From assembly GCF_016616885.1 (NCBI RefSeq), contig NZ_CP067102.1, positions 7,840,501 to 7,904,500 of the forward strand: a DNA stretch of 64,000 nucleotides. Direction: 5' to 3'. The notes beneath the pieces are model-generated. The model saw nothing but the letters and a program-made list of their open reading frames with translations. It was not told the origin of the DNA and did no database searches. Both the position numbers and the translations under genes were made by a program. Source of the DNA: Bradyrhizobium diazoefficiens (GTDB lineage Bacteria > Pseudomonadota > Alphaproteobacteria > Rhizobiales > Xanthobacteraceae). This document shows, piece by piece, positions 1 through 64,000 of the stretch; position 1 is the stretch's first letter, and every line of letters begins with the position of its first letter.

Positions 1-1
1 A

Positions 2-751
2 GCCACCGGTCTCACCAAGCGCTACGGCGGCCTCGTCGCCAACAGCGACATCGATTTCAGCGTCAATCAGGGCGAGCTGCGCGGCATCATCGGCCCCAAC
101 GGCGCCGGCAAATCGACCTTCTTCAAGATGCTGACCTGCGAGGTCCCGCCAACCTCGGGCCGGATCGTGTTCGAGGGACGCGACATCACGGGATTGAAGA
201 TCACTGAAGTCTGCCAGCTCGGGCTGACCAAGAGCTATCAGGTCAACCAGCTCTTCACTGGCCTGACGGTACGGCAGAACCTGACAATCGCCGCGCTCGC
301 CGAGCTGCGTGGCAAGTTCCGGCTCGACCTGTTCCGTTCGCTCTCTGGCGTCAGAGGCCTGACGGAGCAGGTGGAGCACACGCTCGCGCTGGTCAATTTG
401 ACCCTCCGCGCCGACACGCCCGTATCAGAGCTCGCCTATGGTGAGAAGCGCCGGCTCGAAATCGGGCTCGCGCTGGCGACGTCGCCGCGCCTGTTGCTGC
501 TCGACGAACCGCTTGCGGGCATGAGCCCGCGCGAGCGGGTCGAAACCGTCCAGTTGCTCAAATCGATCGCGCGCGGCCGCACCATGATCATCATCGACCA
601 CGACATGGATTCGCTGTTCGAGCTGGTCGAGCGCGTGACGGTGCTGCAGGAGGGCCGCGTGCTGGTCTCCGGCACGCCTGAGGAAATCAAGACCAACGCC
701 GCAGTGCAGGAAGCCTATCTCGGCGGCGTGCACGGAGAGATCGCCGCATGA
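2..751 (+). CDS. LivG-like branched-chain amino acid ABC transporter ATPase, 5' partial
   Basis: This is the nucleotide-binding subunit of a HAAT-family (branched-chain amino acid or related carboxylate/amide) importer at the inner face of the membrane. The reading frame is open from base 2, so the start lies upstream of the window. Walker A (GPNGAGKS) is encoded around 92-115. Walker B with its glutamate (LLLLDEP) and an H-loop (IIIDHDMD) follow. The helical domain inserts a YQVNQLF segment typical of LivG. The stop overlaps the start of the next ATPase by four bases (ATGA), which is the usual livG-livF arrangement. The permeases and binding protein must lie upstream. The substrate cannot be told from an ATPase. 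Confidence 0.93.
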   Translation, partial: ATGLTKRYGGLVANSDIDFSVNQGELRGIIGPNGAGKSTFFKMLTCEVPPTSGRIVFEGRDITGLKITEVCQLGLTKSYQVNQLFTGLTVRQNLTIAALAELRGKFRLDLFRSLSGVRGLTEQVEHTLALVNLTLRADTPVSELAYGEKRRLEIGLALATSPRLLLLDEPLAGMSPRERVETVQLLKSIARGRTMIIIDHDMDSLFELVERVTVLQEGRVLVSGTPEEIKTNAAVQEAYLGGVHGEIAA

Positions 752-1446
752 GCCTGATCGAGGTCACCGGCCTGAACAGCTATTACGGGGATTCCCACAT
801 CCTGTTCGACGTCGCCATGCATGTCGAACGTCACGAGGTGGTGGCGCTGCTCGGCCGCAACGGCGCCGGCAAGAGCACCACGCTGAAGAGCCTGATGGGC
901 GTGGTGACGCCGCGCAGCGGCAGCGTGAGGTTCGACGGCATCGATATCGCCGGCCGCAGGAGCCACAAGATCGCGCAGGCGGGCATGCAGCTCGTGCACG
1001 AGGAGCGGCGCATCTTCGGCAGCCTGTCGGTGGAGGAGAACATCGTCCTCGCCGGCATCACCGCGCCAAAGCGCTGGCCGCTCGGGCGCATCTACGAGAT
1101 GTTTCCGCGACTGAAGGAGCGGCGCAGCAATCGCGGCACCGAGCTCTCCGGCGGCGAGCAGCAGATGCTCGCCATCGCGCGGGCGCTGGTGCGCGATCCC
1201 AAGATCGTGCTGCTGGACGAGCCGTTCGAGGGCCTCGCCCCCGTCATCGTTCACGATCTCGTCAAGGCCTGCCGCGAGCTCGCGGTCGCCGGCCAGACCA
1301 TCGTGCTGGTCGAGCAGAATCTTGCGGCAACGCTGGCGTTGGCGACGCGGATCTACATCATCAACAACGGCCACATCGTCCACGAGGGTCCGGCGCGGGA
1401 GCTCAAGGCCCAGCCGGAGCTGCTCCAGCGCTATCTCGGCGTTTAG
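748..1446 (+). CDS. LivF-like branched-chain amino acid ABC transporter ATPase
   Basis: Second ATPase of the same importer, 232 aa, the normal LivF length. Walker A GRNGAGKS is at residues 36-43, the ABC signature LSGGEQQ at about 133-139 and Walker B (IVLLDEP) at about 153-159. A VEQN H-loop motif follows, which is typical of LivF. It starts inside the stop of the preceding gene, so the two are translationally coupled. It is the last gene of the operon: a palindromic repeat and the convergent HIT gene follow. LivF pairs with LivG as a heterodimer. The transported compound is not determined. Confidence 0.93.
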   Translation: MSLIEVTGLNSYYGDSHILFDVAMHVERHEVVALLGRNGAGKSTTLKSLMGVVTPRSGSVRFDGIDIAGRRSHKIAQAGMQLVHEERRIFGSLSVEENIVLAGITAPKRWPLGRIYEMFPRLKERRSNRGTELSGGEQQMLAIARALVRDPKIVLLDEPFEGLAPVIVHDLVKACRELAVAGQTIVLVEQNLAATLALATRIYIINNGHIVHEGPARELKAQPELLQRYLGV

Positions 1447-1456
1447 ATTATTGTTT

Positions 1457-1505
1457 GAGCATGATCTCTTCGGAAATCCACTGCACACTTTTCCGGATCA
1501 TGCTC
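1457..1505. repeat. GAGCATGATC palindromic repeat, long form
   Basis: A 49-bp imperfect palindrome lies between two convergent genes. The outer arms GAGCATGATC (1457-1466) and GATCATGCTC (1496-1505) are perfect complements, with inner arms close to TTCGGAAA and TTTTCCGG. A compact form of the same arms occurs at 49086-49110. It probably folds into a cruciform or a bidirectional terminator. Its last base is the first base of the HIT stop codon triplet. Confidence 0.8.
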
Positions 1506-1930
1506 TAGCCACCAATTGCCGCGATCATCCGCCTGGCGTGATCGGCGAGCACGGCCATGTCTTCCTTGCGCGTCTGCGCCGGCAGCAGCGCGACGCCGGC
1601 CCTGACCGGCATGACGTGCAGGTGCAGGTGAAACACCACCTGCCCGCTGGCCGGCTCGCTGAACTGCTGCAGGATGATCCCCTCGGCGTCGAACGCCTTC
1701 ATCGCCGCGACCGCAATCCGCTTGGCGGTCCGGGCGACCGCGGCGAGATCGTCGTCCGCAATGTCGAGAATGCCGCGCGCCGGGGCCCTCGGAATCACCA
1801 GCGTGTGCCCCGGCGAGCGCGGCATGACGTCCAGGAAGGCGAAGCTGCGGTCGTCCCTGTACACCTCTAAGCAGGGAATCTCGCCGCGCAGGATCTTTGC
1901 GAAGACGTTCTGATCGTCATAGGCCGTCAT
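1505..1930 (-). CDS. HIT family (histidine triad) protein
   Basis: A 141-aa HIT-fold nucleotide hydrolase or transferase of the Hint/HinT type. The His triad HLHLHV lies at residues 101-106, preceded by the usual SxGQxVxH segment. These proteins hydrolyse nucleoside phosphoramidates or adenylates in the cytoplasm. The start chosen is the ATG at 1930, which has GGAGGA seven to eight bases upstream. The open frame continues for 90 codons further, but that part is basic, featureless and antisense to prmC. The gene faces prmC head to head. The in vivo substrate is unknown. Confidence 0.9.
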   Translation of the reverse strand: MTAYDDQNVFAKILRGEIPCLEVYRDDRSFAFLDVMPRSPGHTLVIPRAPARGILDIADDDLAAVARTAKRIAVAAMKAFDAEGIILQQFSEPASGQVVFHLHLHVMPVRAGVALLPAQTRKEDMAVLADHARRMIAAIGG

Positions 1931-2021
1931 GGATGTCCTCCTTCGCTGCGCGGTGCGATCAAACGCGCTCCTTTCCGTTGACGCAAGCAATGCCGCCGAT
2001 CTATCCAAGATGCCAGGCAGG

Positions 2022-2918
2022 ATGGCTCCATTGGCGACAGGTTTCGATTCCGGACACAGCATCGAGGGTGCGCGGCGCGCGCTCGCGGCGCGGCTGCAAT
2101 CGGCCGGCATCGAAGAGCCCTCCTTCGATGCGCGCCTGCTCGTCGGCGCCGCGCTGGGGCTCGATCTGACCGGCCTGATCACGCAGGCGGCACGATATCT
2201 CACACCCGAGGAAGCTGAGCGGCTCGAAGCCTATGCGGGCCGAAGGCTTGCGCATGAGCCGGTCGCCCGCATTCTCGGTGCCAGGGAATTCTGGGGTCTG
2301 CCGTTCCGCCTGTCCGAGGCGACACTGGTACCGCGGCCGGACACCGAGACCGTGGTGGAGCTGGCGCTCGAGATTTTTCGCGAACGCGCGATCGCAGGAC
2401 GGCGCCCGCGCATCGCCGACATCGGCACCGGATCGGGCGCGATCCTGCTCGCGCTGCTGCACGAGATTCCAGATGCTTTCGGCGTCGGCACCGATTTGAG
2501 CCTCACCGCACTCGGCACGGCAAAAGGCAATGCCGCCGCCCTCGGCCTCGCCGACCGGGCGGCGTTCGTCGCCTGCTCCTATGCAGCCGCGCTTCACGGC
2601 CCGTTCGATTTGATCGTGTCCAACCCGCCCTACATTCCTGCCGGGGAAATTCCGAAACTGAGCATCGAGGTGCGCGAGCACGATCCGCATCTGGCGCTCG
2701 ACGGCGGCAATGACGGCTATGACGCCTACCGCGCTCTGATCCCACAGGCGGCCGAGCGGCTCGCGCCCGGCGGGGCCCTGATCGTCGAGGCCGGACAGGG
2801 CCAGGCCGGGGACATTGCAACCTTGATGGCGGCAGCTGCGTTATCGCTGGACAGGCCGCCCAAGGCCGACCTGGCGGGCATCCCCAGGGCCGTCTCGGCC
2901 CGAAAAATGCCTCCATAA
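2022..2918 (+). CDS. prmC: Peptide chain release factor N(5)-glutamine methyltransferase PrmC/HemK
   Basis: Uses S-adenosylmethionine to methylate the glutamine of the GGQ motif in release factors RF1 and RF2. The N-terminal helical substrate domain (residues 1-100) ends in EFWGLPF and PRPDTE, both PrmC hallmarks. SAM motif I (DIGTGSGA) is at 133-140 and the catalytic NPPY motif at 201-204. The frame is open back to an ATG at 1929, but that codon overlaps the divergent HIT start. The ATGs at 2010 and 2022 give the family length (about 298 aa); neither has a strong Shine-Dalgarno sequence, so the start is uncertain. prfA, its usual partner, is not in the window. A DUF4167 gene follows after a long gap. 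Confidence 0.92.
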   Translation: MAPLATGFDSGHSIEGARRALAARLQSAGIEEPSFDARLLVGAALGLDLTGLITQAARYLTPEEAERLEAYAGRRLAHEPVARILGAREFWGLPFRLSEATLVPRPDTETVVELALEIFRERAIAGRRPRIADIGTGSGAILLALLHEIPDAFGVGTDLSLTALGTAKGNAAALGLADRAAFVACSYAAALHGPFDLIVSNPPYIPAGEIPKLSIEVREHDPHLALDGGNDGYDAYRALIPQAAERLAPGGALIVEAGQGQAGDIATLMAAAALSLDRPPKADLAGIPRAVSARKMPP

Positions 2919-3382
2919 AAGCCGGATTGGGCTGCAAAAAACCTCTTGGAATATCCCTTGGGAACGACTACCTTTCGCTTAGCACATCGGTGTCGGCCCC
3001 GTAGACCTACGGGCGAAAGCCGGGCTCTCAGGCGAGAGCTTCACTGATTTATGGTTCCAAGCCGCAGGTCCTGTTAAGCGCGATGACCCACTGAGGTACG
3101 CTGCTTTCCGACCGCAACGTGAACGAAAGCCTGATATTGCGCTTGAAGACTTACGCAAGAAAGCTGGGCTTGTTTCGGCAGGCGATATGAATGGGTTCGC
3201 TGGCAATGGATGCTGGCGGGTGGGGAACGCGTCTTTGTTGAACGCGACGGTCGACGAACATCGGCAGGGTTCCAATTCACTCTTGCGCGCGGTACGCGCA
3301 AGGCATGTGAACCGCTGTCATCAGGTCACACCAAGCAATCAGTAATGCGTGCAACCTTTAGGGCTGGAATTAAAGGCAGGAC
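2919..3382. other. 464-bp intergenic region with clustered hairpins
   Basis: No gene recognised. Composition is visibly less GC-rich than the flanks. Near its 5' end, CCCGTA/TACGGG (2998-3013) and GCTCTC/GAGAGC (3024-3039) form two tight hairpins with four-base loops. CTTTCGC (2972-2978) can pair with GCGAAAG (3013-3019) around the first hairpin. This could be a structured leader or a small RNA. One forward frame stays open for about 118 codons (about 2984-3345) but has no start codon near its beginning and no family I recognise, so it may be a gene relic. Confidence 0.4.
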
Positions 3383-4186
3383 ATGAGAAACGGTCAGAAC
3401 AAGCAGCGGATGCGCAACCGCAACAACAATAATAACAACAACAATAACCGGCGCGGCCAGAACCCGATGACCCGGGTCTACGAATCGAACGGCCCCGACA
3501 TCAAGATCCGCGGCACCGCCTCGCACATTGCCGAAAAATATCTTCAGCTTGCGCGGGACGCGCGCTCTTCGGGCGACCCGGTCGCGGCCGAAAACTACTA
3601 CCAGCATGCCGAGCATTATTTCCGACTGATCGCGGCAGCCCAGGAACAGTTCCGCCAAAATCAGCAGCCGCGCGGCGACGAGCCCCTCAGCACCAGCAGC
3701 GACGACGGCGAGGACGATGGCGAGAATTTCTCGAATTTCGGCCAGGAGCCGGGTTTCGTCCCGCAGCCGCAGCAGCAGAATTTTGCGCGCGACGGCCAGC
3801 GCGATCACCAGCAACGTGACCACCAGCAGCGTGATTATCAGCAGCGTGACAACCAGCCCTATCAGCGCGAGAACCAGCAGCCGCGCGAGCATCGCGAGCG
3901 CGACCACCGTCCGCAGCCGCAATATCAGCCGCAGCCGCAGCCCCAACCGCAACCGCTGAACCAGCCGCAGCCCGTCATTGCCGATGCCGGCAGTGTCGAC
4001 CGCCTGCCCTCCTTCATCACCGGCGCACAGCCACAGGTGAATGGTGCTCCGGGCGGTTTCGAAGGTGGCAATGCCGGTGGTGGCGAGCGGTTTCCGCGGC
4101 GGCGTCGCCGGCCGCACGGTGGTCCGCGCCCCGAGCGCGAGGCTGCTCCTGCCGCTTCCGGCGACGATCTCGCCCCCAGCGAGTAA
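3383..4186 (+). CDS. DUF4167 domain protein with Asn-rich head and Gln/Arg-rich tail
   Basis: A 267-aa protein. Residues 1-27 form a basic Asn-rich stretch with a run of nine Asn. Residues about 30-95 are the conserved DUF4167 core, predicted helical, with GTASHIAEKY and EHYFRLI as landmarks. From about 100 to the end the chain is disordered: HQQRD/YQQRD repeats, then PQPQ runs, then a basic RRRRR segment. The family is widespread in Rhizobiales downstream of prmC and has no established function. The basic heads and tails suggest nucleic acid or polyanion binding; that is inference. The ATG lies behind a purine-rich AAAGGCAGG site. Confidence 0.85.
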   Translation: MRNGQNKQRMRNRNNNNNNNNNRRGQNPMTRVYESNGPDIKIRGTASHIAEKYLQLARDARSSGDPVAAENYYQHAEHYFRLIAAAQEQFRQNQQPRGDEPLSTSSDDGEDDGENFSNFGQEPGFVPQPQQQNFARDGQRDHQQRDHQQRDYQQRDNQPYQRENQQPREHRERDHRPQPQYQPQPQPQPQPLNQPQPVIADAGSVDRLPSFITGAQPQVNGAPGGFEGGNAGGGERFPRRRRRPHGGPRPEREAAPAASGDDLAPSE

Positions 4187-4218
4187 GCTGCAACCAGATT
4201 TCAGATTTACGATGCATG

Positions 4219-4243
4219 ATCGTCCCGGCCTCGCCGGGACGAT
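4219..4243. terminator. Rho-independent terminator-like hairpin
   Basis: An 11-bp perfect stem (ATCGTCCCGGC with GCCGGGACGAT) with loop CTC is followed on the plus strand by TTGTTTTT. It ends the DUF4167 transcript and lies against the end of the convergent methyltransferase gene. Confidence 0.8.
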
Positions 4244-4250
4244 TTGTTTT

Positions 4251-4994
4251 TCAGGTCCGCCTCACCGACGTCGAGGACGGCACGAGCACCGGCTTCAACG
4301 AGGGAATCAGCCGCGCCCGTTCGCGCTTGGCGGGGATCGCGCGATAGACCTGCTTGGTCGCTTCGACGATGTGGACGCCGGCAAAAGGCAGCGACAGCGC
4401 AGCTCCAGCGCGCTCCCACATCTGCGCCGATTTCAGCACCCAGCGGCCCGCATAAGGCGGCATGAACAAGGCCTCGCCCCAGCCGGTCGGCGTGAACCAG
4501 GTCTGGCGCAACAGGTCCGTGATCTGTGAGCGCGAATAGGGACGGCCATGGCCGAACGGCGTGTTGTCGCTGCGCGTCCACACCCCGCGCCGATTCGGGA
4601 TCACCGCCATGACGCGGCCGGACGGCGACAGCACCCGCCAGATCTCCCGCAGCAGCGCGGCCGGATCGTCCGACATCTCGAGCGCATGGACCAGCAGGAT
4701 GCGGTCGACCGCGGCGTCGGGAAGCGGCAGCGAGAATTCATCCACCAGCGAAGCCAGCGCGGGCCGCCCCGTGGGCCATTTCAACACGCCCTGCGCCGCC
4801 GGCATGAAGGCGATGCAGCGTTCCGCATCCTCGCGGAACAACCCCAGATAGGGCGTGGGATACCCGATGCCGAGCACACGCTGGCCCTCGGCATTCGGCC
4901 AGCGCTCCCGAATGCCGCGATTGATCATCTGCCGTGCCACGATGCCGAGGCGCCGGGAATAAAACTCGCGAAGGTCGACGACGTCGATGGTCAT
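4251..4994 (-). CDS. Class I SAM-dependent methyltransferase
   Basis: A 247-aa protein with a Methyltransf_11-like fold: VLGIGYPTPYLG (about 40-51) stands in place of the classic GxGxG loop, and the post-motif REIWRVLSPSGRVMAVIPN (about 116-134) is typical of the family. The central part places a Leu-Pro-rich strand and a VHALEM acidic motif where motif II/III is expected. The substrate is unknown; it could be a small molecule or lipid. It is convergent with DUF4167 and divergent from gloB, with about 108 bp between the two starts. Confidence 0.8.
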   Translation of the reverse strand: MTIDVVDLREFYSRRLGIVARQMINRGIRERWPNAEGQRVLGIGYPTPYLGLFREDAERCIAFMPAAQGVLKWPTGRPALASLVDEFSLPLPDAAVDRILLVHALEMSDDPAALLREIWRVLSPSGRVMAVIPNRRGVWTRSDNTPFGHGRPYSRSQITDLLRQTWFTPTGWGEALFMPPYAGRWVLKSAQMWERAGAALSLPFAGVHIVEATKQVYRAIPAKRERARLIPSLKPVLVPSSTSVRRT

Positions 4995-5102
4995 GACGGC
5001 AATGTAACATGCACAAGGCGGCGGCTGCGCGCTGAATATTGCATTGCCTGCGCAACGTTAACGCCATATTTGTCTGACGGGGCTGAGCCCGATGGAGATG
5101 TC

Positions 5103-5870
5103 ATGGCCGCCGAAATTCGTACTTTCACCTGTTTAAACGACAATTTCGGTTATCTGATCCACGATGTGGAAACCAAGGCAACCGCCTCGATCGACGCCCC
5201 CGAAGCCGGTCCCATCATCAAGGCGCTGGAGCGGGAGGGCTGGCAGCTCACCGATATCCTGATCACCCATCATCATGGCGATCATGTCGGCGGAGTCGCC
5301 GAACTCAAGCAGAAATACAATTGCCGCGTCGTCGCGCCGCATGACAAGACGACGAAAATTGCCGATGTCGATTTGCGGGTCGCCAATGCCGACGTGGTCA
5401 AGGTCGGCACGCTGCTCGGGCGTGTGCTGGAAACGCCTGGCCACACGCTCGACCATATCTCCTACGTGTTCGACACAGAGAAGATACTGTTCGCCGCCGA
5501 TACGCTGTTCTCGATCGGCTGCGGCCGCGTGTTCGAGGGCACCTACCCGATGATGTGGGACTCGCTGTTGAAGCTGCGGGCCTTGCCCGACGACTTCAAG
5601 CTCTATTGCGGCCACGAATACACGGCGTCCAACGTCAAGTTCGCGCTGACCGTCGATCCCGACAACGCGGCTCTCCAGGCGCGCGCGGCGGAAGTGACGA
5701 GGCTGCGGGCGGAGAACAAGCCGACCATTCCCTCACTGCTTGGTGATGAGAAGCGAGCAAACGTGTTCCTGCGCGCTGATGAACCGTCAGTCGCAGCCAG
5801 GCTACACATGAAGGGCGCGGATGCCGCCGCAGTGTTCGGCGAGCTGCGCGAGCGCAAAAACAAGTCCTGA
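5103..5870 (+). CDS. gloB: Hydroxyacylglutathione hydrolase (glyoxalase II)
   Basis: Hydrolyses S-lactoylglutathione to lactate and glutathione, the second step of methylglyoxal detoxification. It is 255 aa, the normal glyoxalase II size. The metallo-beta-lactamase metal motif HHHGDH is at residues 56-61. Further ligands come from GHTLDH, the aspartate of FAADTLF and the histidine of CGHEYT. The C-terminal HAGH domain (about 170-255) includes NKPTIPSLLGDE. The ATG at 5103 has GGAG upstream. The frame is open 185 codons further upstream, but that part is the antisense of the neighbouring methyltransferase. Confidence 0.95.
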   Translation: MAAEIRTFTCLNDNFGYLIHDVETKATASIDAPEAGPIIKALEREGWQLTDILITHHHGDHVGGVAELKQKYNCRVVAPHDKTTKIADVDLRVANADVVKVGTLLGRVLETPGHTLDHISYVFDTEKILFAADTLFSIGCGRVFEGTYPMMWDSLLKLRALPDDFKLYCGHEYTASNVKFALTVDPDNAALQARAAEVTRLRAENKPTIPSLLGDEKRANVFLRADEPSVAARLHMKGADAAAVFGELRERKNKS

Positions 5871-5907
5871 AGTACAAGTCCTGACGACCAAGTCCTGACG
5901 GGGATCG

Positions 5908-6330
5908 ATGCCGACCGCAGCCGAGATCATCGCGCGCCTTGAGCTCCGCCCGCACCCCGAGGGCGGACATTATCGCGAGACCTTTCGCGACCAGACCACC
6001 GACGCCAACGGCCGCTCGCGCTCGACACTCATCTACTTCCTGCTCGCGCGCGGCGAGCGCTCGCACTGGCATCGCATCGATGCGGTCGAGACCTGGCATT
6101 ATTATGCCGGCAGCCCGTTGATGCTGCGCATCGCCCATGACGGCTGCTCCCAGCACGTGGTGCGGCTCGGCACGGATCTTGCGAGCGGCGAGCGGCCGCA
6201 GGCCATCGTGCCGGCAGACGCGTGGCAGATGGCGGAGACCACCGGCGAGTGGACGCTGGTCGGCTGCACCGTGGCACCCGCCTTCGAGTTCGCAAAATTC
6301 GAGCTCGCGCCGAAAGGCTGGGAGCCGTAG
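5908..6330 (+). CDS. Cupin domain protein (DUF985 family)
   Basis: A 140-aa single-domain cupin of the Cupin_5 type. LELRPHPEGGHYRETFR (about 11-27) is the family signature, and HWHRIDAVETWHYYAG (about 53-68) supplies the His/Glu positions that bind metal in many cupins. It starts 37 bases after gloB and is probably cotranscribed. Just before it, the phrase AAGTCCTGA occurs three times between 5863 and 5898. The ligand and reaction are unknown. Confidence 0.85.
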   Translation: MPTAAEIIARLELRPHPEGGHYRETFRDQTTDANGRSRSTLIYFLLARGERSHWHRIDAVETWHYYAGSPLMLRIAHDGCSQHVVRLGTDLASGERPQAIVPADAWQMAETTGEWTLVGCTVAPAFEFAKFELAPKGWEP

Positions 6331-6403
6331 CCCAATCTGGAATCGGGTGGGATCGATCAATCCAATACCGTAGGACGGCGCTCTCAGCGAAGAGGAGCGC
6401 ACG

Positions 6404-7087
6404 ATGCACGGAACACTCGGTCCCGCCGCCGTCCAGATCGACCCGGCGATTTTATATTTCGGAACGCCGGTCGTCCTGATCGGATCGACCAATGACGACG
6501 GCTCTCACAATCTCGCGCCGATGTCCTCGGCATGGTGGGTCGGGTGGCGCTGCATGCTCGGGCTCGCGCGCAATTCGAAAACCACCGAGAACATGATTCG
6601 CACCGGCGAATGCGTGCTCAATCTGCCGTCGGCCGATCTCGTTGCCGCCGTCGACCGCCTCGCCCGCACGACGGGCTCGAATCCGGTGCCGCCTGGAAAG
6701 CTTTATCGCAGCTATCGACACGAGAAGGACAAGTTCGGGCTGAGCGGCCTGACCGCGTTGGCGAGCGAAACGGTCGGCGCGCCACGCGTGGCCGAATGCG
6801 CGGTGCAGATGGAAGCGAAGGTCGCTCATGTGCACGAGATGGCGCAGGACGACGCGGTCTGGCGCGGCAATCTCGCCGCGATCGAGGTGCGCATCACGCG
6901 CGTGCACGCGCATCCCGACATCATGATGAACGGGGCGAGCAACCGCATCGATCCCGACAAATGGCGACCGCTGATCCTGAACTTTCAGGAATTCTACGGC
7001 TTGACGCCGCAACGCTTGCAGCGCTCCGAACTCGGACAGATTCCAGAAACGATGTACCGGCCGCCGGGCTGGCAGCCGGCGCTTTAA
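6404..7087 (+). CDS. Flavin reductase-like domain protein
   Basis: A 227-aa protein of the FMN-binding split-barrel group (flavin reductase like / DUF447-type). The N-terminal half carries LIGSTNDDGSHNLAPMSS and a CVLNLPSADL strand, which are the FMN-phosphate and isoalloxazine contact regions in this fold. A good GAGGAG site precedes the ATG by about seven bases. It lies 73 bp after the DUF985 gene and may be in the same transcript. Whether it supplies reduced flavin to a monooxygenase or acts alone cannot be told, since no partner oxygenase is adjacent. Confidence 0.82.
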   Translation: MHGTLGPAAVQIDPAILYFGTPVVLIGSTNDDGSHNLAPMSSAWWVGWRCMLGLARNSKTTENMIRTGECVLNLPSADLVAAVDRLARTTGSNPVPPGKLYRSYRHEKDKFGLSGLTALASETVGAPRVAECAVQMEAKVAHVHEMAQDDAVWRGNLAAIEVRITRVHAHPDIMMNGASNRIDPDKWRPLILNFQEFYGLTPQRLQRSELGQIPETMYRPPGWQPAL

Positions 7088-7094
7088 CTAGGAA

Positions 7095-7379
7095 TTAATC
7101 CTGGTCGGCCGGGACGGGCTTCCGCACGGGTATTCGACGAACAATCCTCGTCAGAAGCTTTTCGTAGGCAGGCCGATAGCCGCCGGTTCGATCTTCATCT
7201 TCTGTCAGTTGGAGGAAGGATTTTCCATCCGTTATCGTAACCACCTTGGGGCGGCCATTCGCGCCCTCGTTCCGATGAATGCCCGTGAACGTTTCGGGTG
7301 TCGCGCTGACTTGCGCCATGGCGCCCGGAGCAGCGAGCATCGATAGCAGCGTGAGCGGTATGGCGAACAAGCGCTTCAT
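7095..7379 (-). CDS. Small secreted hypothetical protein
   Basis: A 94-aa product with a clear Sec signal peptide: basic start, hydrophobic core LFAIPLTLLSMLAAPG, and likely cleavage after AMA. The mature part is polar, with VVTITDGKSFLQLTEDED and an Arg/Lys-rich end. The start overlaps the stop of the EamA gene by one base (TGATG), so it is the second gene of that transcript. It is convergent with the flavin reductase gene, with seven bases between the stops. I do not recognise a family. Confidence 0.65.
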   Translation of the reverse strand: MKRLFAIPLTLLSMLAAPGAMAQVSATPETFTGIHRNEGANGRPKVVTITDGKSFLQLTEDEDRTGGYRPAYEKLLTRIVRRIPVRKPVPADQD

Positions 7380-8245
7380 CACTTCCGCAGCACCATATCC
7401 TTCGCCGCAATCAGGCCGCCGCCGGCGATCAGGATCGCGGCAATCGCAATGTTGGCGCTGGCTTTGGCAAAGCCGGCGGCGATGAGAAAGCCGGTCGACA
7501 AGAGCGGCGTCGCATAGGAGGCGGCGCCCAGCACGCGGATATCGCCGCGCTTCATGCCGATATCCCAGGCGTAGAAGGCTGCGCCGACAGGGCCGATGCC
7601 GAGCCCGAGCACGGCGAGCCATTGCAACGCCGTCTCGGGCCACACCGTAGTTTCGAGCAGGCTATGCATCAGCGCGGCGAGCACCGATGTGGCGAGGCAG
7701 AAGCCCGCGACCGCATCGGTCGGCACCGCCTTCAAACGACGCGACAGCACCGAATAGGCCGCCCAGACGAAGGCGGCGATGAAGGCCGCGACCAATCCCG
7801 GCACCGCGCCCGGCGCGAAGCCGGAGGTATTGCCGGCAAACAGCAGCACGGTGCCGACGAGGCCAAGCACGGCGCCGATGATGTGATGCACCGCGAGCCG
7901 CTCGCCAGGCAAGAACGACGAGAACAGCACGATCAGCAGCGGCCACATGTAATTCAGAAGGCCGGCTTCAGCCGGCGGCGCGAAGCGCAGCGCGAGGAAA
8001 TAGAGCGCGTGATAGCCGAACAGGCCGCCAACGCCGACGAGCCACACGACGAGCGGCTGACGCAGGCTTTTCGCGGCATCGCCGCGGCCGATCCAGGTGA
8101 ACAGGCCGACGAGACCGCCGATCGCAAAGGTCATCGCAGCGAGCTGGAACGCCGGGATCTTTCCGGTCGCCACCGTCATCACTGACAACAACGACCACAT
8201 CAGGATCGCGGTCAATCCAATCAACGTTGCGGTGCGCGGATTCAT
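7379..8245 (-). CDS. EamA family (DMT superfamily) transporter
   Basis: A 288-aa inner-membrane protein with ten predicted transmembrane helices in two EamA repeats (about 10-130 and 150-280). FAPPAEAGLLNYMWPLLIVLFS in repeat 1 resembles the YddG-type exporters of aromatic amino acids and other metabolites, so export of an amino acid-like compound is plausible. The substrate is not determined. It is the first gene of a two-gene unit with the small secreted protein. Confidence 0.88.
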   Translation of the reverse strand: MNPRTATLIGLTAILMWSLLSVMTVATGKIPAFQLAAMTFAIGGLVGLFTWIGRGDAAKSLRQPLVVWLVGVGGLFGYHALYFLALRFAPPAEAGLLNYMWPLLIVLFSSFLPGERLAVHHIIGAVLGLVGTVLLFAGNTSGFAPGAVPGLVAAFIAAFVWAAYSVLSRRLKAVPTDAVAGFCLATSVLAALMHSLLETTVWPETALQWLAVLGLGIGPVGAAFYAWDIGMKRGDIRVLGAASYATPLLSTGFLIAAGFAKASANIAIAAILIAGGGLIAAKDMVLRK

Positions 8246-8271
8246 CGATAGAGGGGGCTCTGAGGACGCTT

Positions 8272-8294
8272 ATGCCCGGCACGAGGCCGGGCAT
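8272..8294. terminator. Terminator-like GC hairpin
   Basis: ATGCCCGGC and GCCGGGCAT pair across a five-base loop (ACGAG). It lies between the phbB stop and the start of the EamA gene, both on the minus strand, and probably ends the phbB transcript. Confidence 0.6.
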
Positions 8295-8346
8295 GGCGTC
8301 TTCATTATCGTCTTGTCGCCCCTGAAGCTACCTGCTTGGCGCGCTA

Positions 8347-9072
8347 TCAGGCGTGATACTGGCCGCCATTGATGGTCAGCGTCGAGCCGGTGATGAAGCC
8401 GGCCTCGTCGGCCGCAAGGAACACCACCGCGCGCGCGATTTCCTCGGGTTCGCCGAGGCGGTTGACCGGGATCTGGGGGATCACGCTCTTCTCCAGCACG
8501 TCCTTCGGCACGGCCTGCACCATCTCGGTGTTGATGTAGCCGGGCGCGATGGCATTGACAGTAATGCCGCCCTTGGCGTTCTCGATCGCGAGTGCCTTGG
8601 TGAAGCCGATGTCGCCGGCCTTGGCCGCGGAATAATTGACCTGGCCGAACTGCCCCTTCTGGCCGTTGATCGACGAGATCGAGATGACGCGACCGAACTT
8701 GCGCGCGCGCATGCCCTCGATGACCTGGCGCGTCATGTTGAACAGCGAGCCGAGATTGGTGTTGATGACGGCGTTCCACTGCTCGAGCGTCATCTTGTGG
8801 AAGGCGGTGTCACGGGTGATGCCGGCATTGTTGACGAGGACGTCGACGGGGCCGAGCTCGGCCTCAACCTTCTTCACGCCTTCGGCGCAGGCATCGAAGC
8901 TGCTGACGTCCCATTTGTAGACGGCGATGCCGGTCTCGGCCTTGAACTTCTCCGCCGCCGCATCATTGCCGGCATAGCTCGCCGCGACCTTGTAGCCGGC
9001 GGCCTTGAGCGCCTTGCTGATCGCAGCTCCGATGCCCCGCGTACCACCCGTCACCAATGCAACTCGTGCCAT
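8347..9072 (-). CDS. phbB: Acetoacetyl-CoA reductase
   Basis: Short-chain dehydrogenase that reduces acetoacetyl-CoA to (R)-3-hydroxybutyryl-CoA with NADPH, the second step of polyhydroxybutyrate synthesis. It is 241 aa. The dinucleotide motif TGGTRGIG is at 8-15, NNAG at 81-84, and the catalytic Tyr147 and Lys151 in YSAAK. The C-terminal GSTLTINGGQY ending is typical of PhaB. It lies downstream of the thiolase on the same strand but behind a terminator, so it may have its own promoter. The polymerase gene phaC is not in the window. Confidence 0.95.
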   Translation of the reverse strand: MARVALVTGGTRGIGAAISKALKAAGYKVAASYAGNDAAAEKFKAETGIAVYKWDVSSFDACAEGVKKVEAELGPVDVLVNNAGITRDTAFHKMTLEQWNAVINTNLGSLFNMTRQVIEGMRARKFGRVISISSINGQKGQFGQVNYSAAKAGDIGFTKALAIENAKGGITVNAIAPGYINTEMVQAVPKDVLEKSVIPQIPVNRLGEPEEIARAVVFLAADEAGFITGSTLTINGGQYHA

Positions 9073-9163
9073 ATCGTATTCCTTCCCTTGGACTCTTCGG
9101 ACGTTTCTGAGTGATCGTTTTTAGTGGTGGATTATGCGGTTGGTTTGACGGACATCAAGAACA

Positions 9164-9190
9164 AAACGCCCGGCGTTGAGCCGGGCGTTT
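9164..9190 (-). terminator. Rho-independent terminator after phbA
   Basis: A ten-base perfect stem (AAACGCCCGG with CCGGGCGTTT), loop of seven. Read on the minus strand it is followed by TTTTGTTCTT, a good T tract. It separates phbA from phbB. Confidence 0.75.
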
Positions 9191-9192
9191 GT

Positions 9193-9326
9193 ATTTAGTC
9201 GAGGCTTGCGCGGTTGCGAAGAATATTTGATTTGCAACCGCTGCCTTTTTAGTCGCGTGCAACGCACTCACTTATGTGTGCGGCGCACGCGCAAGCGACG
9301 CGTAAGTTACGCGTCAGCTATCCTCA
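9193..9326. other. Palindrome-rich gap between phbB and phbA
   Basis: Two further inverted repeats lie here. GCGGTTGC (9210-9217) pairs with GCAACCGC (9234-9241) and is followed on the plus strand by a five-T run (9245-9249), as in a plus-strand terminator, although no plus-strand gene ends here. GACGCGTAA and TTACGCGTC (9297-9315) form a 19-bp near-perfect palindrome just past the phbA stop. Confidence 0.5.
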
Positions 9327-10505
9327 TCAGTCGCGCGCAAGACACATCGCGATACCCATGCCGCCGCCGATGCACAGCGTGGCGAGGCCCTTCTTCGAAT
9401 CACGCTTCTGCATTTCGTGCAGCAGCGTCACCAGCACGCGCGCGCCGGAAGCGCCGACCGGATGGCCGATCGCGATCGCACCACCGTTGACATTGACCTT
9501 GGAGGTGTCCCAGCCGAGGTCCTTGTTGACGGCGCAGGCCTGCGCCGCGAAGGCCTCGTTGGCCTCGATCAGGTCGAGATCGCCGACGTTCCAGCCGGCC
9601 TTTTTCAGCGCGGCGCGCGAGGCCGGGATCGGGCCCGAGCCCATGATCTTCGGATCGACGCCGGCCTGTGCCCAGGACACGATGCGCGCGAGCGGCTTCT
9701 TGCCTTCCTTGGCCGCCTGCTTGGCCGTCATCAGCACCACGGCGGCAGCGCCGTCATTGATGCCGGAGGCCGAACCTGCGGTGACCGTGCCCTCCTTCTC
9801 GAAGGCGGGACGAAGCTTCGCCATTGCATCGAGCGTGGCGCCATGACGCGGATATTCGTCGGCACTGACGACGACATCGCCCTTGCGGCCCTTGATGGTG
9901 ACCGGAACGATCTCGTCGTTGAACTTGCCGGCCTTCTGAGCTGCCTCGGCCTTCTGCTGCGACGCGACCGCGAACTCGTCCTGCTGGGCGCGGGTGATCT
10001 GCCACTGCCGCGCGACATTCTCCGCGGTGTTGCCCATGTGGTAGCCGTTGAAGGCATCCCACAGGCCATCCTTGATCATGGTGTCGACGAACTCGACCGG
10101 ACCCATCTTGACGCCGCCGCGCAGGTACTGGGCGTGCGGAGCCATGCTCATGGATTCCTGGCCGCCGGCGACCACGATCTCGGAATCGCCGTTGAGCAGC
10201 GCCTGATAGCCGAGCGCGACCGTGCGCAGGCCTGAGCCACAGAGCTGGTTGACGCCCCAGGCCGGGCTCTCCACGGGAATGCCTGCCATGATCGAGGCCT
10301 GGCGGGCGGGGTTCTGGCCCTGAGCGGCGGTCAGGATCTGGCCCATGATGACTTCCGAGACCCGGCCGGGCTCGATGCCACCACGTTCCAGCGCGGCCTT
10401 GATGGCGATGGCGCCCAGGTCATGGGCGGGAAGGGTCGCGAAGGCTCCGTTGAAGCTTCCGACCGCGGTGCGGGCGGCGCTGACGATGACGACATCGTCT
10501 GACAT
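9327..10505 (-). CDS. phbA: Acetyl-CoA C-acetyltransferase (beta-ketothiolase)
   Basis: Condenses two acetyl-CoA to acetoacetyl-CoA, the first step of polyhydroxybutyrate synthesis. It is 392 aa, the standard length. The nucleophile is Cys89 in QLCGSG. The catalytic His of [12 protein letters not shown] and the second Cys of [10 protein letters not shown] are near the C terminus. The ATG at 10505 is preferred because GGAG sits six bases upstream; an ATG at 10511 would overlap that site. It faces phaR divergently. Confidence 0.95.
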
Positions 10506-10811
10506 GGGCATCTCCTGGGGTTGAAAAGGGGGCAGACGGGGCTGGGAAACGGCTCGCCAGTCTCGGACGGCATCCTGTTAACGTCGTTGCGGCATGTCAA
10601 TCGGAAGGTCGCCGAATTCATGCCGCAGCGCATTCAAAATAGCGTTCTTGGCGAATTCGCAAGCACGTTTTTGCTGCGCAATTAACCGTGCCGCACAAAA
10701 CGGTAGCGTGACCCCTTTGAAAATGCTTATTTTGTTGCGTTGCGTACTCTTCCCGCCCTGCGGCATTTGCCCGGCAGGTTCCCGTTCTCAGCGTCTTTGA
10801 AGTGAGAGCCC
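10506..10811. promoter_or_regulatory. Divergent phbA/phaR control region
   Basis: A 306-bp spacer between divergent genes holds both promoters. An 11-bp palindrome TTGCTGCGCAA lies at 10671-10681, and related TTGTTGCGTTGCG and TGCCGCAGCGCA words lie nearby. PhaR proteins of other alphaproteobacteria bind TGC-rich dyads, so these are candidate autoregulatory operators. No gene is seen. Confidence 0.45.
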
Positions 10812-11405
10812 ATGGCGAAATCAGACCAACCCACCACCATCAAGAAATACGCGAACCGCCGGCTCTATAACACCGGAACGAGCACCTACGTGACGCTCGA
10901 GGACCTCGCCGCCATGGTCAAGGACGGCGAAGATTTCCTGGTTTACGACGCCAAGACCGGCGACGACATCACCCGCTCCGTGCTCGCCCAGATCATCTTC
11001 GAGCAGGAGAACAAGGCCGGCCAGAACCTGCTGCCGACCACCTTCCTGCGCCAGCTGATTCGCTTCTACGGCGACAGCATGCAGATGGTGGTGCCGAAAT
11101 ATCTGGAGCAGTCGATCGCGACGCTGACCCAGGAGCAGGAGAAATTCCGCAAGCAGATCGCCAACACGCTCTCCGGCACGCCCTTCGCGCCGCTGGAAGA
11201 ACAGGTCCGCCGCAATATGGAGCTGTTCCAGCAGACTTTCTCGATGTTCAAGCCGTTCGTTCCGCCGACGGGTCGCCCGGCAACGACCGAGCCGGAGACC
11301 AATGCCGGCGCCGAGCCGGCCAAGGACACCAACATCGACGATCTGCGCCAGCAGATGAAGGAGATGCAGGAACGCCTCGAGCGGATGTCGAAGAAGGACG
11401 AGTAG
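10812..11405 (+). CDS. phaR: Polyhydroxyalkanoate synthesis repressor PhaR
   Basis: A 197-aa regulator that senses PHB granules and represses phasin and other pha genes. The N-terminal DNA-binding domain (about 10-70) begins with IKKYANRRLYNT and contains TYVTLEDLA, both diagnostic. The PHB accumulation domain follows (about 75-125, with FLRQLIRFYGDSMQ). The C-terminal third is Pro/Thr-rich, then a coiled coil (LRQQMKEMQERLERM) for oligomerisation. It is divergent from phbA. The nearby thiolase and reductase make its role in carbon storage control likely. Confidence 0.94.
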   Translation: MAKSDQPTTIKKYANRRLYNTGTSTYVTLEDLAAMVKDGEDFLVYDAKTGDDITRSVLAQIIFEQENKAGQNLLPTTFLRQLIRFYGDSMQMVVPKYLEQSIATLTQEQEKFRKQIANTLSGTPFAPLEEQVRRNMELFQQTFSMFKPFVPPTGRPATTEPETNAGAEPAKDTNIDDLRQQMKEMQERLERMSKKDE

Positions 11406-11509
11406 ATATCTCGTTCGCACCGCCGCGTCCGCATGCGGCGGCTGCGCAAACGACCAGTTGATCGCAGCATCGCCACGTCGCCGCCATGCCGGCCAAGGCC
11501 GGAGCCGCC

Positions 11510-12127
11510 ATGTCTGACCGAACCACGCACTGGCAGAATGTCTACGCTACCAAGAGCGAGACCGAGGTCAGCTGGTTTCAAGCCAGTCCGGCGATCTCAC
11601 TCGAGATGATTCGTGCGGCCAGTCCGGATCGTGCTGCGGCCATCATCGATATCGGCGGCGGCGCGTCGCGATTGGTCGATGCATTGCTTCAAGGCGGATA
11701 TCGCAATCTCACCGTGCTGGACCTTTCCGCCAACGCGCTCGACACAGCGAAAAAGCGAATCGGCGCGACCGCCTCAACGGTCGACTGGATCGTGGCCGAT
11801 GCCACCACATGGCGGCCGGCAAAGACCTGGGATGTCTGGCACGATCGCGCCGCGTTTCACTTCCTGACCGATACGCGCGACCGGGCCGCCTACGTCGAGC
11901 GCTTGCGGTCGGCGGTTGCGCCGGGCGGGCACGTGATCATCGCGACGTTCGCGCCCGATGGCCCGGAGAAATGCAGCGGCCTGCCGGTGCAGCGTCACGA
12001 CAGCGCCAGCCTTTCGGCGGAGCTCGGGCCGGAGTTCGAGCTGGTCGAGACGCGCGGCGAGACTCACCACACGCCGTGGCATTCGACGCAGGCATTTCAG
12101 TTCAGCCGGTTTCGAAGGCGCAGCTAG
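11510..12127 (+). CDS. Class I SAM-dependent methyltransferase
   Basis: A 205-aa protein. It begins HWQNVYATKSETEVSWFQ, a motif shared with thiopurine-methyltransferase-like and UbiE-like small-molecule methyltransferases. SAM motif I is DIGGGAS (about 44-50), motif II VLDLSANAL, and the post-I loop has WIVADATTW. The ATG at 11510 has GGAG five bases upstream; an upstream in-frame ATG (11486) has no such site. Its substrate is unknown. It is convergent with the aminotransferase, with six bases between the stops. Confidence 0.82.
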   Translation: MSDRTTHWQNVYATKSETEVSWFQASPAISLEMIRAASPDRAAAIIDIGGGASRLVDALLQGGYRNLTVLDLSANALDTAKKRIGATASTVDWIVADATTWRPAKTWDVWHDRAAFHFLTDTRDRAAYVERLRSAVAPGGHVIIATFAPDGPEKCSGLPVQRHDSASLSAELGPEFELVETRGETHHTPWHSTQAFQFSRFRRRS

Positions 12128-12133
12128 CTCCCG

Positions 12134-13021
12134 TCAAGCCGCCAGCTTCACCGCATGCGCAAAATCCCAATAGAGCTTGCGCGCCTTGATATAGAGCGGG
12201 CCCGACTGCAGCTCGCGCGCGTCGATGCGAATCACCGGCGCGACCTTGGCGAAATTGCCGGTGGAGAAGATCTCGTCAGCGGCAACGAAATCGGCATAGC
12301 GCAGCGTCTTCTCGACCACGGTGACGCCGTCGCCGCGGAGCAGGCTGATGACGCGCTGGCGCGTGATGCCGTTGAGGAAGGTGCCGTTCGGCGCCGGCGT
12401 GAAGACGACGCCGTCTTTGGCCATGAACACGTTGGAATTGCCAAACTCCGCGACATTGCCGAGCATATCGAGCATCAGCGCGTTCTGGAAACCGCGCGAG
12501 GCCGCCTCCGCCAGCGCCCGCGAATTGTTCGGGTAGAGACAGGCGGCCTTGGCATCGACCGGCGCGCATTCGGCGGTGGGCCTGCGGAACGGCGACAACG
12601 TGATCGCGTTGCCGACCGGTTTCGGCATCGGCGCCTCGTAGATGCACAGACACCAATTGGTGGTCTCGGGGTCGAACAGCACGCCGCCGCCCGAGCCGTT
12701 CTGCGCCCAATACATCGGACGGACATAGAGCTCGGCATTTGGCGCAAAGCGCGCGATGCCTTCGTTTGCGAGCGTCAGCCAGGTGCCGGCATCGACCACC
12801 GGCTTCAGGCCAAAATTGATCGCAGACTGATTGGCGCGGGCGACGTGGCGGTCGAGATCCGGCGCCACCCCCTCGAATGCGCGCGCACCGTCGAACACGA
12901 CCGAGCCGAGCCAGGCCGCATGCGTGCGCGGCCCCATGATCGGCACGTTGCCGTCATGCCATTTGCCCTCGAAGAAGGTCCAGCTCGGCGAATATTCGAT
13001 CGGCTTCTTGATCTCGGCCAT
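12134..13021 (-). CDS. Branched-chain amino acid aminotransferase (class IV PLP)
   Basis: A 295-aa fold type IV aminotransferase that interconverts branched-chain amino acids and their 2-oxo acids, with glutamate as partner. The PLP lysine is expected at Lys158 in APVDAKAACLYPN. The class IV signature region FGNSNVFMAKDGVVFTP follows. RPMYWAQNGSGGG matches the substrate loop of the bacterial IlvE/long-chain BCAT group rather than D-alanine aminotransferases. Genomes of this group often carry several paralogs, so I leave the symbol blank. Confidence 0.88.
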   Translation of the reverse strand: MAEIKKPIEYSPSWTFFEGKWHDGNVPIMGPRTHAAWLGSVVFDGARAFEGVAPDLDRHVARANQSAINFGLKPVVDAGTWLTLANEGIARFAPNAELYVRPMYWAQNGSGGGVLFDPETTNWCLCIYEAPMPKPVGNAITLSPFRRPTAECAPVDAKAACLYPNNSRALAEAASRGFQNALMLDMLGNVAEFGNSNVFMAKDGVVFTPAPNGTFLNGITRQRVISLLRGDGVTVVEKTLRYADFVAADEIFSTGNFAKVAPVIRIDARELQSGPLYIKARKLYWDFAHAVKLAA

Positions 13022-13169
13022 GACCGGCCTCCCTCAGACATATCCGGGCACTATTATCCCAATTTCTAAACGATTTGCTGCGGCGAAGCACCAACTCTCC
13101 CCTCCCAGGAGGCGAGGACAACAGGGCGACCAAACCGGCTATAATGTCGGGCACGTCACGGAGTATCCC

Positions 13170-14105
13170 ATGCCGCTAGATCCGCTCGCAAAGCGCTTGT
13201 TGACCATGATGGCTGCGGCTGGGCCGCAGGCGCGGAGCCGGCCGAGCGTCGAGGCACGACGGCAATCGCTGGCGAAGCTGATGCAGTTCGCGCGGGCCGA
13301 GGCGCCGAACGTGACGGCCTCCGACGGCATGCTGTCGGGTCCCGGCGGAGAGCTGCCCTATCGGCTCTATTCGCCCGCGTCCGCCGGCGAGCGCGCGCCG
13401 GGCTTCGTGTTCTTTCATGGCGGCGGGCTCGTCGCCGGCAGCATTGCGACGCATGACCGTATCGCGGCGGCACTGGCGCATGCGACCGGCTGCCGCCTCG
13501 TTTCGGTCGACTACCGCCTCGCGCCCGAGCACAAGTTTCCTGCGGCTGTCGACGACGCGATCGGAGCTACCGAGTGGGTGGCGCGCGAAGCTTCATCTCT
13601 CGGCATCGACGCCGAGCGGCTGGTGGTGGGCGGCGATTCCGCCGGTGCGACGCTGGCTGCGATCGTATGCCAGGAGGCGGCGCAGAGCGCCGGCCTCTCC
13701 ATCGTCGCACAATGCCTGATCTGCCCGGTGCTGGATTTCGAGGAGACATCGCCTTCGCGCGAGGAATTCGCCGAGGGACATCTGATCGATCGCGTCACGA
13801 TCGAAGCCGATCTTGCCGATTATCTGCCCGAGGGGATGGATGCCGCCGATCCTCGCATCTCGCCGCTGCGCGCGACGCGGCTCGCAGGCCTGCCGACCGC
13901 GATCATCCATACCGCCGAGTTCGACCCGATGCGCGACGAAGGCAATGCCTACGCGCGCAAGCTGCTCGCCGCGGGCGTCGCGGTCGAGCACGTCTGCCAC
14001 GACGGCATGGTCCACAATTTCCATGCCATGGGCGCGATCCTGCCGCAGGCGCAGCTCGTGCTGTCGCAGATCGGCGAGCAGGTCAGGCGCGCGGTGGAGA
14101 AATAA
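13170..14105 (+). CDS. Alpha/beta hydrolase, hormone-sensitive lipase family esterase
   Basis: A 311-aa carboxylesterase of family IV. The oxyanion motif HGGG (FFHGGGLVAG) is at about 87-93, the nucleophile elbow GDSAG at about 157-161, the acid in the EFDPMRDEG segment and the histidine in VHNFHAM. These enzymes hydrolyse short-chain acyl esters in the cytoplasm. The ATG at 13170 has GGAG seven bases upstream. The promoter region is shared with the divergent aminotransferase. Confidence 0.88.
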   Translation: MPLDPLAKRLLTMMAAAGPQARSRPSVEARRQSLAKLMQFARAEAPNVTASDGMLSGPGGELPYRLYSPASAGERAPGFVFFHGGGLVAGSIATHDRIAAALAHATGCRLVSVDYRLAPEHKFPAAVDDAIGATEWVAREASSLGIDAERLVVGGDSAGATLAAIVCQEAAQSAGLSIVAQCLICPVLDFEETSPSREEFAEGHLIDRVTIEADLADYLPEGMDAADPRISPLRATRLAGLPTAIIHTAEFDPMRDEGNAYARKLLAAGVAVEHVCHDGMVHNFHAMGAILPQAQLVLSQIGEQVRRAVEK

Positions 14106-14114
14106 AGGCGCGAA

Positions 14115-14360
14115 TCACACGCGCGCGTCGAGCACGGCCCTGGCTGCCACGACATAGTCCGGCCAATGCGCATCCGCATAGCGTTCGGCCTGGCGTGCGC
14201 AGGTGACATCGGGCGCATGCGCGGCGGCAATCATGCGCGCGAAGCGTTCTTCGGCAACCGTCGCATCGGCAATGGCTGGTGCCGGCGCGGCGGCCATTGC
14301 GGTCGGAGCCACGGCGAGCCCCGCCATTCCAGCGAGCAGGATGCGGCGTGACGTGTTCAT
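14115..14360 (-). CDS. Small exported hypothetical protein
   Basis: An 81-aa product. It starts MNTSRRILLAGMAGLAVAPTAMA, an Arg-Arg-containing export signal that is short for Tat, with likely cleavage after AMA. The mature part is Ala-rich and includes CARQAERYADAHWPDY. GGAG lies nine bases before the ATG at 14360; a second in-frame ATG is at 14375. No family recognised. The 249 bp between it and the next gene show nothing I can name. Confidence 0.55.
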   Translation of the reverse strand: MNTSRRILLAGMAGLAVAPTAMAAAPAPAIADATVAEERFARMIAAAHAPDVTCARQAERYADAHWPDYVVAARAVLDARV

Positions 14361-14609
14361 GGCTATCGTCTCCATTGTCCGGCCTGCACTGTGGCGGGCG
14401 AGTGTGTCAGTGCGATCACGGCAGGGTAACCGCGCACATCCACATCGTCCATGGCCCGCAGATAGAGCTTGACCACACGAGCGATCACTTTCCATCTCGC
14501 TAGCGAGCGGTTCCGCCACCCGAGCGCGCGCAGCTCGCGGGCCGGACGCTTGCGGTGCCGTTCACCCAGCCGATCCTGCGCCTCGACCTCGACCGCAACC
14601 AGGCGCAAG

Positions 14610-15170
14610 CTATTCCGGCACCGGCACGTCGAACGTATTCAGCGTGACCGAGACCATGCAATAGACGCCGACGAGATAGGACAGCTCGGCCGCGCCGTGC
14701 TCGCCGAATTCCTTCACCGCAGCCCGATAGGTCAGCTCAGGCAGCACGCCGCCGCTGACCAGGGCCGACGCCATGTCGTAGGCGACCGCTTCCTGCTTGG
14801 TGAGATCCACCGGCCGCTGTCCGGCGACGATGGTCGCGAGCTTCTCGTCGGAGAGGCCGCGCTGCTCGGCCACCAGCACGTGAGCATAGAGCTCGTAGCC
14901 GGAGCGGAAATGCGAGCCGGTGACGAGAATCGCAACCTCGCGCACCGGCGCCGGCAGCAGCGGCTTCGATGCGATCGCCTTGACCAGCTCCCACACCGGC
15001 CCGCCGAAGCGTGGCTCGCGGATCCAGGGATTCCAGGGCCCGAGCAGCGCGCCGTCGTCGCGCATGTTCACAAAGCCCTTGAAGTGGTCCTTGATGCCCG
15101 TCTGCATGTCGGCATAGAGCGGCTTCTGTTCGTCGGTCAGCTCTTTTGGATCGAGAATGAGAAGGCGCAC
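14610..15170 (-). CDS. Carboxymuconolactone decarboxylase family protein
   Basis: A 186-aa AhpD-like all-helical protein. The core (about 60-180) reads PVREVAILVTGSHFRSGYELYAH ... YLVGVYCMVSVTLNTFDVPVP. The catalytic CxxC of AhpD is absent, as in many decarboxylase-type members. A GTG start at 15170 with a strong GAGGAGA site eight bases upstream is preferred; the open frame continues upstream without a better start. A clear paralog lies at 53108-53653 with the same layout and the same C-terminal motif. The reaction is unknown. Confidence 0.82.
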   Translation of the reverse strand: MRLLILDPKELTDEQKPLYADMQTGIKDHFKGFVNMRDDGALLGPWNPWIREPRFGGPVWELVKAIASKPLLPAPVREVAILVTGSHFRSGYELYAHVLVAEQRGLSDEKLATIVAGQRPVDLTKQEAVAYDMASALVSGGVLPELTYRAAVKEFGEHGAAELSYLVGVYCMVSVTLNTFDVPVPE

Positions 15171-15312
15171 GGGAAGATCTCCTCGTTGAGAAGGTCGAAA
15201 GCTCGCCCGCGTGCGCGCGCAAGGCAAGTGAAGTTGCCGTGACGACCGTGCGATTTCGCAAGTGGCATGGAGATGCGTCAACGCAACCGTGCTGATGCGT
15301 TGTACCGGCCGC

Positions 15313-15777
15313 TCAAAACTCCAGCGGCGCGTTGTCGATGACTTCCTTCATCACGAAGAAGGTGCGGGTCTGGCGAACGCCGGGGAGCGCGATGAGCTGC
15401 TCGCCGTGAATGCGGTTGAAATCCTCCATGTCGCCGACGCGGATTTTCAGGAAGTAGTCGAAGTCGCCGGCGACGAGATGGCAGTCGAGCACGAATTTCA
15501 GCCTGGTGATCGCCTGCTCGAAGGTCGCAAAGCTCTCCGGGGTCGAGCGATCGAGCACGACGCCGACCATCACCAGCGTGCCCTTGGCCACCTTCTTCGG
15601 CGCCACCATGGCGCGGACCGCGGCAATAAAGCCGTCCTCGAACAGGCGCTGGGTGCGACGGTGGCAGGTGGCGGGGCTGATCGCGACGGTTTCGGCCAGC
15701 TCGGCGTTGCTGAGACGGCCGTTATTCTGCAGCAATCTCAACATCTTGAGGTCGATGCGGTCGAGACGCGCGGACAT
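15313..15777 (-). CDS. acdR: Lrp/AsnC-type regulator, probable AcdR of acdS
   Basis: A 154-aa Lrp-family regulator: HTH at about 5-55 ([22 protein letters not shown]), then a RAM/AsnC effector domain (about 70-145) with [11 protein letters not shown]. It is transcribed divergently from the ACC deaminase gene, the arrangement known for AcdR, which activates acdS in response to ACC in rhizobia and other proteobacteria. The assignment rests on that context and on family membership. The 160-bp spacer holds candidate binding repeats. Confidence 0.85.
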
Positions 15778-15838
15778 GGAAGAAACTTCCGTAGATTGGT
15801 GCTGCTGCGGAAGGATTATCGTCCACTACAGTGATTTC

Positions 15839-15870
15839 TGCAAGATTGGGTGCAATATAGGCGCAATATT
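15839..15870. promoter_or_regulatory. Phased GCAANAT repeats upstream of acdS
   Basis: Three direct copies of a GCAAGAT/GCAATAT word begin at 15840, 15852 and 15863, that is 12 and 11 bp apart, so they lie on one face of the helix. This suits cooperative binding by an Lrp-type octamer. They are 68-98 bp upstream of the acdS start. Binding by AcdR is inference. Confidence 0.45.
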
Positions 15871-15937
15871 CGAAAGCACCTTTTTGCAGTGCGATGCTAG
15901 CGACATCCCAGACACCAACGCTAATCGGGATGATCCA

Positions 15938-16954
15938 ATGAGACTGGACAAATTCGCGCGCTATCCGCTGACCTTCGGCCCGACGCCCATCGAGAAGCTG
16001 GAGCGGCTGTCGAAGCATCTCGGCGGCAATGTCGAGATCTACGCCAAGCGTGAGGACTGCAATTCCGGCCTCGCCTATGGCGGCAACAAGCTGCGCAAGC
16101 TCGAATACATCATCCCCGACGCGATCGCCTCGAACGCCGACACGCTGGTCTCGATCGGCGGCGTGCAGTCGAACCACACCCGCATGATCGCCGCCGTCGC
16201 CGCCAAGATCGGCATGAAGTGCCGCCTGGTGCAGGAAGCCTGGGTGCCGCACGAGGACGCCGTCTATGACCGCGTGGGCAACATCATGCTCTCGCGCATC
16301 ATGGGCGCCGACGTGCGCCTGGTCGACGATGGTTTCGACATCGGCATTCGCAAGAGCTGGGAGCAGGCGATCGACGAGGTAAAGGCCGCCGGCGGCAAGC
16401 CCTACGCGATCCCGGCCGGCGCCTCCGTACACAAATTTGGCGGGCTCGGCTATGTCGGCTTCGCCGAGGAAGTGCGCAAGCAGGAAGCTGAACTCGGCTT
16501 CAAGTTCGACTACATCATCGTCTGCACCGTGACCGGCTCGACCCATGCCGGCATGTTGGTCGGTTTCGCCGCCGACGGCCGTGCGCGAAGAGTGATCGGC
16601 ATCGATGGATCGTTCACGCCGGCGCAGACGAAATCGCAGGTGCTCGAGATCGCGCAGAACACCGCAAAACTCGTCGAGCTCGGCAAGGAGCTCGTCGCCG
16701 ACGACGTCGTGCTGATCGAGGACTACGCCTATCCCGCCTATGGCGTGCCGTCGGAAGAAACCAAGGAAGCTATCCGCCTTAGTGCGCGCCTCGAGGGCAT
16801 GATCACAGACCCCGTCTACGAGGGCAAGTCGATGCAGGGCCTGATCGACCTCGTGCAGAAGGGCCATTTCGAGAAGGGCGCGAAGATCCTGTACGCCCAT
16901 CTCGGCGGCGCGCCGGCGCTGAATGGATATGCGTACGCGTTCAGGAATGGGTAG
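15938..16954 (+). CDS. acdS: 1-Aminocyclopropane-1-carboxylate deaminase
   Basis: PLP enzyme that cleaves ACC, the ethylene precursor of plants, to 2-oxobutyrate and ammonia; in root-associated bacteria it lowers plant ethylene. It is 338 aa, exactly the family length. Numbering matches the characterised enzymes: PLP Lys51, Ser78 in QSNH, Tyr268 and Tyr294 in the active site. Glu295 and Leu322, which separate true ACC deaminases from D-cysteine desulfhydrases, are both present. It is divergent from acdR. The ATG at 15938 sets this length; the longer open frame upstream runs through the control region. Confidence 0.97.
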
Positions 16955-16970
16955 ATCATCAAGACTGTCG

Positions 16971-17002
16971 TCCCGGGGCGCGACGACGTCGCGAGCCCGG
17001 GA
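16971..17002. terminator. Hairpin between convergent acdS and recQ
   Basis: TCCCGGG (16971-16977) pairs with CCCGGGA (16996-17002), with further pairing of CGCGAC and GTCGCG inside. It is probably a two-way terminator, although T tracts are weak. Confidence 0.6.
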
Positions 17003-17014
17003 TGATGAAAAGCC

Positions 17015-18880
<1,866 letters not shown>

Positions 18881-18981
18881 GGGCGTGTCGGGGTTTGCGA
18901 GATTCGTCACAAGCCCAGTCGCATGACCGCGCCGACGTTGCAAGTCCATCTTCTCCCCACGAGCGGGGGATAGACGAAAAC

Positions 18982-19725
18982 CTACGCCCCGATCCTGCGC
19001 AAGGCCTCGGCGACCGTCACGATCGGCATGTTGCGCTTTTCCGCAGCCTTCAGCGCGTGGCGCAGCAGAGCCGGCGTGCAGCCATAGGGACTCGGCGCGT
19101 CGACGACATCGTGGCCGTAGAAGATCAGCCAGCCTCCGCTTGCGACCGCCTCGTCGAAATAGCGGTCCACGCCCGCCGTATCGATCTCGCAATTGACCAG
19201 CGGCGAAGCGCGCAAGAATTGGAGATCGATGACGTCGCTGTTGACACCGGGAAGGATCCCGCGCGCGGAGCGGAAGTATTGGGCGAGCTGCGGTTTGCGC
19301 CAGACCGAGGCGAGGCCATAGGGATAGGCAAAATTCTCAAGCCGGATCGAAGAGCCGATGCTGAGAAAATGACTGCGGTTTCGCTCGATCTCGCGCGCCA
19401 TCGCGCTCTCGTCGAGATCGATCGCGCGCAAATGCGAGAAAGTGTGGCAGCCGATCTCGTGGCCGCCGCGATGCAGCCGGACGATCGCATCGTTCGACAG
19501 GCCGCGCCAATGATCGGAGGGCCGATCGACCAGGCTGCCGGCGAGGTAGAACGTACCGCGCCCGCCATGCGCCTCCAGTAGCGAGGCACCCTCGCCGGCG
19601 GCGCTGTCGGGGGCGTCATCGAAGGTGAAGCTCACCATGGGCGCGTGTGCCGGCAAGCGGTGCGGCGCGGCGCGGAAATGCCGGGCCAGCCGATTGCTCA
19701 CGCGTCCGTTGAGGGCCGACAGCAC
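18982..19725 (-). CDS. Polysaccharide deacetylase family protein
   Basis: A 247-aa carbohydrate esterase 4 (NodB homology) protein. The metal motif is present: Asp36-Asp37 in FTFDDAPDS and His94/His98 in [13 protein letters not shown] segment and a C-terminal IFYGHDVVD loop follow. There is no signal peptide, so it acts inside or is anchored otherwise. Substrates of the family are N-acetylated sugars in peptidoglycan, chitin-like polymers or exopolysaccharide. No polysaccharide genes lie next to it. Confidence 0.85.
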
Positions 19726-19824
19726 GGGTGCATTCCCTTTGATTCTATATTGCTCGACTGAAACATTTGCGCGCGGCCTCAGGCAAGCTTAACGGCTGGG
19801 TAATCCTAACGCGGAAGCAACAGG

Positions 19825-20826
19825 TTAACGCGCCAGCAGCGGAGCGTCGGTGTCCGCGCCGAGATGTCTCAGCCAATTGCGAAAAAGCGCCGCGGCGGCA
19901 CTGCCGGCCGCAATATCGGTGCGCAAGGTCAGCGCCGGCAGTTCATTGGTCAATGCCGGATGCCGCTGATGCCTCGCCCGCTTCTCGAATCGCATCAGCT
20001 TCTCTTCCGTCGCTGCGTCAAAATAACACACGGGGAGCGCCGGATAGGCCTCCCGCCCGCGCGCGAGGAAGCGGCCGATGTCGCGCAAATATTCGCGCTG
20101 GAGCGACAGCGCGTCATATTCGGGATGACCCTGGAAGAACACGAAGCGGCTGGCATACTGCCGGACGAAGACGTCGACGCCAGCCTGGGCCGACCGGGTC
20201 AGCACCTGATAGCCGGCCTGGGTGAGATCTCCCTCGATGACTTCGTTCAGGCGCGAATGCGAAACCTTGAGCGGCGCCGGCGCATCGCGCGTCAGCGGGT
20301 CGCCGGTCACGGCCTCGCAGTCGAAGATGCCATGACATTTGGATGGCAGGCGCTGCCGTTCGATACGATCGAGGTGCAGCACCGCCGCATGTGCGGCAAG
20401 GCATGACCAGATCGTCGAGCGGGTATTGGTTCGGGCCCAATCGATCAGCTCGGTGAGGTCGCGCCAGTACGGTTCCTGGTCGAGCTCGGGCGCGACCGGT
20501 TCGGCACCGGTTACGATCAACCCGTCGAATTTCTGGCGCTTGAGATCTGAGAGATCGGAATATTCGCTCTCGACGTGCCACTTCGCTTCCGGCGAGCGCT
20601 TCACCGACGGCAGCGAGAAGCAGTGGAAGCGGATGCGGCGCGGCCCTGCTGCGGCGTGGAGCAGCCTGATGAACTGCCGCTCGGTCGCCTTGAGCGCCGT
20701 ATCGGGCATGTTGTTGATCAGCCCGATGGTAAGCTCGGCACCGGCATGATCGCGCGCGAGGTCACCCTCGGCCGGCACCAGCGCCGGGCTTACAATACCT
20801 TGATCCCTGTCGATCAAGACGCTCAT
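19825..20826 (-). CDS. metA: Homoserine O-succinyltransferase/acetyltransferase (MetA family)
   Basis: Activates homoserine by O-acylation in methionine synthesis. It is 333 aa. The MetA catalytic residues can be placed: Cys142 in IWSCLAAHA, and His234 and Glu236 in FFQGHPEYD, nearly the E. coli numbering. It starts 12 bases after the sulfhydrylase gene, so the two form an operon that makes activated homoserine and sulfhydrylates it. The sequence does not decide between succinyl-CoA and acetyl-CoA. Replacement of the usual CWGAQA motif by SCLAAHA marks a divergent subgroup. Confidence 0.88.
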   Translation of the reverse strand: MSVLIDRDQGIVSPALVPAEGDLARDHAGAELTIGLINNMPDTALKATERQFIRLLHAAAGPRRIRFHCFSLPSVKRSPEAKWHVESEYSDLSDLKRQKFDGLIVTGAEPVAPELDQEPYWRDLTELIDWARTNTRSTIWSCLAAHAAVLHLDRIERQRLPSKCHGIFDCEAVTGDPLTRDAPAPLKVSHSRLNEVIEGDLTQAGYQVLTRSAQAGVDVFVRQYASRFVFFQGHPEYDALSLQREYLRDIGRFLARGREAYPALPVCYFDAATEEKLMRFEKRARHQRHPALTNELPALTLRTDIAAGSAAAALFRNWLRHLGADTDAPLLAR

Positions 20827-20838
20827 CGGCCCGATTGC

Positions 20839-22140
20839 CTACTCCGCGGCCTGAAGACGCGCGATCGGACAAGCCTTTTCCAGCGCCTGGTCGATGTCCT
20901 CGATGATATCGGCGGCATGCTCGATGCCGATCGAGAGGCGGATCGTTTCCGGCAGCACGCCGGCTGTGCGCTGCTGCTCCGGCGACATTTGCCGGTGCGT
21001 GGTCGAGGCCGGATGGCAGGCCAGCGACTTGGCATCGCCGATATTGACGAGGCGCGTGATCAGCTTCAGCGCATCATAGAAGGTCTTGCCGGCCTCCATG
21101 CCACCCTTGATGCCAAAGGTGAACAGTGAGGAGGCGTTGCCGTCGAGATACTTCTGGACCAGCGGATAATAGGGGCTGTCCGGGAACCCGGTGTAGTTGA
21201 CCCAGGCGACGCGCGGATCGTTGCGCAGGAATTCGGCGACCTTGCGGGCGTTCTCGCAGTGGCGCTCCATGCGCAGCGCCACCGTCTCGATGCCCTGGAG
21301 CAGCAGGAAGGCGTTGAACGGCGACAGCACCGAACCCATGGTGCGTTGATAAACGCTGCGCGCGCGCTCGATATAGGCGGTCTTGCCGAAGCGCTCGGCA
21401 TAGACGAGCCCGTGATAGGAGGCGTCCGGCTTGTTGTAGGCCGGGAAGCGGTCGGCGTGCTTGGCCCAGGGGAAATTTCCGGAATCGACGATGGCGCCGC
21501 CGAGCGTGGTGCCGTGGCCGCCCAAAAACTTGGTCAGCGAATGCACGGCGATGTCGGCGCCGTAGTCGAACGGCTTGAGCAGGATGGGCGTCGCGACCGT
21601 GTTGTCGACGATCAGCGGCACGCCATGGGCATGCGCGATCCTGGCCAGCGCCTCGATGTCGCAGACATTGCCGGCCGGATTGCCGATGGTCTCGGCGAAC
21701 ACCGCCCGGGTGTTCTCGTCGATCAGCTTCTCGATCGCCTCGGGTTTGTCGCTCTCGGCGAAGCGGCCGGTGATGCCCTGCCGCGGCAGGATGTGGGAGA
21801 GCAGCGTGTGCGTGGTGCCGTAGAGCTGCGGCACGGACACGATGTTGCCGCCGTGGTCGGCGACATTGACGAAGGCGAAATGCAGCGCGGCCTGGCCGGT
21901 CGCGACTGCGAGCGCGCCGACGCCGCCTTCGAGCTCGGCAATGCGCTTCTCCAGCACCGCGCTGGTCGGATTGGCGATGCGGCTATAACGAAAACCTTCG
22001 GCCTCGAGATTGAAGAGAGCCGCGCCGTGATCGGCGCTGTCGAAGGCGTAGGCCGCGGTCTGGTAGATCGGCACGGCAACCGCGTGCGTGGTGGCTTCGG
22101 GCTCATAGCCGGCGTGAATAGCAATCGTCTCGTTGCGCAT
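20839..22140 (-). CDS. metZ: O-acetylhomoserine/O-succinylhomoserine sulfhydrylase
   Basis: PLP enzyme of the Cys/Met metabolism family, 433 aa. It joins sulfide to activated homoserine to give homocysteine. The PLP lysine is Lys204 in SLTKFLGG. The N-terminal TIAIHAGYEPE, the RYSRIANPT loop and the long form (over 420 aa) match the MetY/O-acetylhomoserine aminocarboxypropyltransferase subgroup. The ATG at 22140 has GGAGGTGG upstream. It is the first gene of the operon with metA. The symbol could equally be metY. Confidence 0.9.
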   Translation of the reverse strand: MRNETIAIHAGYEPEATTHAVAVPIYQTAAYAFDSADHGAALFNLEAEGFRYSRIANPTSAVLEKRIAELEGGVGALAVATGQAALHFAFVNVADHGGNIVSVPQLYGTTHTLLSHILPRQGITGRFAESDKPEAIEKLIDENTRAVFAETIGNPAGNVCDIEALARIAHAHGVPLIVDNTVATPILLKPFDYGADIAVHSLTKFLGGHGTTLGGAIVDSGNFPWAKHADRFPAYNKPDASYHGLVYAERFGKTAYIERARSVYQRTMGSVLSPFNAFLLLQGIETVALRMERHCENARKVAEFLRNDPRVAWVNYTGFPDSPYYPLVQKYLDGNASSLFTFGIKGGMEAGKTFYDALKLITRLVNIGDAKSLACHPASTTHRQMSPEQQRTAGVLPETIRLSIGIEHAADIIEDIDQALEKACPIARLQAAE

Positions 22141-22407
22141 CGTACCACCTCCGCGTGGCGCGGGCCGCACTTATTGACCTGTATGAGGCATGTGCGTTGT
22201 CCGCCGTCCCTCTGTTAGAGGCGGGTGGTAAAGCGGACAATAATTCGCTTAGAGATCGAGGAAGTAACCCTAATGGTTGTTGGTGAATTGGCTAAAATTT
22301 GAGTCAATTTGGATTAATGATATCAACCCGCGAGCGAAAAAAGGGCCTGCGCGCAAAAAGTGACGATGCTTGCCTCGCACCTGACGACCGCATCCCGCCA
22401 TCTCATC
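22141..22407. promoter_or_regulatory. metZ leader with a large stem-loop
   Basis: TTGTCCGC (22197-22204) pairs with GCGGACAA (22233-22240), and inside it CCTCT/AGAGG (22209-22221) forms a small hairpin with a three-base loop. The structure ends about 57 bp upstream of the metZ start and could be a cis-regulatory RNA or an operator. It does not match the SAM-II aptamer that precedes met genes in some alphaproteobacteria. The rest of the gap is AT-richer and featureless. Confidence 0.45.
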
Positions 22408-22436
22408 GGGGCTTCGCGCCTGTCGCGCGAAGCCCC
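22408..22436. terminator. Strong GC hairpin after the amidase gene
   Basis: GGGGCTTCGCGC pairs perfectly with GCGCGAAGCCCC over 12 bp, with a five-base loop. It lies 10 bp beyond the amidase stop and probably terminates that gene. Confidence 0.7.
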
Positions 22437-22446
22437 GAGAGCAAGA

Positions 22447-24009
22447 TCAGGCCATCGTGTCCCAGAGCCGGTGGGTCAGCACGCCGGCGCGCTTCTCGAT
22501 CGCGGCGGCAGCGTCCAGCGCCAGATCCTCACGATAGCGGCCCGCGATGAGTTGCACGCCGATCGGCTTGCCGTCGTGCAAGGCCACCGGCACCACGACG
22601 CCGGGCAGCCCCAGCACGTTGATCGCGGAGATGAAGCGGATCTCGCCCCAGAAGATTTCCTGCACGCGTTCGGCACTGACGGTGTCGTCGCGCGGCCCCG
22701 GCGTCGGCTTCACCGTGGTCGGCGCCAGCACCACCGGATACTCCTCGAAGAACAATTGCCAGGCGCGGATATGGCCGTTGCGCGCGGCTGTCGCCTGCAT
22801 CCACGCCTTGAGATCGAGCGTGCTCGCCTTGGTCTTCATGCCGCCCCACGCCTTGTGGAAGTCTTCCGACGTGACCTTCAGCATGCTGGCCTCCTGCATC
22901 ATCACCGTCTCGTTGGTGATGATGTCGCACCAGGTCTGCCAGACGCCGTTGATGTCGGGCACCTCGACCTCGCTGACGCGATAGCCGGAGCGCTCGAGGT
23001 GATCGGCGGCCTGGCGAAGCGCCGCGCTGACCGCCGGATCGACCGCCATGTCTTCCGGGACCTTTGCCAGCGCGACCTTGATCGGGCCCTTCGGCTTCGG
23101 CCCGATCAGCGGCGCCGGCACCCACCAGGGATCGCGCGGATCGCACTGGCTCATCACCTCCAGCGCAAGACGGACGTCGCCGACGTGGCGGGCGAGCGGC
23201 CCCTGCGCCGACATCAGATGCGCCAGCATCGGCCGCTCCGCCGTCGCGCTGGCGTTGAAGGCGGGAATGCGACCCTGCGTCGGCTTGATGGTAGCGACGC
23301 CATTGCAATGCGCCGGCCAGCGCAACGAGCCACCGATGTCGTTGCCATGCGCAATGGTGCCGATGCCGGCAGCGACCGCCGAACCCGCGCCGCCCGAGGA
23401 GCCGCCGCAGGTGATGTTCGGGTCCCAGGGATTGAGCGTCAATCCGTGCAGCGGATTGTCGGTGAAGCCGCGGAACGAGAATTCCGGCGTATTGGTGAGG
23501 CCGATGACGATTGCCCCGGCCTTCTTCAGGTTACGCACCACCGGCGAATCCGACGGCGCGACGAGGTCCTTGTTGGCGGGGACGCCGTTGAAATTGGGCC
23601 GGCCTTCGTAGTCGACGTTCTCTTTGACGGTGACGGGCACGCCGTGCAGGAGGCCGAGCTCGCCGCCCTTGGCGCGCTGCTTGTCGGCCGCATGCGCGGC
23701 CTTCAGAGCGTCCTCGCCGAGATCGACGACGACCGCATTGAGCCGGGGATTGACCGCATGCATCCGCTCCAGATGCGCCTCGACGGTTTCCACCGCGGAG
23801 ATTGCGCCGGAGCGGATCGCCGCCGCGGTCTCCACCGCCGACCATTGCCAGGCCGGCCCCTTAGGGCGGCGTGCGGCGGCCGATTTGCGCGGCGCAGCCT
23901 TCGTGGCCGTCTTCGCGGCCGCACCTTTGCGGACGACGGCCTTCTTGCTCGAGGTCTTCGCTGCGTTCTTTGCAGCACTTTTCTTCTTGGTCGCCGCCTT
24001 CTTCGCCAC
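22447..24009 (-). CDS. Amidase signature family protein with Lys/Ala-rich N-terminal tail
   Basis: A 520-aa amide hydrolase. The catalytic triad Lys129 (VTVKENVD), Ser204 (CGGSSGG) and Ser228 (DIGGSLR) is intact, so activity is expected. Residues 1-50 are almost only Lys, Ala, Ser, Thr and Arg, with AAK and KKA repeats like bacterial histone H1-like proteins. No start codon exists between this tail and the catalytic domain that would leave the domain complete, so the tail is part of the product. The family acts on many amides, nitrile-derived amides or carbamates; the substrate is unknown. The gene stands alone. Confidence 0.88.
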   Translation of the reverse strand: MAKKAATKKKSAAKNAAKTSSKKAVVRKGAAAKTATKAAPRKSAAARRPKGPAWQWSAVETAAAIRSGAISAVETVEAHLERMHAVNPRLNAVVVDLGEDALKAAHAADKQRAKGGELGLLHGVPVTVKENVDYEGRPNFNGVPANKDLVAPSDSPVVRNLKKAGAIVIGLTNTPEFSFRGFTDNPLHGLTLNPWDPNITCGGSSGGAGSAVAAGIGTIAHGNDIGGSLRWPAHCNGVATIKPTQGRIPAFNASATAERPMLAHLMSAQGPLARHVGDVRLALEVMSQCDPRDPWWVPAPLIGPKPKGPIKVALAKVPEDMAVDPAVSAALRQAADHLERSGYRVSEVEVPDINGVWQTWCDIITNETVMMQEASMLKVTSEDFHKAWGGMKTKASTLDLKAWMQATAARNGHIRAWQLFFEEYPVVLAPTTVKPTPGPRDDTVSAERVQEIFWGEIRFISAINVLGLPGVVVPVALHDGKPIGVQLIAGRYREDLALDAAAAIEKRAGVLTHRLWDTMA

Positions 24010-24131
24010 GTCGCATCTCCTGAAATTGCGGCGCGGAGGTTACGGATGGCAATAAGGCCTGTACAGCGACGTTTCTGCATGGCGCATTGGCGGGAGCAGC
24101 CAATGCGACCAATGTCGGCGATGACCGTCGC

Positions 24132-25166
24132 TCAGACCGTCGGCGGGTTCAGGCGCGCAAATCCGTCCTGGATGCGATAGGGATAATAGGGATAGGGCGG
24201 CATCACCACGCTGACCTCGTCGAGGCGCTTGAGCTGATCCGCGCTCAGCGACCAGCCGACCGCACCGAGATTGTCGCGCAACTGCGCCTCGTCGCGGGCG
24301 CCGACGATCACGGACGATACCGTCGGGCGCGATAGCAGCCAGGCGATCGCAACCTGCGGCACGGTGCGGCCGGTCTCGGCGGCAATCGCATCGAGCACAT
24401 CGACGATCGCGTAGAGCCGCTGCTCGTCCACGGGCGGACCGAACTGCGCCGTCGCATGCAGGCGACTGGTTTGCGGCAAGGGCTGGCCGCGCCGGATCTT
24501 TCCTGTCAATCGGCCCCAGCCGAGCGGGCTCCAGATGAGCGCGCCGACACCCTGGTCGCCTGCGAGCGGCATCAGCTCCCACTCATAGTCGCTGCCGAGC
24601 AGCGAGTAGTAGACCTGATGCGCGACATAGCGGGGCCAGCCGTGACGATCGGCGATGGCGAGCGACTTCATCAACTGCCAGCCGGCAAAATTGGAGACGC
24701 CGACATAGCGCAGCTTGCCGACCTGCACGAGCGTATCGAGCGTGGACAGCACCTCCTCGATCGGCGTGAAGGCGTCGAATGCGTGGAGTTGAAGCAGATC
24801 GATATAGTCGGTGCCGAGCCGCCGTAGCGCCGCCTCGACCGAGGCCAGCAGGCGATGCCGCGACGAGCCGGCATCGAGCGGGCCATCGCCCATCGGCAGG
24901 CTCATCTTGGTCGAGATCAGCACCTTGTCGCGCCGGCCCTTGATCGCGGCGCCGAGAATCTCCTCGGAGGCGCCGTTCGAATAGACGTCGGCGCTGTCGA
25001 ACAGATTGACGCCGGCCTCGAGGCAGATGTCGACCAGCCTGCGCGCCTCCTCGGCGCCGCTGCGGCCCCAGGCCGAGAACAGCGGCCCTTGGCCGCCAAA
25101 GGTGCCGGTGCCGAAGCTCAGAACGGGCACCTTGAGCCCGGAAGCGCCGAGATGACGATATTCCAT
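24132..25166 (-). CDS. Aldo/keto reductase
   Basis: A 344-aa NADPH-dependent oxidoreductase of the TIM-barrel AKR superfamily, closest in style to the YghZ/Tas-like group. The tetrad can be placed: Asp and Tyr in FDSADVYSNG, Lys in ISTKMS, and His in LLQLHAFD. A GGAGG site precedes the ATG at 25166. It starts 11 bp after the MFS gene on the same strand, so the two are probably cotranscribed. The physiological carbonyl substrate is unknown. Confidence 0.9.
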   Translation of the reverse strand: MEYRHLGASGLKVPVLSFGTGTFGGQGPLFSAWGRSGAEEARRLVDICLEAGVNLFDSADVYSNGASEEILGAAIKGRRDKVLISTKMSLPMGDGPLDAGSSRHRLLASVEAALRRLGTDYIDLLQLHAFDAFTPIEEVLSTLDTLVQVGKLRYVGVSNFAGWQLMKSLAIADRHGWPRYVAHQVYYSLLGSDYEWELMPLAGDQGVGALIWSPLGWGRLTGKIRRGQPLPQTSRLHATAQFGPPVDEQRLYAIVDVLDAIAAETGRTVPQVAIAWLLSRPTVSSVIVGARDEAQLRDNLGAVGWSLSADQLKRLDEVSVVMPPYPYYPYRIQDGFARLNPPTV

Positions 25167-25177
25167 GTGCGCCTCCC

Positions 25178-26359
25178 CTATTCCGCCGGGCACGCCGCGA
25201 CAGCGGCCTGCCTGCGGTCGAGCTGAAGGCTCCACAGCGCCAGCACGAGTCCGATTGCGGTGATGCCGGCCGCAACCAGCGGCAGCGCAGAGAGGCCGAG
25301 CCCACGATCGATGGTGACGCCGCCGGCCCAGGCACCGAGCGCATTGCCGAGATTGAACGCGGCAATGTTGAGGCTGGAGGCGAGCGTGCGGCCGCTGGGG
25401 CCGGCGGCCTCCAGCACGCGAAGCTGCAGCGGCGCGACGGTTGCAAAGGCCGCGATGCCGAGCAGCAGGATCAGCGCAATGGTGGGAATCTTGACCGACA
25501 GCACGGCGGCGAGACCAAGCAGCACGATGGCGAGCGCGGCGAGCGTGCCGGTCAGTGCGCGAGCAAGGCCACGGTCGGCGAGCTTGCCGCCGGCGACATT
25601 GCCGATCGCAAGCCCGAGACCGAACACCAGCAGGATCGGCGAGACGGCGGCTTCCGAAAAGCCGGTGAAACGGGTCAGGATCGGCTGGATATAGGTGAAG
25701 ACGACGAACAGGCCGGCGAAGCCGAACACGGTCATGGCGAGGCCGAGCGACACCTGCCCGCGCCCGAGCACGGCAATCTCCTCGGCGAGCGAGATCGGCT
25801 TGTCGCCGTTGCCAACATGGCCGGGCACGAGCGCCGCCACCACCGCAAAGGCGATCACGCCGATCACCGTCACCGCCCAGAATGCCGCGCGCCAGCCGAG
25901 CATCAGGCCGAACCAGGCACCGAAGGGTACGCCGAGCAGCGTCGCGACCGTGAGGCCGATGAACATCGTGGCGATGGCGGAAGCGCGCTTGTCCTCGGCG
26001 ACCAGGTTGGTCGCCACCACCGAACCGACACCGAAGAAGGTGCCATGGGCGAGCGAGGTCAGTACCCGCGCGGCCATCAGCAATTCGTAATTCGGCGCGA
26101 GCGCACAGGCTGCATTGCCGAGCGTAAAGATCGCCATCAGCGCCAACAGCACGGTCTTTCGCGGTAGCCGGCGGGTCGCGAGCGTCAGCACGGGCGCGCC
26201 GACGAACACGCCGAGCGCATAGCCGGAGATGAGCAGCCCCGCGACCGGCACGGAGACGTGCATGTCGGCGGCGACCTGGAGCAGCAGGCCCATGATGATG
26301 AATTCGGTGGTGCCGATGCCGAAGGCACCGGCGGTAAGCGCGAGGACGGCGGGAGGCAT
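25178..26359 (-). CDS. MFS transporter, DHA1 (AraJ/YdhP-like) family
   Basis: A 393-aa inner-membrane protein with twelve predicted helices. GTTEFIIMGLLLQVAADMHVSVPVAGLLISGYALGV-like N-terminal order is typical of AraJ/YdhP/PbuE drug-proton antiporters. It exports small molecules by proton exchange. It is divergent from the LysR gene, which probably controls it. The start at 26359 has GGAGG-like sequence upstream within the gap. An inverted repeat lies in the leader. The cargo is unknown. Confidence 0.88.
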   Translation of the reverse strand: MPPAVLALTAGAFGIGTTEFIIMGLLLQVAADMHVSVPVAGLLISGYALGVFVGAPVLTLATRRLPRKTVLLALMAIFTLGNAACALAPNYELLMAARVLTSLAHGTFFGVGSVVATNLVAEDKRASAIATMFIGLTVATLLGVPFGAWFGLMLGWRAAFWAVTVIGVIAFAVVAALVPGHVGNGDKPISLAEEIAVLGRGQVSLGLAMTVFGFAGLFVVFTYIQPILTRFTGFSEAAVSPILLVFGLGLAIGNVAGGKLADRGLARALTGTLAALAIVLLGLAAVLSVKIPTIALILLLGIAAFATVAPLQLRVLEAAGPSGRTLASSLNIAAFNLGNALGAWAGGVTIDRGLGLSALPLVAAGITAIGLVLALWSLQLDRRQAAVAACPAE

Positions 26360-26390
26360 GCGTGGCTCCAATGGATGAAACGAGCCACGC
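26360..26390. promoter_or_regulatory. Inverted repeat in the MFS leader
   Basis: GCGTGGCTC (26360-26368) and GAGCCACGC (26382-26390) are perfect 9-bp arms around a 13-bp spacer directly upstream of the MFS start, in the gap shared with the LysR gene. It could be an mRNA hairpin hiding the ribosome site or a regulator site. Confidence 0.45.
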
Positions 26391-26457
26391 AGATAGCCGC
26401 CCTCACGCAAAACCATTAGAATGTCCGCAATCCAATCATTTGTGACGTCAATTCAAC

Positions 26458-27411
26458 ATGGCTCGTTTCGACACCAACCGCTCTGCCGAGATGGAGGTTT
26501 TCGTCCGCGTCGTCGACCTCGGCGGCTTCACCCAGGCCGCGCAAAAGCTGCGCCTGACGCCGTCGGGCGTCAGCAAGCTGATCTCGCGGCTGGAGGCGCG
26601 GCTCGGCTCGCGGCTGATCAACCGCACCACGCGCAAGCTGACGCTGACGGAGGAAGGCCAGGCCTTCTACCAGCGCGCCGTGCGCATCCTCGGCGAGATG
26701 GAGGAAGCCGAACGTGAAGCGGCATCCGGCGCCACACCGCGCGGCCGGCTCACGGTCAACAGCAACATCCCCTTCGGCATGCTGCATGTGATGCCGCTGA
26801 TTCCGCGCTTTCTCGCAGAGCATCCCGACGTCACGCTCGACCTGATGCTGACCGACACGCTGATCGATCTGATGCAGGAGCGCGCCGATGTCGCCATCCG
26901 CGTCGGCCCCCTGCGCACCTCACGCCTCGTCGCGCGAAAGCTCGGCACCAGCCGCATGGCGGTGGTCGGTGCGCCGGATTATCTGGCCCGCGCGGGCATG
27001 CCGAAGACGCCGGCGGACCTCGCCGACCACCGTGGCATCGGCTGGACCTTTCCGCGCTCGATCCGCGGCTGGCCGTTCAAGCGCGGCGACCGCACCGAGG
27101 AAGCGGTGCCGCCGCCGGCCGCACGCGTCAGCGACGGCGAAGCCGCCCGCCGCCTTGCGCTCGGCGGCGTCGGCCTCGCCCGCCTCGCCCTCTTCCACAT
27201 CGGCCCCGACATCGAAGCCGGCCGCCTCGTGCCCGTGCTGCAAGGCTATAATCCCGGCGACCGCGAAGACATCCATGCCGTCTATGTCGGCCACGCGGCG
27301 CCGCTGCCTGCACGCGTGCGTGCGTTCATCGATTTCTTGGCGGAGCACGTGCGGGTGAGCGACCCAACGCTGAAGCGTGCGCAGGATGGGACGTGGAAAA
27401 TGGCGGGATGA
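26458..27411 (+). CDS. LysR family transcriptional regulator
   Basis: A 317-aa LTTR. The winged HTH at about 10-70 has GGFTQAAQKLRLTPSGVSKLISRLEARLG, and the effector-binding domain covers about 95-300. Gene order and spacing (98 bp, divergent) point to control of the MFS/aldo-keto reductase unit. LTTRs usually repress themselves and activate the divergent gene when bound to a small effector. The effector is unknown. Confidence 0.9.
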   Translation: MARFDTNRSAEMEVFVRVVDLGGFTQAAQKLRLTPSGVSKLISRLEARLGSRLINRTTRKLTLTEEGQAFYQRAVRILGEMEEAEREAASGATPRGRLTVNSNIPFGMLHVMPLIPRFLAEHPDVTLDLMLTDTLIDLMQERADVAIRVGPLRTSRLVARKLGTSRMAVVGAPDYLARAGMPKTPADLADHRGIGWTFPRSIRGWPFKRGDRTEEAVPPPAARVSDGEAARRLALGGVGLARLALFHIGPDIEAGRLVPVLQGYNPGDREDIHAVYVGHAAPLPARVRAFIDFLAEHVRVSDPTLKRAQDGTWKMAG

Positions 27412-27755
27412 GGCAATGGGGAGGGAGCGGGCTTCGAATCTTCCCCGCCTAGCCAAGACGACGATGGAACTTTCGACGCGCCACGATTTGACGCGAAAGT
27501 TTCACGCAAATCTCGAGAATGCATGGCCTCCGCAATTTTCGTCACGCTGTCGATAAATTCATCCGGCAATATCGACGCGTACACACGTCACGATTTTCAA
27601 CCGCGGAAATCGCACGAGCATCCATTCAAAACTTCGTTCAGAACCAACAGCTGCTTGACAGACATTTCCAACCATTGCAGTTTTAGGTTGAATAACCGTC
27701 GAATGATTTTGCTTTGCTCGTTTGATCTTCCAGGCACCGAACGGGGAGCATTCAT
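27412..27755. promoter_or_regulatory. 344-bp AT-richer region upstream of the AIDA-repeat gene
   Basis: No gene seen. AACTTTCG (27468-27475) and CGAAAGTT (27494-27501) form a hairpin. A perfect -35 like TTGACA is at 27655-27660 with only weak -10 candidates 17-19 bp on. GGGGAG precedes the ATG at 27756. It probably contains the promoter of the large surface protein gene. Confidence 0.35.
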
Positions 27756-30575
27756 ATGACGGTTATTCCTCCCGCCAGTGGCGTTACCATCCACAATGGC
27801 GACACGATGGATGTCAGTTACGGCGCCTCCGTCGATAGCACGACGATCGAAACCGGCGGCTTGCAGACGGTCGGTGGATCTTTCTCAACAAGCACGGCCA
27901 CCCACACGACCATCTATGGCGGAGAACAGGACGTCATTCTGGATGGCGTCGCCAGCTATACGACGATCTTCGCAGGCGGCGTGCAGCGTGTAACGGGCGA
28001 ATTTGTCCATGAAGGTCCAACCCCCGGCGCGGTTGATCACACCACGATCAATAGCGGCGGCGAGCAGGATATCGACACGGGCACCGCGACGACGACGACC
28101 GTCAATTCCGGCGGCGTCCAGAACGTGACGAATGGTGGCAGCGCCAGCGGCACCATCGTCAATTCCGGCGGTGTTCTCAAAGTCTCGGGTGAAACTGTAG
28201 AAACGGCACCGGTGTATCCGCCGCCGGTGATCCAAAGCGTAGCGACCGCTGCAATCATCAACTACCAGGGCCAATTCAACGTCACCGGCGGCGGGACTTC
28301 GGTGAATGCCATCGTCAACGGCGGCGTCATGACTGTCTCGGGATCGATACCGGATCCGTTCGCCAACTTTCCGGGACAGCCGGCTGTCGACGTCAGCATG
28401 GCGAGCGGCACCACCGTTGAAAGTTTTGGACTCCTAACGGTATCGAATGGAGCGTCGGTGTCCGGAACAATGCTCCAAAACTTCGGCAGGCTGAATTTGG
28501 ATGCAGGTGGCACAGCGACCGGAACGACAGTCGATTACGGAACGATGCAATTGTCCGCCGGCGCGACGGCGATCAATACGACCGTCAATCAATTTGGCGT
28601 TTTCATCGTGCTGGGTAACGCCAATTTCTCGGGGACGGTCTTCAACGCCGGCAGCACCTTCCAGATCGGCGACGGTACGATTGAAAGCGGATTTACTGTT
28701 GCGAAGAGCGTGACGCTGGCCGTTCTGGACGGCGGTGTCCTCAACAACAGTATTGTCTCCGGAGGCGCAACGCTCATCGCCGAAGCCGGCGCGACGCTAT
28801 CCGGTACGACCTTCCAGAGCGGCGCAACGTTCGTTGCCGACTATGGCTATACGGAAAGCGGCTTCACCGTGTCGGACGGCATATTGTTCAAGGTGTTCGG
28901 CACAGCCACGAACACGACGATATCAGCCGGCGGCAAGCAAATCGTAGGTCTCGCCGACTTAGGCGGTTCCGCCAGCAACACCGTCATCAACGGAGGCGAA
29001 CAGGATGTCGGGCTTGCGTCCACCGCGAGCTACACCACGATCAACATGGGCGGCATTCAGCATGTCGCCGGCATATATATGCATGATATGCCAGGTCCAG
29101 GACGGGCGGATCACACCACCGTCAACAATGGCGGCGAGCAGGATGTCGATACTGGCATCGCGATGTCAACCACCGTCAATGCCGGCGGCGTCCAGAATCT
29201 CACCAATGGCGGCTTTGCCAGCGATACCATCGTCAAGTCGGGCGGTGTCATCAATGCGTCGGGAGAGACGATCTATTATCCTCCCGGAGGCCCGTACGGC
29301 ACCGTCATCAGAAGCGAAGTCGATTCAGCTGCTGTCGGCAGCGGCGGCCAATTGCACCTGACCGGGGCGGGGATTGCCAAGAACGCCACCATCAATGGTG
29401 GTGTGATGACGGTTTCGGGGTCAATTCCGGACCCCATCACGAGCGACCCAAATGCTCCGGCGGTCGACGCCAGCGCGGCGAGCGGAACAATCCTCAATTC
29501 TGGAAGCCTCTCGGTCTCAGACGGCGGCATCGTCACCTCTACGACTCTGAACGGCGGCACGCTCGACGTGCTCAATCAGGGCACCGCGAACGCTTCGACA
29601 ATTCATCTTGGCGCCACGGAACTCGTCGAGGCGGGTGGCTTTGCCGGCGCGACCACGATCGCCGGCGGCACGCTCGATCTCAAGGCGGGCGCGATGTCCG
29701 ACGACGCGATCATCTTCTCCGGCCAAGGCACACTCAAGATCGAGCAGAAGCTGGTTTCGGGCCCATCGACCTTCGCAAGCCAGATAAAGGGGATTGCACT
29801 CGGCGACCAGATCGATCTGTCGGGGCTGTCCTATACCAGCGGCGCAACGGTGACTGTATCTGGCTCGAAGCTGACGGTGAGCAACGGTACGGCCAGCGAG
29901 ACCTTCACATTGGCGGATACCTCGGTCACGCGTTTCGGCATCACGAAGGACGGCTCCGGCGGCGTTCTGCTGACGGCCGCGGCCCTGCCCTCCATTGCAG
30001 GAGCCGTATCGGGACAAACGACCAGCAACGAAGCTGCGATCAATCCATTCGCGACCGTAGCGATCACAGATCCAAACGCGGGAGCAACCGATAGCCTCAT
30101 CATCACGCTCGCGGGCGCGGCCGGCATTCTGTCCGGGACAGGACTGATCTCGCTTGGAAACGGAACCTACGAACTTGCAGCGGCCAGCGCTGACAAGCTG
30201 ACCGCCGAGCTGCACGCCCTTACCTTTGTGGCCTCGCCGCACGGAGACGGCAGCGCAACGACCACGTTCACGCTGAGCGACACAAGCAGCGTAGGCCTGA
30301 CCGTCAGCGACGCTCGTACGTCCGTCATCGACACGCATCAAGCCGGTCCCACGATGATCGATGGCCCGGCATCCGGCTATGCGACCGTTCAGGGGACGGC
30401 GGGCAACGACATCATCCACGCCTATGGCATGTTCAATATCATCCACGGCAATGGCGGGACCGACACGATCTACGCCGGACTATACGGCACGGTTGATGTG
30501 TCGAGTGGAGACAGCATCGTCCATTTGGAGGGGTTCGGCAATCGCGCAACCGCGGCGACGGCAATATCACGGTGA
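27756..30575 (+). CDS. AIDA-repeat surface/secreted protein, N-terminal part of a frameshifted gene
   Basis: A 939-aa product. Residues about 20-640 are AIDA-type repeats of about 20 residues (GGEQDV, GGVQNV, NGGVMTVSG), expected to fold as a beta-helix. A beta-sandwich segment resembling cadherin/VCBS-like domains follows (about 745-865). The last 70 residues (GTAGNDIIHAYGMFNIIHGNGGTDTIYAG) begin a calcium-binding beta-roll. There is no signal peptide, which fits type I secretion. The frame stops abruptly at 30573 in an Ala-rich stretch that does not fit the repeat, while the beta-roll continues in the -1 frame. A 190-residue duplication lies inside. The likely role is adhesion or biofilm; this is inference. 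Confidence 0.75.
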   Translation: MTVIPPASGVTIHNGDTMDVSYGASVDSTTIETGGLQTVGGSFSTSTATHTTIYGGEQDVILDGVASYTTIFAGGVQRVTGEFVHEGPTPGAVDHTTINSGGEQDIDTGTATTTTVNSGGVQNVTNGGSASGTIVNSGGVLKVSGETVETAPVYPPPVIQSVATAAIINYQGQFNVTGGGTSVNAIVNGGVMTVSGSIPDPFANFPGQPAVDVSMASGTTVESFGLLTVSNGASVSGTMLQNFGRLNLDAGGTATGTTVDYGTMQLSAGATAINTTVNQFGVFIVLGNANFSGTVFNAGSTFQIGDGTIESGFTVAKSVTLAVLDGGVLNNSIVSGGATLIAEAGATLSGTTFQSGATFVADYGYTESGFTVSDGILFKVFGTATNTTISAGGKQIVGLADLGGSASNTVINGGEQDVGLASTASYTTINMGGIQHVAGIYMHDMPGPGRADHTTVNNGGEQDVDTGIAMSTTVNAGGVQNLTNGGFASDTIVKSGGVINASGETIYYPPGGPYGTVIRSEVDSAAVGSGGQLHLTGAGIAKNATINGGVMTVSGSIPDPITSDPNAPAVDASAASGTILNSGSLSVSDGGIVTSTTLNGGTLDVLNQGTANASTIHLGATELVEAGGFAGATTIAGGTLDLKAGAMSDDAIIFSGQGTLKIEQKLVSGPSTFASQIKGIALGDQIDLSGLSYTSGATVTVSGSKLTVSNGTASETFTLADTSVTRFGITKDGSGGVLLTAAALPSIAGAVSGQTTSNEAAINPFATVAITDPNAGATDSLIITLAGAAGILSGTGLISLGNGTYELAAASADKLTAELHALTFVASPHGDGSATTTFTLSDTSSVGLTVSDARTSVIDTHQAGPTMIDGPASGYATVQGTAGNDIIHAYGMFNIIHGNGGTDTIYAGLYGTVDVSSGDSIVHLEGFGNRATAATAISR
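27900..28475 (+). repeat. Internal duplication, copy 1
   Basis: Encodes residues about 49-240 of the AIDA-repeat protein. It aligns without large gaps to copy 2, about 359 residues further on. The identical stretch GGVMTVSGSIPDP is at 189-201. The DNA differs mostly at third positions, so the duplication is old. Confidence 0.7.
28977..29546 (+). repeat. Internal duplication, copy 2
   Basis: Encodes residues about 408-597 of the same protein, matching copy 1: GGEQDV, SYTTI, the DHTT.N.GGEQD.DTG block, TNGG.AS, and GGVMTVSGSIPDP at 549-561. Confidence 0.7.
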
Positions 30576-31387
30576 CGGGATCGACAGGCGCCACCATGAT
30601 CACGCTCGGCAATGGCAACGACACCATTGACGCCAGCGGATACGGGAACATCATCATGTTGGGCAACGGCAAGAATATTGTCCATCCGGGTGACGGCGCG
30701 AGCACAACGACGGCCGGCAACGGCAACGACCAGGTGACGCTCTCCGGATTTGGCAACACCGTCATACTTGGAAATGGCAACGATCTCGTCACCGGCGGAA
30801 GCGGCGCCAACAGTGTCACGCTCGGCGACGGCGACAACACCGTGAACCTCGGCGGCATGGTCAACCAGATCACCGTCGGTTCGGGAACAAACACAATCAT
30901 TGCCGGCAACGGAGCGGATAACGTCGTTGCTGGCGCGGGTCACGATACAATCACACTAGGCGGAGTCGCCAATCACGTGGTGCTCAACGGCTCCGCGGCA
31001 ACTGTGACAAACCAGATTGGCCTGGACGTCATTACGGCCAATGGCGGATCAGATCAGTTTAACTTTGTCGGGTTCGGCAATCAGGCGATCATCAATGGCG
31101 CGGCCCATGTCAACATCAACGATCACAGCACGGGCCTGACCGTCTCGATCAACTCCAGCAACCAAATCGATACGATCTTCGGATTCGGCAATGACCCGCT
31201 CGGCGTCATCGATCTTGCAAACGGCGTCGGCAATTACCACTCCGTCGCCGACATCATGAGCGCGCTCAAGGGCGATGGACACGGCGGGACCCTGCTTGCG
31301 CTGGGCAGCGCTCCCAACGCGGGATCTGTCGATTTCGTCGACACCGCGATCAGCCAATTGCACGCATCGAACTTTATGATCGTGTAA
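30572..31387 (+). CDS. Beta-roll repeat protein, probable C-terminal part of the frameshifted AIDA gene
   Basis: A 271-aa reading frame with a GTG start overlapping the previous stop (GTGA). Residues 10-150 are glycine/asparagine/aspartate-rich repeats (LGNGNDTIDASGYGN, LSGFGNTVILGNGND) of the hemolysin-type beta-roll kind. The frame is actually open from 30497, and its codons before the GTG read NRGDGNITVTGSTG, which continues the repeat of the upstream frame. The C terminus ends in hydrophobic FMIV after an Asn, like type I secretion signals. I read it as the same protein after a one-base loss near 30550; a separate coupled gene is the alternative. Confidence 0.7.
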   Translation: MTGSTGATMITLGNGNDTIDASGYGNIIMLGNGKNIVHPGDGASTTTAGNGNDQVTLSGFGNTVILGNGNDLVTGGSGANSVTLGDGDNTVNLGGMVNQITVGSGTNTIIAGNGADNVVAGAGHDTITLGGVANHVVLNGSAATVTNQIGLDVITANGGSDQFNFVGFGNQAIINGAAHVNINDHSTGLTVSINSSNQIDTIFGFGNDPLGVIDLANGVGNYHSVADIMSALKGDGHGGTLLALGSAPNAGSVDFVDTAISQLHASNFMIV

Positions 31388-31553
31388 AGACAAAGCCGCG
31401 AAAACAACCCCATGCACAGTAGCCGGCCCATTGTCGGCATTGCGCTTTTTCAAATTTTTGATTTTACGAGATCAGCTTGACCCGTCGGGCAAAACAGGGG
31501 CATGATGCCATCATGGCAGAAGGCCTCCGCGAGCGGAGACGAATGCAGCTCGA

Positions 31554-31579
31554 GCGCCGGCATCGGAGAACGCCGGCGC
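31554..31579. other. GC-rich inverted repeat in the gap before the cyclase gene end
   Basis: GCGCCGGC (31554-31561) and GCCGGCGC (31572-31579) can pair. It lies in the 252-bp gap between the convergent beta-roll and cyclase genes and may terminate one or both; no T tract is present. Confidence 0.4.
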
Positions 31580-31639
31580 GCATCCCAAGATCCTGTCGGC
31601 ACGCCGCCCTAAACGAGGCGCGGATCCGTCCATCGACCT

Positions 31640-32416
31640 TTAGCCCTCAACGATGGCAACCGCCCGTGTCCAGCCCGCGGATGCCCGCTCGATCTTCACC
31701 GGGAAGCACGACACCATGAAACCGGTCGAGGGCAGAAGCTCGAGATTGTGCAGCTTCTCGATGTGGCAATAGCCGATGTGGCGTCCAGCCTTGTGACCTT
31801 CCCAGATCAGGCTGGCATCCCTGGTCTCGGCATATTTCTTCGCGGTGTAGACGAAGGGCGCGTTCCAGCTCCAGCCATCGATCCCGGTCAGCCGCACGCC
31901 GCGCTCGAGCAGATACATCGTCGCCTCGTAGCCCATGCCGCAGCCCGAGGTGACGTAGTCCTGTTGGCCATATTTGGCGCCGGCGCTGGTATTGACCACG
32001 ACGATCTCCAGCGGCGACAATTTATGCCCGATGCGCTTGAGCTCGGCTTCGACATCCTTGGCGGTCGCGACATAGCCGTCCGGCAGATGACGGAAGTCGA
32101 GCTTCACGCCGGGCTGAAAGCACCATTCCAGCGGCACTTCGTCGATGGTCCACGCGCGCTCGCCGCGGTTCATCGTGGGATGGAAATGCCAGGGGGCGTC
32201 AAGATGGGTGCCGTTGTGGGTGGAAAGATGGACCATCTCCACCGCCCAGCCCTGGCCGTCAGGCAGATCCTCCGCCTTCAGCCCATCGAAGAACTGGAGC
32301 ATGCGCGGCAAGCCTTGTTGATGATCGACGTACTGAATGGTCGGATGATTGCCCGGCGGATCGGCCGGCACGTCGTTTTGCAGCGGTACGGAGATATCGA
32401 TCAGTCTGCGCGCCAT
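31640..32416 (-). CDS. Cyclase family protein (metal-dependent hydrolase)
   Basis: A 258-aa member of the family that includes kynurenine formamidase and isatin hydrolase. The metal-binding motif HxGTHxDxPxH appears as STHNGTHLDAPWHFHP at about 66-81. Such enzymes hydrolyse amide bonds in cyclic or formylated aromatic compounds. It follows the FAH-family gene on the same strand after 37 bp and is probably in one operon with it. The divergent ABC transporter suggests that the pair degrades the imported compound. The exact substrate is open. Confidence 0.88.
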   Translation of the reverse strand: MARRLIDISVPLQNDVPADPPGNHPTIQYVDHQQGLPRMLQFFDGLKAEDLPDGQGWAVEMVHLSTHNGTHLDAPWHFHPTMNRGERAWTIDEVPLEWCFQPGVKLDFRHLPDGYVATAKDVEAELKRIGHKLSPLEIVVVNTSAGAKYGQQDYVTSGCGMGYEATMYLLERGVRLTGIDGWSWNAPFVYTAKKYAETRDASLIWEGHKAGRHIGYCHIEKLHNLELLPSTGFMVSCFPVKIERASAGWTRAVAIVEG

Positions 32417-32453
32417 GGTATTTCCTCGTTGCCTGTTCTTGTCTGTTGAGAGC

Positions 32454-33452
32454 TCAAGCGTCCTGGCGCTCTACCCTGTTCTTCAAGACGCCGATTTTTT
32501 CGACTTCGAGCTCGACCGTATCGCCATGTTCGAGAAACCAGCCAAGCTCGAGTCCGCAGCCATTGCCCACCGTGCCCGAACCGATGAATTCGCCCGGCAT
32601 CAGAGTCTCGTCCTGCGTGACATGGGCGATGATCTCCTCGAACGAGAACAGCATCCCATCCGTGGCCCCAGTTGAGCGGGTCTCGCCGTTCACACGTGCT
32701 TCCATCTTCAGCTTATAGGGATCGCCGATCTCATCCGGCGTCACGATCCACGGTCCCATCACATTGCCGCCGTCGAAGCTCTTGCCCTTGGCGGGGCCGA
32801 GCCGTCCTTCCATCTCGATGCGCTGGGCGTCGCGCGCCGAGAAATCGTTGAAGATGGTGTAGCCGAAGATGTGATCCTTCGCCTTCGCCGCAGAGATATT
32901 CGCGCCCCTGTTCTTGGTGATGATGCCGAATTCGAGCTCGTAGTCCATCACCCTGCTGTAGCGCGGCCACCTTACGGTGGTGTTGGTGCCGCGGACGCTG
33001 AAACGGTTGGTGATGTAGAAGATCGGCTGCTTGCGATAGACCTCGGGCAACTCGCCGAGCGGCTCGGCGTCGATTCGCGCCAGTTCCGCCATGTCACCCC
33101 CGGCGCGCGCCGCAAGCTTCCGCTGGCCGCGCGGCGCCTGGAGGATGTGCAGCGGAAATGACATGCCGTCGCGCATCTGCCGCGGCTCCGGCACCGGCGC
33201 GAGAAGATCTACCGCACCTGTCGCCGACGATAGCGCCGGGTCCTTGCCGTGCTCCTCGAACAGCGCCGCCGCCTGTTCCAGCGCGCGTGGCCCCGCGTCG
33301 ATCAGCGACAGCATCGAGCTGAAGGCCGGACTGCCCTGTCCATCACGGCCGGCGGCCGCGGCAAGGTCGAATATCTGGCTGTCATTGGAATGCACGATGC
33401 CGATCTTGTCCTGCCCGGCCGACTTGAATGTTGCGAGTTTCACCTTGAACAC
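32454..33452 (-). CDS. Fumarylacetoacetate hydrolase family protein
   Basis: A 332-aa FAH-fold enzyme that cleaves or decarboxylates diketo acids at the end of aromatic ring catabolism. The metal site is expected in MDYELEFGIITKNRG (about 168-182) and the FNDFSARD loop; the C-terminal core GTVGNGCGLELGWFLEHGD is typical. The N-terminal 110 residues are the usual FAA_hydrolase_N domain. It is the first gene of the minus-strand operon. Its start is only 59 bp from the divergent transporter operon, which implies shared control. Confidence 0.88.
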   Translation of the reverse strand: MFKVKLATFKSAGQDKIGIVHSNDSQIFDLAAAAGRDGQGSPAFSSMLSLIDAGPRALEQAAALFEEHGKDPALSSATGAVDLLAPVPEPRQMRDGMSFPLHILQAPRGQRKLAARAGGDMAELARIDAEPLGELPEVYRKQPIFYITNRFSVRGTNTTVRWPRYSRVMDYELEFGIITKNRGANISAAKAKDHIFGYTIFNDFSARDAQRIEMEGRLGPAKGKSFDGGNVMGPWIVTPDEIGDPYKLKMEARVNGETRSTGATDGMLFSFEEIIAHVTQDETLMPGEFIGSGTVGNGCGLELGWFLEHGDTVELEVEKIGVLKNRVERQDA

Positions 33453-33472
33453 CCCCTTGCTCTTGATGAAAC

Positions 33473-33499
33473 TATATGATCAAATAAAATATCGATATT
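33473..33499. promoter_or_regulatory. AT-rich divergent promoter with palindromes
   Basis: AATATCGATATT (33488-33499) is a perfect 12-bp palindrome and TGATCA (33477-33482) another. Both lie in the 59-bp gap between the FAH and binding-protein genes. FCD-type GntR regulators use AT-rich palindromes, and one is encoded in the operon. Confidence 0.5.
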
Positions 33500-33511
33500 C
33501 AAGACGAAAAA

Positions 33512-34480
33512 ATGCGAACCGGGAGGATTGGTTTGAAGAGACAGTTGGCAAGGCTGGCGATCACACTCGGAATCTCGCTTGAGATGTCCTGCGCGCTGGC
33601 CGGTGCGGCGGCGGCGCAGGCGAAGATTCAGATCGGTTGCACGGCCACGTCCGACTGCGCATCCGCGATGGTCGCGGTCGATGAGGGCATCTTCCGAAAA
33701 CACGGGCTAGACGCCGAGATGACACCGATCGCCATCAACTCGAATATCCCGGCCGCGATCCTGTCGAATTCGATCCAGATTGGCGGGCCGACCTCGACCG
33801 TCTTCCTCCAGGCCGTTGACGGCGGCCTCGATCTCGTCGCCGTCGTCGGCGCGTCGGTAATGAACGCAACATCTAACAACGCCATCACAGCTTTCGTCCG
33901 CAACGGCATCTCCATCAAGGAGCCGAAGGATTTTGTCGGCAAGAAAGTCGGCGCACCGGGGCTGAACGCGTTTCTGCACGTGCTGTTCGTGAAGTGGCTG
34001 GTAGAGAAAGGCGTCGACCCCAAGAGCGTCAATTTCGTCGAGGTGACCTTTCCGACCATGGCCGACATCATCAAATCGGGCGGCGTCGACGCCGTGCTCA
34101 CGGCCGAGCCGTTCGTCACCCGCATGACCAATGCGGGCCTCGGCTCCGTCGGCGCGCGCTACGCGGTCGAGCTCGCCCGCACCGACCCGATCATCTTCTA
34201 CGCCGCCTCGCGCGAATGGGCGGAGAAGAACGCCGCGACCGTGAAGAAGTTTCGCGATGCGATCGCGGAAGCGGCCGTGATCGTCAACAGCGACCGCGAA
34301 AAGGCTTCCGCTTCGATCGCAAAGTTCACCAAACAGCCGCTCGATCTCGTCAAGGCGACGCCTCCGAATCAGTCCGAGCCGAGCCTGAAGCCGGAAAACC
34401 TCGCCTGGTGGATCGAAGTGATGTCATCGCAAAAGATGCTGCAATCGACGCTTGATAAGAACAAGTTGGTGCTGAACTGA
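33512..34480 (+). CDS. ABC transporter substrate-binding protein, SsuA/NMT1 type
   Basis: A 322-aa periplasmic binding protein of the group that carries sulfonates, nitrate, taurine, pyrimidine precursors or aromatic acids. A signal peptide with cleavage after the AAAAQA region (about residue 36) is clear. The mature protein has the type 2 periplasmic-binding fold (GCTATSDCASAMVAVDEGIFRKHGL). The ATG at 33512 has a weak ribosome site; a TTG at 33533 has GGGAGGA five bases upstream and may be the true start. It heads an operon with GntR, ATPase and two permeases. Confidence 0.87.
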   Translation: MRTGRIGLKRQLARLAITLGISLEMSCALAGAAAAQAKIQIGCTATSDCASAMVAVDEGIFRKHGLDAEMTPIAINSNIPAAILSNSIQIGGPTSTVFLQAVDGGLDLVAVVGASVMNATSNNAITAFVRNGISIKEPKDFVGKKVGAPGLNAFLHVLFVKWLVEKGVDPKSVNFVEVTFPTMADIIKSGGVDAVLTAEPFVTRMTNAGLGSVGARYAVELARTDPIIFYAASREWAEKNAATVKKFRDAIAEAAVIVNSDREKASASIAKFTKQPLDLVKATPPNQSEPSLKPENLAWWIEVMSSQKMLQSTLDKNKLVLN

Positions 34481-34491
34481 GGACCCTTACC

Positions 34492-35196
34492 ATGCCGGCT
34501 TCCGAACGCACTGCCGAGCGTCCGAACGGCGAGGCCGGCACCTTGAGCGAGCGCGCTGCCAGCCTCGTCGAGCAGGACATCCTCGCCGGACGTCTGGCGC
34601 CGGGGTCGCGGCTTGGCATCGTCGATCTCGTGCAGCGCTACGAGATCGGCGCCACGCCGCTGCGGGAGGGATTGTCGCGCCTGATGTCGCGCGGATTGAT
34701 CGTCGGCATCGGCCAGCGCGGCTTTCGGGTTGCCGAGGTCAGCCGCGAGGACCTGGCGGACATCACTTGCATGCGTACCGCCATCGAGAAAGAGGCGGTC
34801 CGGCTCGCCATCATCCACGGCGACGATGCCTGGGAGGCCGGTATCGTGAGCGCGCTGCATCAGATGCGCCGGCACATCGAGCGTACCGGCAACGAATTCC
34901 GCGAGGGCGCCGCCGATTTCGACCGCCTGCACAAGGGCTTCCACACTGCCCTGCTCGCGGCCTGCGGCTCGGGGCGGATGCTCGGCGCGCATTCGGACCT
35001 CTATGACCAGGCCTACCGTTACCGCCGCGTGATGATGCGCGCGATCGACAGCGGCGCAGAATTCATCCGCAGCCATCAAATGCTCGCCGACCGCGCGCTG
35101 GCGCGGGACGTTCCGGGCGCACAAAGAATGCTGCAGGAACACCTGCACTCAACCATCAATTTCGTTTATCCGCCCGATAGCGGGAGTGATCGATGA
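34492..35196 (+). CDS. GntR family regulator, FCD (FadR C-terminal) type
   Basis: A 234-aa regulator: winged HTH (about 18-80, with IVDLVQRYEIGATPLREGLSRL) and an all-helical FCD effector domain (about 85-220). FCD regulators respond to organic acids. It sits inside the transporter operon, 11 bp after the binding protein and overlapping the ATPase start by four bases. It is therefore made together with the transporter and probably controls it and the divergent hydrolase genes. Confidence 0.9.
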   Translation: MPASERTAERPNGEAGTLSERAASLVEQDILAGRLAPGSRLGIVDLVQRYEIGATPLREGLSRLMSRGLIVGIGQRGFRVAEVSREDLADITCMRTAIEKEAVRLAIIHGDDAWEAGIVSALHQMRRHIERTGNEFREGAADFDRLHKGFHTALLAACGSGRMLGAHSDLYDQAYRYRRVMMRAIDSGAEFIRSHQMLADRALARDVPGAQRMLQEHLHSTINFVYPPDSGSDR

Positions 35197-35999
35197 CCGT
35201 CCTCGCAAGACTGGATGAAACAAGGGCGGCACAGCGGCCGAAACCGTTGATTACCTTCAGCGGCGCGACGCTTCGGCTCGGCGGCAAGACCATCATCGAG
35301 AATCTCGATCTCGAGGTGCGGCCCGGCGAATTCCTCTGCATCGTCGGCGCTTCGGGTTGTGGCAAGACCACCGCACTGCGGCTCGCGGCGGGCCTCTATC
35401 GTCCGAGCAGCGGCGCCGTCACCTTCGAGGGCCAGCCGATGCTCGAACCGCGACGCGAGGCGGCGATCGTATTCCAGGACTATGGCAAAGCGCTGCTGCC
35501 ATGGCGAACCGCAGCTGGTAACATCTCGCTTGCGCTGGAGGCCTGCGCAGTTCCCACACGCGAGCGACCTGGCCGCATCGCAGACTTGCTGCGCAAGGTT
35601 GGCCTCCCCGCCCATGCCGGGAAATATCCGGCGGAAATGTCCGGCGGCATGCAGCAGCGCTTGCAGATCGCGCGCTGTCTCGCTCAGGAGCCAACCACGC
35701 TGTTGATGGACGAGCCGTTCGGCGCGCTGGATGCGATGACGCGACAAGGTCTCCAGGATGAGGTGCTGTCGTTGACAGCGGCGAGCAGCACGACCGTCAT
35801 GTTCGTGACCCACGATCTCGACGAAGCGATCTATCTCGGCGACCGCGTCATCGGTCTCTTGCCGCATCCAGGACGGATCGGGATCGAGCTGGATGTCAAC
35901 CTGCCGCGGCCGCGCGACCAGCTCGCCACCCGCGAACACCCGGAATTCCTGCGGCTGCGCCGGCAACTATTCGACTTCGTCAAGGCGACCGAACATTGA
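35193..35999 (+). CDS. ABC transporter ATPase, SsuB/TauB type
   Basis: A 268-aa nucleotide-binding subunit. Walker A GASGCGKTT is at 52-60, the signature MSGGMQQ at 149-155 and Walker B LLMDEP at 170-175. FVTHDLDEAIYLGDRV is the family's H-loop region. It starts inside the GntR stop (ATGA) and ends overlapping the TTG start of the first permease. It powers import with the two permeases that follow. Confidence 0.92.
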   Translation: MTVLARLDETRAAQRPKPLITFSGATLRLGGKTIIENLDLEVRPGEFLCIVGASGCGKTTALRLAAGLYRPSSGAVTFEGQPMLEPRREAAIVFQDYGKALLPWRTAAGNISLALEACAVPTRERPGRIADLLRKVGLPAHAGKYPAEMSGGMQQRLQIARCLAQEPTTLLMDEPFGALDAMTRQGLQDEVLSLTAASSTTVMFVTHDLDEAIYLGDRVIGLLPHPGRIGIELDVNLPRPRDQLATREHPEFLRLRRQLFDFVKATEH

Positions 36000-36760
36000 A
36001 GCTCGAGCGCACCAGACCACTCTTGCTGCCGATCGCGGCGCTGCTCGTCTTCGAGCTCTGGATCCGCCTCGCGCATCTGCAGAGCGACAGCCTGGCACCT
36101 CCGAGCGCGGCCTTCGTCGCTCTGGTCGCAGCACTCGCCGACTTCACGATCCCGATCGCCACGCGTGACACGTTGCTCGCGGTATTCGCGGGGCTCGCGA
36201 TCGGTAGCGTCATCGGGCTTGCGCTCGGAATAGCCTTCGGTCTTTCGACTATCCTCGATCGGCTGATGGAAGTGACCATCGAGGCAATCCGTCCGATCCC
36301 GTCGATCGCGCTGCTGCCGATCGCGCTGATCGCGCTCGGCTTTGGATATCGCATGGAGATCGTGATTGTCGCATTTGCCTGCGTCTGGCCAATGCTGATC
36401 CTGAGCCGCGCTGCGGTCCGCGGCATCGAGCCGCGATTGATGGAAGTTTCGCGAGCGCTGCGCCTGACGCCGGCGCAGCGGATCATCAAGATCATCATTC
36501 CAGCGGCTTTGCCGCGGATTTTCGTCGCATTCCGCCTCTCCGCCGGCATCGCGCTGATCGTCGCAGTGACGGTCGAGATCGCGATCAATCCGCTCGGCCT
36601 CGGCGCCGGCATCATGCAGGCGCAGCAGGCGCTGCGCGCCGACCTGATGCTCGCTTATCTTGTCTGGATTGGCGCCATTGGCTACGGGTTCAACTTCGCC
36701 CTGGTCGTCGTCGAGCGTCGCCTGTTCGGCCGTGCCGCAACCGCCGGGGCAGTCTCATGA
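35996..36760 (+). CDS. ABC transporter permease, SsuC/TauC type (1)
   Basis: A 254-aa inner-membrane permease of the BPD_transp_1 family with six predicted helices. The EAA-loop that docks the ATPase is about 134-150 (EVSRALRLTPAQRIIKIIIPAALPRI). The start is TTG, sharing two bases with the ATPase stop. Its partner permease overlaps its end by four bases. Having two different permeases suggests a heterodimeric channel. Confidence 0.88.
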   Translation: MKLERTRPLLLPIAALLVFELWIRLAHLQSDSLAPPSAAFVALVAALADFTIPIATRDTLLAVFAGLAIGSVIGLALGIAFGLSTILDRLMEVTIEAIRPIPSIALLPIALIALGFGYRMEIVIVAFACVWPMLILSRAAVRGIEPRLMEVSRALRLTPAQRIIKIIIPAALPRIFVAFRLSAGIALIVAVTVEIAINPLGLGAGIMQAQQALRADLMLAYLVWIGAIGYGFNFALVVVERRLFGRAATAGAVS

Positions 36761-37521
36761 GCGCCACCGCGATAATCTGGCGCATTGCGAGTTTTGCGGT
36801 CGCGGCCGGCTTTGTCGGGCTCTGGCAACTCGTTGCCAATTTCAAGCTGATCTCGCCAGTGTTCTTGCCCGGGCCCGACCGCGCCTGGGCCGCACTGATG
36901 CGTGGCCTTGCGACCGGCGATCTCACGAGCAAGCTCGTCGGCACGCTGGAGCACATGGCCTATGGCTGGCTCGCCGCCTCGATCGCGGGCATCGCGCTCG
37001 GCGCACTGATCGGATCGTCTCGCTTGATGCGCGCCTACATCGCCCCATCGCTGGAATTCCTGCGTCCACTGCCGGTGTCCGCGATCATCCCGGTCGCGAT
37101 CGCGCTGCTCGGTCTGACGCAGGGCATGGCCCTGTTCGTTATCGCCTTCGGTGCGATCTGGCCGATCATGCTTGCGACCATTCACGGTTTTGCCGCAGTC
37201 GAGCCGCGCCTCTACGAGGTCGCCCGCTCGTTGCAGATGTCGCGCCCGGCCGTTGTCTTCAAGATTGCGTTGCCGTCGGCCCTGCCCGACATCCTCGCTG
37301 GCATGCGGCTCAGCCTGACGGTCGCGCTGATTCTCTCGGTGGTCTGCGAGGTGCTTGCCGGGCTCGACGGCCTCGGCCATTGGGTGTTGTTGTCGGCGCG
37401 CGCCTTCCGCTCCGCCGATCTGTTCGCCGGCGTGATCCTGCTCGGAGCGACGGGCTACGTCACGTCGGTTGCAATGTCCTTGGCCGAGCGCAGGCTATTG
37501 GCATGGCAGTCGCCGCGATAG
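36757..37521 (+). CDS. ABC transporter permease, SsuC/TauC type (2)
   Basis: A 254-aa permease with six predicted helices and the docking loop EVARSLQMSRPAVVFKIALPSALPDI (about 156-180). It is coupled by ATGA overlap to the first permease and is the last gene of the operon. Binding protein, ATPase and both permeases are complete, so the system should work. Confidence 0.88.
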   Translation: MSATAIIWRIASFAVAAGFVGLWQLVANFKLISPVFLPGPDRAWAALMRGLATGDLTSKLVGTLEHMAYGWLAASIAGIALGALIGSSRLMRAYIAPSLEFLRPLPVSAIIPVAIALLGLTQGMALFVIAFGAIWPIMLATIHGFAAVEPRLYEVARSLQMSRPAVVFKIALPSALPDILAGMRLSLTVALILSVVCEVLAGLDGLGHWVLLSARAFRSADLFAGVILLGATGYVTSVAMSLAERRLLAWQSPR

Positions 37522-37831
37522 CGGTCCAAATCCACGACCCGCGTGCGTCAAACCTCGGCGAAGGGGCCGGTCAGCGAGATAGGGGGAAGCCAGCGACGCG
37601 CGGACGATAACGTCCAGCTCCATGCGAACGAGCAGCGGAAGCATGGGCAGCTGTCGACCTTGAGCTAGCGCGCTAGCATGTTAATCTTGACCTCGGATGT
37701 GTGAAGCGGAAAGCGCGCGCTAAGTGCAAAAGAGTCTACGCCGAGGCCACGCCATGGATCAAAGTAGGCGCGCCTGAGAGACAACGCGAGGGAAGGCAGC
37801 GTCAGCGCCTCAATGCGATAGGGTGATGAGG
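37522..37831. other. 310-bp gap with a GCTAGC palindrome
   Basis: No gene seen. A perfect 14-bp palindrome GCTAGCGCGCTAGC lies at 37664-37677 and is followed by TTAATCTTGACCT, a possible -35 region for the SMI1/KNR4 gene. AGGG eight bases before the ATG at 37832 is the likely ribosome site. Confidence 0.3.
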
Positions 37832-38887
37832 ATGACGGCGAAAAGGCCCTTTGACGGGTTCGATTTCGAAGGCTTCTGGGACGACCATCCGTATTCCCTG
37901 GAGAACTATGTCGAGCCTCCGCCGAGCGACGAGCTGATCGCCTCCATTGAGCAGGAATTGGGTGGGTATCGGCTGCCGGCGGCCTATGTCGACCTCGCGC
38001 GGCGCCACAATGGCGGACTGGTCAAGCGCAACTGCCACCCGATGAAGGAGCGTACCGGCTGGGCGGAGGACCACGTGGCTATCGAGGGGCTCTACGCCAT
38101 CGGCCGCACGGCCGAATATTCACTTGCCGGGCAACTGGGCGCCAAGTTCATGATCGAAAAATGGGGCTACCCGCCGATTGGCGTCGGCATCGCCGACACG
38201 CCGGCCGGGGGCCACGAACTGATTATGCTGGACTACCGGACCTGCGGAAAGCGGGGTGAGCCGCAGGTCGTGTACGTCGACCAGGAGGCTGACTACAGCA
38301 TCGTCGCCGTTGCGCCGGACTTCGAGACCTTCATTCGAGGCTTGGTCGAGGAGTCCGAGTACGACACTGCCGAGGAGGATCGGGCTGCGGCAATTGCAAC
38401 CGTCGAGCGGGGAACGTTTTCACCAATCGTGGTGCGGGCCCTGGCCGCCGTCGGCGACCGTCTGCCGAACGGCGAGCGAATATTGCGAGCCTTGGCCCGG
38501 CAGGTCGTGGACGAGAAGGGCTTCTTCGCCTTGCACGACGACGAACGCTCGCACCTGATGTATGGACTGATGTTCTGGCTCTATTCGAGCCTTTGTACCG
38601 CCAGATCCTTCGAAGCTTTCGTGGACCGTCCCGAGACCGGCGCCTCCTACGACGACTCGATTTGTTACGAGCTGATGATCGCTTTCGACCTTGTCGCCGA
38701 CCCTTACGACTTCAACACGCGCGGGTACGCCGAGGGCTTTGTGAGGGACTGGTGGGACGCGTGCGTCGCCGGCGGCGACATCGTCGAGATGGCGGAAGGC
38801 TACCGTCTCACTCCCAACGCCGAAGCGACCCTGCTCGGGCGCTTGGCGACGATTTCTGGCCCCGAAGTCAATAAGCCAGCGCGATGA
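37832..38887 (+). CDS. SMI1/KNR4 family protein
   Basis: A 351-aa cytoplasmic protein. The N-terminal half (about 35-165) carries the SMI1/KNR4 (SUKH) fold: LIASIEQELGGYRLPAAYVDLARRHNGG, then GIADTPAGGHELIMLDYR and EPQVVYVDQEADYSIVAVAPDFETFIRGL. SUKH proteins often act as immunity proteins to contact-dependent or secreted nuclease toxins. The C-terminal half (about 175-350) is helical and unfamiliar to me. No toxin or secretion gene is adjacent. The start at 37832 is chosen for its AGGG site; GTG/ATG alternatives lie at 37823 and 37826. Confidence 0.8.
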   Translation: MTAKRPFDGFDFEGFWDDHPYSLENYVEPPPSDELIASIEQELGGYRLPAAYVDLARRHNGGLVKRNCHPMKERTGWAEDHVAIEGLYAIGRTAEYSLAGQLGAKFMIEKWGYPPIGVGIADTPAGGHELIMLDYRTCGKRGEPQVVYVDQEADYSIVAVAPDFETFIRGLVEESEYDTAEEDRAAAIATVERGTFSPIVVRALAAVGDRLPNGERILRALARQVVDEKGFFALHDDERSHLMYGLMFWLYSSLCTARSFEAFVDRPETGASYDDSICYELMIAFDLVADPYDFNTRGYAEGFVRDWWDACVAGGDIVEMAEGYRLTPNAEATLLGRLATISGPEVNKPAR

Positions 38888-39054
38888 TTTGAGATTGATG
38901 CGATCCGGCCTCAGAGCTTCCTTTGCTCGCGCCGTGGAAGAACACCAAGAATGCGTGCTTGACCGCTCGCGCGGCTTCCGCAGCATCTTCGACCTCGAAC
39001 TCGTCCGCTTCGATCTCCCGTTCGGACCGGACGATTCATGGATCGAACAGAACC

Positions 39055-42000
39055 CTACTCGGCAGCCAGTGCCGGTCGCAATTCCGGCTCTTCCGCAGCA
39101 TCCCCGTGGATCTCATCCGCAGTCGGCTTGATCCGAAACCATGCGGCATAAAGCGCAGGAAGGAACAGCAGGATCAGGACCGTGCCGACTGCGGTGCCGC
39201 CGATCAGCGTGTAGGCCATCGATCCCCAGAACACGGAGTGCGTGAGGGGAATGAAGGCCAGCACGGCAGCAAGTGCGGTCAGGATCACGGGCCTGGTACG
39301 CTGCACCGTGGCTTCGATGACGGCGTGATAGTCATCAAGGCCGGCGGCAAGGTTCTCCTTGATCTGTTCGGTCAGGATCAGCGTATTGCGCATCAGGATG
39401 CCCGCCAGTCCTATCAGCCCCAGAATGGCGTTGAACCCGAAGGGCTGGTGAAAGGCCAGCAACATCGGCACGACACCGACGAGGCCAAGCGGTCCCGTCA
39501 GCACGACCATGGCCATCGTCGAGAACGATCGCACCTGCAACATAATGACGATCAGCATGGCGGCAATCATGGCGGGAAAGATCGTCGCCAACGCATCGTT
39601 GGCCTTGGTTGCCTCCTCGATCGATCCGCCCAACTCGATGCGATAGCCGGCGGGCAGTGACGCGATCAGCGGCTGAAGTGCCGTCTTGATCTCCTTGGAG
39701 ACCTCTGGCGGTTGGGTCGCCTCGTTGATGTCCGACCTGATGGTGACGACGGGGGTGCGATCGCGACGCTTCAGGATCGGCTCTTCAAGCTGGACTTCCG
39801 AATGGCCGACCTGGTCGAGCGGAACCGGGCGACCGTCCCTGCTCATCAGTGAGAAGTCCGCCAGACGCGTCGGATCCAGCCGCTCGCCACCGGCGCTGCG
39901 TGCCACGATGGGGACATTACGAATGTCCTCGCGAACCTGCGTCACGGTGATGCCGGTGAGCAGGAATTGGAGTTGCCGGCCGACCTCCGCTGGCGAAAGA
40001 CCGATGAGGTTCAGTCGATCCTGATCCGGGATGAAGCGGAGCACGGGCGTGCGATTGCCCCAATCGCGGTTCGCTTGGCGCACGTCGGGAACGCCACGCA
40101 TGATACCGAGGGCTTTTTCGGAGATGGCGTACAATTGCGCCGGATCAGGCCCCATGACCCGAAACTCGACCGGGAATGGCGTGTAGGGTCCGAACACGAG
40201 CTGGGTGACGCGCACATTGGCCTCAGGTGCAAGGCCCTGTGACACCGCCTGTCGGAGCCGGTGCTTCAGATCTTCGCGCGCCTCCGCGTCCGGCGTCAGC
40301 ACGACGATCTTGGCGAAGGCCGGATCAGGCAGTTCCGGCGCCATCGCGAAGAAGAAGCGAGGCGCGCCCTGACCGATATAGCTCGTGACGATCTTGGCTT
40401 CGGGCTGATCGTGCAGCCACCGCTCGAGCTTCTCGGCTGCGGCGGTGGTCGTCTCGATGCTGGTGCCTTCCGGCAGACGAACCTCCACCAGCACTTCGGG
40501 ACGGTCGGAGGTCGGGAAGAACTGCTGTTTGACGCCGCCCATGCCGACGACGGACAGGGCGAAGGCGACGGCGACGATGCCACAGGTTACGAACTTGTGG
40601 CGGACGGCGAAGGTAATGAGCGCGCGCAGACGCCGATAATTCGGCGTGCCGTAAATCGCGTGGTGACCACCTTCGATCGGCTTGATCGCGGGCAGCATCT
40701 TGACGCCAAGATAGGGCGTGAAGACCACCGCGACGATCCAGGAGACGATGAGAGCGAACCCCACGACCCAGAAGATGTTGCCGGCGTATTCGCCGGCCGT
40801 CGAACGCGCGAAGCCCACCGGCAGGAAGCCGGCGATCGTCACGAGTGTTCCCGACAGCATCGGCGCCGCCGTGTGGCTCCACGCATAGGCCGCCGCCAAC
40901 ATACGGTCCATGCCCTCTTCCATTTTCACCACCATCACCTCGATGGCGATGATGGCGTCGTCCACGAGAAGACCAAGCGCCAGGATGAGGGCGCCGAGTG
41001 TGATGCGGTCGAAGAACCTGCCGGTCTCCAGCATGATGAGGAACACGACGGCAAGGGTCAGAGGAACGGCGGCCGCGACGACGATTCCGACGCGCCAGCC
41101 GAGGCTGAGCAGGCTCACCAGCAGCACCACGCCGAGCGCCATCGCGAACTTCATCATGAATTCATCGACGGCCGAGGTGATGTTGACGGCCTGGTCACTG
41201 ACCTTGGCCAGAGACATCCCGAGCGGCAGCGTCCGGGAGATCGCTGCGGACCTCTCCTCCAGCGCCTTGCCGAGCGCGAGGCCGTTCCAGCCCTCTTGCA
41301 TGATCGCCGCGAGCATGATGGACGGCTCGCCCTGGTGCCGGATGAGATAGGTGGGAGGATCCTCGTAACCGCGGCGGACTACTGCGATGTCGGAGAGTTT
41401 CAACGTCCGCCCCGCAGCGACGATCGGGGAATCGGCGATCGCCTGCACGCTGTCATAGGCGCCGTCGACCCGGATGAAGACCTGCGGCCCCCTGGTGTCG
41501 ATCGAGCCCGCCGGTGTGACGGTGTTCTGCCGCTGCAAGGCCGCGACAATATCCTGTGCCGACACGCCGAGCGTTGCCAGCTTGGGATAGGAAAACTCGA
41601 CGAATATCTGCTCGGGACGTTCCCCGAGGATGTTGATCTTCTTGACGCCGGGCACGTGCAGAAGGTCCTGGCGAATAGTCTCGGCCTGCCTGGCGAGCTC
41701 CCGCATTGGCATGCCCTTGGCCTTGAGGGCGTAAAGGGCGAAGCTCACGTCCGAATATTCGTCGTTGACGAAGGGGCCGAGCACACCAGACGGCAGCTTG
41801 CGCGCTTCGTCCCCGAGCTTCTTGCGGGCCTGGTAGAACTCCTCCTGCACGACGGATGGCGGCGTGCTGTCCTTCAACGTAACGGTCATGTAGGCATAAC
41901 CCGGCCGCGTGGTCGTCTCCACCCGGTCGTACCAGGTCAGCTCCTGAATCCGCTTCTCCAGGGGTTCGGCGACCTGGTCCTGCATCTCGCGCGCCGTCGC

Positions 42001-42165
42001 GCCCGGCCATACCGTCGTGACCGTCAGGGTCTTGATGGTGAAGGAAGGATCCTCGGCACGCCCGAGCATGAAGAAGGCGTAGGCGCCTGCGGCCGCCAGC
42101 AGGAGGATGAAGAACAGGGTGACGGCCCGTTCGCGAACGGCGACCGCGGAGAGATTGAGGCTCAT
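39055..42165 (-). CDS. RND efflux pump inner-membrane transporter
   Basis: A 1036-aa AcrB/MexF-like proton antiporter of the HAE/unclassified RND group, with twelve predicted helices and two large periplasmic loops. The proton-relay Asp pair is in GLLVDDAIIAIEVMV (about 402-403). RAEDPSFTIKTLTVTTVWPGA at the N terminus marks the subgroup often annotated as acriflavine resistance protein. The ATG at 42165 overlaps the adaptor stop (TGATG) and has GGAG upstream. No outer-membrane factor gene follows, so a shared TolC-like protein is needed. Cargo is unknown. Confidence 0.93.
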   Translation of the reverse strand: MSLNLSAVAVRERAVTLFFILLLAAAGAYAFFMLGRAEDPSFTIKTLTVTTVWPGATAREMQDQVAEPLEKRIQELTWYDRVETTTRPGYAYMTVTLKDSTPPSVVQEEFYQARKKLGDEARKLPSGVLGPFVNDEYSDVSFALYALKAKGMPMRELARQAETIRQDLLHVPGVKKINILGERPEQIFVEFSYPKLATLGVSAQDIVAALQRQNTVTPAGSIDTRGPQVFIRVDGAYDSVQAIADSPIVAAGRTLKLSDIAVVRRGYEDPPTYLIRHQGEPSIMLAAIMQEGWNGLALGKALEERSAAISRTLPLGMSLAKVSDQAVNITSAVDEFMMKFAMALGVVLLVSLLSLGWRVGIVVAAAVPLTLAVVFLIMLETGRFFDRITLGALILALGLLVDDAIIAIEVMVVKMEEGMDRMLAAAYAWSHTAAPMLSGTLVTIAGFLPVGFARSTAGEYAGNIFWVVGFALIVSWIVAVVFTPYLGVKMLPAIKPIEGGHHAIYGTPNYRRLRALITFAVRHKFVTCGIVAVAFALSVVGMGGVKQQFFPTSDRPEVLVEVRLPEGTSIETTTAAAEKLERWLHDQPEAKIVTSYIGQGAPRFFFAMAPELPDPAFAKIVVLTPDAEAREDLKHRLRQAVSQGLAPEANVRVTQLVFGPYTPFPVEFRVMGPDPAQLYAISEKALGIMRGVPDVRQANRDWGNRTPVLRFIPDQDRLNLIGLSPAEVGRQLQFLLTGITVTQVREDIRNVPIVARSAGGERLDPTRLADFSLMSRDGRPVPLDQVGHSEVQLEEPILKRRDRTPVVTIRSDINEATQPPEVSKEIKTALQPLIASLPAGYRIELGGSIEEATKANDALATIFPAMIAAMLIVIMLQVRSFSTMAMVVLTGPLGLVGVVPMLLAFHQPFGFNAILGLIGLAGILMRNTLILTEQIKENLAAGLDDYHAVIEATVQRTRPVILTALAAVLAFIPLTHSVFWGSMAYTLIGGTAVGTVLILLFLPALYAAWFRIKPTADEIHGDAAEEPELRPALAAE

Positions 42166-43274
42166 CAATTGCTCCTGCTTTCGGAGGCAGTCCTGACGCG
42201 CGCGCCTTCTTGCAGGAGGTGAGCGCCCAGCGAAACAACCCGATCACCTGAGCTCAGCCCGGAGATAACGGCAGTTTCGCTGGTCACACGCACAAGCTTG
42301 ATGGGCTGAAAGTGTACGGCCGAGATGCCGCTGTCGAAGACCCAAACGCCGGTCTTTCTGCCGTCATCGAGCACGGCTCCCAGCGGCACCTGGACTTCCG
42401 GGAGAGTCTCCTGGCTTGCAAGCCGAATGGTGACCGTCGCGCCAAGTGGCGCCGCCGCGGCCTCACCGTCGAGCACATAGCGGGCCTCGTAGGTACGGGT
42501 CTGGACGTCGGCGGAATCCGACAACTGCCGGAGATGCGCGGTAGAGCGGCGCCCATCGCTCCCATACAGGCTCGCCTCGGCGAGCGAGCCGATCGCCGGC
42601 CGCATCGTTTCGGGAAGCGCGACCACAGCTTCGCGAGGACCGGACTGTGCAAGCCGAACGACCGTCTGGCCTGCGGAGACCACTTGTCCCGGCTCGCCAA
42701 GCGTTTGCATGACTGTTCCGTCCGCGTCGGCCACCAGGACGGAATAGGTCGCCTGGTTCTCGGCGACGCGCGCGTCGGCTTCGACCGCGGCGAGTTGCGC
42801 GTTGGCGGTGTCCGACGCGGCTTTCGCCTGCTCGTACCGCTGTCGGGACGTCCATCCGTCGTTGACCAGGTTGGCGTATCGCTTCTCATCCGCGTCGGTC
42901 TGAACGACGGTTGCGCGCGCTGCGACAACGGCGTTGCGTTTCGCCGCAAGTGCAAGGCGGAGATCGGTTTCGTCGATGCGCATCAGCGGCTCGCCGGCCT
43001 TGACCTGCTGACCGACATTCACCAGCCGTTCCACGATCTTGCCGGCGACGCGAAAACCGAGATTGCTTTCCACGCGCGCCCCTACAACGCCGGTGAAGCC
43101 GCGTTCGGATCCGGTCACTCGCGCTGCCGTCACCAGGTTGACGATCGGTAGTTCTTGTCTCGGATCGCTCAGGGCAGAGGCCCTTTGGGTGGGAATGACA
43201 AAAGTAGCGAAGGCAGCCGCCCCGGACGCCGCGAGCACGACACCGGCCAAAACCGCAAATCTCTTCTTTCCCAT
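42165..43274 (-). CDS. RND efflux periplasmic adaptor subunit
   Basis: A 369-aa membrane fusion protein. The N-terminal membrane segment (about 5-25) serves as anchor. The lipoyl half-motifs flank an alpha-hairpin (about 95-165, Ala/Lys/Glu-rich), then come beta-barrel and membrane-proximal domains. It couples the RND pump to an outer-membrane channel. The ATG at 43274 has GGGAG six bases upstream; a TTG two codons earlier is less likely. It is the first gene of the operon, with a long dyad operator 19 bp upstream and the TetR gene beyond. Confidence 0.9.
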   Translation of the reverse strand: MGKKRFAVLAGVVLAASGAAAFATFVIPTQRASALSDPRQELPIVNLVTAARVTGSERGFTGVVGARVESNLGFRVAGKIVERLVNVGQQVKAGEPLMRIDETDLRLALAAKRNAVVAARATVVQTDADEKRYANLVNDGWTSRQRYEQAKAASDTANAQLAAVEADARVAENQATYSVLVADADGTVMQTLGEPGQVVSAGQTVVRLAQSGPREAVVALPETMRPAIGSLAEASLYGSDGRRSTAHLRQLSDSADVQTRTYEARYVLDGEAAAAPLGATVTIRLASQETLPEVQVPLGAVLDDGRKTGVWVFDSGISAVHFQPIKLVRVTSETAVISGLSSGDRVVSLGAHLLQEGARVRTASESRSN

Positions 43275-43292
43275 GTCCAACTCCCGCCTTCA

Positions 43293-43346
43293 TTTAGATT
43301 GCCGTCAAACTCTATAATCCAGAATAGAGTTCGATCGCAATCTAAA
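43293..43346. promoter_or_regulatory. Long dyad operator 1 of the TetR/RND system
   Basis: Two nested perfect inverted repeats share one centre: TTTAGATTGC (43293-43302) with GCAATCTAAA (43337-43346), and AACTCTAT (43308-43315) with ATAGAGTT (43324-43331). Spacers are 5, 8 and 5 bp. This 54-bp symmetric site lies 19 bp upstream of the adaptor start and resembles sites bound by two TetR dimers. Confidence 0.8.
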
Positions 43347-43428
43347 AGTGCGGGTTCACGGAACCGTGACCATGGAGAGAGCTGACTATCTCGGCGTCGG
43401 AGCTTTCGCCACGGGGACGACGCTTTGA

Positions 43429-43477
43429 TAGATTGCGTTCAGTCTCTATTTCTCATATAGAAGTCAAACGAAATCTA
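43429..43477. promoter_or_regulatory. Long dyad operator 2 of the TetR/RND system
   Basis: A degenerate second copy of the same design: TAGATTGC (43429-43436), GTCTCTAT (43442-43449), ATAGAAGT (43457-43464), GAAATCTA (43470-43477), with spacers 5, 7 and 5 bp. It lies 17 bp before the TetR start, so the regulator probably controls itself. Confidence 0.7.
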
Positions 43478-43493
43478 AATAGGAGAGCCCACG

Positions 43494-44072
43494 ATGCGCG
43501 TGACTCGCGTTCAGGCCGCGGAAAACCGCCAAAACGTGATCAATGTGGCAAGTCGCCTTTTCCGGGAGCGGGGCTTTGACGGCATCGGCCTGAAGGATCT
43601 GATGGAGGCCGCCGGGCTAACCCAAGGCGCCTTCTACAAGCAGTTCGCGTCAAAAGAGGATTTGGCGGTAGAGGCGTCCAACCGGGCGTTGGAGAGCGCC
43701 TCCCTCCGATGGTCGGACGCGGCCGCGCAGAACCCCGATGATCCGCTTGGCGCGGTGATCGCGTTCTACCTCAGTGCCGACCATCGCGGAGAAAGGATGG
43801 ACGGCTGCCCGATCGTGGCGCTCGGCTCAGATGCCGCCAGACAGGGGCCCGGCGTGAAAGCGGCATTCGAAACCGGGATCAAGGCGCATCTCGAGGTCCT
43901 CGGCCGCTTCCTCGCCGGGAGCGGCGGCGAAGAATCCCGTGGCAAGGCCATGGCCATTCTCGCGACGATGATCGGCGCGATCACGCTATCGCGCGTCGTC
44001 AACGACCCTGATCTGGCTCAGGCCCTTCTCGATGCGGCGGCCGAACAGGTTCGCGACGCCGCAGGCGCCTGA
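43494..44072 (+). CDS. TetR/AcrR family regulator of the RND pump
   Basis: A 192-aa repressor. HTH at about 15-58 (INVASRLFRERGFDGIGLKDLMEAAGLTQGAFYKQFASKEDL), then a helical ligand domain with the MDGCPIVALGSDAARQGP loop found in one large TetR subgroup. It is divergent from the adaptor-pump operon and has one of two matching dyads in front of itself. The inducer is unknown. A downstream hydrolase gene 31 bp away is probably cotranscribed. Confidence 0.9.
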   Translation: MRVTRVQAAENRQNVINVASRLFRERGFDGIGLKDLMEAAGLTQGAFYKQFASKEDLAVEASNRALESASLRWSDAAAQNPDDPLGAVIAFYLSADHRGERMDGCPIVALGSDAARQGPGVKAAFETGIKAHLEVLGRFLAGSGGEESRGKAMAILATMIGAITLSRVVNDPDLAQALLDAAAEQVRDAAGA

Positions 44073-44103
44073 AAGATCGCCCCTCGAACCACAGAGAGAT
44101 CGA

Positions 44104-44955
44104 ATGCTTAGCACGCGCGAAGTCAAACCAAGTTTGCTCAAGCTATCGGACACGCTGAGTGTGCGTTTTCAAAAGACCGGCAGCGGGCCTCCGCTGCTCC
44201 TCATCCATACGATCCGGACGCAGCTCGAATATTTCCGCAGTCTTGCGCCCCTCCTCGCCAGATCGCACACGGTGTACGCCATTGACCTCCCAGGCCACGG
44301 ACACTCACCAATAGATCCAGACGCGAGCTTCGACGAACCCTACTTCAGGCGGGCCGTCATTCGCGTCATCGAGGAGCTAGACCTCTCGGACGTCACGATT
44401 GTCGGCGAGTCGATCGGCGGCGCTTTGGCCCTCACGGTGGCGGCGGCGCTTCCGCAGCGGGTGAAGCGGGTCTATGCGATCAACCCCTACGACTACGAGA
44501 CCCGCTACGGCGACGGGATTCGACGCGGCAACTGGCTCGCGAATTTCATCATCGGAAGTTTGCAGATCCCGCTGCTCGGTGCGGTGAATGCGTCGCTCGA
44601 AAACAAGCTGATCCTCGGCAAGATCATGGGCGGCGGATATCACGACCCCCGCAAACTGCCGGTCGATCTGCTCGCCGAGTTCGATGAAGTCGCCCATCGG
44701 CCCGGATACAAGCGCATCGCACGCAAGGTGTTGGCAGGCTGGCGATCCTGGAGCAACGCACGCGATTATTATCGCCAGATCACGGCGCCTGTGACGCTCA
44801 TTTATGGCGACAGCGATTGGTCTCGGCCAAATGAACGTGAACGCACGCGGTCGCTGATTCCCGCTTCGCAGATGGTGACGCTGAAGAATAGCGGCCACTT
44901 CTCAGCCGTCGAGAATCCGTCGGAGCTGGCTCGCGTGATCCTGGCGACAGAATGA
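44104..44955 (+). CDS. Alpha/beta hydrolase (1)
   Basis: A 283-aa alpha/beta-fold hydrolase. The nucleophile elbow is GESIGG (about 100-105), the acid in YGDSDW and the histidine in KNSGHFSAVENP at the C terminus. The oxyanion region LLLIHTIRTQLEYF differs from the usual HG motif. It starts 31 bp after the TetR gene, so it is likely made with the regulator and may act on the pump's cargo. The substrate is unknown. Confidence 0.82.
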   Translation: MLSTREVKPSLLKLSDTLSVRFQKTGSGPPLLLIHTIRTQLEYFRSLAPLLARSHTVYAIDLPGHGHSPIDPDASFDEPYFRRAVIRVIEELDLSDVTIVGESIGGALALTVAAALPQRVKRVYAINPYDYETRYGDGIRRGNWLANFIIGSLQIPLLGAVNASLENKLILGKIMGGGYHDPRKLPVDLLAEFDEVAHRPGYKRIARKVLAGWRSWSNARDYYRQITAPVTLIYGDSDWSRPNERERTRSLIPASQMVTLKNSGHFSAVENPSELARVILATE

Positions 44956-45046
44956 CAGCAATGAGGCGTCGACATCGCGGCAAGTAGCGCCATTGACGCG
45001 CAAGGTTGCACCAGGGAACCATTGCCCGCCATCGTCGTTTCGCCCT

Positions 45047-45949
45047 ATGGCCGACATGGCCGACGTAGCGGGATTCAACAGTCGTTTGCTTGAGAGCGAA
45101 CGTGGTGGAATTTTTGTGCGCGAAGGTGGCACTGGCCCGGTCGTGCTTCTCTTGCATGGCTTTCCAGAGACGGGCTTGATGTGGCGCGACGTTGCTCCGG
45201 TTTTAGCACGGGACTTCAGAGTGATCGTCGCGGACTTGCCGGGCTACGGGAGGAGCGAGTGCCCCAAGGTCAACGACCCGATTGCCATGTCGAAGCGGGA
45301 GATGGCGGCGACACTCGTCGCGGCGATGCGAACGGCAGGTCATGACCGCTTCGCCATCATCGGGCATGATCGCGGCGGACGCGTCGCCTATCGTGCAGCG
45401 CTGGACCATTTCGCGCAAATTTCCCACGTTGGTGTGCTGGACGTGGTGCCTACATTCGACGTCTGGGACCGCGCCGATGCGCGCCTCGCCCTTTCGTTCT
45501 GGCCGTTTTCGTTGCTTGCTCAGCCATCGCCGCTTCCAGAACGATTGATTGCGGCGGCTCCCGAAGCGGTCGTGGACGATGCAATCAACGAATGGGGATC
45601 ATCGCCAGATGCGTTCCCCGAGTGGGTTCGGGAGGCCTACATCGAGGCGCTAAGCGATCCCGTCCATGTTCACGCCATCTGTAACGAATACCGCGCCGCC
45701 GCCGGGCTTGATCGTGAGAACGACAAGGCAGATCTCGATGCTGGACGACGGATAGGCTGCCCACTGCTGGCGCTATGGAGTAAGGGAGGCGGACCAGCAA
45801 CCTGGTATGACGATGCCGGCGGGCCATTAGGTCTCTGGCAGCGTTGGGCGGAGAGGGTGCAAGGGCAAGCAGTAGCAGGCGGGCACTTTTTCCCTGAGGA
45901 GCAGCCGGCCGCTACCGCGCACCTCATTTCTTCGTTCCTGAAGAGCTAG
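45047..45949 (+). CDS. Alpha/beta hydrolase similar to fluoroacetate dehalogenase
   Basis: A 300-aa protein close in length and layout to the haloacetate dehalogenase of Rhodopseudomonas palustris. The nucleophile position carries Asp in GHDRGGRVAYR, as in dehalogenases, instead of Ser. LLHGFPETGLMW and VADLPGYGRSE are shared, and the catalytic histidine is in GGHFFPEE. Asp nucleophiles occur in haloalkane/haloacetate dehalogenases and epoxide hydrolases. The YGR/HDRGGR context favours the former. The start at 45047 is the first ATG in a plausible position. Confidence 0.75.
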   Translation: MADMADVAGFNSRLLESERGGIFVREGGTGPVVLLLHGFPETGLMWRDVAPVLARDFRVIVADLPGYGRSECPKVNDPIAMSKREMAATLVAAMRTAGHDRFAIIGHDRGGRVAYRAALDHFAQISHVGVLDVVPTFDVWDRADARLALSFWPFSLLAQPSPLPERLIAAAPEAVVDDAINEWGSSPDAFPEWVREAYIEALSDPVHVHAICNEYRAAAGLDRENDKADLDAGRRIGCPLLALWSKGGGPATWYDDAGGPLGLWQRWAERVQGQAVAGGHFFPEEQPAATAHLISSFLKS

Positions 45950-46147
45950 CGTTCGAATTCCACCTTGCGCGTGGCTTAACTGGCTGCGATTCTACGATCG
46001 AGCGGCATGCATGCGGCGTCGGCTCGCTGTCAGCAGATAGCACCCCGAATATTTTTCTGGATTCAGTTGAGCGGCCCGAGACATAGGTGACAAAACGTAC
46101 CGGACACATGGGTTACACTTTCCGCTTTTGTTCTGCGGGAGGTGTGG

Positions 46148-47353
46148 ATGCCGTGGAAAGCGAGTTCGGTGATGGAGGAGCGCCTGCGGTTTGTTGCCCG
46201 GCTGTTGGATGGCGAGGCAATGACGGACGTATGCCGGGATTTCGGCATATCGCGGAAGACCGGCTACAAGATCTTTGGTCGGTACAAGGAGCACGGGCTT
46301 GAGGCCCTGACGGACCGGTCGCGGCGGCCGGTCCGCTACGCCAACCAGCTGCCGCAGCAGCTCGAAAGCCTGATCGTACGCCTGAAAACCGAGAAGCCAC
46401 ATTGGGGAGCCCGCAAAATCCGCGAGCTCCTGGTCCGGCGGCTGGATGGTGACGTCAGGGTGCCGGCCAAGAGCACCATCCATGCCGTGCTCGACCGCCA
46501 GGGCCTGGTCAAGCGCGCCCGTGAACGGAAGACCCCGGCGCAGGGCACGCGGTTGTCGGCCGCGGTTGCGCCCAATGACCTCTGGTGCGCCGACTTCAAG
46601 GGCGAGTTCAAGCTCGGCAATGGGCGCTATTGCTACCCACTCACCGTGACCGATCAGGCTTCGCGGTTCTTGCTCATGTGCGAAGCTCTGGAGTCGACGC
46701 GAGAGGAACTGGCAGTTACGGCGTTCGAGCGGCTGTTTGCCGAACGCGGGCTGCCGCTGTCGATCCGCTCCGACAATGGCGTACCGTTCGCCAGCCCCAA
46801 TGCGCTGTTCAACCTGTCAAGGCTCTCGGTCTGGTGGCTTCGTCTCGGCATCGCCATCGAACGCATCAAGCCTGGCCATCCGCAGCAGAATGGCCGTCAC
46901 GAGCGCATGCACCTGACGCTGAAGAAGGAGGCGACCCGGCCGCCAGGCTCGAATATTCTGCAACAACAAGACCGCTTCGATGCCTTCGTTCACGAATTCA
47001 ACACGGAAAGACCGCACGAGGCGCTCGACATGAAGTGTCCGGCGGAATTGTATGCGGCTTCACCGCGCCACTATGACGGCTTGCCCGAACTGTCCTATCC
47101 ATTCCATGACCGCGACGTCCTCGTCACGGCCTGCGGACGGCTCTGCCTGCATCGCAAGAGGATCAACATCTCGAGCGTGCTGGCCGGCCAGAAGCTCGGC
47201 ATCAAGGAAGTCGACGATGGCATTTGGCTCGTCAGCTTCATGCACTACGATCTGGGATACTTCGACCTCGAGCAAAAGACCTTGCAACCCCTCGACAATC
47301 CATTCGGCCCGAAGCCCGTCACCGATGTTCCCGGTACGACATTGTCGCTCTGA
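46148..47353 (+). CDS. IS481 family transposase
   Basis: A 401-aa DDE transposase. An N-terminal HTH (about 10-60, DVCRDFGISRKTGYKIFGRY) is followed by an integrase core with Asp149 (WCADFKGEF), Asp209 (RSDNG) and Glu252 (NGRHERMH). RPHEALDMKCPAELY closes the core. All catalytic residues are present, so it could be active. The ATG at 46148 has GGGAGG upstream. The last 15 codons are read through sequence that resembles the right inverted repeat, so the C terminus differs from what I expect of close relatives. Confidence 0.92.
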   Translation: MPWKASSVMEERLRFVARLLDGEAMTDVCRDFGISRKTGYKIFGRYKEHGLEALTDRSRRPVRYANQLPQQLESLIVRLKTEKPHWGARKIRELLVRRLDGDVRVPAKSTIHAVLDRQGLVKRARERKTPAQGTRLSAAVAPNDLWCADFKGEFKLGNGRYCYPLTVTDQASRFLLMCEALESTREELAVTAFERLFAERGLPLSIRSDNGVPFASPNALFNLSRLSVWWLRLGIAIERIKPGHPQQNGRHERMHLTLKKEATRPPGSNILQQQDRFDAFVHEFNTERPHEALDMKCPAELYAASPRHYDGLPELSYPFHDRDVLVTACGRLCLHRKRINISSVLAGQKLGIKEVDDGIWLVSFMHYDLGYFDLEQKTLQPLDNPFGPKPVTDVPGTTLSL

Positions 47354-47361
47354 CCGAGATG

Positions 47362-47515
47362 CACTCTTGCTCATTCTTGGCATGGCAGCCACCGGCTTGG
47401 CCGCGCTGAGCCGTCAACCCCCGAAGCCCCGTAGGGGGCGCGCCCTTGGCGCGCGGGCTTGACGGCGAAAGTGCGGGCCGAGCAATAATGGCCATGCCAA
47501 CGAATGCGTGGAGTG
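47362..47515. repeat. MITE-like palindromic insertion in the IS right end
   Basis: About 154 bp with complementary ends: CACTC-5-CATTCTTGGCATGGC (47362-47386) and GCCATGCCAACGAATG-4-GAGTG (47491-47515). Inside, GCCGTCAA (47410-47417) pairs with TTGACGGC (47459-47466), and CCCC/GGGG and GCGCGC arms nest further in. It encodes nothing. It lies just after the transposase stop. Confidence 0.65.
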
Positions 47516-47617
47516 AGTGACCCTGCAACCCTTCGACAACCCGTTCGGCACGAGGTTGTCACCCATGTCTTAGGTACGACCTGTTACCTATGTCTCCGGG
47601 CTGGACAAAGTGGCGGG

Positions 47618-47707
47618 TGGCGGAGAGAGTGGGATTCGAACCCACGGTACGGTTTCCCGCACACACGCTTTCCAAGCGTGCGCCTTAAGCCACTCGGCCA
47701 TCTCTCC
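47618..47707 (-). tRNA. tRNA-Ser (anticodon GGA)
   Basis: A 90-nt class II tRNA read on the minus strand. The acceptor GGAGAGA (47707-47701) pairs with TCTCTCC (47628-47622), then discriminator G and encoded CCA (47620-47618). The anticodon loop is TTGGAAA, anticodon GGA for UCC/UCU codons. The long variable arm and T loop GGTTCGAATCC are present. The IS481 right end is about 20 bp beyond its 3' end. Confidence 0.97.
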
Positions 47708-47902
47708 GGAGCGCCCTCTCTTGAAGGGGCGCCGGTGATTTTGCAAGGGATCGCGGCTAAATCGGGTGAATTTTCCGCAACATATTGTATTTACAATAGA
47801 ATATCTCGCGTCACGAGGTCGCCCGGAACCCACCTCAGGCTGAACCAGTCGCGGGTTTGGCGCGACGATTCACGCAAGGACATCAAACACGACCGGGACG
47901 CC

Positions 47903-48244
47903 ATGACCATCCGCAAAACCATTGCCGCGCTGAGCCTGATTTTGGCTCTTGGCTCCGCCTTTAGCGCGTCGGCCAACGCACAGGCCTGCACCCGGCAGGG
48001 CGTTGATGTGACCTGCGACGATGGGCGGCGCGGGGTGCTTTCGGGCGATGCTATCCTCTGGCCGGACGGGACCCGCTCCAGCTCAACCCCGCACCAGAGC
48101 GTGATCATCGGCAACAAGAGCTCGGTGCATGTCGGGCCCGGCGTGTTCGTCGGCCAGGGCAAGGGCATGGTGCCGATGGACGATCCGAACGCGCCGAACA
48201 AGCGGCAGTGCGCGATTCTGGATGGCGTGTCGTACTGCTATTGA
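47903..48244 (+). CDS. Small secreted hypothetical protein
   Basis: A 113-aa product with a signal peptide (MTIRKTIAALSLILALGSAFSASANA, cleavage after ANA). The mature part of about 87 residues has four cysteines (QACTRQG, VTCDDG, RQCAILDG, SYCY), likely two disulfides in the periplasm, and Gly-rich strands. No family name is known to me. The ATG at 47903 is chosen; the frame continues upstream through the tRNA, where its apparent protein is an artefact. Confidence 0.7.
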   Translation: MTIRKTIAALSLILALGSAFSASANAQACTRQGVDVTCDDGRRGVLSGDAILWPDGTRSSSTPHQSVIIGNKSSVHVGPGVFVGQGKGMVPMDDPNAPNKRQCAILDGVSYCY

Positions 48245-48480
48245 GGCTTACCTCTCTCCATCAGAACGGTCCCGCAAGCAGAGGAGGGAGCGCACCACCA
48301 CTGCGGCAGCAATCTGTGCTTTTCGCGCCATCCCCCGTTCATGGCATTGCCGGGCTTCGTCAAAAAACCAAAGCATTGTCGTGACATACCAGTCGGGCGC
48401 GCCTTTAACTTGCCACGAAGCTGCCCCTGAGTTCAGATGGTTCCTAACGATTTGCGCTGTGGCAGCGGGGAGAGCTTGAA

Positions 48481-49074
48481 ATGACGGATTTTCGTCGCCT
48501 GACCGGGGCGTTGTTGGCTGCGATGGGGCTGTTCCTGTCCGCGCCGCCAGCCTTCGCCCAGCAGCCCGACCGCGGCGACGAACCCGGCCTGATCGCGGAC
48601 GACGGCTACCAGCTCGATCCGGAATGGCAGAAGCAGGTCGTGTACTACCGCACGACCGAGGCCCCTGGCACCATCATCATCGCGACCACCGAGCGTCACC
48701 TCTACCTGGTGCAGCCGGGCGGACGCGCGATCCGCTACGGCATCGGCGTCGGCCGCGACGGTTTTCAATGGCAGGGACTGGTGAACATCACCAACAAGAA
48801 GGAGTGGCCGGACTGGACGCCGCCGTCGGAGATGATCCAGCGCCAGCCCTATCTGCCGCGCTTCATGGCCGGCGGCCCCGGCAATCCGCTCGGCGCCCGC
48901 GCCATGTATCTGGGCACGACCGTCTACCGCATCCACGGCACCAACCGCCCCGATACGATCGGCACCAAAGTGTCCTCGGGCTGCTTCCGTCTGGTCAACA
49001 ACGACGTCGCCGACCTTTACGACCGCGTTCCGGTCGGCACCAAAGTGGTCATCCGGCAGAAGCCTGAACTGTAA
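48481..49074 (+). CDS. L,D-transpeptidase (YkuD family)
   Basis: A 197-aa periplasmic enzyme that makes 3-3 peptidoglycan cross-links or attaches proteins to peptidoglycan. It has a signal peptide with cleavage after AFA (about residue 26). The YkuD domain (about 65-195) begins IIIATTERHLYLVQPGG. The catalytic motif has His152 (IHGTNRP) and Cys168 (VSSGCFRL). Length fits the short ErfK/YbiS forms without LysM. Alphaproteobacteria carry many paralogs. Confidence 0.93.
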   Translation: MTDFRRLTGALLAAMGLFLSAPPAFAQQPDRGDEPGLIADDGYQLDPEWQKQVVYYRTTEAPGTIIIATTERHLYLVQPGGRAIRYGIGVGRDGFQWQGLVNITNKKEWPDWTPPSEMIQRQPYLPRFMAGGPGNPLGARAMYLGTTVYRIHGTNRPDTIGTKVSSGCFRLVNNDVADLYDRVPVGTKVVIRQKPEL

Positions 49075-49085
49075 GCCTATCGTTT

Positions 49086-49110
49086 GAGCATGATCTTTCG
49101 GATCATGCTC
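49086..49110. repeat. GAGCATGATC palindromic repeat, short form / terminator
   Basis: GAGCATGATC and GATCATGCTC pair over ten bases around TTTCG. The same arms occur in the longer copy at 1457-1505. It lies 12 bp after the L,D-transpeptidase stop and probably terminates it. Confidence 0.8.
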
Positions 49111-49156
49111 TGCGCCCTCCTCCAAATTCCTTTTCCCGATTTTTCGAGAGAGCAAC

Positions 49157-50197
49157 ATGATGCGCACATTTCAAGGCGGCCTGCTGATCGGGCTCGCGGT
49201 CGCCGTGCTGGTCGGCGCCTTGGCCGTCATCTACGAATTCTACGACACCCGCACGCTGAAGCGCACGGTGCGCCGCGGCGAAGTGCTGTGCGGCGTCAAC
49301 AAGGGCCTGCCGGGCTTCTCGATCCCCGACGACAAGGGCAACTGGACCGGTTTTGACGTCGATTTCTGCCGCGCAGTGGCGGCCGCGATCTTCGACGACC
49401 CGGGCAAGGCGCGCTTCGTGCCGCTCGACGCCAGCGAGCGCTTCAAGGAATTGCAGAGCCGCAAGGTCGACATCCTCTCGCGCAACTCGACCTGGAGCAT
49501 GTCGCGTGAGCTCGACTACGATCTCTACTTCCCCGCAATCGCCTATTACGACGGCGAAGGCTTCATGGTGCCGCGCTCCCGCAACAAGGAGACGTCGCTG
49601 GACCTCGCCGACAGCAAGGTCTGCGTGCAGGCCGGCACCACCACGATGCTCAACCTCGCCGACTACTTCCGCGCCAACAACATGAAGTATGAGCTGGTGA
49701 AGTTCGACAAGCTGGAAGACGTGGTGAAGGCCTACGACACCGGCAAATGCGACACGCTGACCGCCGACGTCTCGCAGCTCTATGCGCTGCGGCTGAACAT
49801 GTCGAAGCCCGGCGATCACATGATCCTGCCCGACATGATCTCCAAGGAGCCGCTCGCCCCTGTCGTGCGCCAGCGCGACGACGACTGGATGATGATCGTG
49901 AAGTGGTCGCTCTACGCGATGATCAATGCGGAAGAGCTCGGCGTCACCTCGGAGAACATCGACCAGGCGCTGAAGTCGAAGAAGCCGGAAGTGATGCGGC
50001 TGGTCGGTACCGAGGGCAATTACGGCGAGCAGCTCGGCCTGACCAAGGACTGGGCCGTGCGCATCATCCGCCGCGTCGGCAATTACGGCGAGATGTACGA
50101 GCGCAATATCGGCGAGAAGTCGCAGCTGAAGATCCCGCGCGGCATGAACCAGCTGTGGAACGCGGGCGGCGTGCAGTATGCACCGCCGATGCGGTGA
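49157..50197 (+). CDS. Amino acid ABC transporter substrate-binding protein (AapJ-like), orphan
   Basis: A 346-aa general L-amino acid binding protein of the AapJ/BztA type. An N-terminal hydrophobic segment (about 7-27) ends without a clear cleavage site and may act as a membrane anchor. The SBP_bac_3 domain follows: LCGVNKGLPGFSIPDDKGNWTGFDVDFCRAVAAAIF and ERFKELQSRKVDILSRNSTW are typical. No permease or ATPase gene lies nearby, so it must use another locus or have a sensing role. An alternative ATG is one codon later. Confidence 0.88.
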   Translation: MMRTFQGGLLIGLAVAVLVGALAVIYEFYDTRTLKRTVRRGEVLCGVNKGLPGFSIPDDKGNWTGFDVDFCRAVAAAIFDDPGKARFVPLDASERFKELQSRKVDILSRNSTWSMSRELDYDLYFPAIAYYDGEGFMVPRSRNKETSLDLADSKVCVQAGTTTMLNLADYFRANNMKYELVKFDKLEDVVKAYDTGKCDTLTADVSQLYALRLNMSKPGDHMILPDMISKEPLAPVVRQRDDDWMMIVKWSLYAMINAEELGVTSENIDQALKSKKPEVMRLVGTEGNYGEQLGLTKDWAVRIIRRVGNYGEMYERNIGEKSQLKIPRGMNQLWNAGGVQYAPPMR

Positions 50198-50210
50198 CGG
50201 TGCTCTCCGC

Positions 50211-50297
50211 CGTCATTGCAAGCGAAGCGAAGCAATCCAGAGTCGTTCCGCGGTGACAAACTGGATTGCTTCGTCGCAAGTGCTCCTCGCAATGACG
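50211..50297. repeat. CGTCATTGC-type mosaic palindrome, copy 1
   Basis: An 87-bp imperfect palindrome with ends CGTCATTGC and GCAATGACG and inner words GAAGCAATCCAGA and CTGGATTGCTTCG. A second copy is at 54274-54360. It encodes nothing and lies in the 267-bp gap after the AapJ-like gene. Confidence 0.8.
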
Positions 50298-50330
50298 AGT
50301 TTGAGGCCAACGCCCTCCACACTCTCAACC

Positions 50331-50430
50331 GTCATCGCCCGGCTTGACCGGCAATCCAGTACGCCGCGGCCTCTCCGTAAATCTCTGCTGTCTCTGGAAT
50401 CCTGGTCGCCCGGTCAAGCCGGGCGACGAC
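50331..50430. repeat. GTCATCGCCCGGCTTGACCGG palindrome
   Basis: About 100 bp bounded by a 21-base inverted repeat that begins CGCCCGGCTTGACCGG at the left and returns as CCGGTCAAGCCGGGCG at the right. It is a second repeat type next to the previous one and precedes the end of the acyl-CoA dehydrogenase gene. Confidence 0.75.
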
Positions 50431-50464
50431 AGCGGTGGGTTATCTGGCGCGACCGCGCCCCGCC

Positions 50465-51604
50465 TCAATACCCCCGCGCCCGGGCCAGCTGCTCGGTGTG
50501 GTAGTTCGCATCCCCGAACAGCTCCTCGCACACGCGCGCGCGCTTCATGAAGAAGCCGATGTCGAACTGGTCGGTCATGCCTATGCCGCCATGCATCTGC
50601 ACGCCTTCCTGCACCGCGCGGGTGGCGGTGGTGCCGGCGCGGGCTTTTGCCACTGCGACGGCTGAGGCGGCCTTGGCGATATCAGCATCCAGCGCCTGCA
50701 GCGCCTTCATCGTGGCGGCACGGGTGATCTCGATGTCGACATAGAGCTCGGCGGCGCGATGCTGCAGCGCCTGGAATTCGCCGATCAGCTTGCCGAACTG
50801 CTTTCGGTTCTTGAGATACTCGACGGTACGGTTGAAGACCTCCTCGCTCAGGCCCACCATTTCGGCGGCCACCGCGCCGCGGCCGATATCGAGCACGCCA
50901 TCGAGCAGGGCGGCGCCCTGATCGACCTCGCCGAGCACGCTGTCGGCATTGACCTCGACATTGGAAAGCTCGATCCGCGCCGCATTGTGCGCATCGACCA
51001 TGATGGTACGCTCGATCGAAACACCCTTGGCCCTGGGATTGACCAGGAACAGCGTCAGGCCGTCGCGCTCGCCGGCGGAGCCAGCGGTGCGCGCGGCGAC
51101 GATGAAGAGATCGGCGACGTGGCCATCAACGACGAGCGCCTTGGCGCCGGAGAGCTTGAAACCGTTGCCGGCGCGCACGGCCTGCAAATTGGTCTGGAGC
51201 GGGCGATGCTTTGCGCCCTCGTCGATCGCGAGCGTCGCGAGCAGCGAGCCGTTGGAGATTTTCGGAAGATACTCGGACTTCTGCGCAGCATTGCCGCCGC
51301 GGTTCAGCGCCGAGGCTGCAACCACGCTGGTGGCGAGGAACGGCGACGGCATCAAGGTGCGGCCGATCTCTTCCATGACGACACCGGCTTCCATGAAGCC
51401 GAGGCCGCTGCCGCCGAACTCTTCCGGCACCAGCAGGCCGGCAAAGCCCATCTCGGCGAAGGAGTGCCACAGCTCCTTGGAGAAGCCGGTGGGATCCTTG
51501 CTATCGCGCAGAGATCGCAGGTGCGACACCGGCGCCTTGTCGCTGATCAGCCCGCGCGCGCTGTCGCGGAGCATTGATTGTTCTTCGGTGAGGACGAGGG
51601 CCAT
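50465..51604 (-). CDS. Acyl-CoA dehydrogenase, smaller subunit type
   Basis: A 379-aa flavoprotein of the ACAD family that desaturates acyl-CoA at the alpha-beta bond and passes electrons to ETF. Domains run N-terminal helices (about 1-115), beta (about 120-215) and C-terminal helices (about 225-375, ending GGIGMTDQFDIGFFMKRAR). It lies 150 bp behind a second ACAD gene on the same strand. Such unequal pairs often form alpha2beta2 enzymes for steroid or branched side-chains; that is inference here. Confidence 0.9.
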   Translation of the reverse strand: MALVLTEEQSMLRDSARGLISDKAPVSHLRSLRDSKDPTGFSKELWHSFAEMGFAGLLVPEEFGGSGLGFMEAGVVMEEIGRTLMPSPFLATSVVAASALNRGGNAAQKSEYLPKISNGSLLATLAIDEGAKHRPLQTNLQAVRAGNGFKLSGAKALVVDGHVADLFIVAARTAGSAGERDGLTLFLVNPRAKGVSIERTIMVDAHNAARIELSNVEVNADSVLGEVDQGAALLDGVLDIGRGAVAAEMVGLSEEVFNRTVEYLKNRKQFGKLIGEFQALQHRAAELYVDIEITRAATMKALQALDADIAKAASAVAVAKARAGTTATRAVQEGVQMHGGIGMTDQFDIGFFMKRARVCEELFGDANYHTEQLARARGY

Positions 51605-51645
51605 GTGTTCAGTCTCTAACGTCTGGCGGAATGCATGTTGTTGTT

Positions 51646-51746
51646 GTCATTCCGGGGCGCGTCGAAGACGCGAACCCGGAATCTCGAGGTTCTCAGGTGC
51701 GCAACCGCGCACCGTAGTTCGGTCCTGCGGACCGCCCCGGAACGAC
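51646..51746. repeat. GTCATTCCGGGGC mosaic palindrome, copy 1
   Basis: About 100 bp bounded by GTCATTCCGGGGC and its near complement GCCCCGGAACGAC. Inner parts include ACCCGGAATCTCGAG and GGTGCGCAACCGCGCACC. Another copy in inverted order is at 55638-55737. It fills the gap between the two ACAD genes. Confidence 0.75.
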
Positions 51747-51754
51747 GGAAAGCC

Positions 51755-52969
51755 TCACGCCCCCGGCAGATCCAGGATGCGCTTGGCGACGATGCCGAGC
51801 ATCACCTCGGACGTGCCGCCCTCGATCGAGTTGGCCTTGGTGCGGAGCCATGCGCGCGGACGGGCCCCTTGCCGCGAGCGCTCGCTCTCCCATTCCAGCG
51901 CGTCGACGCCGCCGGCCGACATCAGGATCTCGTAGCGGCGCTTGTTGAGCTCGGTGCCGTAATATTTCATCGCCGACGAGAACGCCGGATGCGCTTGCCC
52001 GGCCTTGGCGAGATCGACCGCGCGTTCGGCGCAGGCCGCAAGGGCGGCCTCGTCGACGTCGAAGGTCGCGATCCGGCCACGCAGCGTGGAATCATCGAGC
52101 CGCCCCAGCGCGTCGGCGCCGACCGAGTCGGCCGCGATCTGGCCGAGTGGACGGCCGACGCCGCGCTCGCCCATCCCGGAGATCATCGCGCGCTCGTGCT
52201 GGAGCAGATATTTCGCAACGTCCCAGCCGCGGTTGACGGTGCCGACCACGTGCGATTTCGGCACGCGGACGCCGTCGAAGAAGGTCTCGCAGAACGGCGA
52301 ATAGCCGGAGATCAGCAGGATCGGCTTGGTGGTCACGCCCTTCGACGTCATGTCGAACAGGATGAAGCTGATGCCATCGTGCTTCTTCGCGGCCGAGTCA
52401 GTCCGCACCAGGCAGAAGATCCAGTCGGCGTAATTGGCGTAGGACGTCCAGATCTTCGACCCCGTGATGACGAAATCGTCGCCGTCGCGCTCGGCGCGGG
52501 TCTGCAGCGAAGCGAGATCGGAGCCGGCGTTCGGCTCGGAATAGCCCTGGCACCAGCGGATCAGGCCGGCTGCGATTTTCGGCAGATGCTCTTTCTTCTG
52601 CGCCTCGTTGCCGTATTTCAGCAGCGCCGGTCCGAGCATCCAGATGCCAAAGCTCGACAGCGGCGGACGCGCGCCCAACTTGGCCATCTCGGACCGCAGC
52701 ACCTTGTGCTCGGCAGCGCTGAGGCCGCCACCGCCATATTCCTTCGGCCAGTCCGGCACAGTCCAGCCCTTGTCGCGCATGCGCTCGAACCAGATGCGCT
52801 GCGGCTCGGACGAGAATTTTGCGTTGCGTCCGCCCCAGAACACGTCGGTGTCCGACGTCGCCGGCTTGCGCATCTCCGGCGGACAATTGGCTTCCAGCCA
52901 TGCGCGCGTCTCAGTGCGGAATTGTTCGAGATCGGCGTTCTCAGTTTCGCTGGTTTTCGAGTCAGTCAT
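51755..52969 (-). CDS. Acyl-CoA dehydrogenase, larger subunit type
   Basis: A 404-aa ACAD. GYSEPNAGSDLASLQTRAERDGDDFVITGSKIWTSYA (about 138-175) is the classic FAD/substrate signature, and EGGTSEVMLGIVAKRILDLPG ends the chain. It precedes the smaller ACAD gene on the same strand, separated by a repeat. The operon also faces a divergent carboxymuconolactone decarboxylase-like gene. The acyl substrate is unknown. Confidence 0.92.
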   Translation of the reverse strand: MTDSKTSETENADLEQFRTETRAWLEANCPPEMRKPATSDTDVFWGGRNAKFSSEPQRIWFERMRDKGWTVPDWPKEYGGGGLSAAEHKVLRSEMAKLGARPPLSSFGIWMLGPALLKYGNEAQKKEHLPKIAAGLIRWCQGYSEPNAGSDLASLQTRAERDGDDFVITGSKIWTSYANYADWIFCLVRTDSAAKKHDGISFILFDMTSKGVTTKPILLISGYSPFCETFFDGVRVPKSHVVGTVNRGWDVAKYLLQHERAMISGMGERGVGRPLGQIAADSVGADALGRLDDSTLRGRIATFDVDEAALAACAERAVDLAKAGQAHPAFSSAMKYYGTELNKRRYEILMSAGGVDALEWESERSRQGARPRAWLRTKANSIEGGTSEVMLGIVAKRILDLPGA

Positions 52970-53107
52970 GGGTCGTTTCCATCAATCACAATCGACTTGT
53001 TGGGCGCGACTCTGGGCCATCGCACTGCGGAATTCAACCACTTCCGCAGCCTGTCATCCGCTATAGTCGCGACCGCGACGGTGCTTGAAAACAAAGAGGA
53101 AACGCGA

Positions 53108-53653
53108 ATGCGCCTGAAACTTCTTTCGCCTGGCGAAATGAGCGAGAGCCAGCGGCAGACCTATGACGAGTCGATCGCCGGCAAACGCGGCAAGCCGCCG
53201 GCGCCGATGATGGCCTGGCTCAACAGCCCCGACATGGCCCGTCACGCCACGCGGCTCGGCGAGGTCTTGCGCTACGACACGATCTTCCCGGCAAAACTCT
53301 CGGAGATCGCGATCCTGGTGACGGCGCGCCACTGGACCGCGCATTACGAATGGTATGCGCATAAGCGCCTGGCGCTTTCGGGCGGCATGGATCCAAAAAT
53401 CATCGACGCGATCCGCGACCGCCGCTCGCCCAAGTTCGACGATCCCAAAGCGGAGATGATCTACGATCTCGCGAAGTCGCTGCATGAAGGCCACGGCGTC
53501 GAGAAAGGCCTCTACGACGAGGCAGTGACGCTGCTCAGCGAGCGCGGCGTCGTCGAGGTGATCGGGCTGTGCGGCTACTATACGATGGTGTCGATGACGC
53601 TGAACACGTTCGAGTTCGAGCTGCCGGAAGGAGAAGTGCCGGAGCTGTCTTAG
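53108..53653 (+). CDS. Carboxymuconolactone decarboxylase family protein (second copy)
   Basis: A 181-aa paralog of the protein at 14610-15170. Shared landmarks are LSEIAILVTARHWTAHYEWYAHK, GLYDEAVTLLSERGVVEVIGLCGYYTMVSMTLNTFEF and the N-terminal MRLKLL. A CxxC is absent. It is divergent from the acyl-CoA dehydrogenase operon and followed after 110 bp by a VOC-family gene. Both neighbours suggest a role in degrading ring or acyl compounds. The reaction is unknown. Confidence 0.85.
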   Translation: MRLKLLSPGEMSESQRQTYDESIAGKRGKPPAPMMAWLNSPDMARHATRLGEVLRYDTIFPAKLSEIAILVTARHWTAHYEWYAHKRLALSGGMDPKIIDAIRDRRSPKFDDPKAEMIYDLAKSLHEGHGVEKGLYDEAVTLLSERGVVEVIGLCGYYTMVSMTLNTFEFELPEGEVPELS

Positions 53654-53763
53654 TTTCGCATCCGGATGCGCAATTGCGCATCTGGAAACGCTGGGTTTCG
53701 GGATCAGCCAGTAGCGCTGTCCCGATACACGGCTTAAGTGGAATTCAGTAACGGAGCAACCAC

Positions 53764-54258
53764 ATGTCGCAAACATCAGCCGTCGCCGCCGGCACAAGGA
53801 TCGGCCACGTCCACCTCAAGGTCGCTGATCTCGATCGCGCGCTTGGCTTCTATTGCGGCGTGCTCGGCTTCGAGCTGATGCAGCGCATGGGCTCCGGCGC
53901 GGCTTTTATTTCCGCCGGCGGCTATCATCACCACATCGGGCTCAACACCTGGGAGAGCAAAGGCGGCTCGCCGCCGCCGCCGGGCACGACCGGGCTGTTC
54001 CACACCGCGATCCTCTATCCGACGCGGCCGGCGCTGGCGGACGCGCTGCACCGGGTGCTGACCGCCGGCATTGCGCTGGATGGCGCGAGCGACCATGGCG
54101 TGTCCGAGGCACTGTATCTGCGCGATCCCGACGAGAATGGCGTGGAGCTGTATTGGGACAAGCCGCGGGAGCAATGGCCGTTCGGGCCGGATGGGAAGCT
54201 GGCGATGTTTACGAAGCGGCTGGATGTGGAGGGGTTGTTGAAGCAGCGGGAGGCGTAA
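53764..54258 (+). CDS. VOC family protein (glyoxalase/extradiol dioxygenase fold)
   Basis: A 164-aa vicinal oxygen chelate protein. HVHLKVADLDRALGFYCGVLGFEL (about 15-38) and ALYLRDPDENGVELYWD (about 117-133) are the paired beta-alpha-beta motifs, with candidate metal ligands His15-17, His in YHHHIGLNTW and Glu in VELYWD. It is a CatE-like or catechol 2,3-dioxygenase-like short form. It may be cotranscribed with the preceding gene. The reaction is unknown. Confidence 0.87.
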   Translation: MSQTSAVAAGTRIGHVHLKVADLDRALGFYCGVLGFELMQRMGSGAAFISAGGYHHHIGLNTWESKGGSPPPPGTTGLFHTAILYPTRPALADALHRVLTAGIALDGASDHGVSEALYLRDPDENGVELYWDKPREQWPFGPDGKLAMFTKRLDVEGLLKQREA

Positions 54259-54273
54259 ACCCTGCTCTCTCCC

Positions 54274-54360
54274 CGTCATTGCGAGGGGCGAAGCGACGAA
54301 GCAATCCAGACTGCCTCCGCGAAGGCATTCTGGATTTGCTTCGCTTCGCTCGCAATGACG
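54274..54360. repeat. CGTCATTGC-type mosaic palindrome, copy 2
   Basis: An 87-bp element ending CGTCATTGCG and CGCAATGACG, with GAAGCAATCCAGA paired to TCTGGATTTGCTTC inside. It is the same length as the copy at 50211-50297. It lies between convergent VOC and MFS genes. Confidence 0.8.
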
Positions 54361-54386
54361 GAGTGTGTTGAGGCGACGCCGCGTCT

Positions 54387-55622
54387 CTACGCAGTCTTCG
54401 CCTGCGGCGTCCCCCGCACCATGATCAGCGCCGCAGCCGAGACCTCCAGCGAAATGCAGAGATAGAACGGCAGCGCGTAGCCGCCGGACCAATCGCGCAA
54501 GGCCCCGACGACGCCCGGGCCGAACGCGTACGTCACCTGGTTGATCGCGGTGTTCAGGCTGATCAGCACGCCGAACGAGGCGGAGTCGAACTCCTGCTGC
54601 ACGATCAGCGACGGCAGCGTGATGAGGTTGCCGACCGAGAAACCGAACACCGCGCAGGCCGCGATCAGCACGTAATCATTGTGCAGATTGATGACGACGC
54701 ACAGCGCTGCGGCCTGGCTGAGGAACGACAGCGCGGAGGCCAGCCGCTGGTTGAGGCGGTCGATCACCATCGAGAACAGCACCCGGCCGACCACCGCCAT
54801 CGCCGTGAGCACCGCGACCGCCACGGCCGCACGTTCGCGCCCGATCACGGGATCGAGGAACGAGATCAGGTGGACGATGAAGCCGACCTGCGCGAACAGC
54901 ACCAGCGCGAACGCAATCGTCACGGTGAGGAAGCCGACGTCCCGCAACGCCCAGGCGCGGATCTCCGTCGACGATTGCGACTGCGGCTTCGCCGCGCCGT
55001 GCCAGCCATGGAGGTCGGGCGGGTGGCCAACGACCAGCACAATTACCGGCAGGAGCAGCGCCAGCATTGCGCCGGAGGTGGCGAACATCGCGCTGGCGAA
55101 ACCGATATGGCTGATCATCATCACCAGTAGCGGCACGCCGATGATGCCGCCAAAACTGGCGCCGTTCAGCGCCAGGCTGATCGCCATGCCTCGCTTGTGG
55201 TCGAACCATAGGCTGATCGTGTTGGTGATCATGGCGAGGCTGGTGCCGGCCCAGCCGAAGGCGAGCACGGCATCGGCCAGATAAAGCTGCCAGGGCTCGC
55301 GCACCGCGCCGATCGCAACCGCGGCGGCCGCCATCGCCAGCGTGCCGGCGATGAGACAAAGCCGCGGACCATATTTTCGGACGGCCTCGCCAACGAAGAC
55401 GACCAACAGCGCGCCGAACAGATAGAAGAACGTGGTGCCGGAGGAGATCAGCGAGGCCGGCCAGCCCCGCGCGCGCTGAAGCTCGGCGACATAAACGCTC
55501 TGGCCGTAGAAGCCGAGCCCCCAGCCAAAGGTCGCGAGCAGGAAGCAGACCGCAACGATGCGCCAGCCTTCGTAGCGGAGCGACGTTTCATCGACGCGAG
55601 CATGTTGAGGATTGTCGAGCAT
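54387..55622 (-). CDS. MFS transporter, monocarboxylate/oxalate-formate antiporter-like
   Basis: A 411-aa transporter with twelve predicted helices. GWGLGFYGQSVYVAELQRARGWPASLISSGTTFFYLFGAL at the N terminus is typical of the monocarboxylate porter and OFA-like groups. The ATG at 55622 has AGGAG upstream; the longer frame starts inside a repeat element. A second MFS gene follows on the same strand upstream (55865-57118), but the repeat separates them. Substrate is unknown. Confidence 0.87.
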   Translation of the reverse strand: MLDNPQHARVDETSLRYEGWRIVAVCFLLATFGWGLGFYGQSVYVAELQRARGWPASLISSGTTFFYLFGALLVVFVGEAVRKYGPRLCLIAGTLAMAAAAVAIGAVREPWQLYLADAVLAFGWAGTSLAMITNTISLWFDHKRGMAISLALNGASFGGIIGVPLLVMMISHIGFASAMFATSGAMLALLLPVIVLVVGHPPDLHGWHGAAKPQSQSSTEIRAWALRDVGFLTVTIAFALVLFAQVGFIVHLISFLDPVIGRERAAVAVAVLTAMAVVGRVLFSMVIDRLNQRLASALSFLSQAAALCVVINLHNDYVLIAACAVFGFSVGNLITLPSLIVQQEFDSASFGVLISLNTAINQVTYAFGPGVVGALRDWSGGYALPFYLCISLEVSAAALIMVRGTPQAKTA

Positions 55623-55637
55623 TGGTTTGCTCCTCAC

Positions 55638-55737
55638 CGTCATTCCGGGGCGATGCGAGGCATCGAACTACGGTGCGCAGTTGCGCACCTGAGAATCTCG
55701 AGATTCCGGGTTCACCCTTCGGTGCCCCGGAATGACG
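55638..55737. repeat. GTCATTCCGGGGC mosaic palindrome, copy 2
   Basis: About 100 bp with ends CGTCATTCCGGGG and CCCCGGAATGACG. Inner order is reversed compared with the copy at 51646-51746: the GTGCGCAGTTGCGCAC hairpin comes before CTCGAGATTCCGGG. It lies directly upstream of the MFS start codon region. Confidence 0.75.
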
Positions 55738-55864
55738 GCAGAAATCGAAGGACGTTGATGACCTGACAAGGCTGTTCATGACGAGCATCATGTAACAACC
55801 CGGACATCGAAAATCATTTCGACCTGGATCGAAGTATTGACGTTGCTGACAGGCTCCCGCCAAC

Positions 55865-57118
55865 TCAGATCGCGTCCGGGAACTCACCCATCGCCGCCGC
55901 AAGCCGCGCCCTGCGGCGGCGGGCCCAGGACGCCAGCGAGAGCGCGACCAAACCGAGCGCGACCGGGGGGAACACCACCATGTTCACCGCGGACCAGCCG
56001 TAATTGGCGAGCAACTGGCCCGATGAGAACGAGCCGATCGCCATCATGCCGAACACCAGGAAATCGTTGAACGCCTGCACCTTGTTGCGCTCCTGCGGAC
56101 GGTGCGTCTCCAGCACCAAAGCGGAGGCGCCGATGAAGGAGAAATTCCACCCCACACCCAGCACGATCAACGTCGCCCAGAAATGCATCGCGGTGATGCC
56201 GGAGAGACCGATGCCCGCGGCGCCGGCTTCCAGCAGCAGTCCGGCAGCGACGACCTTGGGTGCGCCGAAGCGGGCGATCAGCGCGCCGGTGAAGAAGCTC
56301 GGCCCGTACATCGCGACGATGTGCCATTGAATGCCGAAATTGGAATCGGACAGGCTGAGGCCACACAGCTTCATGGCGAGCGGCGCCGATGTCATCACCA
56401 GATTCATCATGGGATAGGAGATGACGCCGCACAGCGCGGCGGCGATGAAGCGCGGCTGGGTCACGATGGTGAGCAGCGGGCGTCCGCCATGCAAATCGGC
56501 CAGCGCCGGCTTCGGCATGTCGACGCCGGCGACGATGCCCATCGCGATCAGCGCGACGGCCGCCTGCACCAGGAAGCTGAAGGCGAACAGATAAGGCGAC
56601 CAGATGTCCATGGTCCATTGCACCAGCTGCGGACCGAGCACACCGGCGAACACGCCACCCGCCATCACCCACGACACGGCCTTGGGCCGGTAGGCCGCGC
56701 TGGCGCCGTCGGCCGCAGCAAAGCGATAGGATTGCGCCACCGAGCCGTAGAGGCCGCCGAGGAAGGTCGCGAGACAGAACAGTGCGAACGAGGCGTGCAG
56801 AATCGCGAACGAGCCGATGAGACCGGTGAGCGTGCCGAGGCCGGTGCCGATCACAAAAGCCCAGCGGCGACCGAAGCGGCGCGAGATCGCGCCGGTCGGC
56901 AGCGTGCCGGCCGCAAGCCCGACGACGTACATCGACAGCGGCACGGTCGCGAGCGACATGTCGGGTGCGAGCGTGGCGCCGACGATCGAGCCCGTGGCAA
57001 AGATCACCGCCGAGTTGGCGCCGGTCAGCGCCTGGGCCGCGGCAAGGCGCACCACATTGCCGCGCACGCGGACGTCGGCGGCAATCTCATTGGCTGAAGT
57101 CACATCTAACATCGGCAT
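55865..57118 (-). CDS. MFS transporter
   Basis: A 417-aa major facilitator with twelve predicted helices. GAISRRFGRRWAFVIGTGLGTLTGLIG is the loop 2-3 motif. A central loop near residue 200 is short. The ending is basic (ARRRRARLAAAMGEFPDAI), which places the C terminus in the cytoplasm. Start at 57118 or an ATG two codons later at 57112. It is divergent from the prolyl oligopeptidase gene. Substrate is unknown. Confidence 0.87.
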   Translation of the reverse strand: MPMLDVTSANEIAADVRVRGNVVRLAAAQALTGANSAVIFATGSIVGATLAPDMSLATVPLSMYVVGLAAGTLPTGAISRRFGRRWAFVIGTGLGTLTGLIGSFAILHASFALFCLATFLGGLYGSVAQSYRFAAADGASAAYRPKAVSWVMAGGVFAGVLGPQLVQWTMDIWSPYLFAFSFLVQAAVALIAMGIVAGVDMPKPALADLHGGRPLLTIVTQPRFIAAALCGVISYPMMNLVMTSAPLAMKLCGLSLSDSNFGIQWHIVAMYGPSFFTGALIARFGAPKVVAAGLLLEAGAAGIGLSGITAMHFWATLIVLGVGWNFSFIGASALVLETHRPQERNKVQAFNDFLVFGMMAIGSFSSGQLLANYGWSAVNMVVFPPVALGLVALSLASWARRRRARLAAAMGEFPDAI

Positions 57119-57314
57119 TTCCGCCCGCAGGGTCTTTTAACTAAAAGCCTTGGTGATTCGCGGCACTATGGAGGGGCACGGGAGGGCGGGCAACCGACGC
57201 AAACGGGCGCAGGCCATGCCTCTGACGCAATCGGGCCGATGATACCCGGCCCGCGCTCTTGACGGCTTGCGCTCGATCAAATCCTATCCGGCGCGACCTC
57301 AGGGAGTTTCGTTC

Positions 57315-59384
57315 ATGCCCGTCGACAACAGGCCTACGCTCAGCGCTCCCGACGACGATCCCTGGCTCTGGCTGGAGGAGGTCGAGGGCGCCCGCGCGCT
57401 CGATTTCGTCGAGCAGCAGAACCGCCTGACGCTGGACAGATTCGGCGGCGCGGCGTTCGAACGCGACCGTGACGCGCTCGCGGCGATCTACGATCGCCCA
57501 GACAACATTCCCTATGTGGGACGTCGCGGCGGCTATCTCCACAATCTCTGGAAGGACGCTGGCCATCCGCGCGGCCTGTGGCGGCGGACCACGATGGCGG
57601 AGTTTCGCAAGCCCAATCCAGCCTGGGAGATCATGCTGGATATCGACGAGCTCGCGGCGAGCGAGGGCGAAGACTGGCTGCTGAGCTCGATCAGTTCGCT
57701 GCCGGGCAGCTCGCGGACCATTCTGAGCTTCTCGCGCGGCGGCAGTGACGCCGTCACCTTGCGGGAGTTCGACGCGGAGACGAAGAGCTTCGTTGCAGGC
57801 GGCTTCACGCTGCCGGAAGCCAAGGGCGGCGTCGACTGGCTCGATCCGGACAATTTGCTGCTGTCCAGCGCTTACGGCGATGGCATGGTGACCAGCTCCG
57901 GATATGCGAGGACTGTCCGCCTTTGGCGGCGCGGCGAGCATGTGGATCAGGCGCAAGTGCTTCTCGATACGACGCCCGATCATACGGGTATCCATGGCGG
58001 CGCCGACGACACTGGTGCGAAACCGCGCGCCTGGATCATCGACCAGATCGACTTCTTCAATTACGGCATCTGGCTACGCGACGAAGCCGGCACCACGACA
58101 AAACTCGACTTGCCGACCGGCATCTGGATGCAAGCGCATGGCGACTGGTTCGCGATGAAGCTGCGCGCAGCCTGGTCAACTGAAGGTCGAACTTATGCAG
58201 CCGACGCCGTGCTCGGCATTTCGCTCTCGGCATTCCTCGCCGGCAGCCGCGATTTCGCGATCCTGTTCGAGCCCGGACCGCGACGCGCGTTGCAGGGATT
58301 CTTTTGGACCGCCGGCAAGCTGGTGCTGTCGATCCTCGACGAGCTCAAGCCGCGATTTGAGACTTGCACGCCATCCGCCACGGTCTGGAGCCGCGAGACG
58401 CTCGGCGGCCTCCCCGAAATCGGCGTCGTCGATGTCTGGCCGCTCGATCGCCATTCGTCCGAGAGCAATGGCGACCTGCTCGCCAATGTGCAGGACCCGC
58501 TCACGCCGCCGTCGCTGCTGTTGATCGAGCGCGGCGTCGAAAGCCCGACCGTGCTGAAGCAGGCGCCGAAGACGTTCAACGCGGACGGCCTCGTGGTGAC
58601 CCAGCACGAGGCGATCTCGAGCGACGGCGAGCGCATTCCCTATGTCCAGACCGGCCCGGCAGGCGAGACCGGCGATGCGCCGGTCTACATGAGCGCCTAT
58701 GGCGGCTTCGGCCTCGCGGTGAAGCCTTATTACAATTCGTCGCTCGGCAAGTTGTGGCTGGAGCGCGGCGGCACCACGGTGCAGGCCAATTTGCGCGGCG
58801 GCGGCGAGTTCGGCACGCGCTGGCACGATGCCGGCCGTTTCGCCGGCAAGCAGCTGTCGCATGATGATTTCGCGACCGTCGCCGCCGATCTCGTGCGCCG
58901 CGGCGTCACGACGCCAAAGCGCATCGCTGCGCAAGGCGGATCGAACGGCGGCATCCTCATCACCAACATGCTGGTGCGCTATCCTGAGCGCTTCGGCGCG
59001 CTGTTCTGCACCATCCCGCTGATCGACATGCGCCGCTACACAAAGTTGCTCGCGGGCGCGAGCTGGATCGCGGAATATGGCGACCCCGACAAGCCCGAGG
59101 AATGGGATTGGCTCAAGACCTACTCCGCCTATCACAACGCAAAGCCCGGCCAGCCCTATCCGCCGATCCTGATCGCCACGACGCGGCGCGACGACCGCGT
59201 CCATCCCGGCCACGCGCGCAAGATGGCGGCCAAGCTGCAGGCGATGGGCTACGAGGCCTGGTTCTACGAACCGGCCGCCGGCGGCCACGGCTACGGCAAG
59301 GACAACAAGGAGCGCGCCGGCTTCGAGGTGCTCGGCTTTCAGTTCTTGAAGGACAAGATCGGCTGGAAGGACAGCGAGGCCTGA
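57315..59384 (+). CDS. Prolyl oligopeptidase family serine peptidase (S9)
   Basis: A 689-aa peptidase. Residues about 1-400 form the seven-bladed beta-propeller that limits entry to short peptides (DPWLWLEEVEGARALDFVEQQN at the start is typical). The alpha/beta hydrolase domain follows. The catalytic triad is Ser543 (GGSNGG), Asp626-627 (TTRRDDRVHP) and His658 (GGHGYG). There is no signal peptide, so it acts in the cytoplasm, cleaving after proline in small peptides. The ATG at 57315 has GGGAG upstream. Confidence 0.93.
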   Translation: MPVDNRPTLSAPDDDPWLWLEEVEGARALDFVEQQNRLTLDRFGGAAFERDRDALAAIYDRPDNIPYVGRRGGYLHNLWKDAGHPRGLWRRTTMAEFRKPNPAWEIMLDIDELAASEGEDWLLSSISSLPGSSRTILSFSRGGSDAVTLREFDAETKSFVAGGFTLPEAKGGVDWLDPDNLLLSSAYGDGMVTSSGYARTVRLWRRGEHVDQAQVLLDTTPDHTGIHGGADDTGAKPRAWIIDQIDFFNYGIWLRDEAGTTTKLDLPTGIWMQAHGDWFAMKLRAAWSTEGRTYAADAVLGISLSAFLAGSRDFAILFEPGPRRALQGFFWTAGKLVLSILDELKPRFETCTPSATVWSRETLGGLPEIGVVDVWPLDRHSSESNGDLLANVQDPLTPPSLLLIERGVESPTVLKQAPKTFNADGLVVTQHEAISSDGERIPYVQTGPAGETGDAPVYMSAYGGFGLAVKPYYNSSLGKLWLERGGTTVQANLRGGGEFGTRWHDAGRFAGKQLSHDDFATVAADLVRRGVTTPKRIAAQGGSNGGILITNMLVRYPERFGALFCTIPLIDMRRYTKLLAGASWIAEYGDPDKPEEWDWLKTYSAYHNAKPGQPYPPILIATTRRDDRVHPGHARKMAAKLQAMGYEAWFYEPAAGGHGYGKDNKERAGFEVLGFQFLKDKIGWKDSEA

Positions 59385-59396
59385 CGGCCTCGCGCC

Positions 59397-60071
59397 TCAG
59401 CCGCGCGCAAACACCAGCGTCAGATTGTTCGCGGGCATGTCGATGGCATCGATGAGGCGAAGCCCCGCACCGCGCGCCAGTGTCTCGACGTCGCCGACGT
59501 CGCGCACGCCCCAATCGGGATTGCCTTCGCGCAGCGATGTATCGAACACCGCGTTGCTGAGTGCGGTGTGCTTGCCATCGCGCTTGAACGGGCCGTAGAG
59601 GAACAACTGGCCGTCGGACCGCAAGTAGCGGCCGGCGCCGGCGAACAGGCCTTCGGCCACGGTCCAGGGCGCAATGTGAATGACATTGGCGCAGAACACG
59701 GCCGCGAGATTGTTCGGCCCCTGCCCGCTCTTCATCGCCGGGCACCAGTCGGGATCGGACAGATCGATCCGCAACGGCGAGCGGATGTTTGTCAGGCCCG
59801 AATGCACGCGCCAGGCCTCGATGCTCTTCACATGGCGTTGGTTGAGGTCGCTCGGCCACCAGACCAGATCGGGCGTATGGCGGGCGAAATGGACCACATG
59901 CTGGCCGGTTCCACTGCCGACCTCAACCACGTCGCCCGACCGCCCAGCGAGGTGCTTTTCGAGCGCCGCCCAGAGCGGCTCGTGATTGCGATGGAAGGCC
60001 GGCGCATCGAGACGGCCGTCAGATTCGACCCTCCCGCCGTCCTTGCCAAATTCAACGACATATTCAGCCAA
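59397..60071 (-). CDS. DUF938 domain SAM-dependent methyltransferase-like protein
   Basis: A 224-aa protein of the DUF938 family. DAPAFHRNHEPLW (about 22-34) and VVEVGSGTGQHVVHFAR (motif I, about 48-64) are the family marks; SDLNQRHVKSIEAW and FCANVIHIAPW continue the Rossmann fold. The only plausible start is a TTG at 60071 with GGGGA eight bases upstream; the first in-frame ATG (60134) would add an unrelated Cys/Phe-rich head. The family is structurally a methyltransferase with unknown substrate. Confidence 0.83.
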   Translation of the reverse strand: MAEYVVEFGKDGGRVESDGRLDAPAFHRNHEPLWAALEKHLAGRSGDVVEVGSGTGQHVVHFARHTPDLVWWPSDLNQRHVKSIEAWRVHSGLTNIRSPLRIDLSDPDWCPAMKSGQGPNNLAAVFCANVIHIAPWTVAEGLFAGAGRYLRSDGQLFLYGPFKRDGKHTALSNAVFDTSLREGNPDWGVRDVGDVETLARGAGLRLIDAIDMPANNLTLVFARG

Positions 60072-60259
60072 TTCATGTCCCCGGAAAACGAGAAAGCAGA
60101 CGAAAACGCAACACGGGCCAAACGCCCCAAACAAGTGCCTGACAAGACCGGCTTGATGAACAATCTATCCTTTCAGTTGCAATGCGGAAGATATTAACGC
60201 CATTTTGCGCCCTGCATAGTCTTGATTGTCAGGGCACGCCCTTTGTGCTTTTGAACACC

Positions 60260-60285
60260 ATCTTTTGCAGACATCTTTTGCAGAC
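60260..60285. repeat. Tandem 13-bp repeat upstream of soxX
   Basis: ATCTTTTGCAGAC occurs twice head to tail (60260-60272 and 60273-60285), with a third partial copy ATCTT following. It ends 24 bp before the soxX start. It could be a regulator site or a slippage product. Confidence 0.6.
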
Positions 60286-60308
60286 ATCTTAAGCCTCGGA
60301 ACGACGCC

Positions 60309-60665
60309 TTGACCGCCTTTCCTCGCAAGCCCGCCCTGCTCCTCGCGCTGGTCGTCCTCACGGGCCTCGCTGCGCCCCCGGCGTGGGCACAGTCAACGAT
60401 CGCCGAGGGCCAAAAGCTTGCCTTCGACCGCGGCAAGGGCAATTGCCTGACCTGCCACGTCATCAAGGGCGGCGATTTGCCGGGCACGATCGGACCGGAG
60501 CTGAAGGACCTCAAGGCAAAATACCCCGACCGCAACGAGCTGGTCGCGATCCTGTTCGACGAGACCAAGCGCAACCCGCAGACCATGATGCCGCCGTTCG
60601 GCCGCAACCGGCTTTTGACCGACCAGGAGATCAGCGCGATCGTTGATTTCCTGCAAACGCTGTAA
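60309..60665 (+). CDS. soxX: Sulfur oxidation c-type cytochrome SoxX
   Basis: A 118-aa periplasmic monohaem cytochrome, partner of SoxA in loading thiosulfate onto SoxY. The signal peptide ends after AWA (about 27). The haem motif CLTCH is at 46-50, and the distal Met is in QTMMPPFGR. The start is TTG at 60309; no ATG is available. It is the first gene of the sox operon, with soxY 22 bp behind. Confidence 0.94.
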   Translation: MTAFPRKPALLLALVVLTGLAAPPAWAQSTIAEGQKLAFDRGKGNCLTCHVIKGGDLPGTIGPELKDLKAKYPDRNELVAILFDETKRNPQTMMPPFGRNRLLTDQEISAIVDFLQTL

Positions 60666-60687
60666 CGGTGGGCCCAGGAGACCTGAG

Positions 60688-61173
60688 ATGACCACACATA
60701 CCGGCCCTCATCCGACGCGGCGCCTGATCCTTCAGGGCGCGGTGTCGGTCGCGTTGATCGGCCTCGGCAATCTGCCATTTGCGCCCGTGCGCGCCGCGGC
60801 CAATGACAAATATCCGGAAGCGGCGTTCAAGCTGAAGAACGAAGCGGATGCGATCAAGGCGCTCTATGGCAGGACCGCCGAGCCGTCCGACAAGATCAAG
60901 CTCGACGCGCCCGAGATCGCCGAGAATGGCGGCGTGGTGCCGATCTCGGTAGCGACGACGCTCGACAAGGTCACCTCGATCTCGTTCTTCGTGGCCGAGA
61001 ACCCGAACGCGCTGGCGGCGTCCTACACGTTTCCCGACGGCACGATCCCCGCTGTCGCCAACCGCCTGAAGATGGCGAAGACCAGCAACATGACCGCAAT
61101 CGTGGAATCCGACGGCAAGCTCTACAGCGCGACCAAGGAAGTGAAGGTCACCGTCGGCGGCTGCGGCGGCTAG
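60688..61173 (+). CDS. soxY: Thiosulfate oxidation carrier protein SoxY
   Basis: A 161-aa carrier of sulfur intermediates in the periplasm. An Arg-Arg export signal (PTRRLILQGAVSVALIGL) suggests Tat transport with SoxZ. The C-terminal swinging arm VGGCGG carries the cysteine that holds the sulfur. The ATG at 60688 has AGGAG upstream. soxZ begins 11 bp later. Confidence 0.96.
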   Translation: MTTHTGPHPTRRLILQGAVSVALIGLGNLPFAPVRAAANDKYPEAAFKLKNEADAIKALYGRTAEPSDKIKLDAPEIAENGGVVPISVATTLDKVTSISFFVAENPNALAASYTFPDGTIPAVANRLKMAKTSNMTAIVESDGKLYSATKEVKVTVGGCGG

Positions 61174-61183
61174 GGGAATCAAG

Positions 61184-61495
61184 ATGGCATCCAGCATTCG
61201 CGTACGCGCAACATCCAACGGCGACATCACCGAGGTGCAGACGTTGATCCAGCACCCCATGGATACCGGCCTCGTCAAGGACGCCAAGGGCGAGTTGATC
61301 CCTGCGCATTACATCCAGGCACTGAAGTTCGCATGCAACGGCAAGGACGTCTTCGTCGCCAATTGGGGCACCGCGATCTCCAAGGACCCCTACGTCAAGT
61401 TCAGCTTCAAGGGCGCCAAGAAGGGCGATGATTTGAAGATCTCCTGGACCGACAACAAGGGTGGGTCCGACGAGACCACGGCGAAGATCGCGTGA
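61184..61495 (+). CDS. soxZ: Thiosulfate oxidation carrier complex protein SoxZ
   Basis: A 103-aa immunoglobulin-fold partner of SoxY. IRVRATSNGDITEVQTLIQHPMDTG and IPAHYIQALKFACNGKDVF are family landmarks. It has no signal and is co-exported with SoxY. Its stop shares a base with the soxA start (TGATG), so the two are translationally coupled. Confidence 0.95.
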   Translation: MASSIRVRATSNGDITEVQTLIQHPMDTGLVKDAKGELIPAHYIQALKFACNGKDVFVANWGTAISKDPYVKFSFKGAKKGDDLKISWTDNKGGSDETTAKIA

Positions 61496-62358
61496 TGAAG
61501 GCCCGCACCTCCCTCCTGCTTGGCTCGCTGAGTGCCGCGCTGGTCGCGTTCACGCTCACCTCTCCGCGCGTGGCCGCGGGCGACAAGGTCGATCCCGTCG
61601 CTGACGCCAAGGCGTTCCAGAACTTCTTTTTCCAGAAGTTTCCGAACGTGAAGCACGAGGACTTCGTCAACGGTCCCTATTCCATGAACGAGGACATGAA
61701 ACGGCAGTGGCAGGAGAAGGAAGAGTTTCCGCCTTACGAGTTTGCGCTCGATGCCGGCAAGGAGATGTTTTCGACGCCGTTCAAGAACGGCAAGACCTAC
61801 GCCGATTGCTTCCCGAATGGCGGCATCGGCATCCGCCAGAACTATCCTTACTTCGATACGAAGGAAGGCAAGGTCGTCACGCTGGAACTCGCGCTCAACC
61901 GCTGCCGCGAGGCCAATGGCGAGGCGCCCTACTCTTACGTCAAGGACGAGATGGCCTCGCTCACGGCCTACATGGCCTTCACCTCGCGCGGCAAGCCGAT
62001 GGACATCAAGATTCCCGATGATCCCAGCGCGCTGGAAGCGTTCGAGAACGGCAAGCGCTATTTCTACACCCGCCGTGGCCAGCTGAATTTCTCCTGCGCG
62101 AGCTGCCATGTGCAGAGCCCGGGCGAGCGCATCCGCGCGGAAGTCCTGGCGCCGGCGCTCGGCATCCTGAACGCCTTGCCGATCTACCGCTCCGAATGGA
62201 GTGGCATGGGCACCACCAGCCGCCGCTTCATCACCTGCAACAGCCAGACCCGCGCGGTTCCGCTGGAGCCGCAGGCAGACGAATATCGCGACGTCGAATA
62301 TTTCCTCTCCTACGTCGCCAACGGCCTGCCGATTTCGGGACCGGGAGCGCGGCCATGA
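61495..62358 (+). CDS. soxA: Sulfur oxidation c-type cytochrome SoxA
   Basis: A 287-aa periplasmic subunit that, with SoxX, joins thiosulfate to the SoxY cysteine. The signal peptide ends near VAAG (about 29). The single haem motif CASCH is at 211-215; the second, N-terminal haem site of dihaem SoxA is missing, so this is a monohaem form. The active-site cysteine is Cys258 in ITCNSQTRAVP. A GTG one codon upstream is an alternative start. Its stop overlaps the next start (ATGA). Confidence 0.94.
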   Translation: MKARTSLLLGSLSAALVAFTLTSPRVAAGDKVDPVADAKAFQNFFFQKFPNVKHEDFVNGPYSMNEDMKRQWQEKEEFPPYEFALDAGKEMFSTPFKNGKTYADCFPNGGIGIRQNYPYFDTKEGKVVTLELALNRCREANGEAPYSYVKDEMASLTAYMAFTSRGKPMDIKIPDDPSALEAFENGKRYFYTRRGQLNFSCASCHVQSPGERIRAEVLAPALGILNALPIYRSEWSGMGTTSRRFITCNSQTRAVPLEPQADEYRDVEYFLSYVANGLPISGPGARP

Positions 62359-62660
62359 AGCGGTCACTTCCTATCGCCATGTTGCTGGCCCTGAGCTTCG
62401 CGCCGATGGCGCGCGCGGCGACCGAGGCAGACTACAAGGCGGCCTATGCTGCCGCGGAGGCTGCCTCCAAGGAGGCAGCCGGCATGCGCAACCAGTGGAC
62501 CACGACCGTCTCGACGCTGGCGGCCGCCAAGAAGGCGGGCGATGGCGGCGATTTCGACCGCGCCGTGGCCGCAGCCAAGGAAGCTGAAGCACTGGCGAAA
62601 GCATCGATTGTCCAGGCGACCTCTGAAAAAGAAGCCTGGAAGGCGATGGAAATCCGCTAA
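62355..62660 (+). CDS. Small exported coiled-coil protein, SoxK/SAXB-like candidate
   Basis: A 101-aa product with a signal peptide (cleavage after ARA, about residue 22). The mature part is one long helix, rich in Ala, Lys and Glu (YKAAYAAAEAASKEAAGMRNQW). Position after soxA, overlapping by ATGA, matches SoxK (SoxAX-binding protein) in other sox clusters, where it promotes SoxAX activity. No sequence motif proves this, so the symbol is left open. Confidence 0.7.
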   Translation: MKRSLPIAMLLALSFAPMARAATEADYKAAYAAAEAASKEAAGMRNQWTTTVSTLAAAKKAGDGGDFDRAVAAAKEAEALAKASIVQATSEKEAWKAMEIR

Positions 62661-62715
62661 AGTAAGCTTGGTGGGAACCGTCGAACTGCCGTCAAGAGGC
62701 GCGGAGAATGTGAAA

Positions 62716-64000
62716 ATGGCGATCCGCCGCCGCGATTTCCTGAGGAGCTCAGCCGTTGCTGCCGCATCGCTTGCGCTGCCACGGTTTGCGCGCGGCGCAG
62801 AAACCGCGAGCATTTACGACATCGAGCGCTTCGGCAACGCGCGGATCCTGCATCTCACCGACACGCATGCGCAGCTCAATCCGGTCTATGTCCGCGAGCC
62901 CAGCGTCAATATCGGTATTGGCGAGATGGCTGGACGGCCGCCGCATCTGGTCGGTCGCGCTTTCCTGGAGCACTTTGGCATCCGGCCCGACAGCGCCGAC
63001 GCCTATGCTTTCACCTCTGTCGAGTTCGAGAAGTCGGCCGGCCGTTTCGGCAAGCTCGGCGGCTTCGCTCATCTGAAGACGCTGATCGACCGCCTGCGCA
63101 GTGATGTCGGCGAGAAGCATGCGATGCTGGTCGACGGCGGCGACCTCTGGCAGGGCACCGGCCTCGCCAACATCATGCAGGGTCGCGACATGGTGGAGGT
63201 CGCCAATCTGCTCGGTATCGAGGCGATGACCGGGCATTGGGAGTTCACCTATGGCGAGCAGGCGCTGCGTGACAATCTCGAGCACTTCAAGGGCGCGTTT
63301 CTGGCGCAGAACGTCTTCCTGACCGAGGAAGCCGCGTTCAACGACGCCCTCGCCTTCGACAAGGCGACGGGGCGCGTGTTCAAGCCATCGACCATCAAGG
63401 AGCTCGGTGGCCATCGCGTCGCAATCATCGGCCAGGCCTTTCCTTACGTGCCGATCGCGCATCCCAAGCGATTCACGCCGGACTGGACCTTTGGCATTCG
63501 CGAGGAAGAGCTGCAGAAGCATGTCGATGCGTTGCGCGGCGTCGACAAGGTCGATGCGGTCATCCTGCTGTCGCACAACGGCATGGACGTCGACCTCAAG
63601 CTCGCAACCCGCGTCACCGGCATCGATGTCATTCTCGGCGGCCACACCCATGATGCCGTGCCGCAGCCAATTCTCGTGAAGAACGCGGGCGGTACGACGC
63701 TCGTCACCAATGCCGGCTCCAACGGGAAGTTTTTGGGCGTGCTCGATCTCGCGCTCGACAAGGGCAAGGTCGGCGACGTCAGGTACCATCTGCTGCCGGT
63801 CTATTCCGAGCTGCTGAAGCCCGATCCTGCAATGGCCGAGCTGATCGGAAAGCTGCGCGCGCCGCATGTGACCGACTGGTCGGAGAAGATCGCAACGCCC
63901 GACCGCCTGCTCTATCGCCGCGACAATTTCGCCGGCCCCGTCGACGAGCTGATCTGCACCGCGCTACGCACCGAGCTCGACGCCGAGATCGCGCTGTCGC
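62716..64000 (+). CDS. soxB: Thiosulfohydrolase SoxB, 3' partial
   Basis: The first 428 codons of the dimanganese enzyme that hydrolyses the sulfonate from SoxY-bound thiosulfate. A Tat signal (RRRDFLRSSAV) starts the chain. Metal ligands of the metallophosphatase fold are Asp49 and His51 (LTDTHAQ), the VDGGDLWQG loop, the LLSHNGMD region and GGHTHD. The 5'-nucleotidase C-terminal domain begins near the window edge. GGAG lies nine bases before the ATG. The reading frame is open to base 64000. Confidence 0.95.
   Translation, partial: MAIRRRDFLRSSAVAAASLALPRFARGAETASIYDIERFGNARILHLTDTHAQLNPVYVREPSVNIGIGEMAGRPPHLVGRAFLEHFGIRPDSADAYAFTSVEFEKSAGRFGKLGGFAHLKTLIDRLRSDVGEKHAMLVDGGDLWQGTGLANIMQGRDMVEVANLLGIEAMTGHWEFTYGEQALRDNLEHFKGAFLAQNVFLTEEAAFNDALAFDKATGRVFKPSTIKELGGHRVAIIGQAFPYVPIAHPKRFTPDWTFGIREEELQKHVDALRGVDKVDAVILLSHNGMDVDLKLATRVTGIDVILGGHTHDAVPQPILVKNAGGTTLVTNAGSNGKFLGVLDLALDKGKVGDVRYHLLPVYSELLKPDPAMAELIGKLRAPHVTDWSEKIATPDRLLYRRDNFAGPVDELICTALRTELDAEIALS

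What the first reader, a model, noticed from the sequence alone, without database searches (positions are those of the whole stretch)
30497..30575. A -1 frame break splits a 1.2-kaa AIDA/beta-roll protein in the middle of its repeat
The upstream frame reads beta-roll up to EGFGN and then turns into an Ala-rich tail and a stop. The -1 frame is open from 30497 and resumes the repeat as GDGNITVTGSTG. Adding one base between ACC and GCGGCGACG near 30550 restores a continuous repeat. This could be a real mutation, phase variation, a programmed -1 shift, or a sequencing error. The GTGA overlap at 30572 would also allow coupled translation of two proteins.
Basis: partly seen in the sequence, partly recalled or inferred. 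Interest (0 to 1): 0.7.

Follow-up and report, generated by a model that had tools for sequence, protein, structure and literature searches.

The report
Frameshifted AIDA-repeat/RTX gene in Bradyrhizobium
A gene for a long, probably secreted protein lacks one base in this soil bacterium's sequence and so falls into two pieces, while most relatives that have the gene carry it whole; it is an ordinary broken gene or a sequencing slip, not a special coding trick.

Summary
An AIDA-repeat/beta-roll gene reads as a 939-aa frame (27756-30575), then a -1 frame open from 30497 to 31387. The pieces match residues 1-930 and 932-1208 of one intact relative at 95% and 97%. Of 23 other Bradyrhizobium genomes with the gene, 21 carry it as one open frame. 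At the junction 21 of 23 could be aligned; all 21 have one base more. So the break is private among the genomes examined: a recent single-base loss or an assembly error, undecided here. Nearby genes are mostly frame-clean. A programmed shift fails on slippery site, RNA structure and conservation. Phase variation lacks a simple repeat. The GTGA overlap is an inherited Val codon followed by A in 14 of 15 intact relatives. The intact product is best read as an AIDA-stalk RTX protein, probably exported by type I secretion; no autotransporter barrel was found. The 5' piece loses the presumed export end. Several relatives have the gene broken elsewhere. Ordinary; low interest.

The parts
27756..30575 (+). 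5' piece: 939 aa, AIDA / strand-loop-strand repeats (PF16168, TIGR04415), then a further region and the first RTX-like turns (below cut-off alone); ends a few codons after the frame break
30547..30554 (+). zone of the frame break; the window has one base fewer than all 21 alignable relatives (exact placement ambiguous)
30572..30575 (+). GTGA overlap: in-frame Val codon of the intact gene, and the stop of the 5' piece
30497..31387 (+). 3' piece, -1 frame: RTX beta-roll (PF00353) and conserved C-terminus presumed to be the type I secretion signal; 271 aa if read from GTG 30572
26458..27411 (+). upstream neighbour, LysR-type regulator
25178..26416 (-). upstream neighbour, MFS transporter

Best explanation
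A single base was recently lost in this lineage near 30550 and inactivated a gene that is whole in most relatives that have it. The intact product is a surface or secreted protein: AIDA-type repeats form a stalk and an RTX beta-roll follows (both shown by sequence family), and the conserved C-terminus serves as the type I secretion signal (inferred). After the break the 939-aa piece keeps the stalk but lacks that C-terminus, so it should stay in the cell (inferred). The 3' piece keeps the signal but has no good ribosome-binding site (inferred from sequence).
For: 21 of 23 relatives with the gene have it as one open frame; all 21 of 23 that align at the junction have one base more. The assembly is mostly frame-clean where looked at: rpoC, carB and the window's 1037-aa RND pump are open; of 114 coding-like genes of the compared G215 stretches, all on the upstream side, 107 are intact here, 3 were flagged frame-broken and 4 partial, and one of the 3 is a wrong-frame extension. 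No homopolymer of 3 or more at the site. The gene looks dispensable: 24 of 265 genomes match at E <= 1e-20, and it is broken elsewhere in G077 (two breaks, though its rpoC, carB and RND homologues are open) and in database proteins such as P0023 and P0025.
Against: No reads or second assembly of this strain were available, so an assembly error is not excluded. Changes private to this genome show no relaxed constraint after the break (C part 5 nonsynonymous to 9 synonymous, N part 30 to 39, Fisher p 0.77): the mutation must be young, or is not real, or the C part is still used. With 14 changes in the C part this test is weak.
Confidence: 0.58

Rival explanations
1. Sequencing or assembly error: the living strain carries the gene whole, as most relatives do, and one base was dropped in the consensus.
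For: Only one base differs; no sign of relaxed selection on either side. Assemblies with frame errors exist in this set: rpoC of G101 lies in two frames. Up to two of the 114 compared genes may show true frame differences.
Against: Frame breaks are rare in the part of this assembly that was compared; no homopolymer of 3 or more at the site.
Confidence: 0.35
2. Two working proteins: the gene was split into a 939-aa AIDA protein and a 271-aa RTX protein translated by termination-reinitiation at GTGA.
For: GTGA overlap; the C-terminal module has database relatives of similar size over nearly its whole length, e.g. P0125 (367 aa, 44%, 100% covered) and P0127 (332 aa, 42%, 97%) (not checked to be complete genes); constraint not relaxed.
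Against: GTG followed by A is present in frame in 14 of 15 intact relatives, so it is inherited coding sequence; any TGA stop preceded by A, G or T gives an NTG codon in the -1 frame; weak Shine-Dalgarno match (3 of 6 at -16); the 5' piece lacks the presumed export end; no relative with the region is split here.
Confidence: 0.04
3. Programmed -1 frameshift or phase-variable switch that makes both a short and a full-length protein.
For: The downstream frame is -1, the direction of most known bacterial programmed shifts (recalled, from no call).
Against: No XXXYYYZ heptamer in the overlap; RNA fold z -0.80; no simple repeat at the site; absent from 21 of 21 alignable relatives; the other breaks of the family lie elsewhere.
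Confidence: 0.03

Closest known systems
Bradyrhizobium orthologs P0003-P0022 without P0011; some are named AIDA repeat-containing or strand-loop-strand repeat protein by their source
   Same: AIDA repeats, near full length, 72-95% identity to the 5' piece
   Different: One open frame of about 1200 aa; the window's copy is split
AIDA-I / Ag43 / TibA self-associating autotransporters
   Same: AIDA / strand-loop-strand repeats; sequence matches to solved TibA, AidA-I family and Ag43 chains
   Different: No autotransporter barrel hit; far below the AIDA-I and Ag43 model cut-offs; RTX C-terminus instead; no Aah/TibC heptosyltransferase match in the genome (where the E. coli control rang only below the cut-off)
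RTX proteins exported by type I secretion (e.g. NodO; RapD of Rhizobium, abstract start)
   Same: PF00353 repeats above cut-off in the C part; matches to RTX beta-roll chains; C-terminal location; type I ABC genes in the genome
   Different: AIDA stalk at the N-terminus; no catalytic or pore-forming domain among the hits; secretion not tested
Single-nucleotide loss of a type I secretion/biofilm function in cultured Desulfovibrio vulgaris (PMC5646257, passages)
   Same: One base change disables export of surface-type proteins in a cultured strain
   Different: There a missense change in the transporter; here a frame break in the presumed cargo

Membership tests
[quoted passage not shown]
   PF00353 30.9 bits against cut-off 23 in the 3' piece; the 5' piece alone 17.7, below cut-off; Ca binding itself not tested
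RTX / type I secreted proteins | uncleaved C-terminal secretion signal and T1SS-dependent export | not testable with these tools
   Conserved C-terminus and type I ABC genes in the genome (three PrtD matches over the cut-off; HlyB and HlyD over theirs, beside two other AIDA-repeat genes) are compatible; export needs an experiment
AIDA-I type autotransporters | AIDA / strand-loop-strand repeats | tested here: met
   PF16168 87.4 bits against 27; TIGR04415 194.9 against 30
AIDA-I type autotransporters | C-terminal outer-membrane beta-barrel (PF03797) | tested here: not met
   No such hit in either piece at E <= 1, nor among the listed domains of P0003-P0022
AIDA-I type autotransporters | full-length model score (NF033176, NF033177) | tested here: not met
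   5' piece 117.7 and 82.2 bits, intact relative P0003 111 and 85.9; cut-off 1200 each
Programmed -1 frameshift genes | slippery heptamer XXXYYYZ in the overlap | tested here: not met
   none found, in any frame
Programmed -1 frameshift genes | stimulatory downstream RNA structure | tested here: not met
   30540-30640: -32.5 kcal/mol, z -0.80, 43 of 200 shuffles fold as well; pseudoknots not tested
Programmed -1 frameshift genes | conservation of the shift in relatives | tested here: not met
   0 of 21 alignable relatives, of 23
Phase-variable genes (slipped-strand type) | simple sequence repeat at the switch | tested here: not met
   no homopolymer of 3 or more in 30536-30575; no tandem array in 27700-31400; four G at 30530 lie upstream of the gap zone

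The most novel reading that the evidence does not exclude
A gene fission caught at its start: the break has just separated a beta-roll protein with its own secretion end from its AIDA stalk, and both are still translated through the inherited GTGA overlap.
Probability: 0.04. Interest if true: 0.4.

Novelty: new member of a known kind. Interest (0 to 1): 0.14.

Why it matters
Mainly as annotation: the two frames should be treated as one disrupted gene, not as two proteins or a recoding case. If the mutation is real, it adds to signs that Bradyrhizobium strains lose this large, probably secreted protein repeatedly, which may bear on attachment or biofilm differences between strains and on changes in culture.

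Tried and rejected
Programmed -1 shift, slipped-strand phase variation and a coupled two-gene design were tested and set aside.

The test for relaxed selection aligned 15 of the 21 open-frame orthologs; the private changes of this genome were counted against four of them (G119, G059, G215, G216). It gave no signal either way and has little power.

The first base-rate script counted wrong-frame ORFs and was replaced by one with a codon-position filter. That filter drops fast-evolving genes, including this gene itself. G215 to own: 114 genes, 107 intact, 3 frame-broken, 4 partial. Own to G215: 118 genes, 107 intact, 6 frame-broken, 5 partial. Of the 3, one is a wrong-frame N-terminal extension, one a frame-changed C-terminus, one a possible true frame difference. 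Of the 6, the second piece shows no excess of third-position changes in 4; 2 (own 7853331 and 7856006) remain unclear. All 114 and 117 of the 118 lie upstream of the end of this gene, so almost nothing is known about the downstream side.

A paper search for the genome length found nothing, so strain and sequencing method stay unknown. Structure prediction never ran, as the machine was busy each time.

Full report
Observation. The frame from ATG 27756 runs 939 codons to TGA 30573-30575. The -1 frame opens after a TGA at 30494-30496 and continues to TAA 31385-31387. An intact relative of 1208 aa (P0003) matches the window in two pieces: residues 1-930 at 95.4%, ending at 30551, and 932-1208 at 96.8%, starting at 30554, in the -1 frame.

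What the gene is. The 5' piece carries AIDA / strand-loop-strand repeats (PF16168 87.4 bits; TIGR04415 194.9 bits) and matches solved chains of TibA, an AidA-I family adhesin and Ag43. The 3' piece carries RTX repeats (PF00353 30.9 bits, cut-off 23). A profile of it with 14 hits that I chose from the 120 listed (alignment A1) matches RTX beta-roll chains such as those of CyaA and secreted protease C, and its C-terminus is conserved in that alignment. No autotransporter barrel was found in either piece. I therefore read the intact product as an AIDA-stalk protein exported by a type I system; the export is inference. It is helped by three PrtD matches above the family cut-off in this genome (all 14 control genomes rang, none above the cut-off). 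Further, two other AIDA-repeat genes of this genome (TIGR04415 142 and 139 bits) lie directly upstream of an HlyB-type ABC gene (TIGR01846 1050.8 bits, cut-off 725.55; below the PrtD cut-off) and an HlyD gene (TIGR01843 371.8, cut-off 208.65) (L152). No type I gene was identified next to the gene in the window; not every gene of the window was searched. The RTX review PMC3034196 (passages) describes the C-terminal signal and one-step export.

Relatives. Of 265 genomes of the genus, 24, this one included, match the 3' piece at E <= 1e-20. Of the 23 others, 21 read the gene as one open frame; three of these (G079, G280, G264) lack about 110-120 residues in the middle. G077 has the gene in three frames (two breaks). 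G101 keeps only a C-terminal remnant from about residue 1026 with a frame change. At the junction 21 of 23 relatives could be aligned (G077 among them); all 21 have one base more than the window, the gap being placed at 30547, 30551 or 30552. The two not aligned are G185, which one search shows as one frame, and G101, which lacks the region. Among the 26 database proteins P0003-P0028 (of 776 hits, 120 listed), 19 are near full length, 2 lack an internal stretch, and 5 lack an end or run out of frame (P0011, P0023, P0025, P0027, P0028) at other places. Whether contig ends explain some of these 5 was not checked.

Recoding, phase variation and coupling. There is no XXXYYYZ heptamer in the overlap. 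RNA of 30540-30640 folds no better than shuffles (z -0.80). There is no homopolymer of 3 or more in 30536-30575; a run of four G lies at 30530, upstream of the gap zone. There is no tandem array in the gene. The GTGA is GTG followed by A in 14 of 15 intact relatives, and GTC followed by A in the other; in all 15 it is an in-frame valine. A TGA stop preceded by A, G or T always makes an NTG codon in the -1 frame, so the overlap needs no special explanation. The ribosome-binding match before GTG 30572 is weak (3 of 6 at -16; 4 of 6 at -12 before ATG 27756).

Mutation or error. Changes private to this genome are 30 nonsynonymous to 39 synonymous before the break and 5 to 9 after it (Fisher p 0.77); five relatives treated alike gave p from 0.10 to 0.85. 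No decay is seen, so the break is young, or not real, or the C part is still used; the counts are small. In this assembly rpoC (1441-codon frame), carB (1173) and the RND pump (1062) are open. Of 114 coding-like genes of the G215 stretches with a counterpart here, 107 are covered to at least 90%, 3 were flagged frame-broken and 4 partial; one of the 3 is a wrong-frame extension. All 114 lie upstream of the end of this gene, and the filter leaves out this gene itself. The compared part of the assembly is thus not full of frame errors, which favours a real mutation, but no reads were seen. I put mutation at 0.58 and error at 0.35.

Consequence. If the break is real, the 939-aa product keeps the stalk and loses the presumed export end, and the 3' piece has a poor start; loss of function is the expected outcome. 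A comparable loss in culture is on record: one base change in a type I ABC transporter gene removed biofilm formation in Desulfovibrio vulgaris (PMC5646257, abstract start and passages). Paper searches for Bradyrhizobium with type I secretion and AIDA (6 papers), with RTX, type I secretion and frameshift (5 papers), with the strand-loop-strand repeat name (none), and with biofilm, adhesin, type I secretion system and calcium-binding (13 papers, 8 listed) listed no title about this gene; apart from passages of PMC3034196 and PMC5646257 only listings and abstract starts were seen.

Verdict. Among the genomes examined it is a private one-base frame break in a probably secreted, repeatedly broken gene: ordinary, low interest.

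Noticed in passing
window 31390-47615: About 16 kb between the broken gene and a tRNA-Ser (47618-47707) is missing in four relatives (G119, G215, G216, G064), where DNA matching from 47.6 kb onward follows the gene within about 0.1-2 kb. It looks like a tRNA-linked insertion in this lineage; no integrase was sought.
   Followed up: partly
L152 4239-13076 (own genome, about 5.72-5.73 Mb): Two further AIDA-repeat genes (459 and 1057 aa) directly upstream of an HlyB-type ABC gene and an HlyD gene, both above their family cut-offs: a likely T1SS-AIDA cluster.
   Followed up: partly
window 27912-28411 and 28978-29488: The AIDA region seems to hold an internal duplication: blocks of about 300-550 bp match relatives crosswise at about 66-74% identity.
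   Followed up: no
window about 29980-30335: G079, G280 and G264 lack this stretch in frame, so the gene exists with and without a middle part of about 110-120 residues.
   Followed up: no
L067 (G077) 5001-8625, minus strand: The ortholog in G077 is in three frames although its rpoC, carB and RND homologues are open: a separate breakage, or errors confined to this gene.
   Followed up: partly
G101: rpoC of this draft genome lies in two frames (1116 and 650 codons), which suggests assembly errors there.
   Followed up: no
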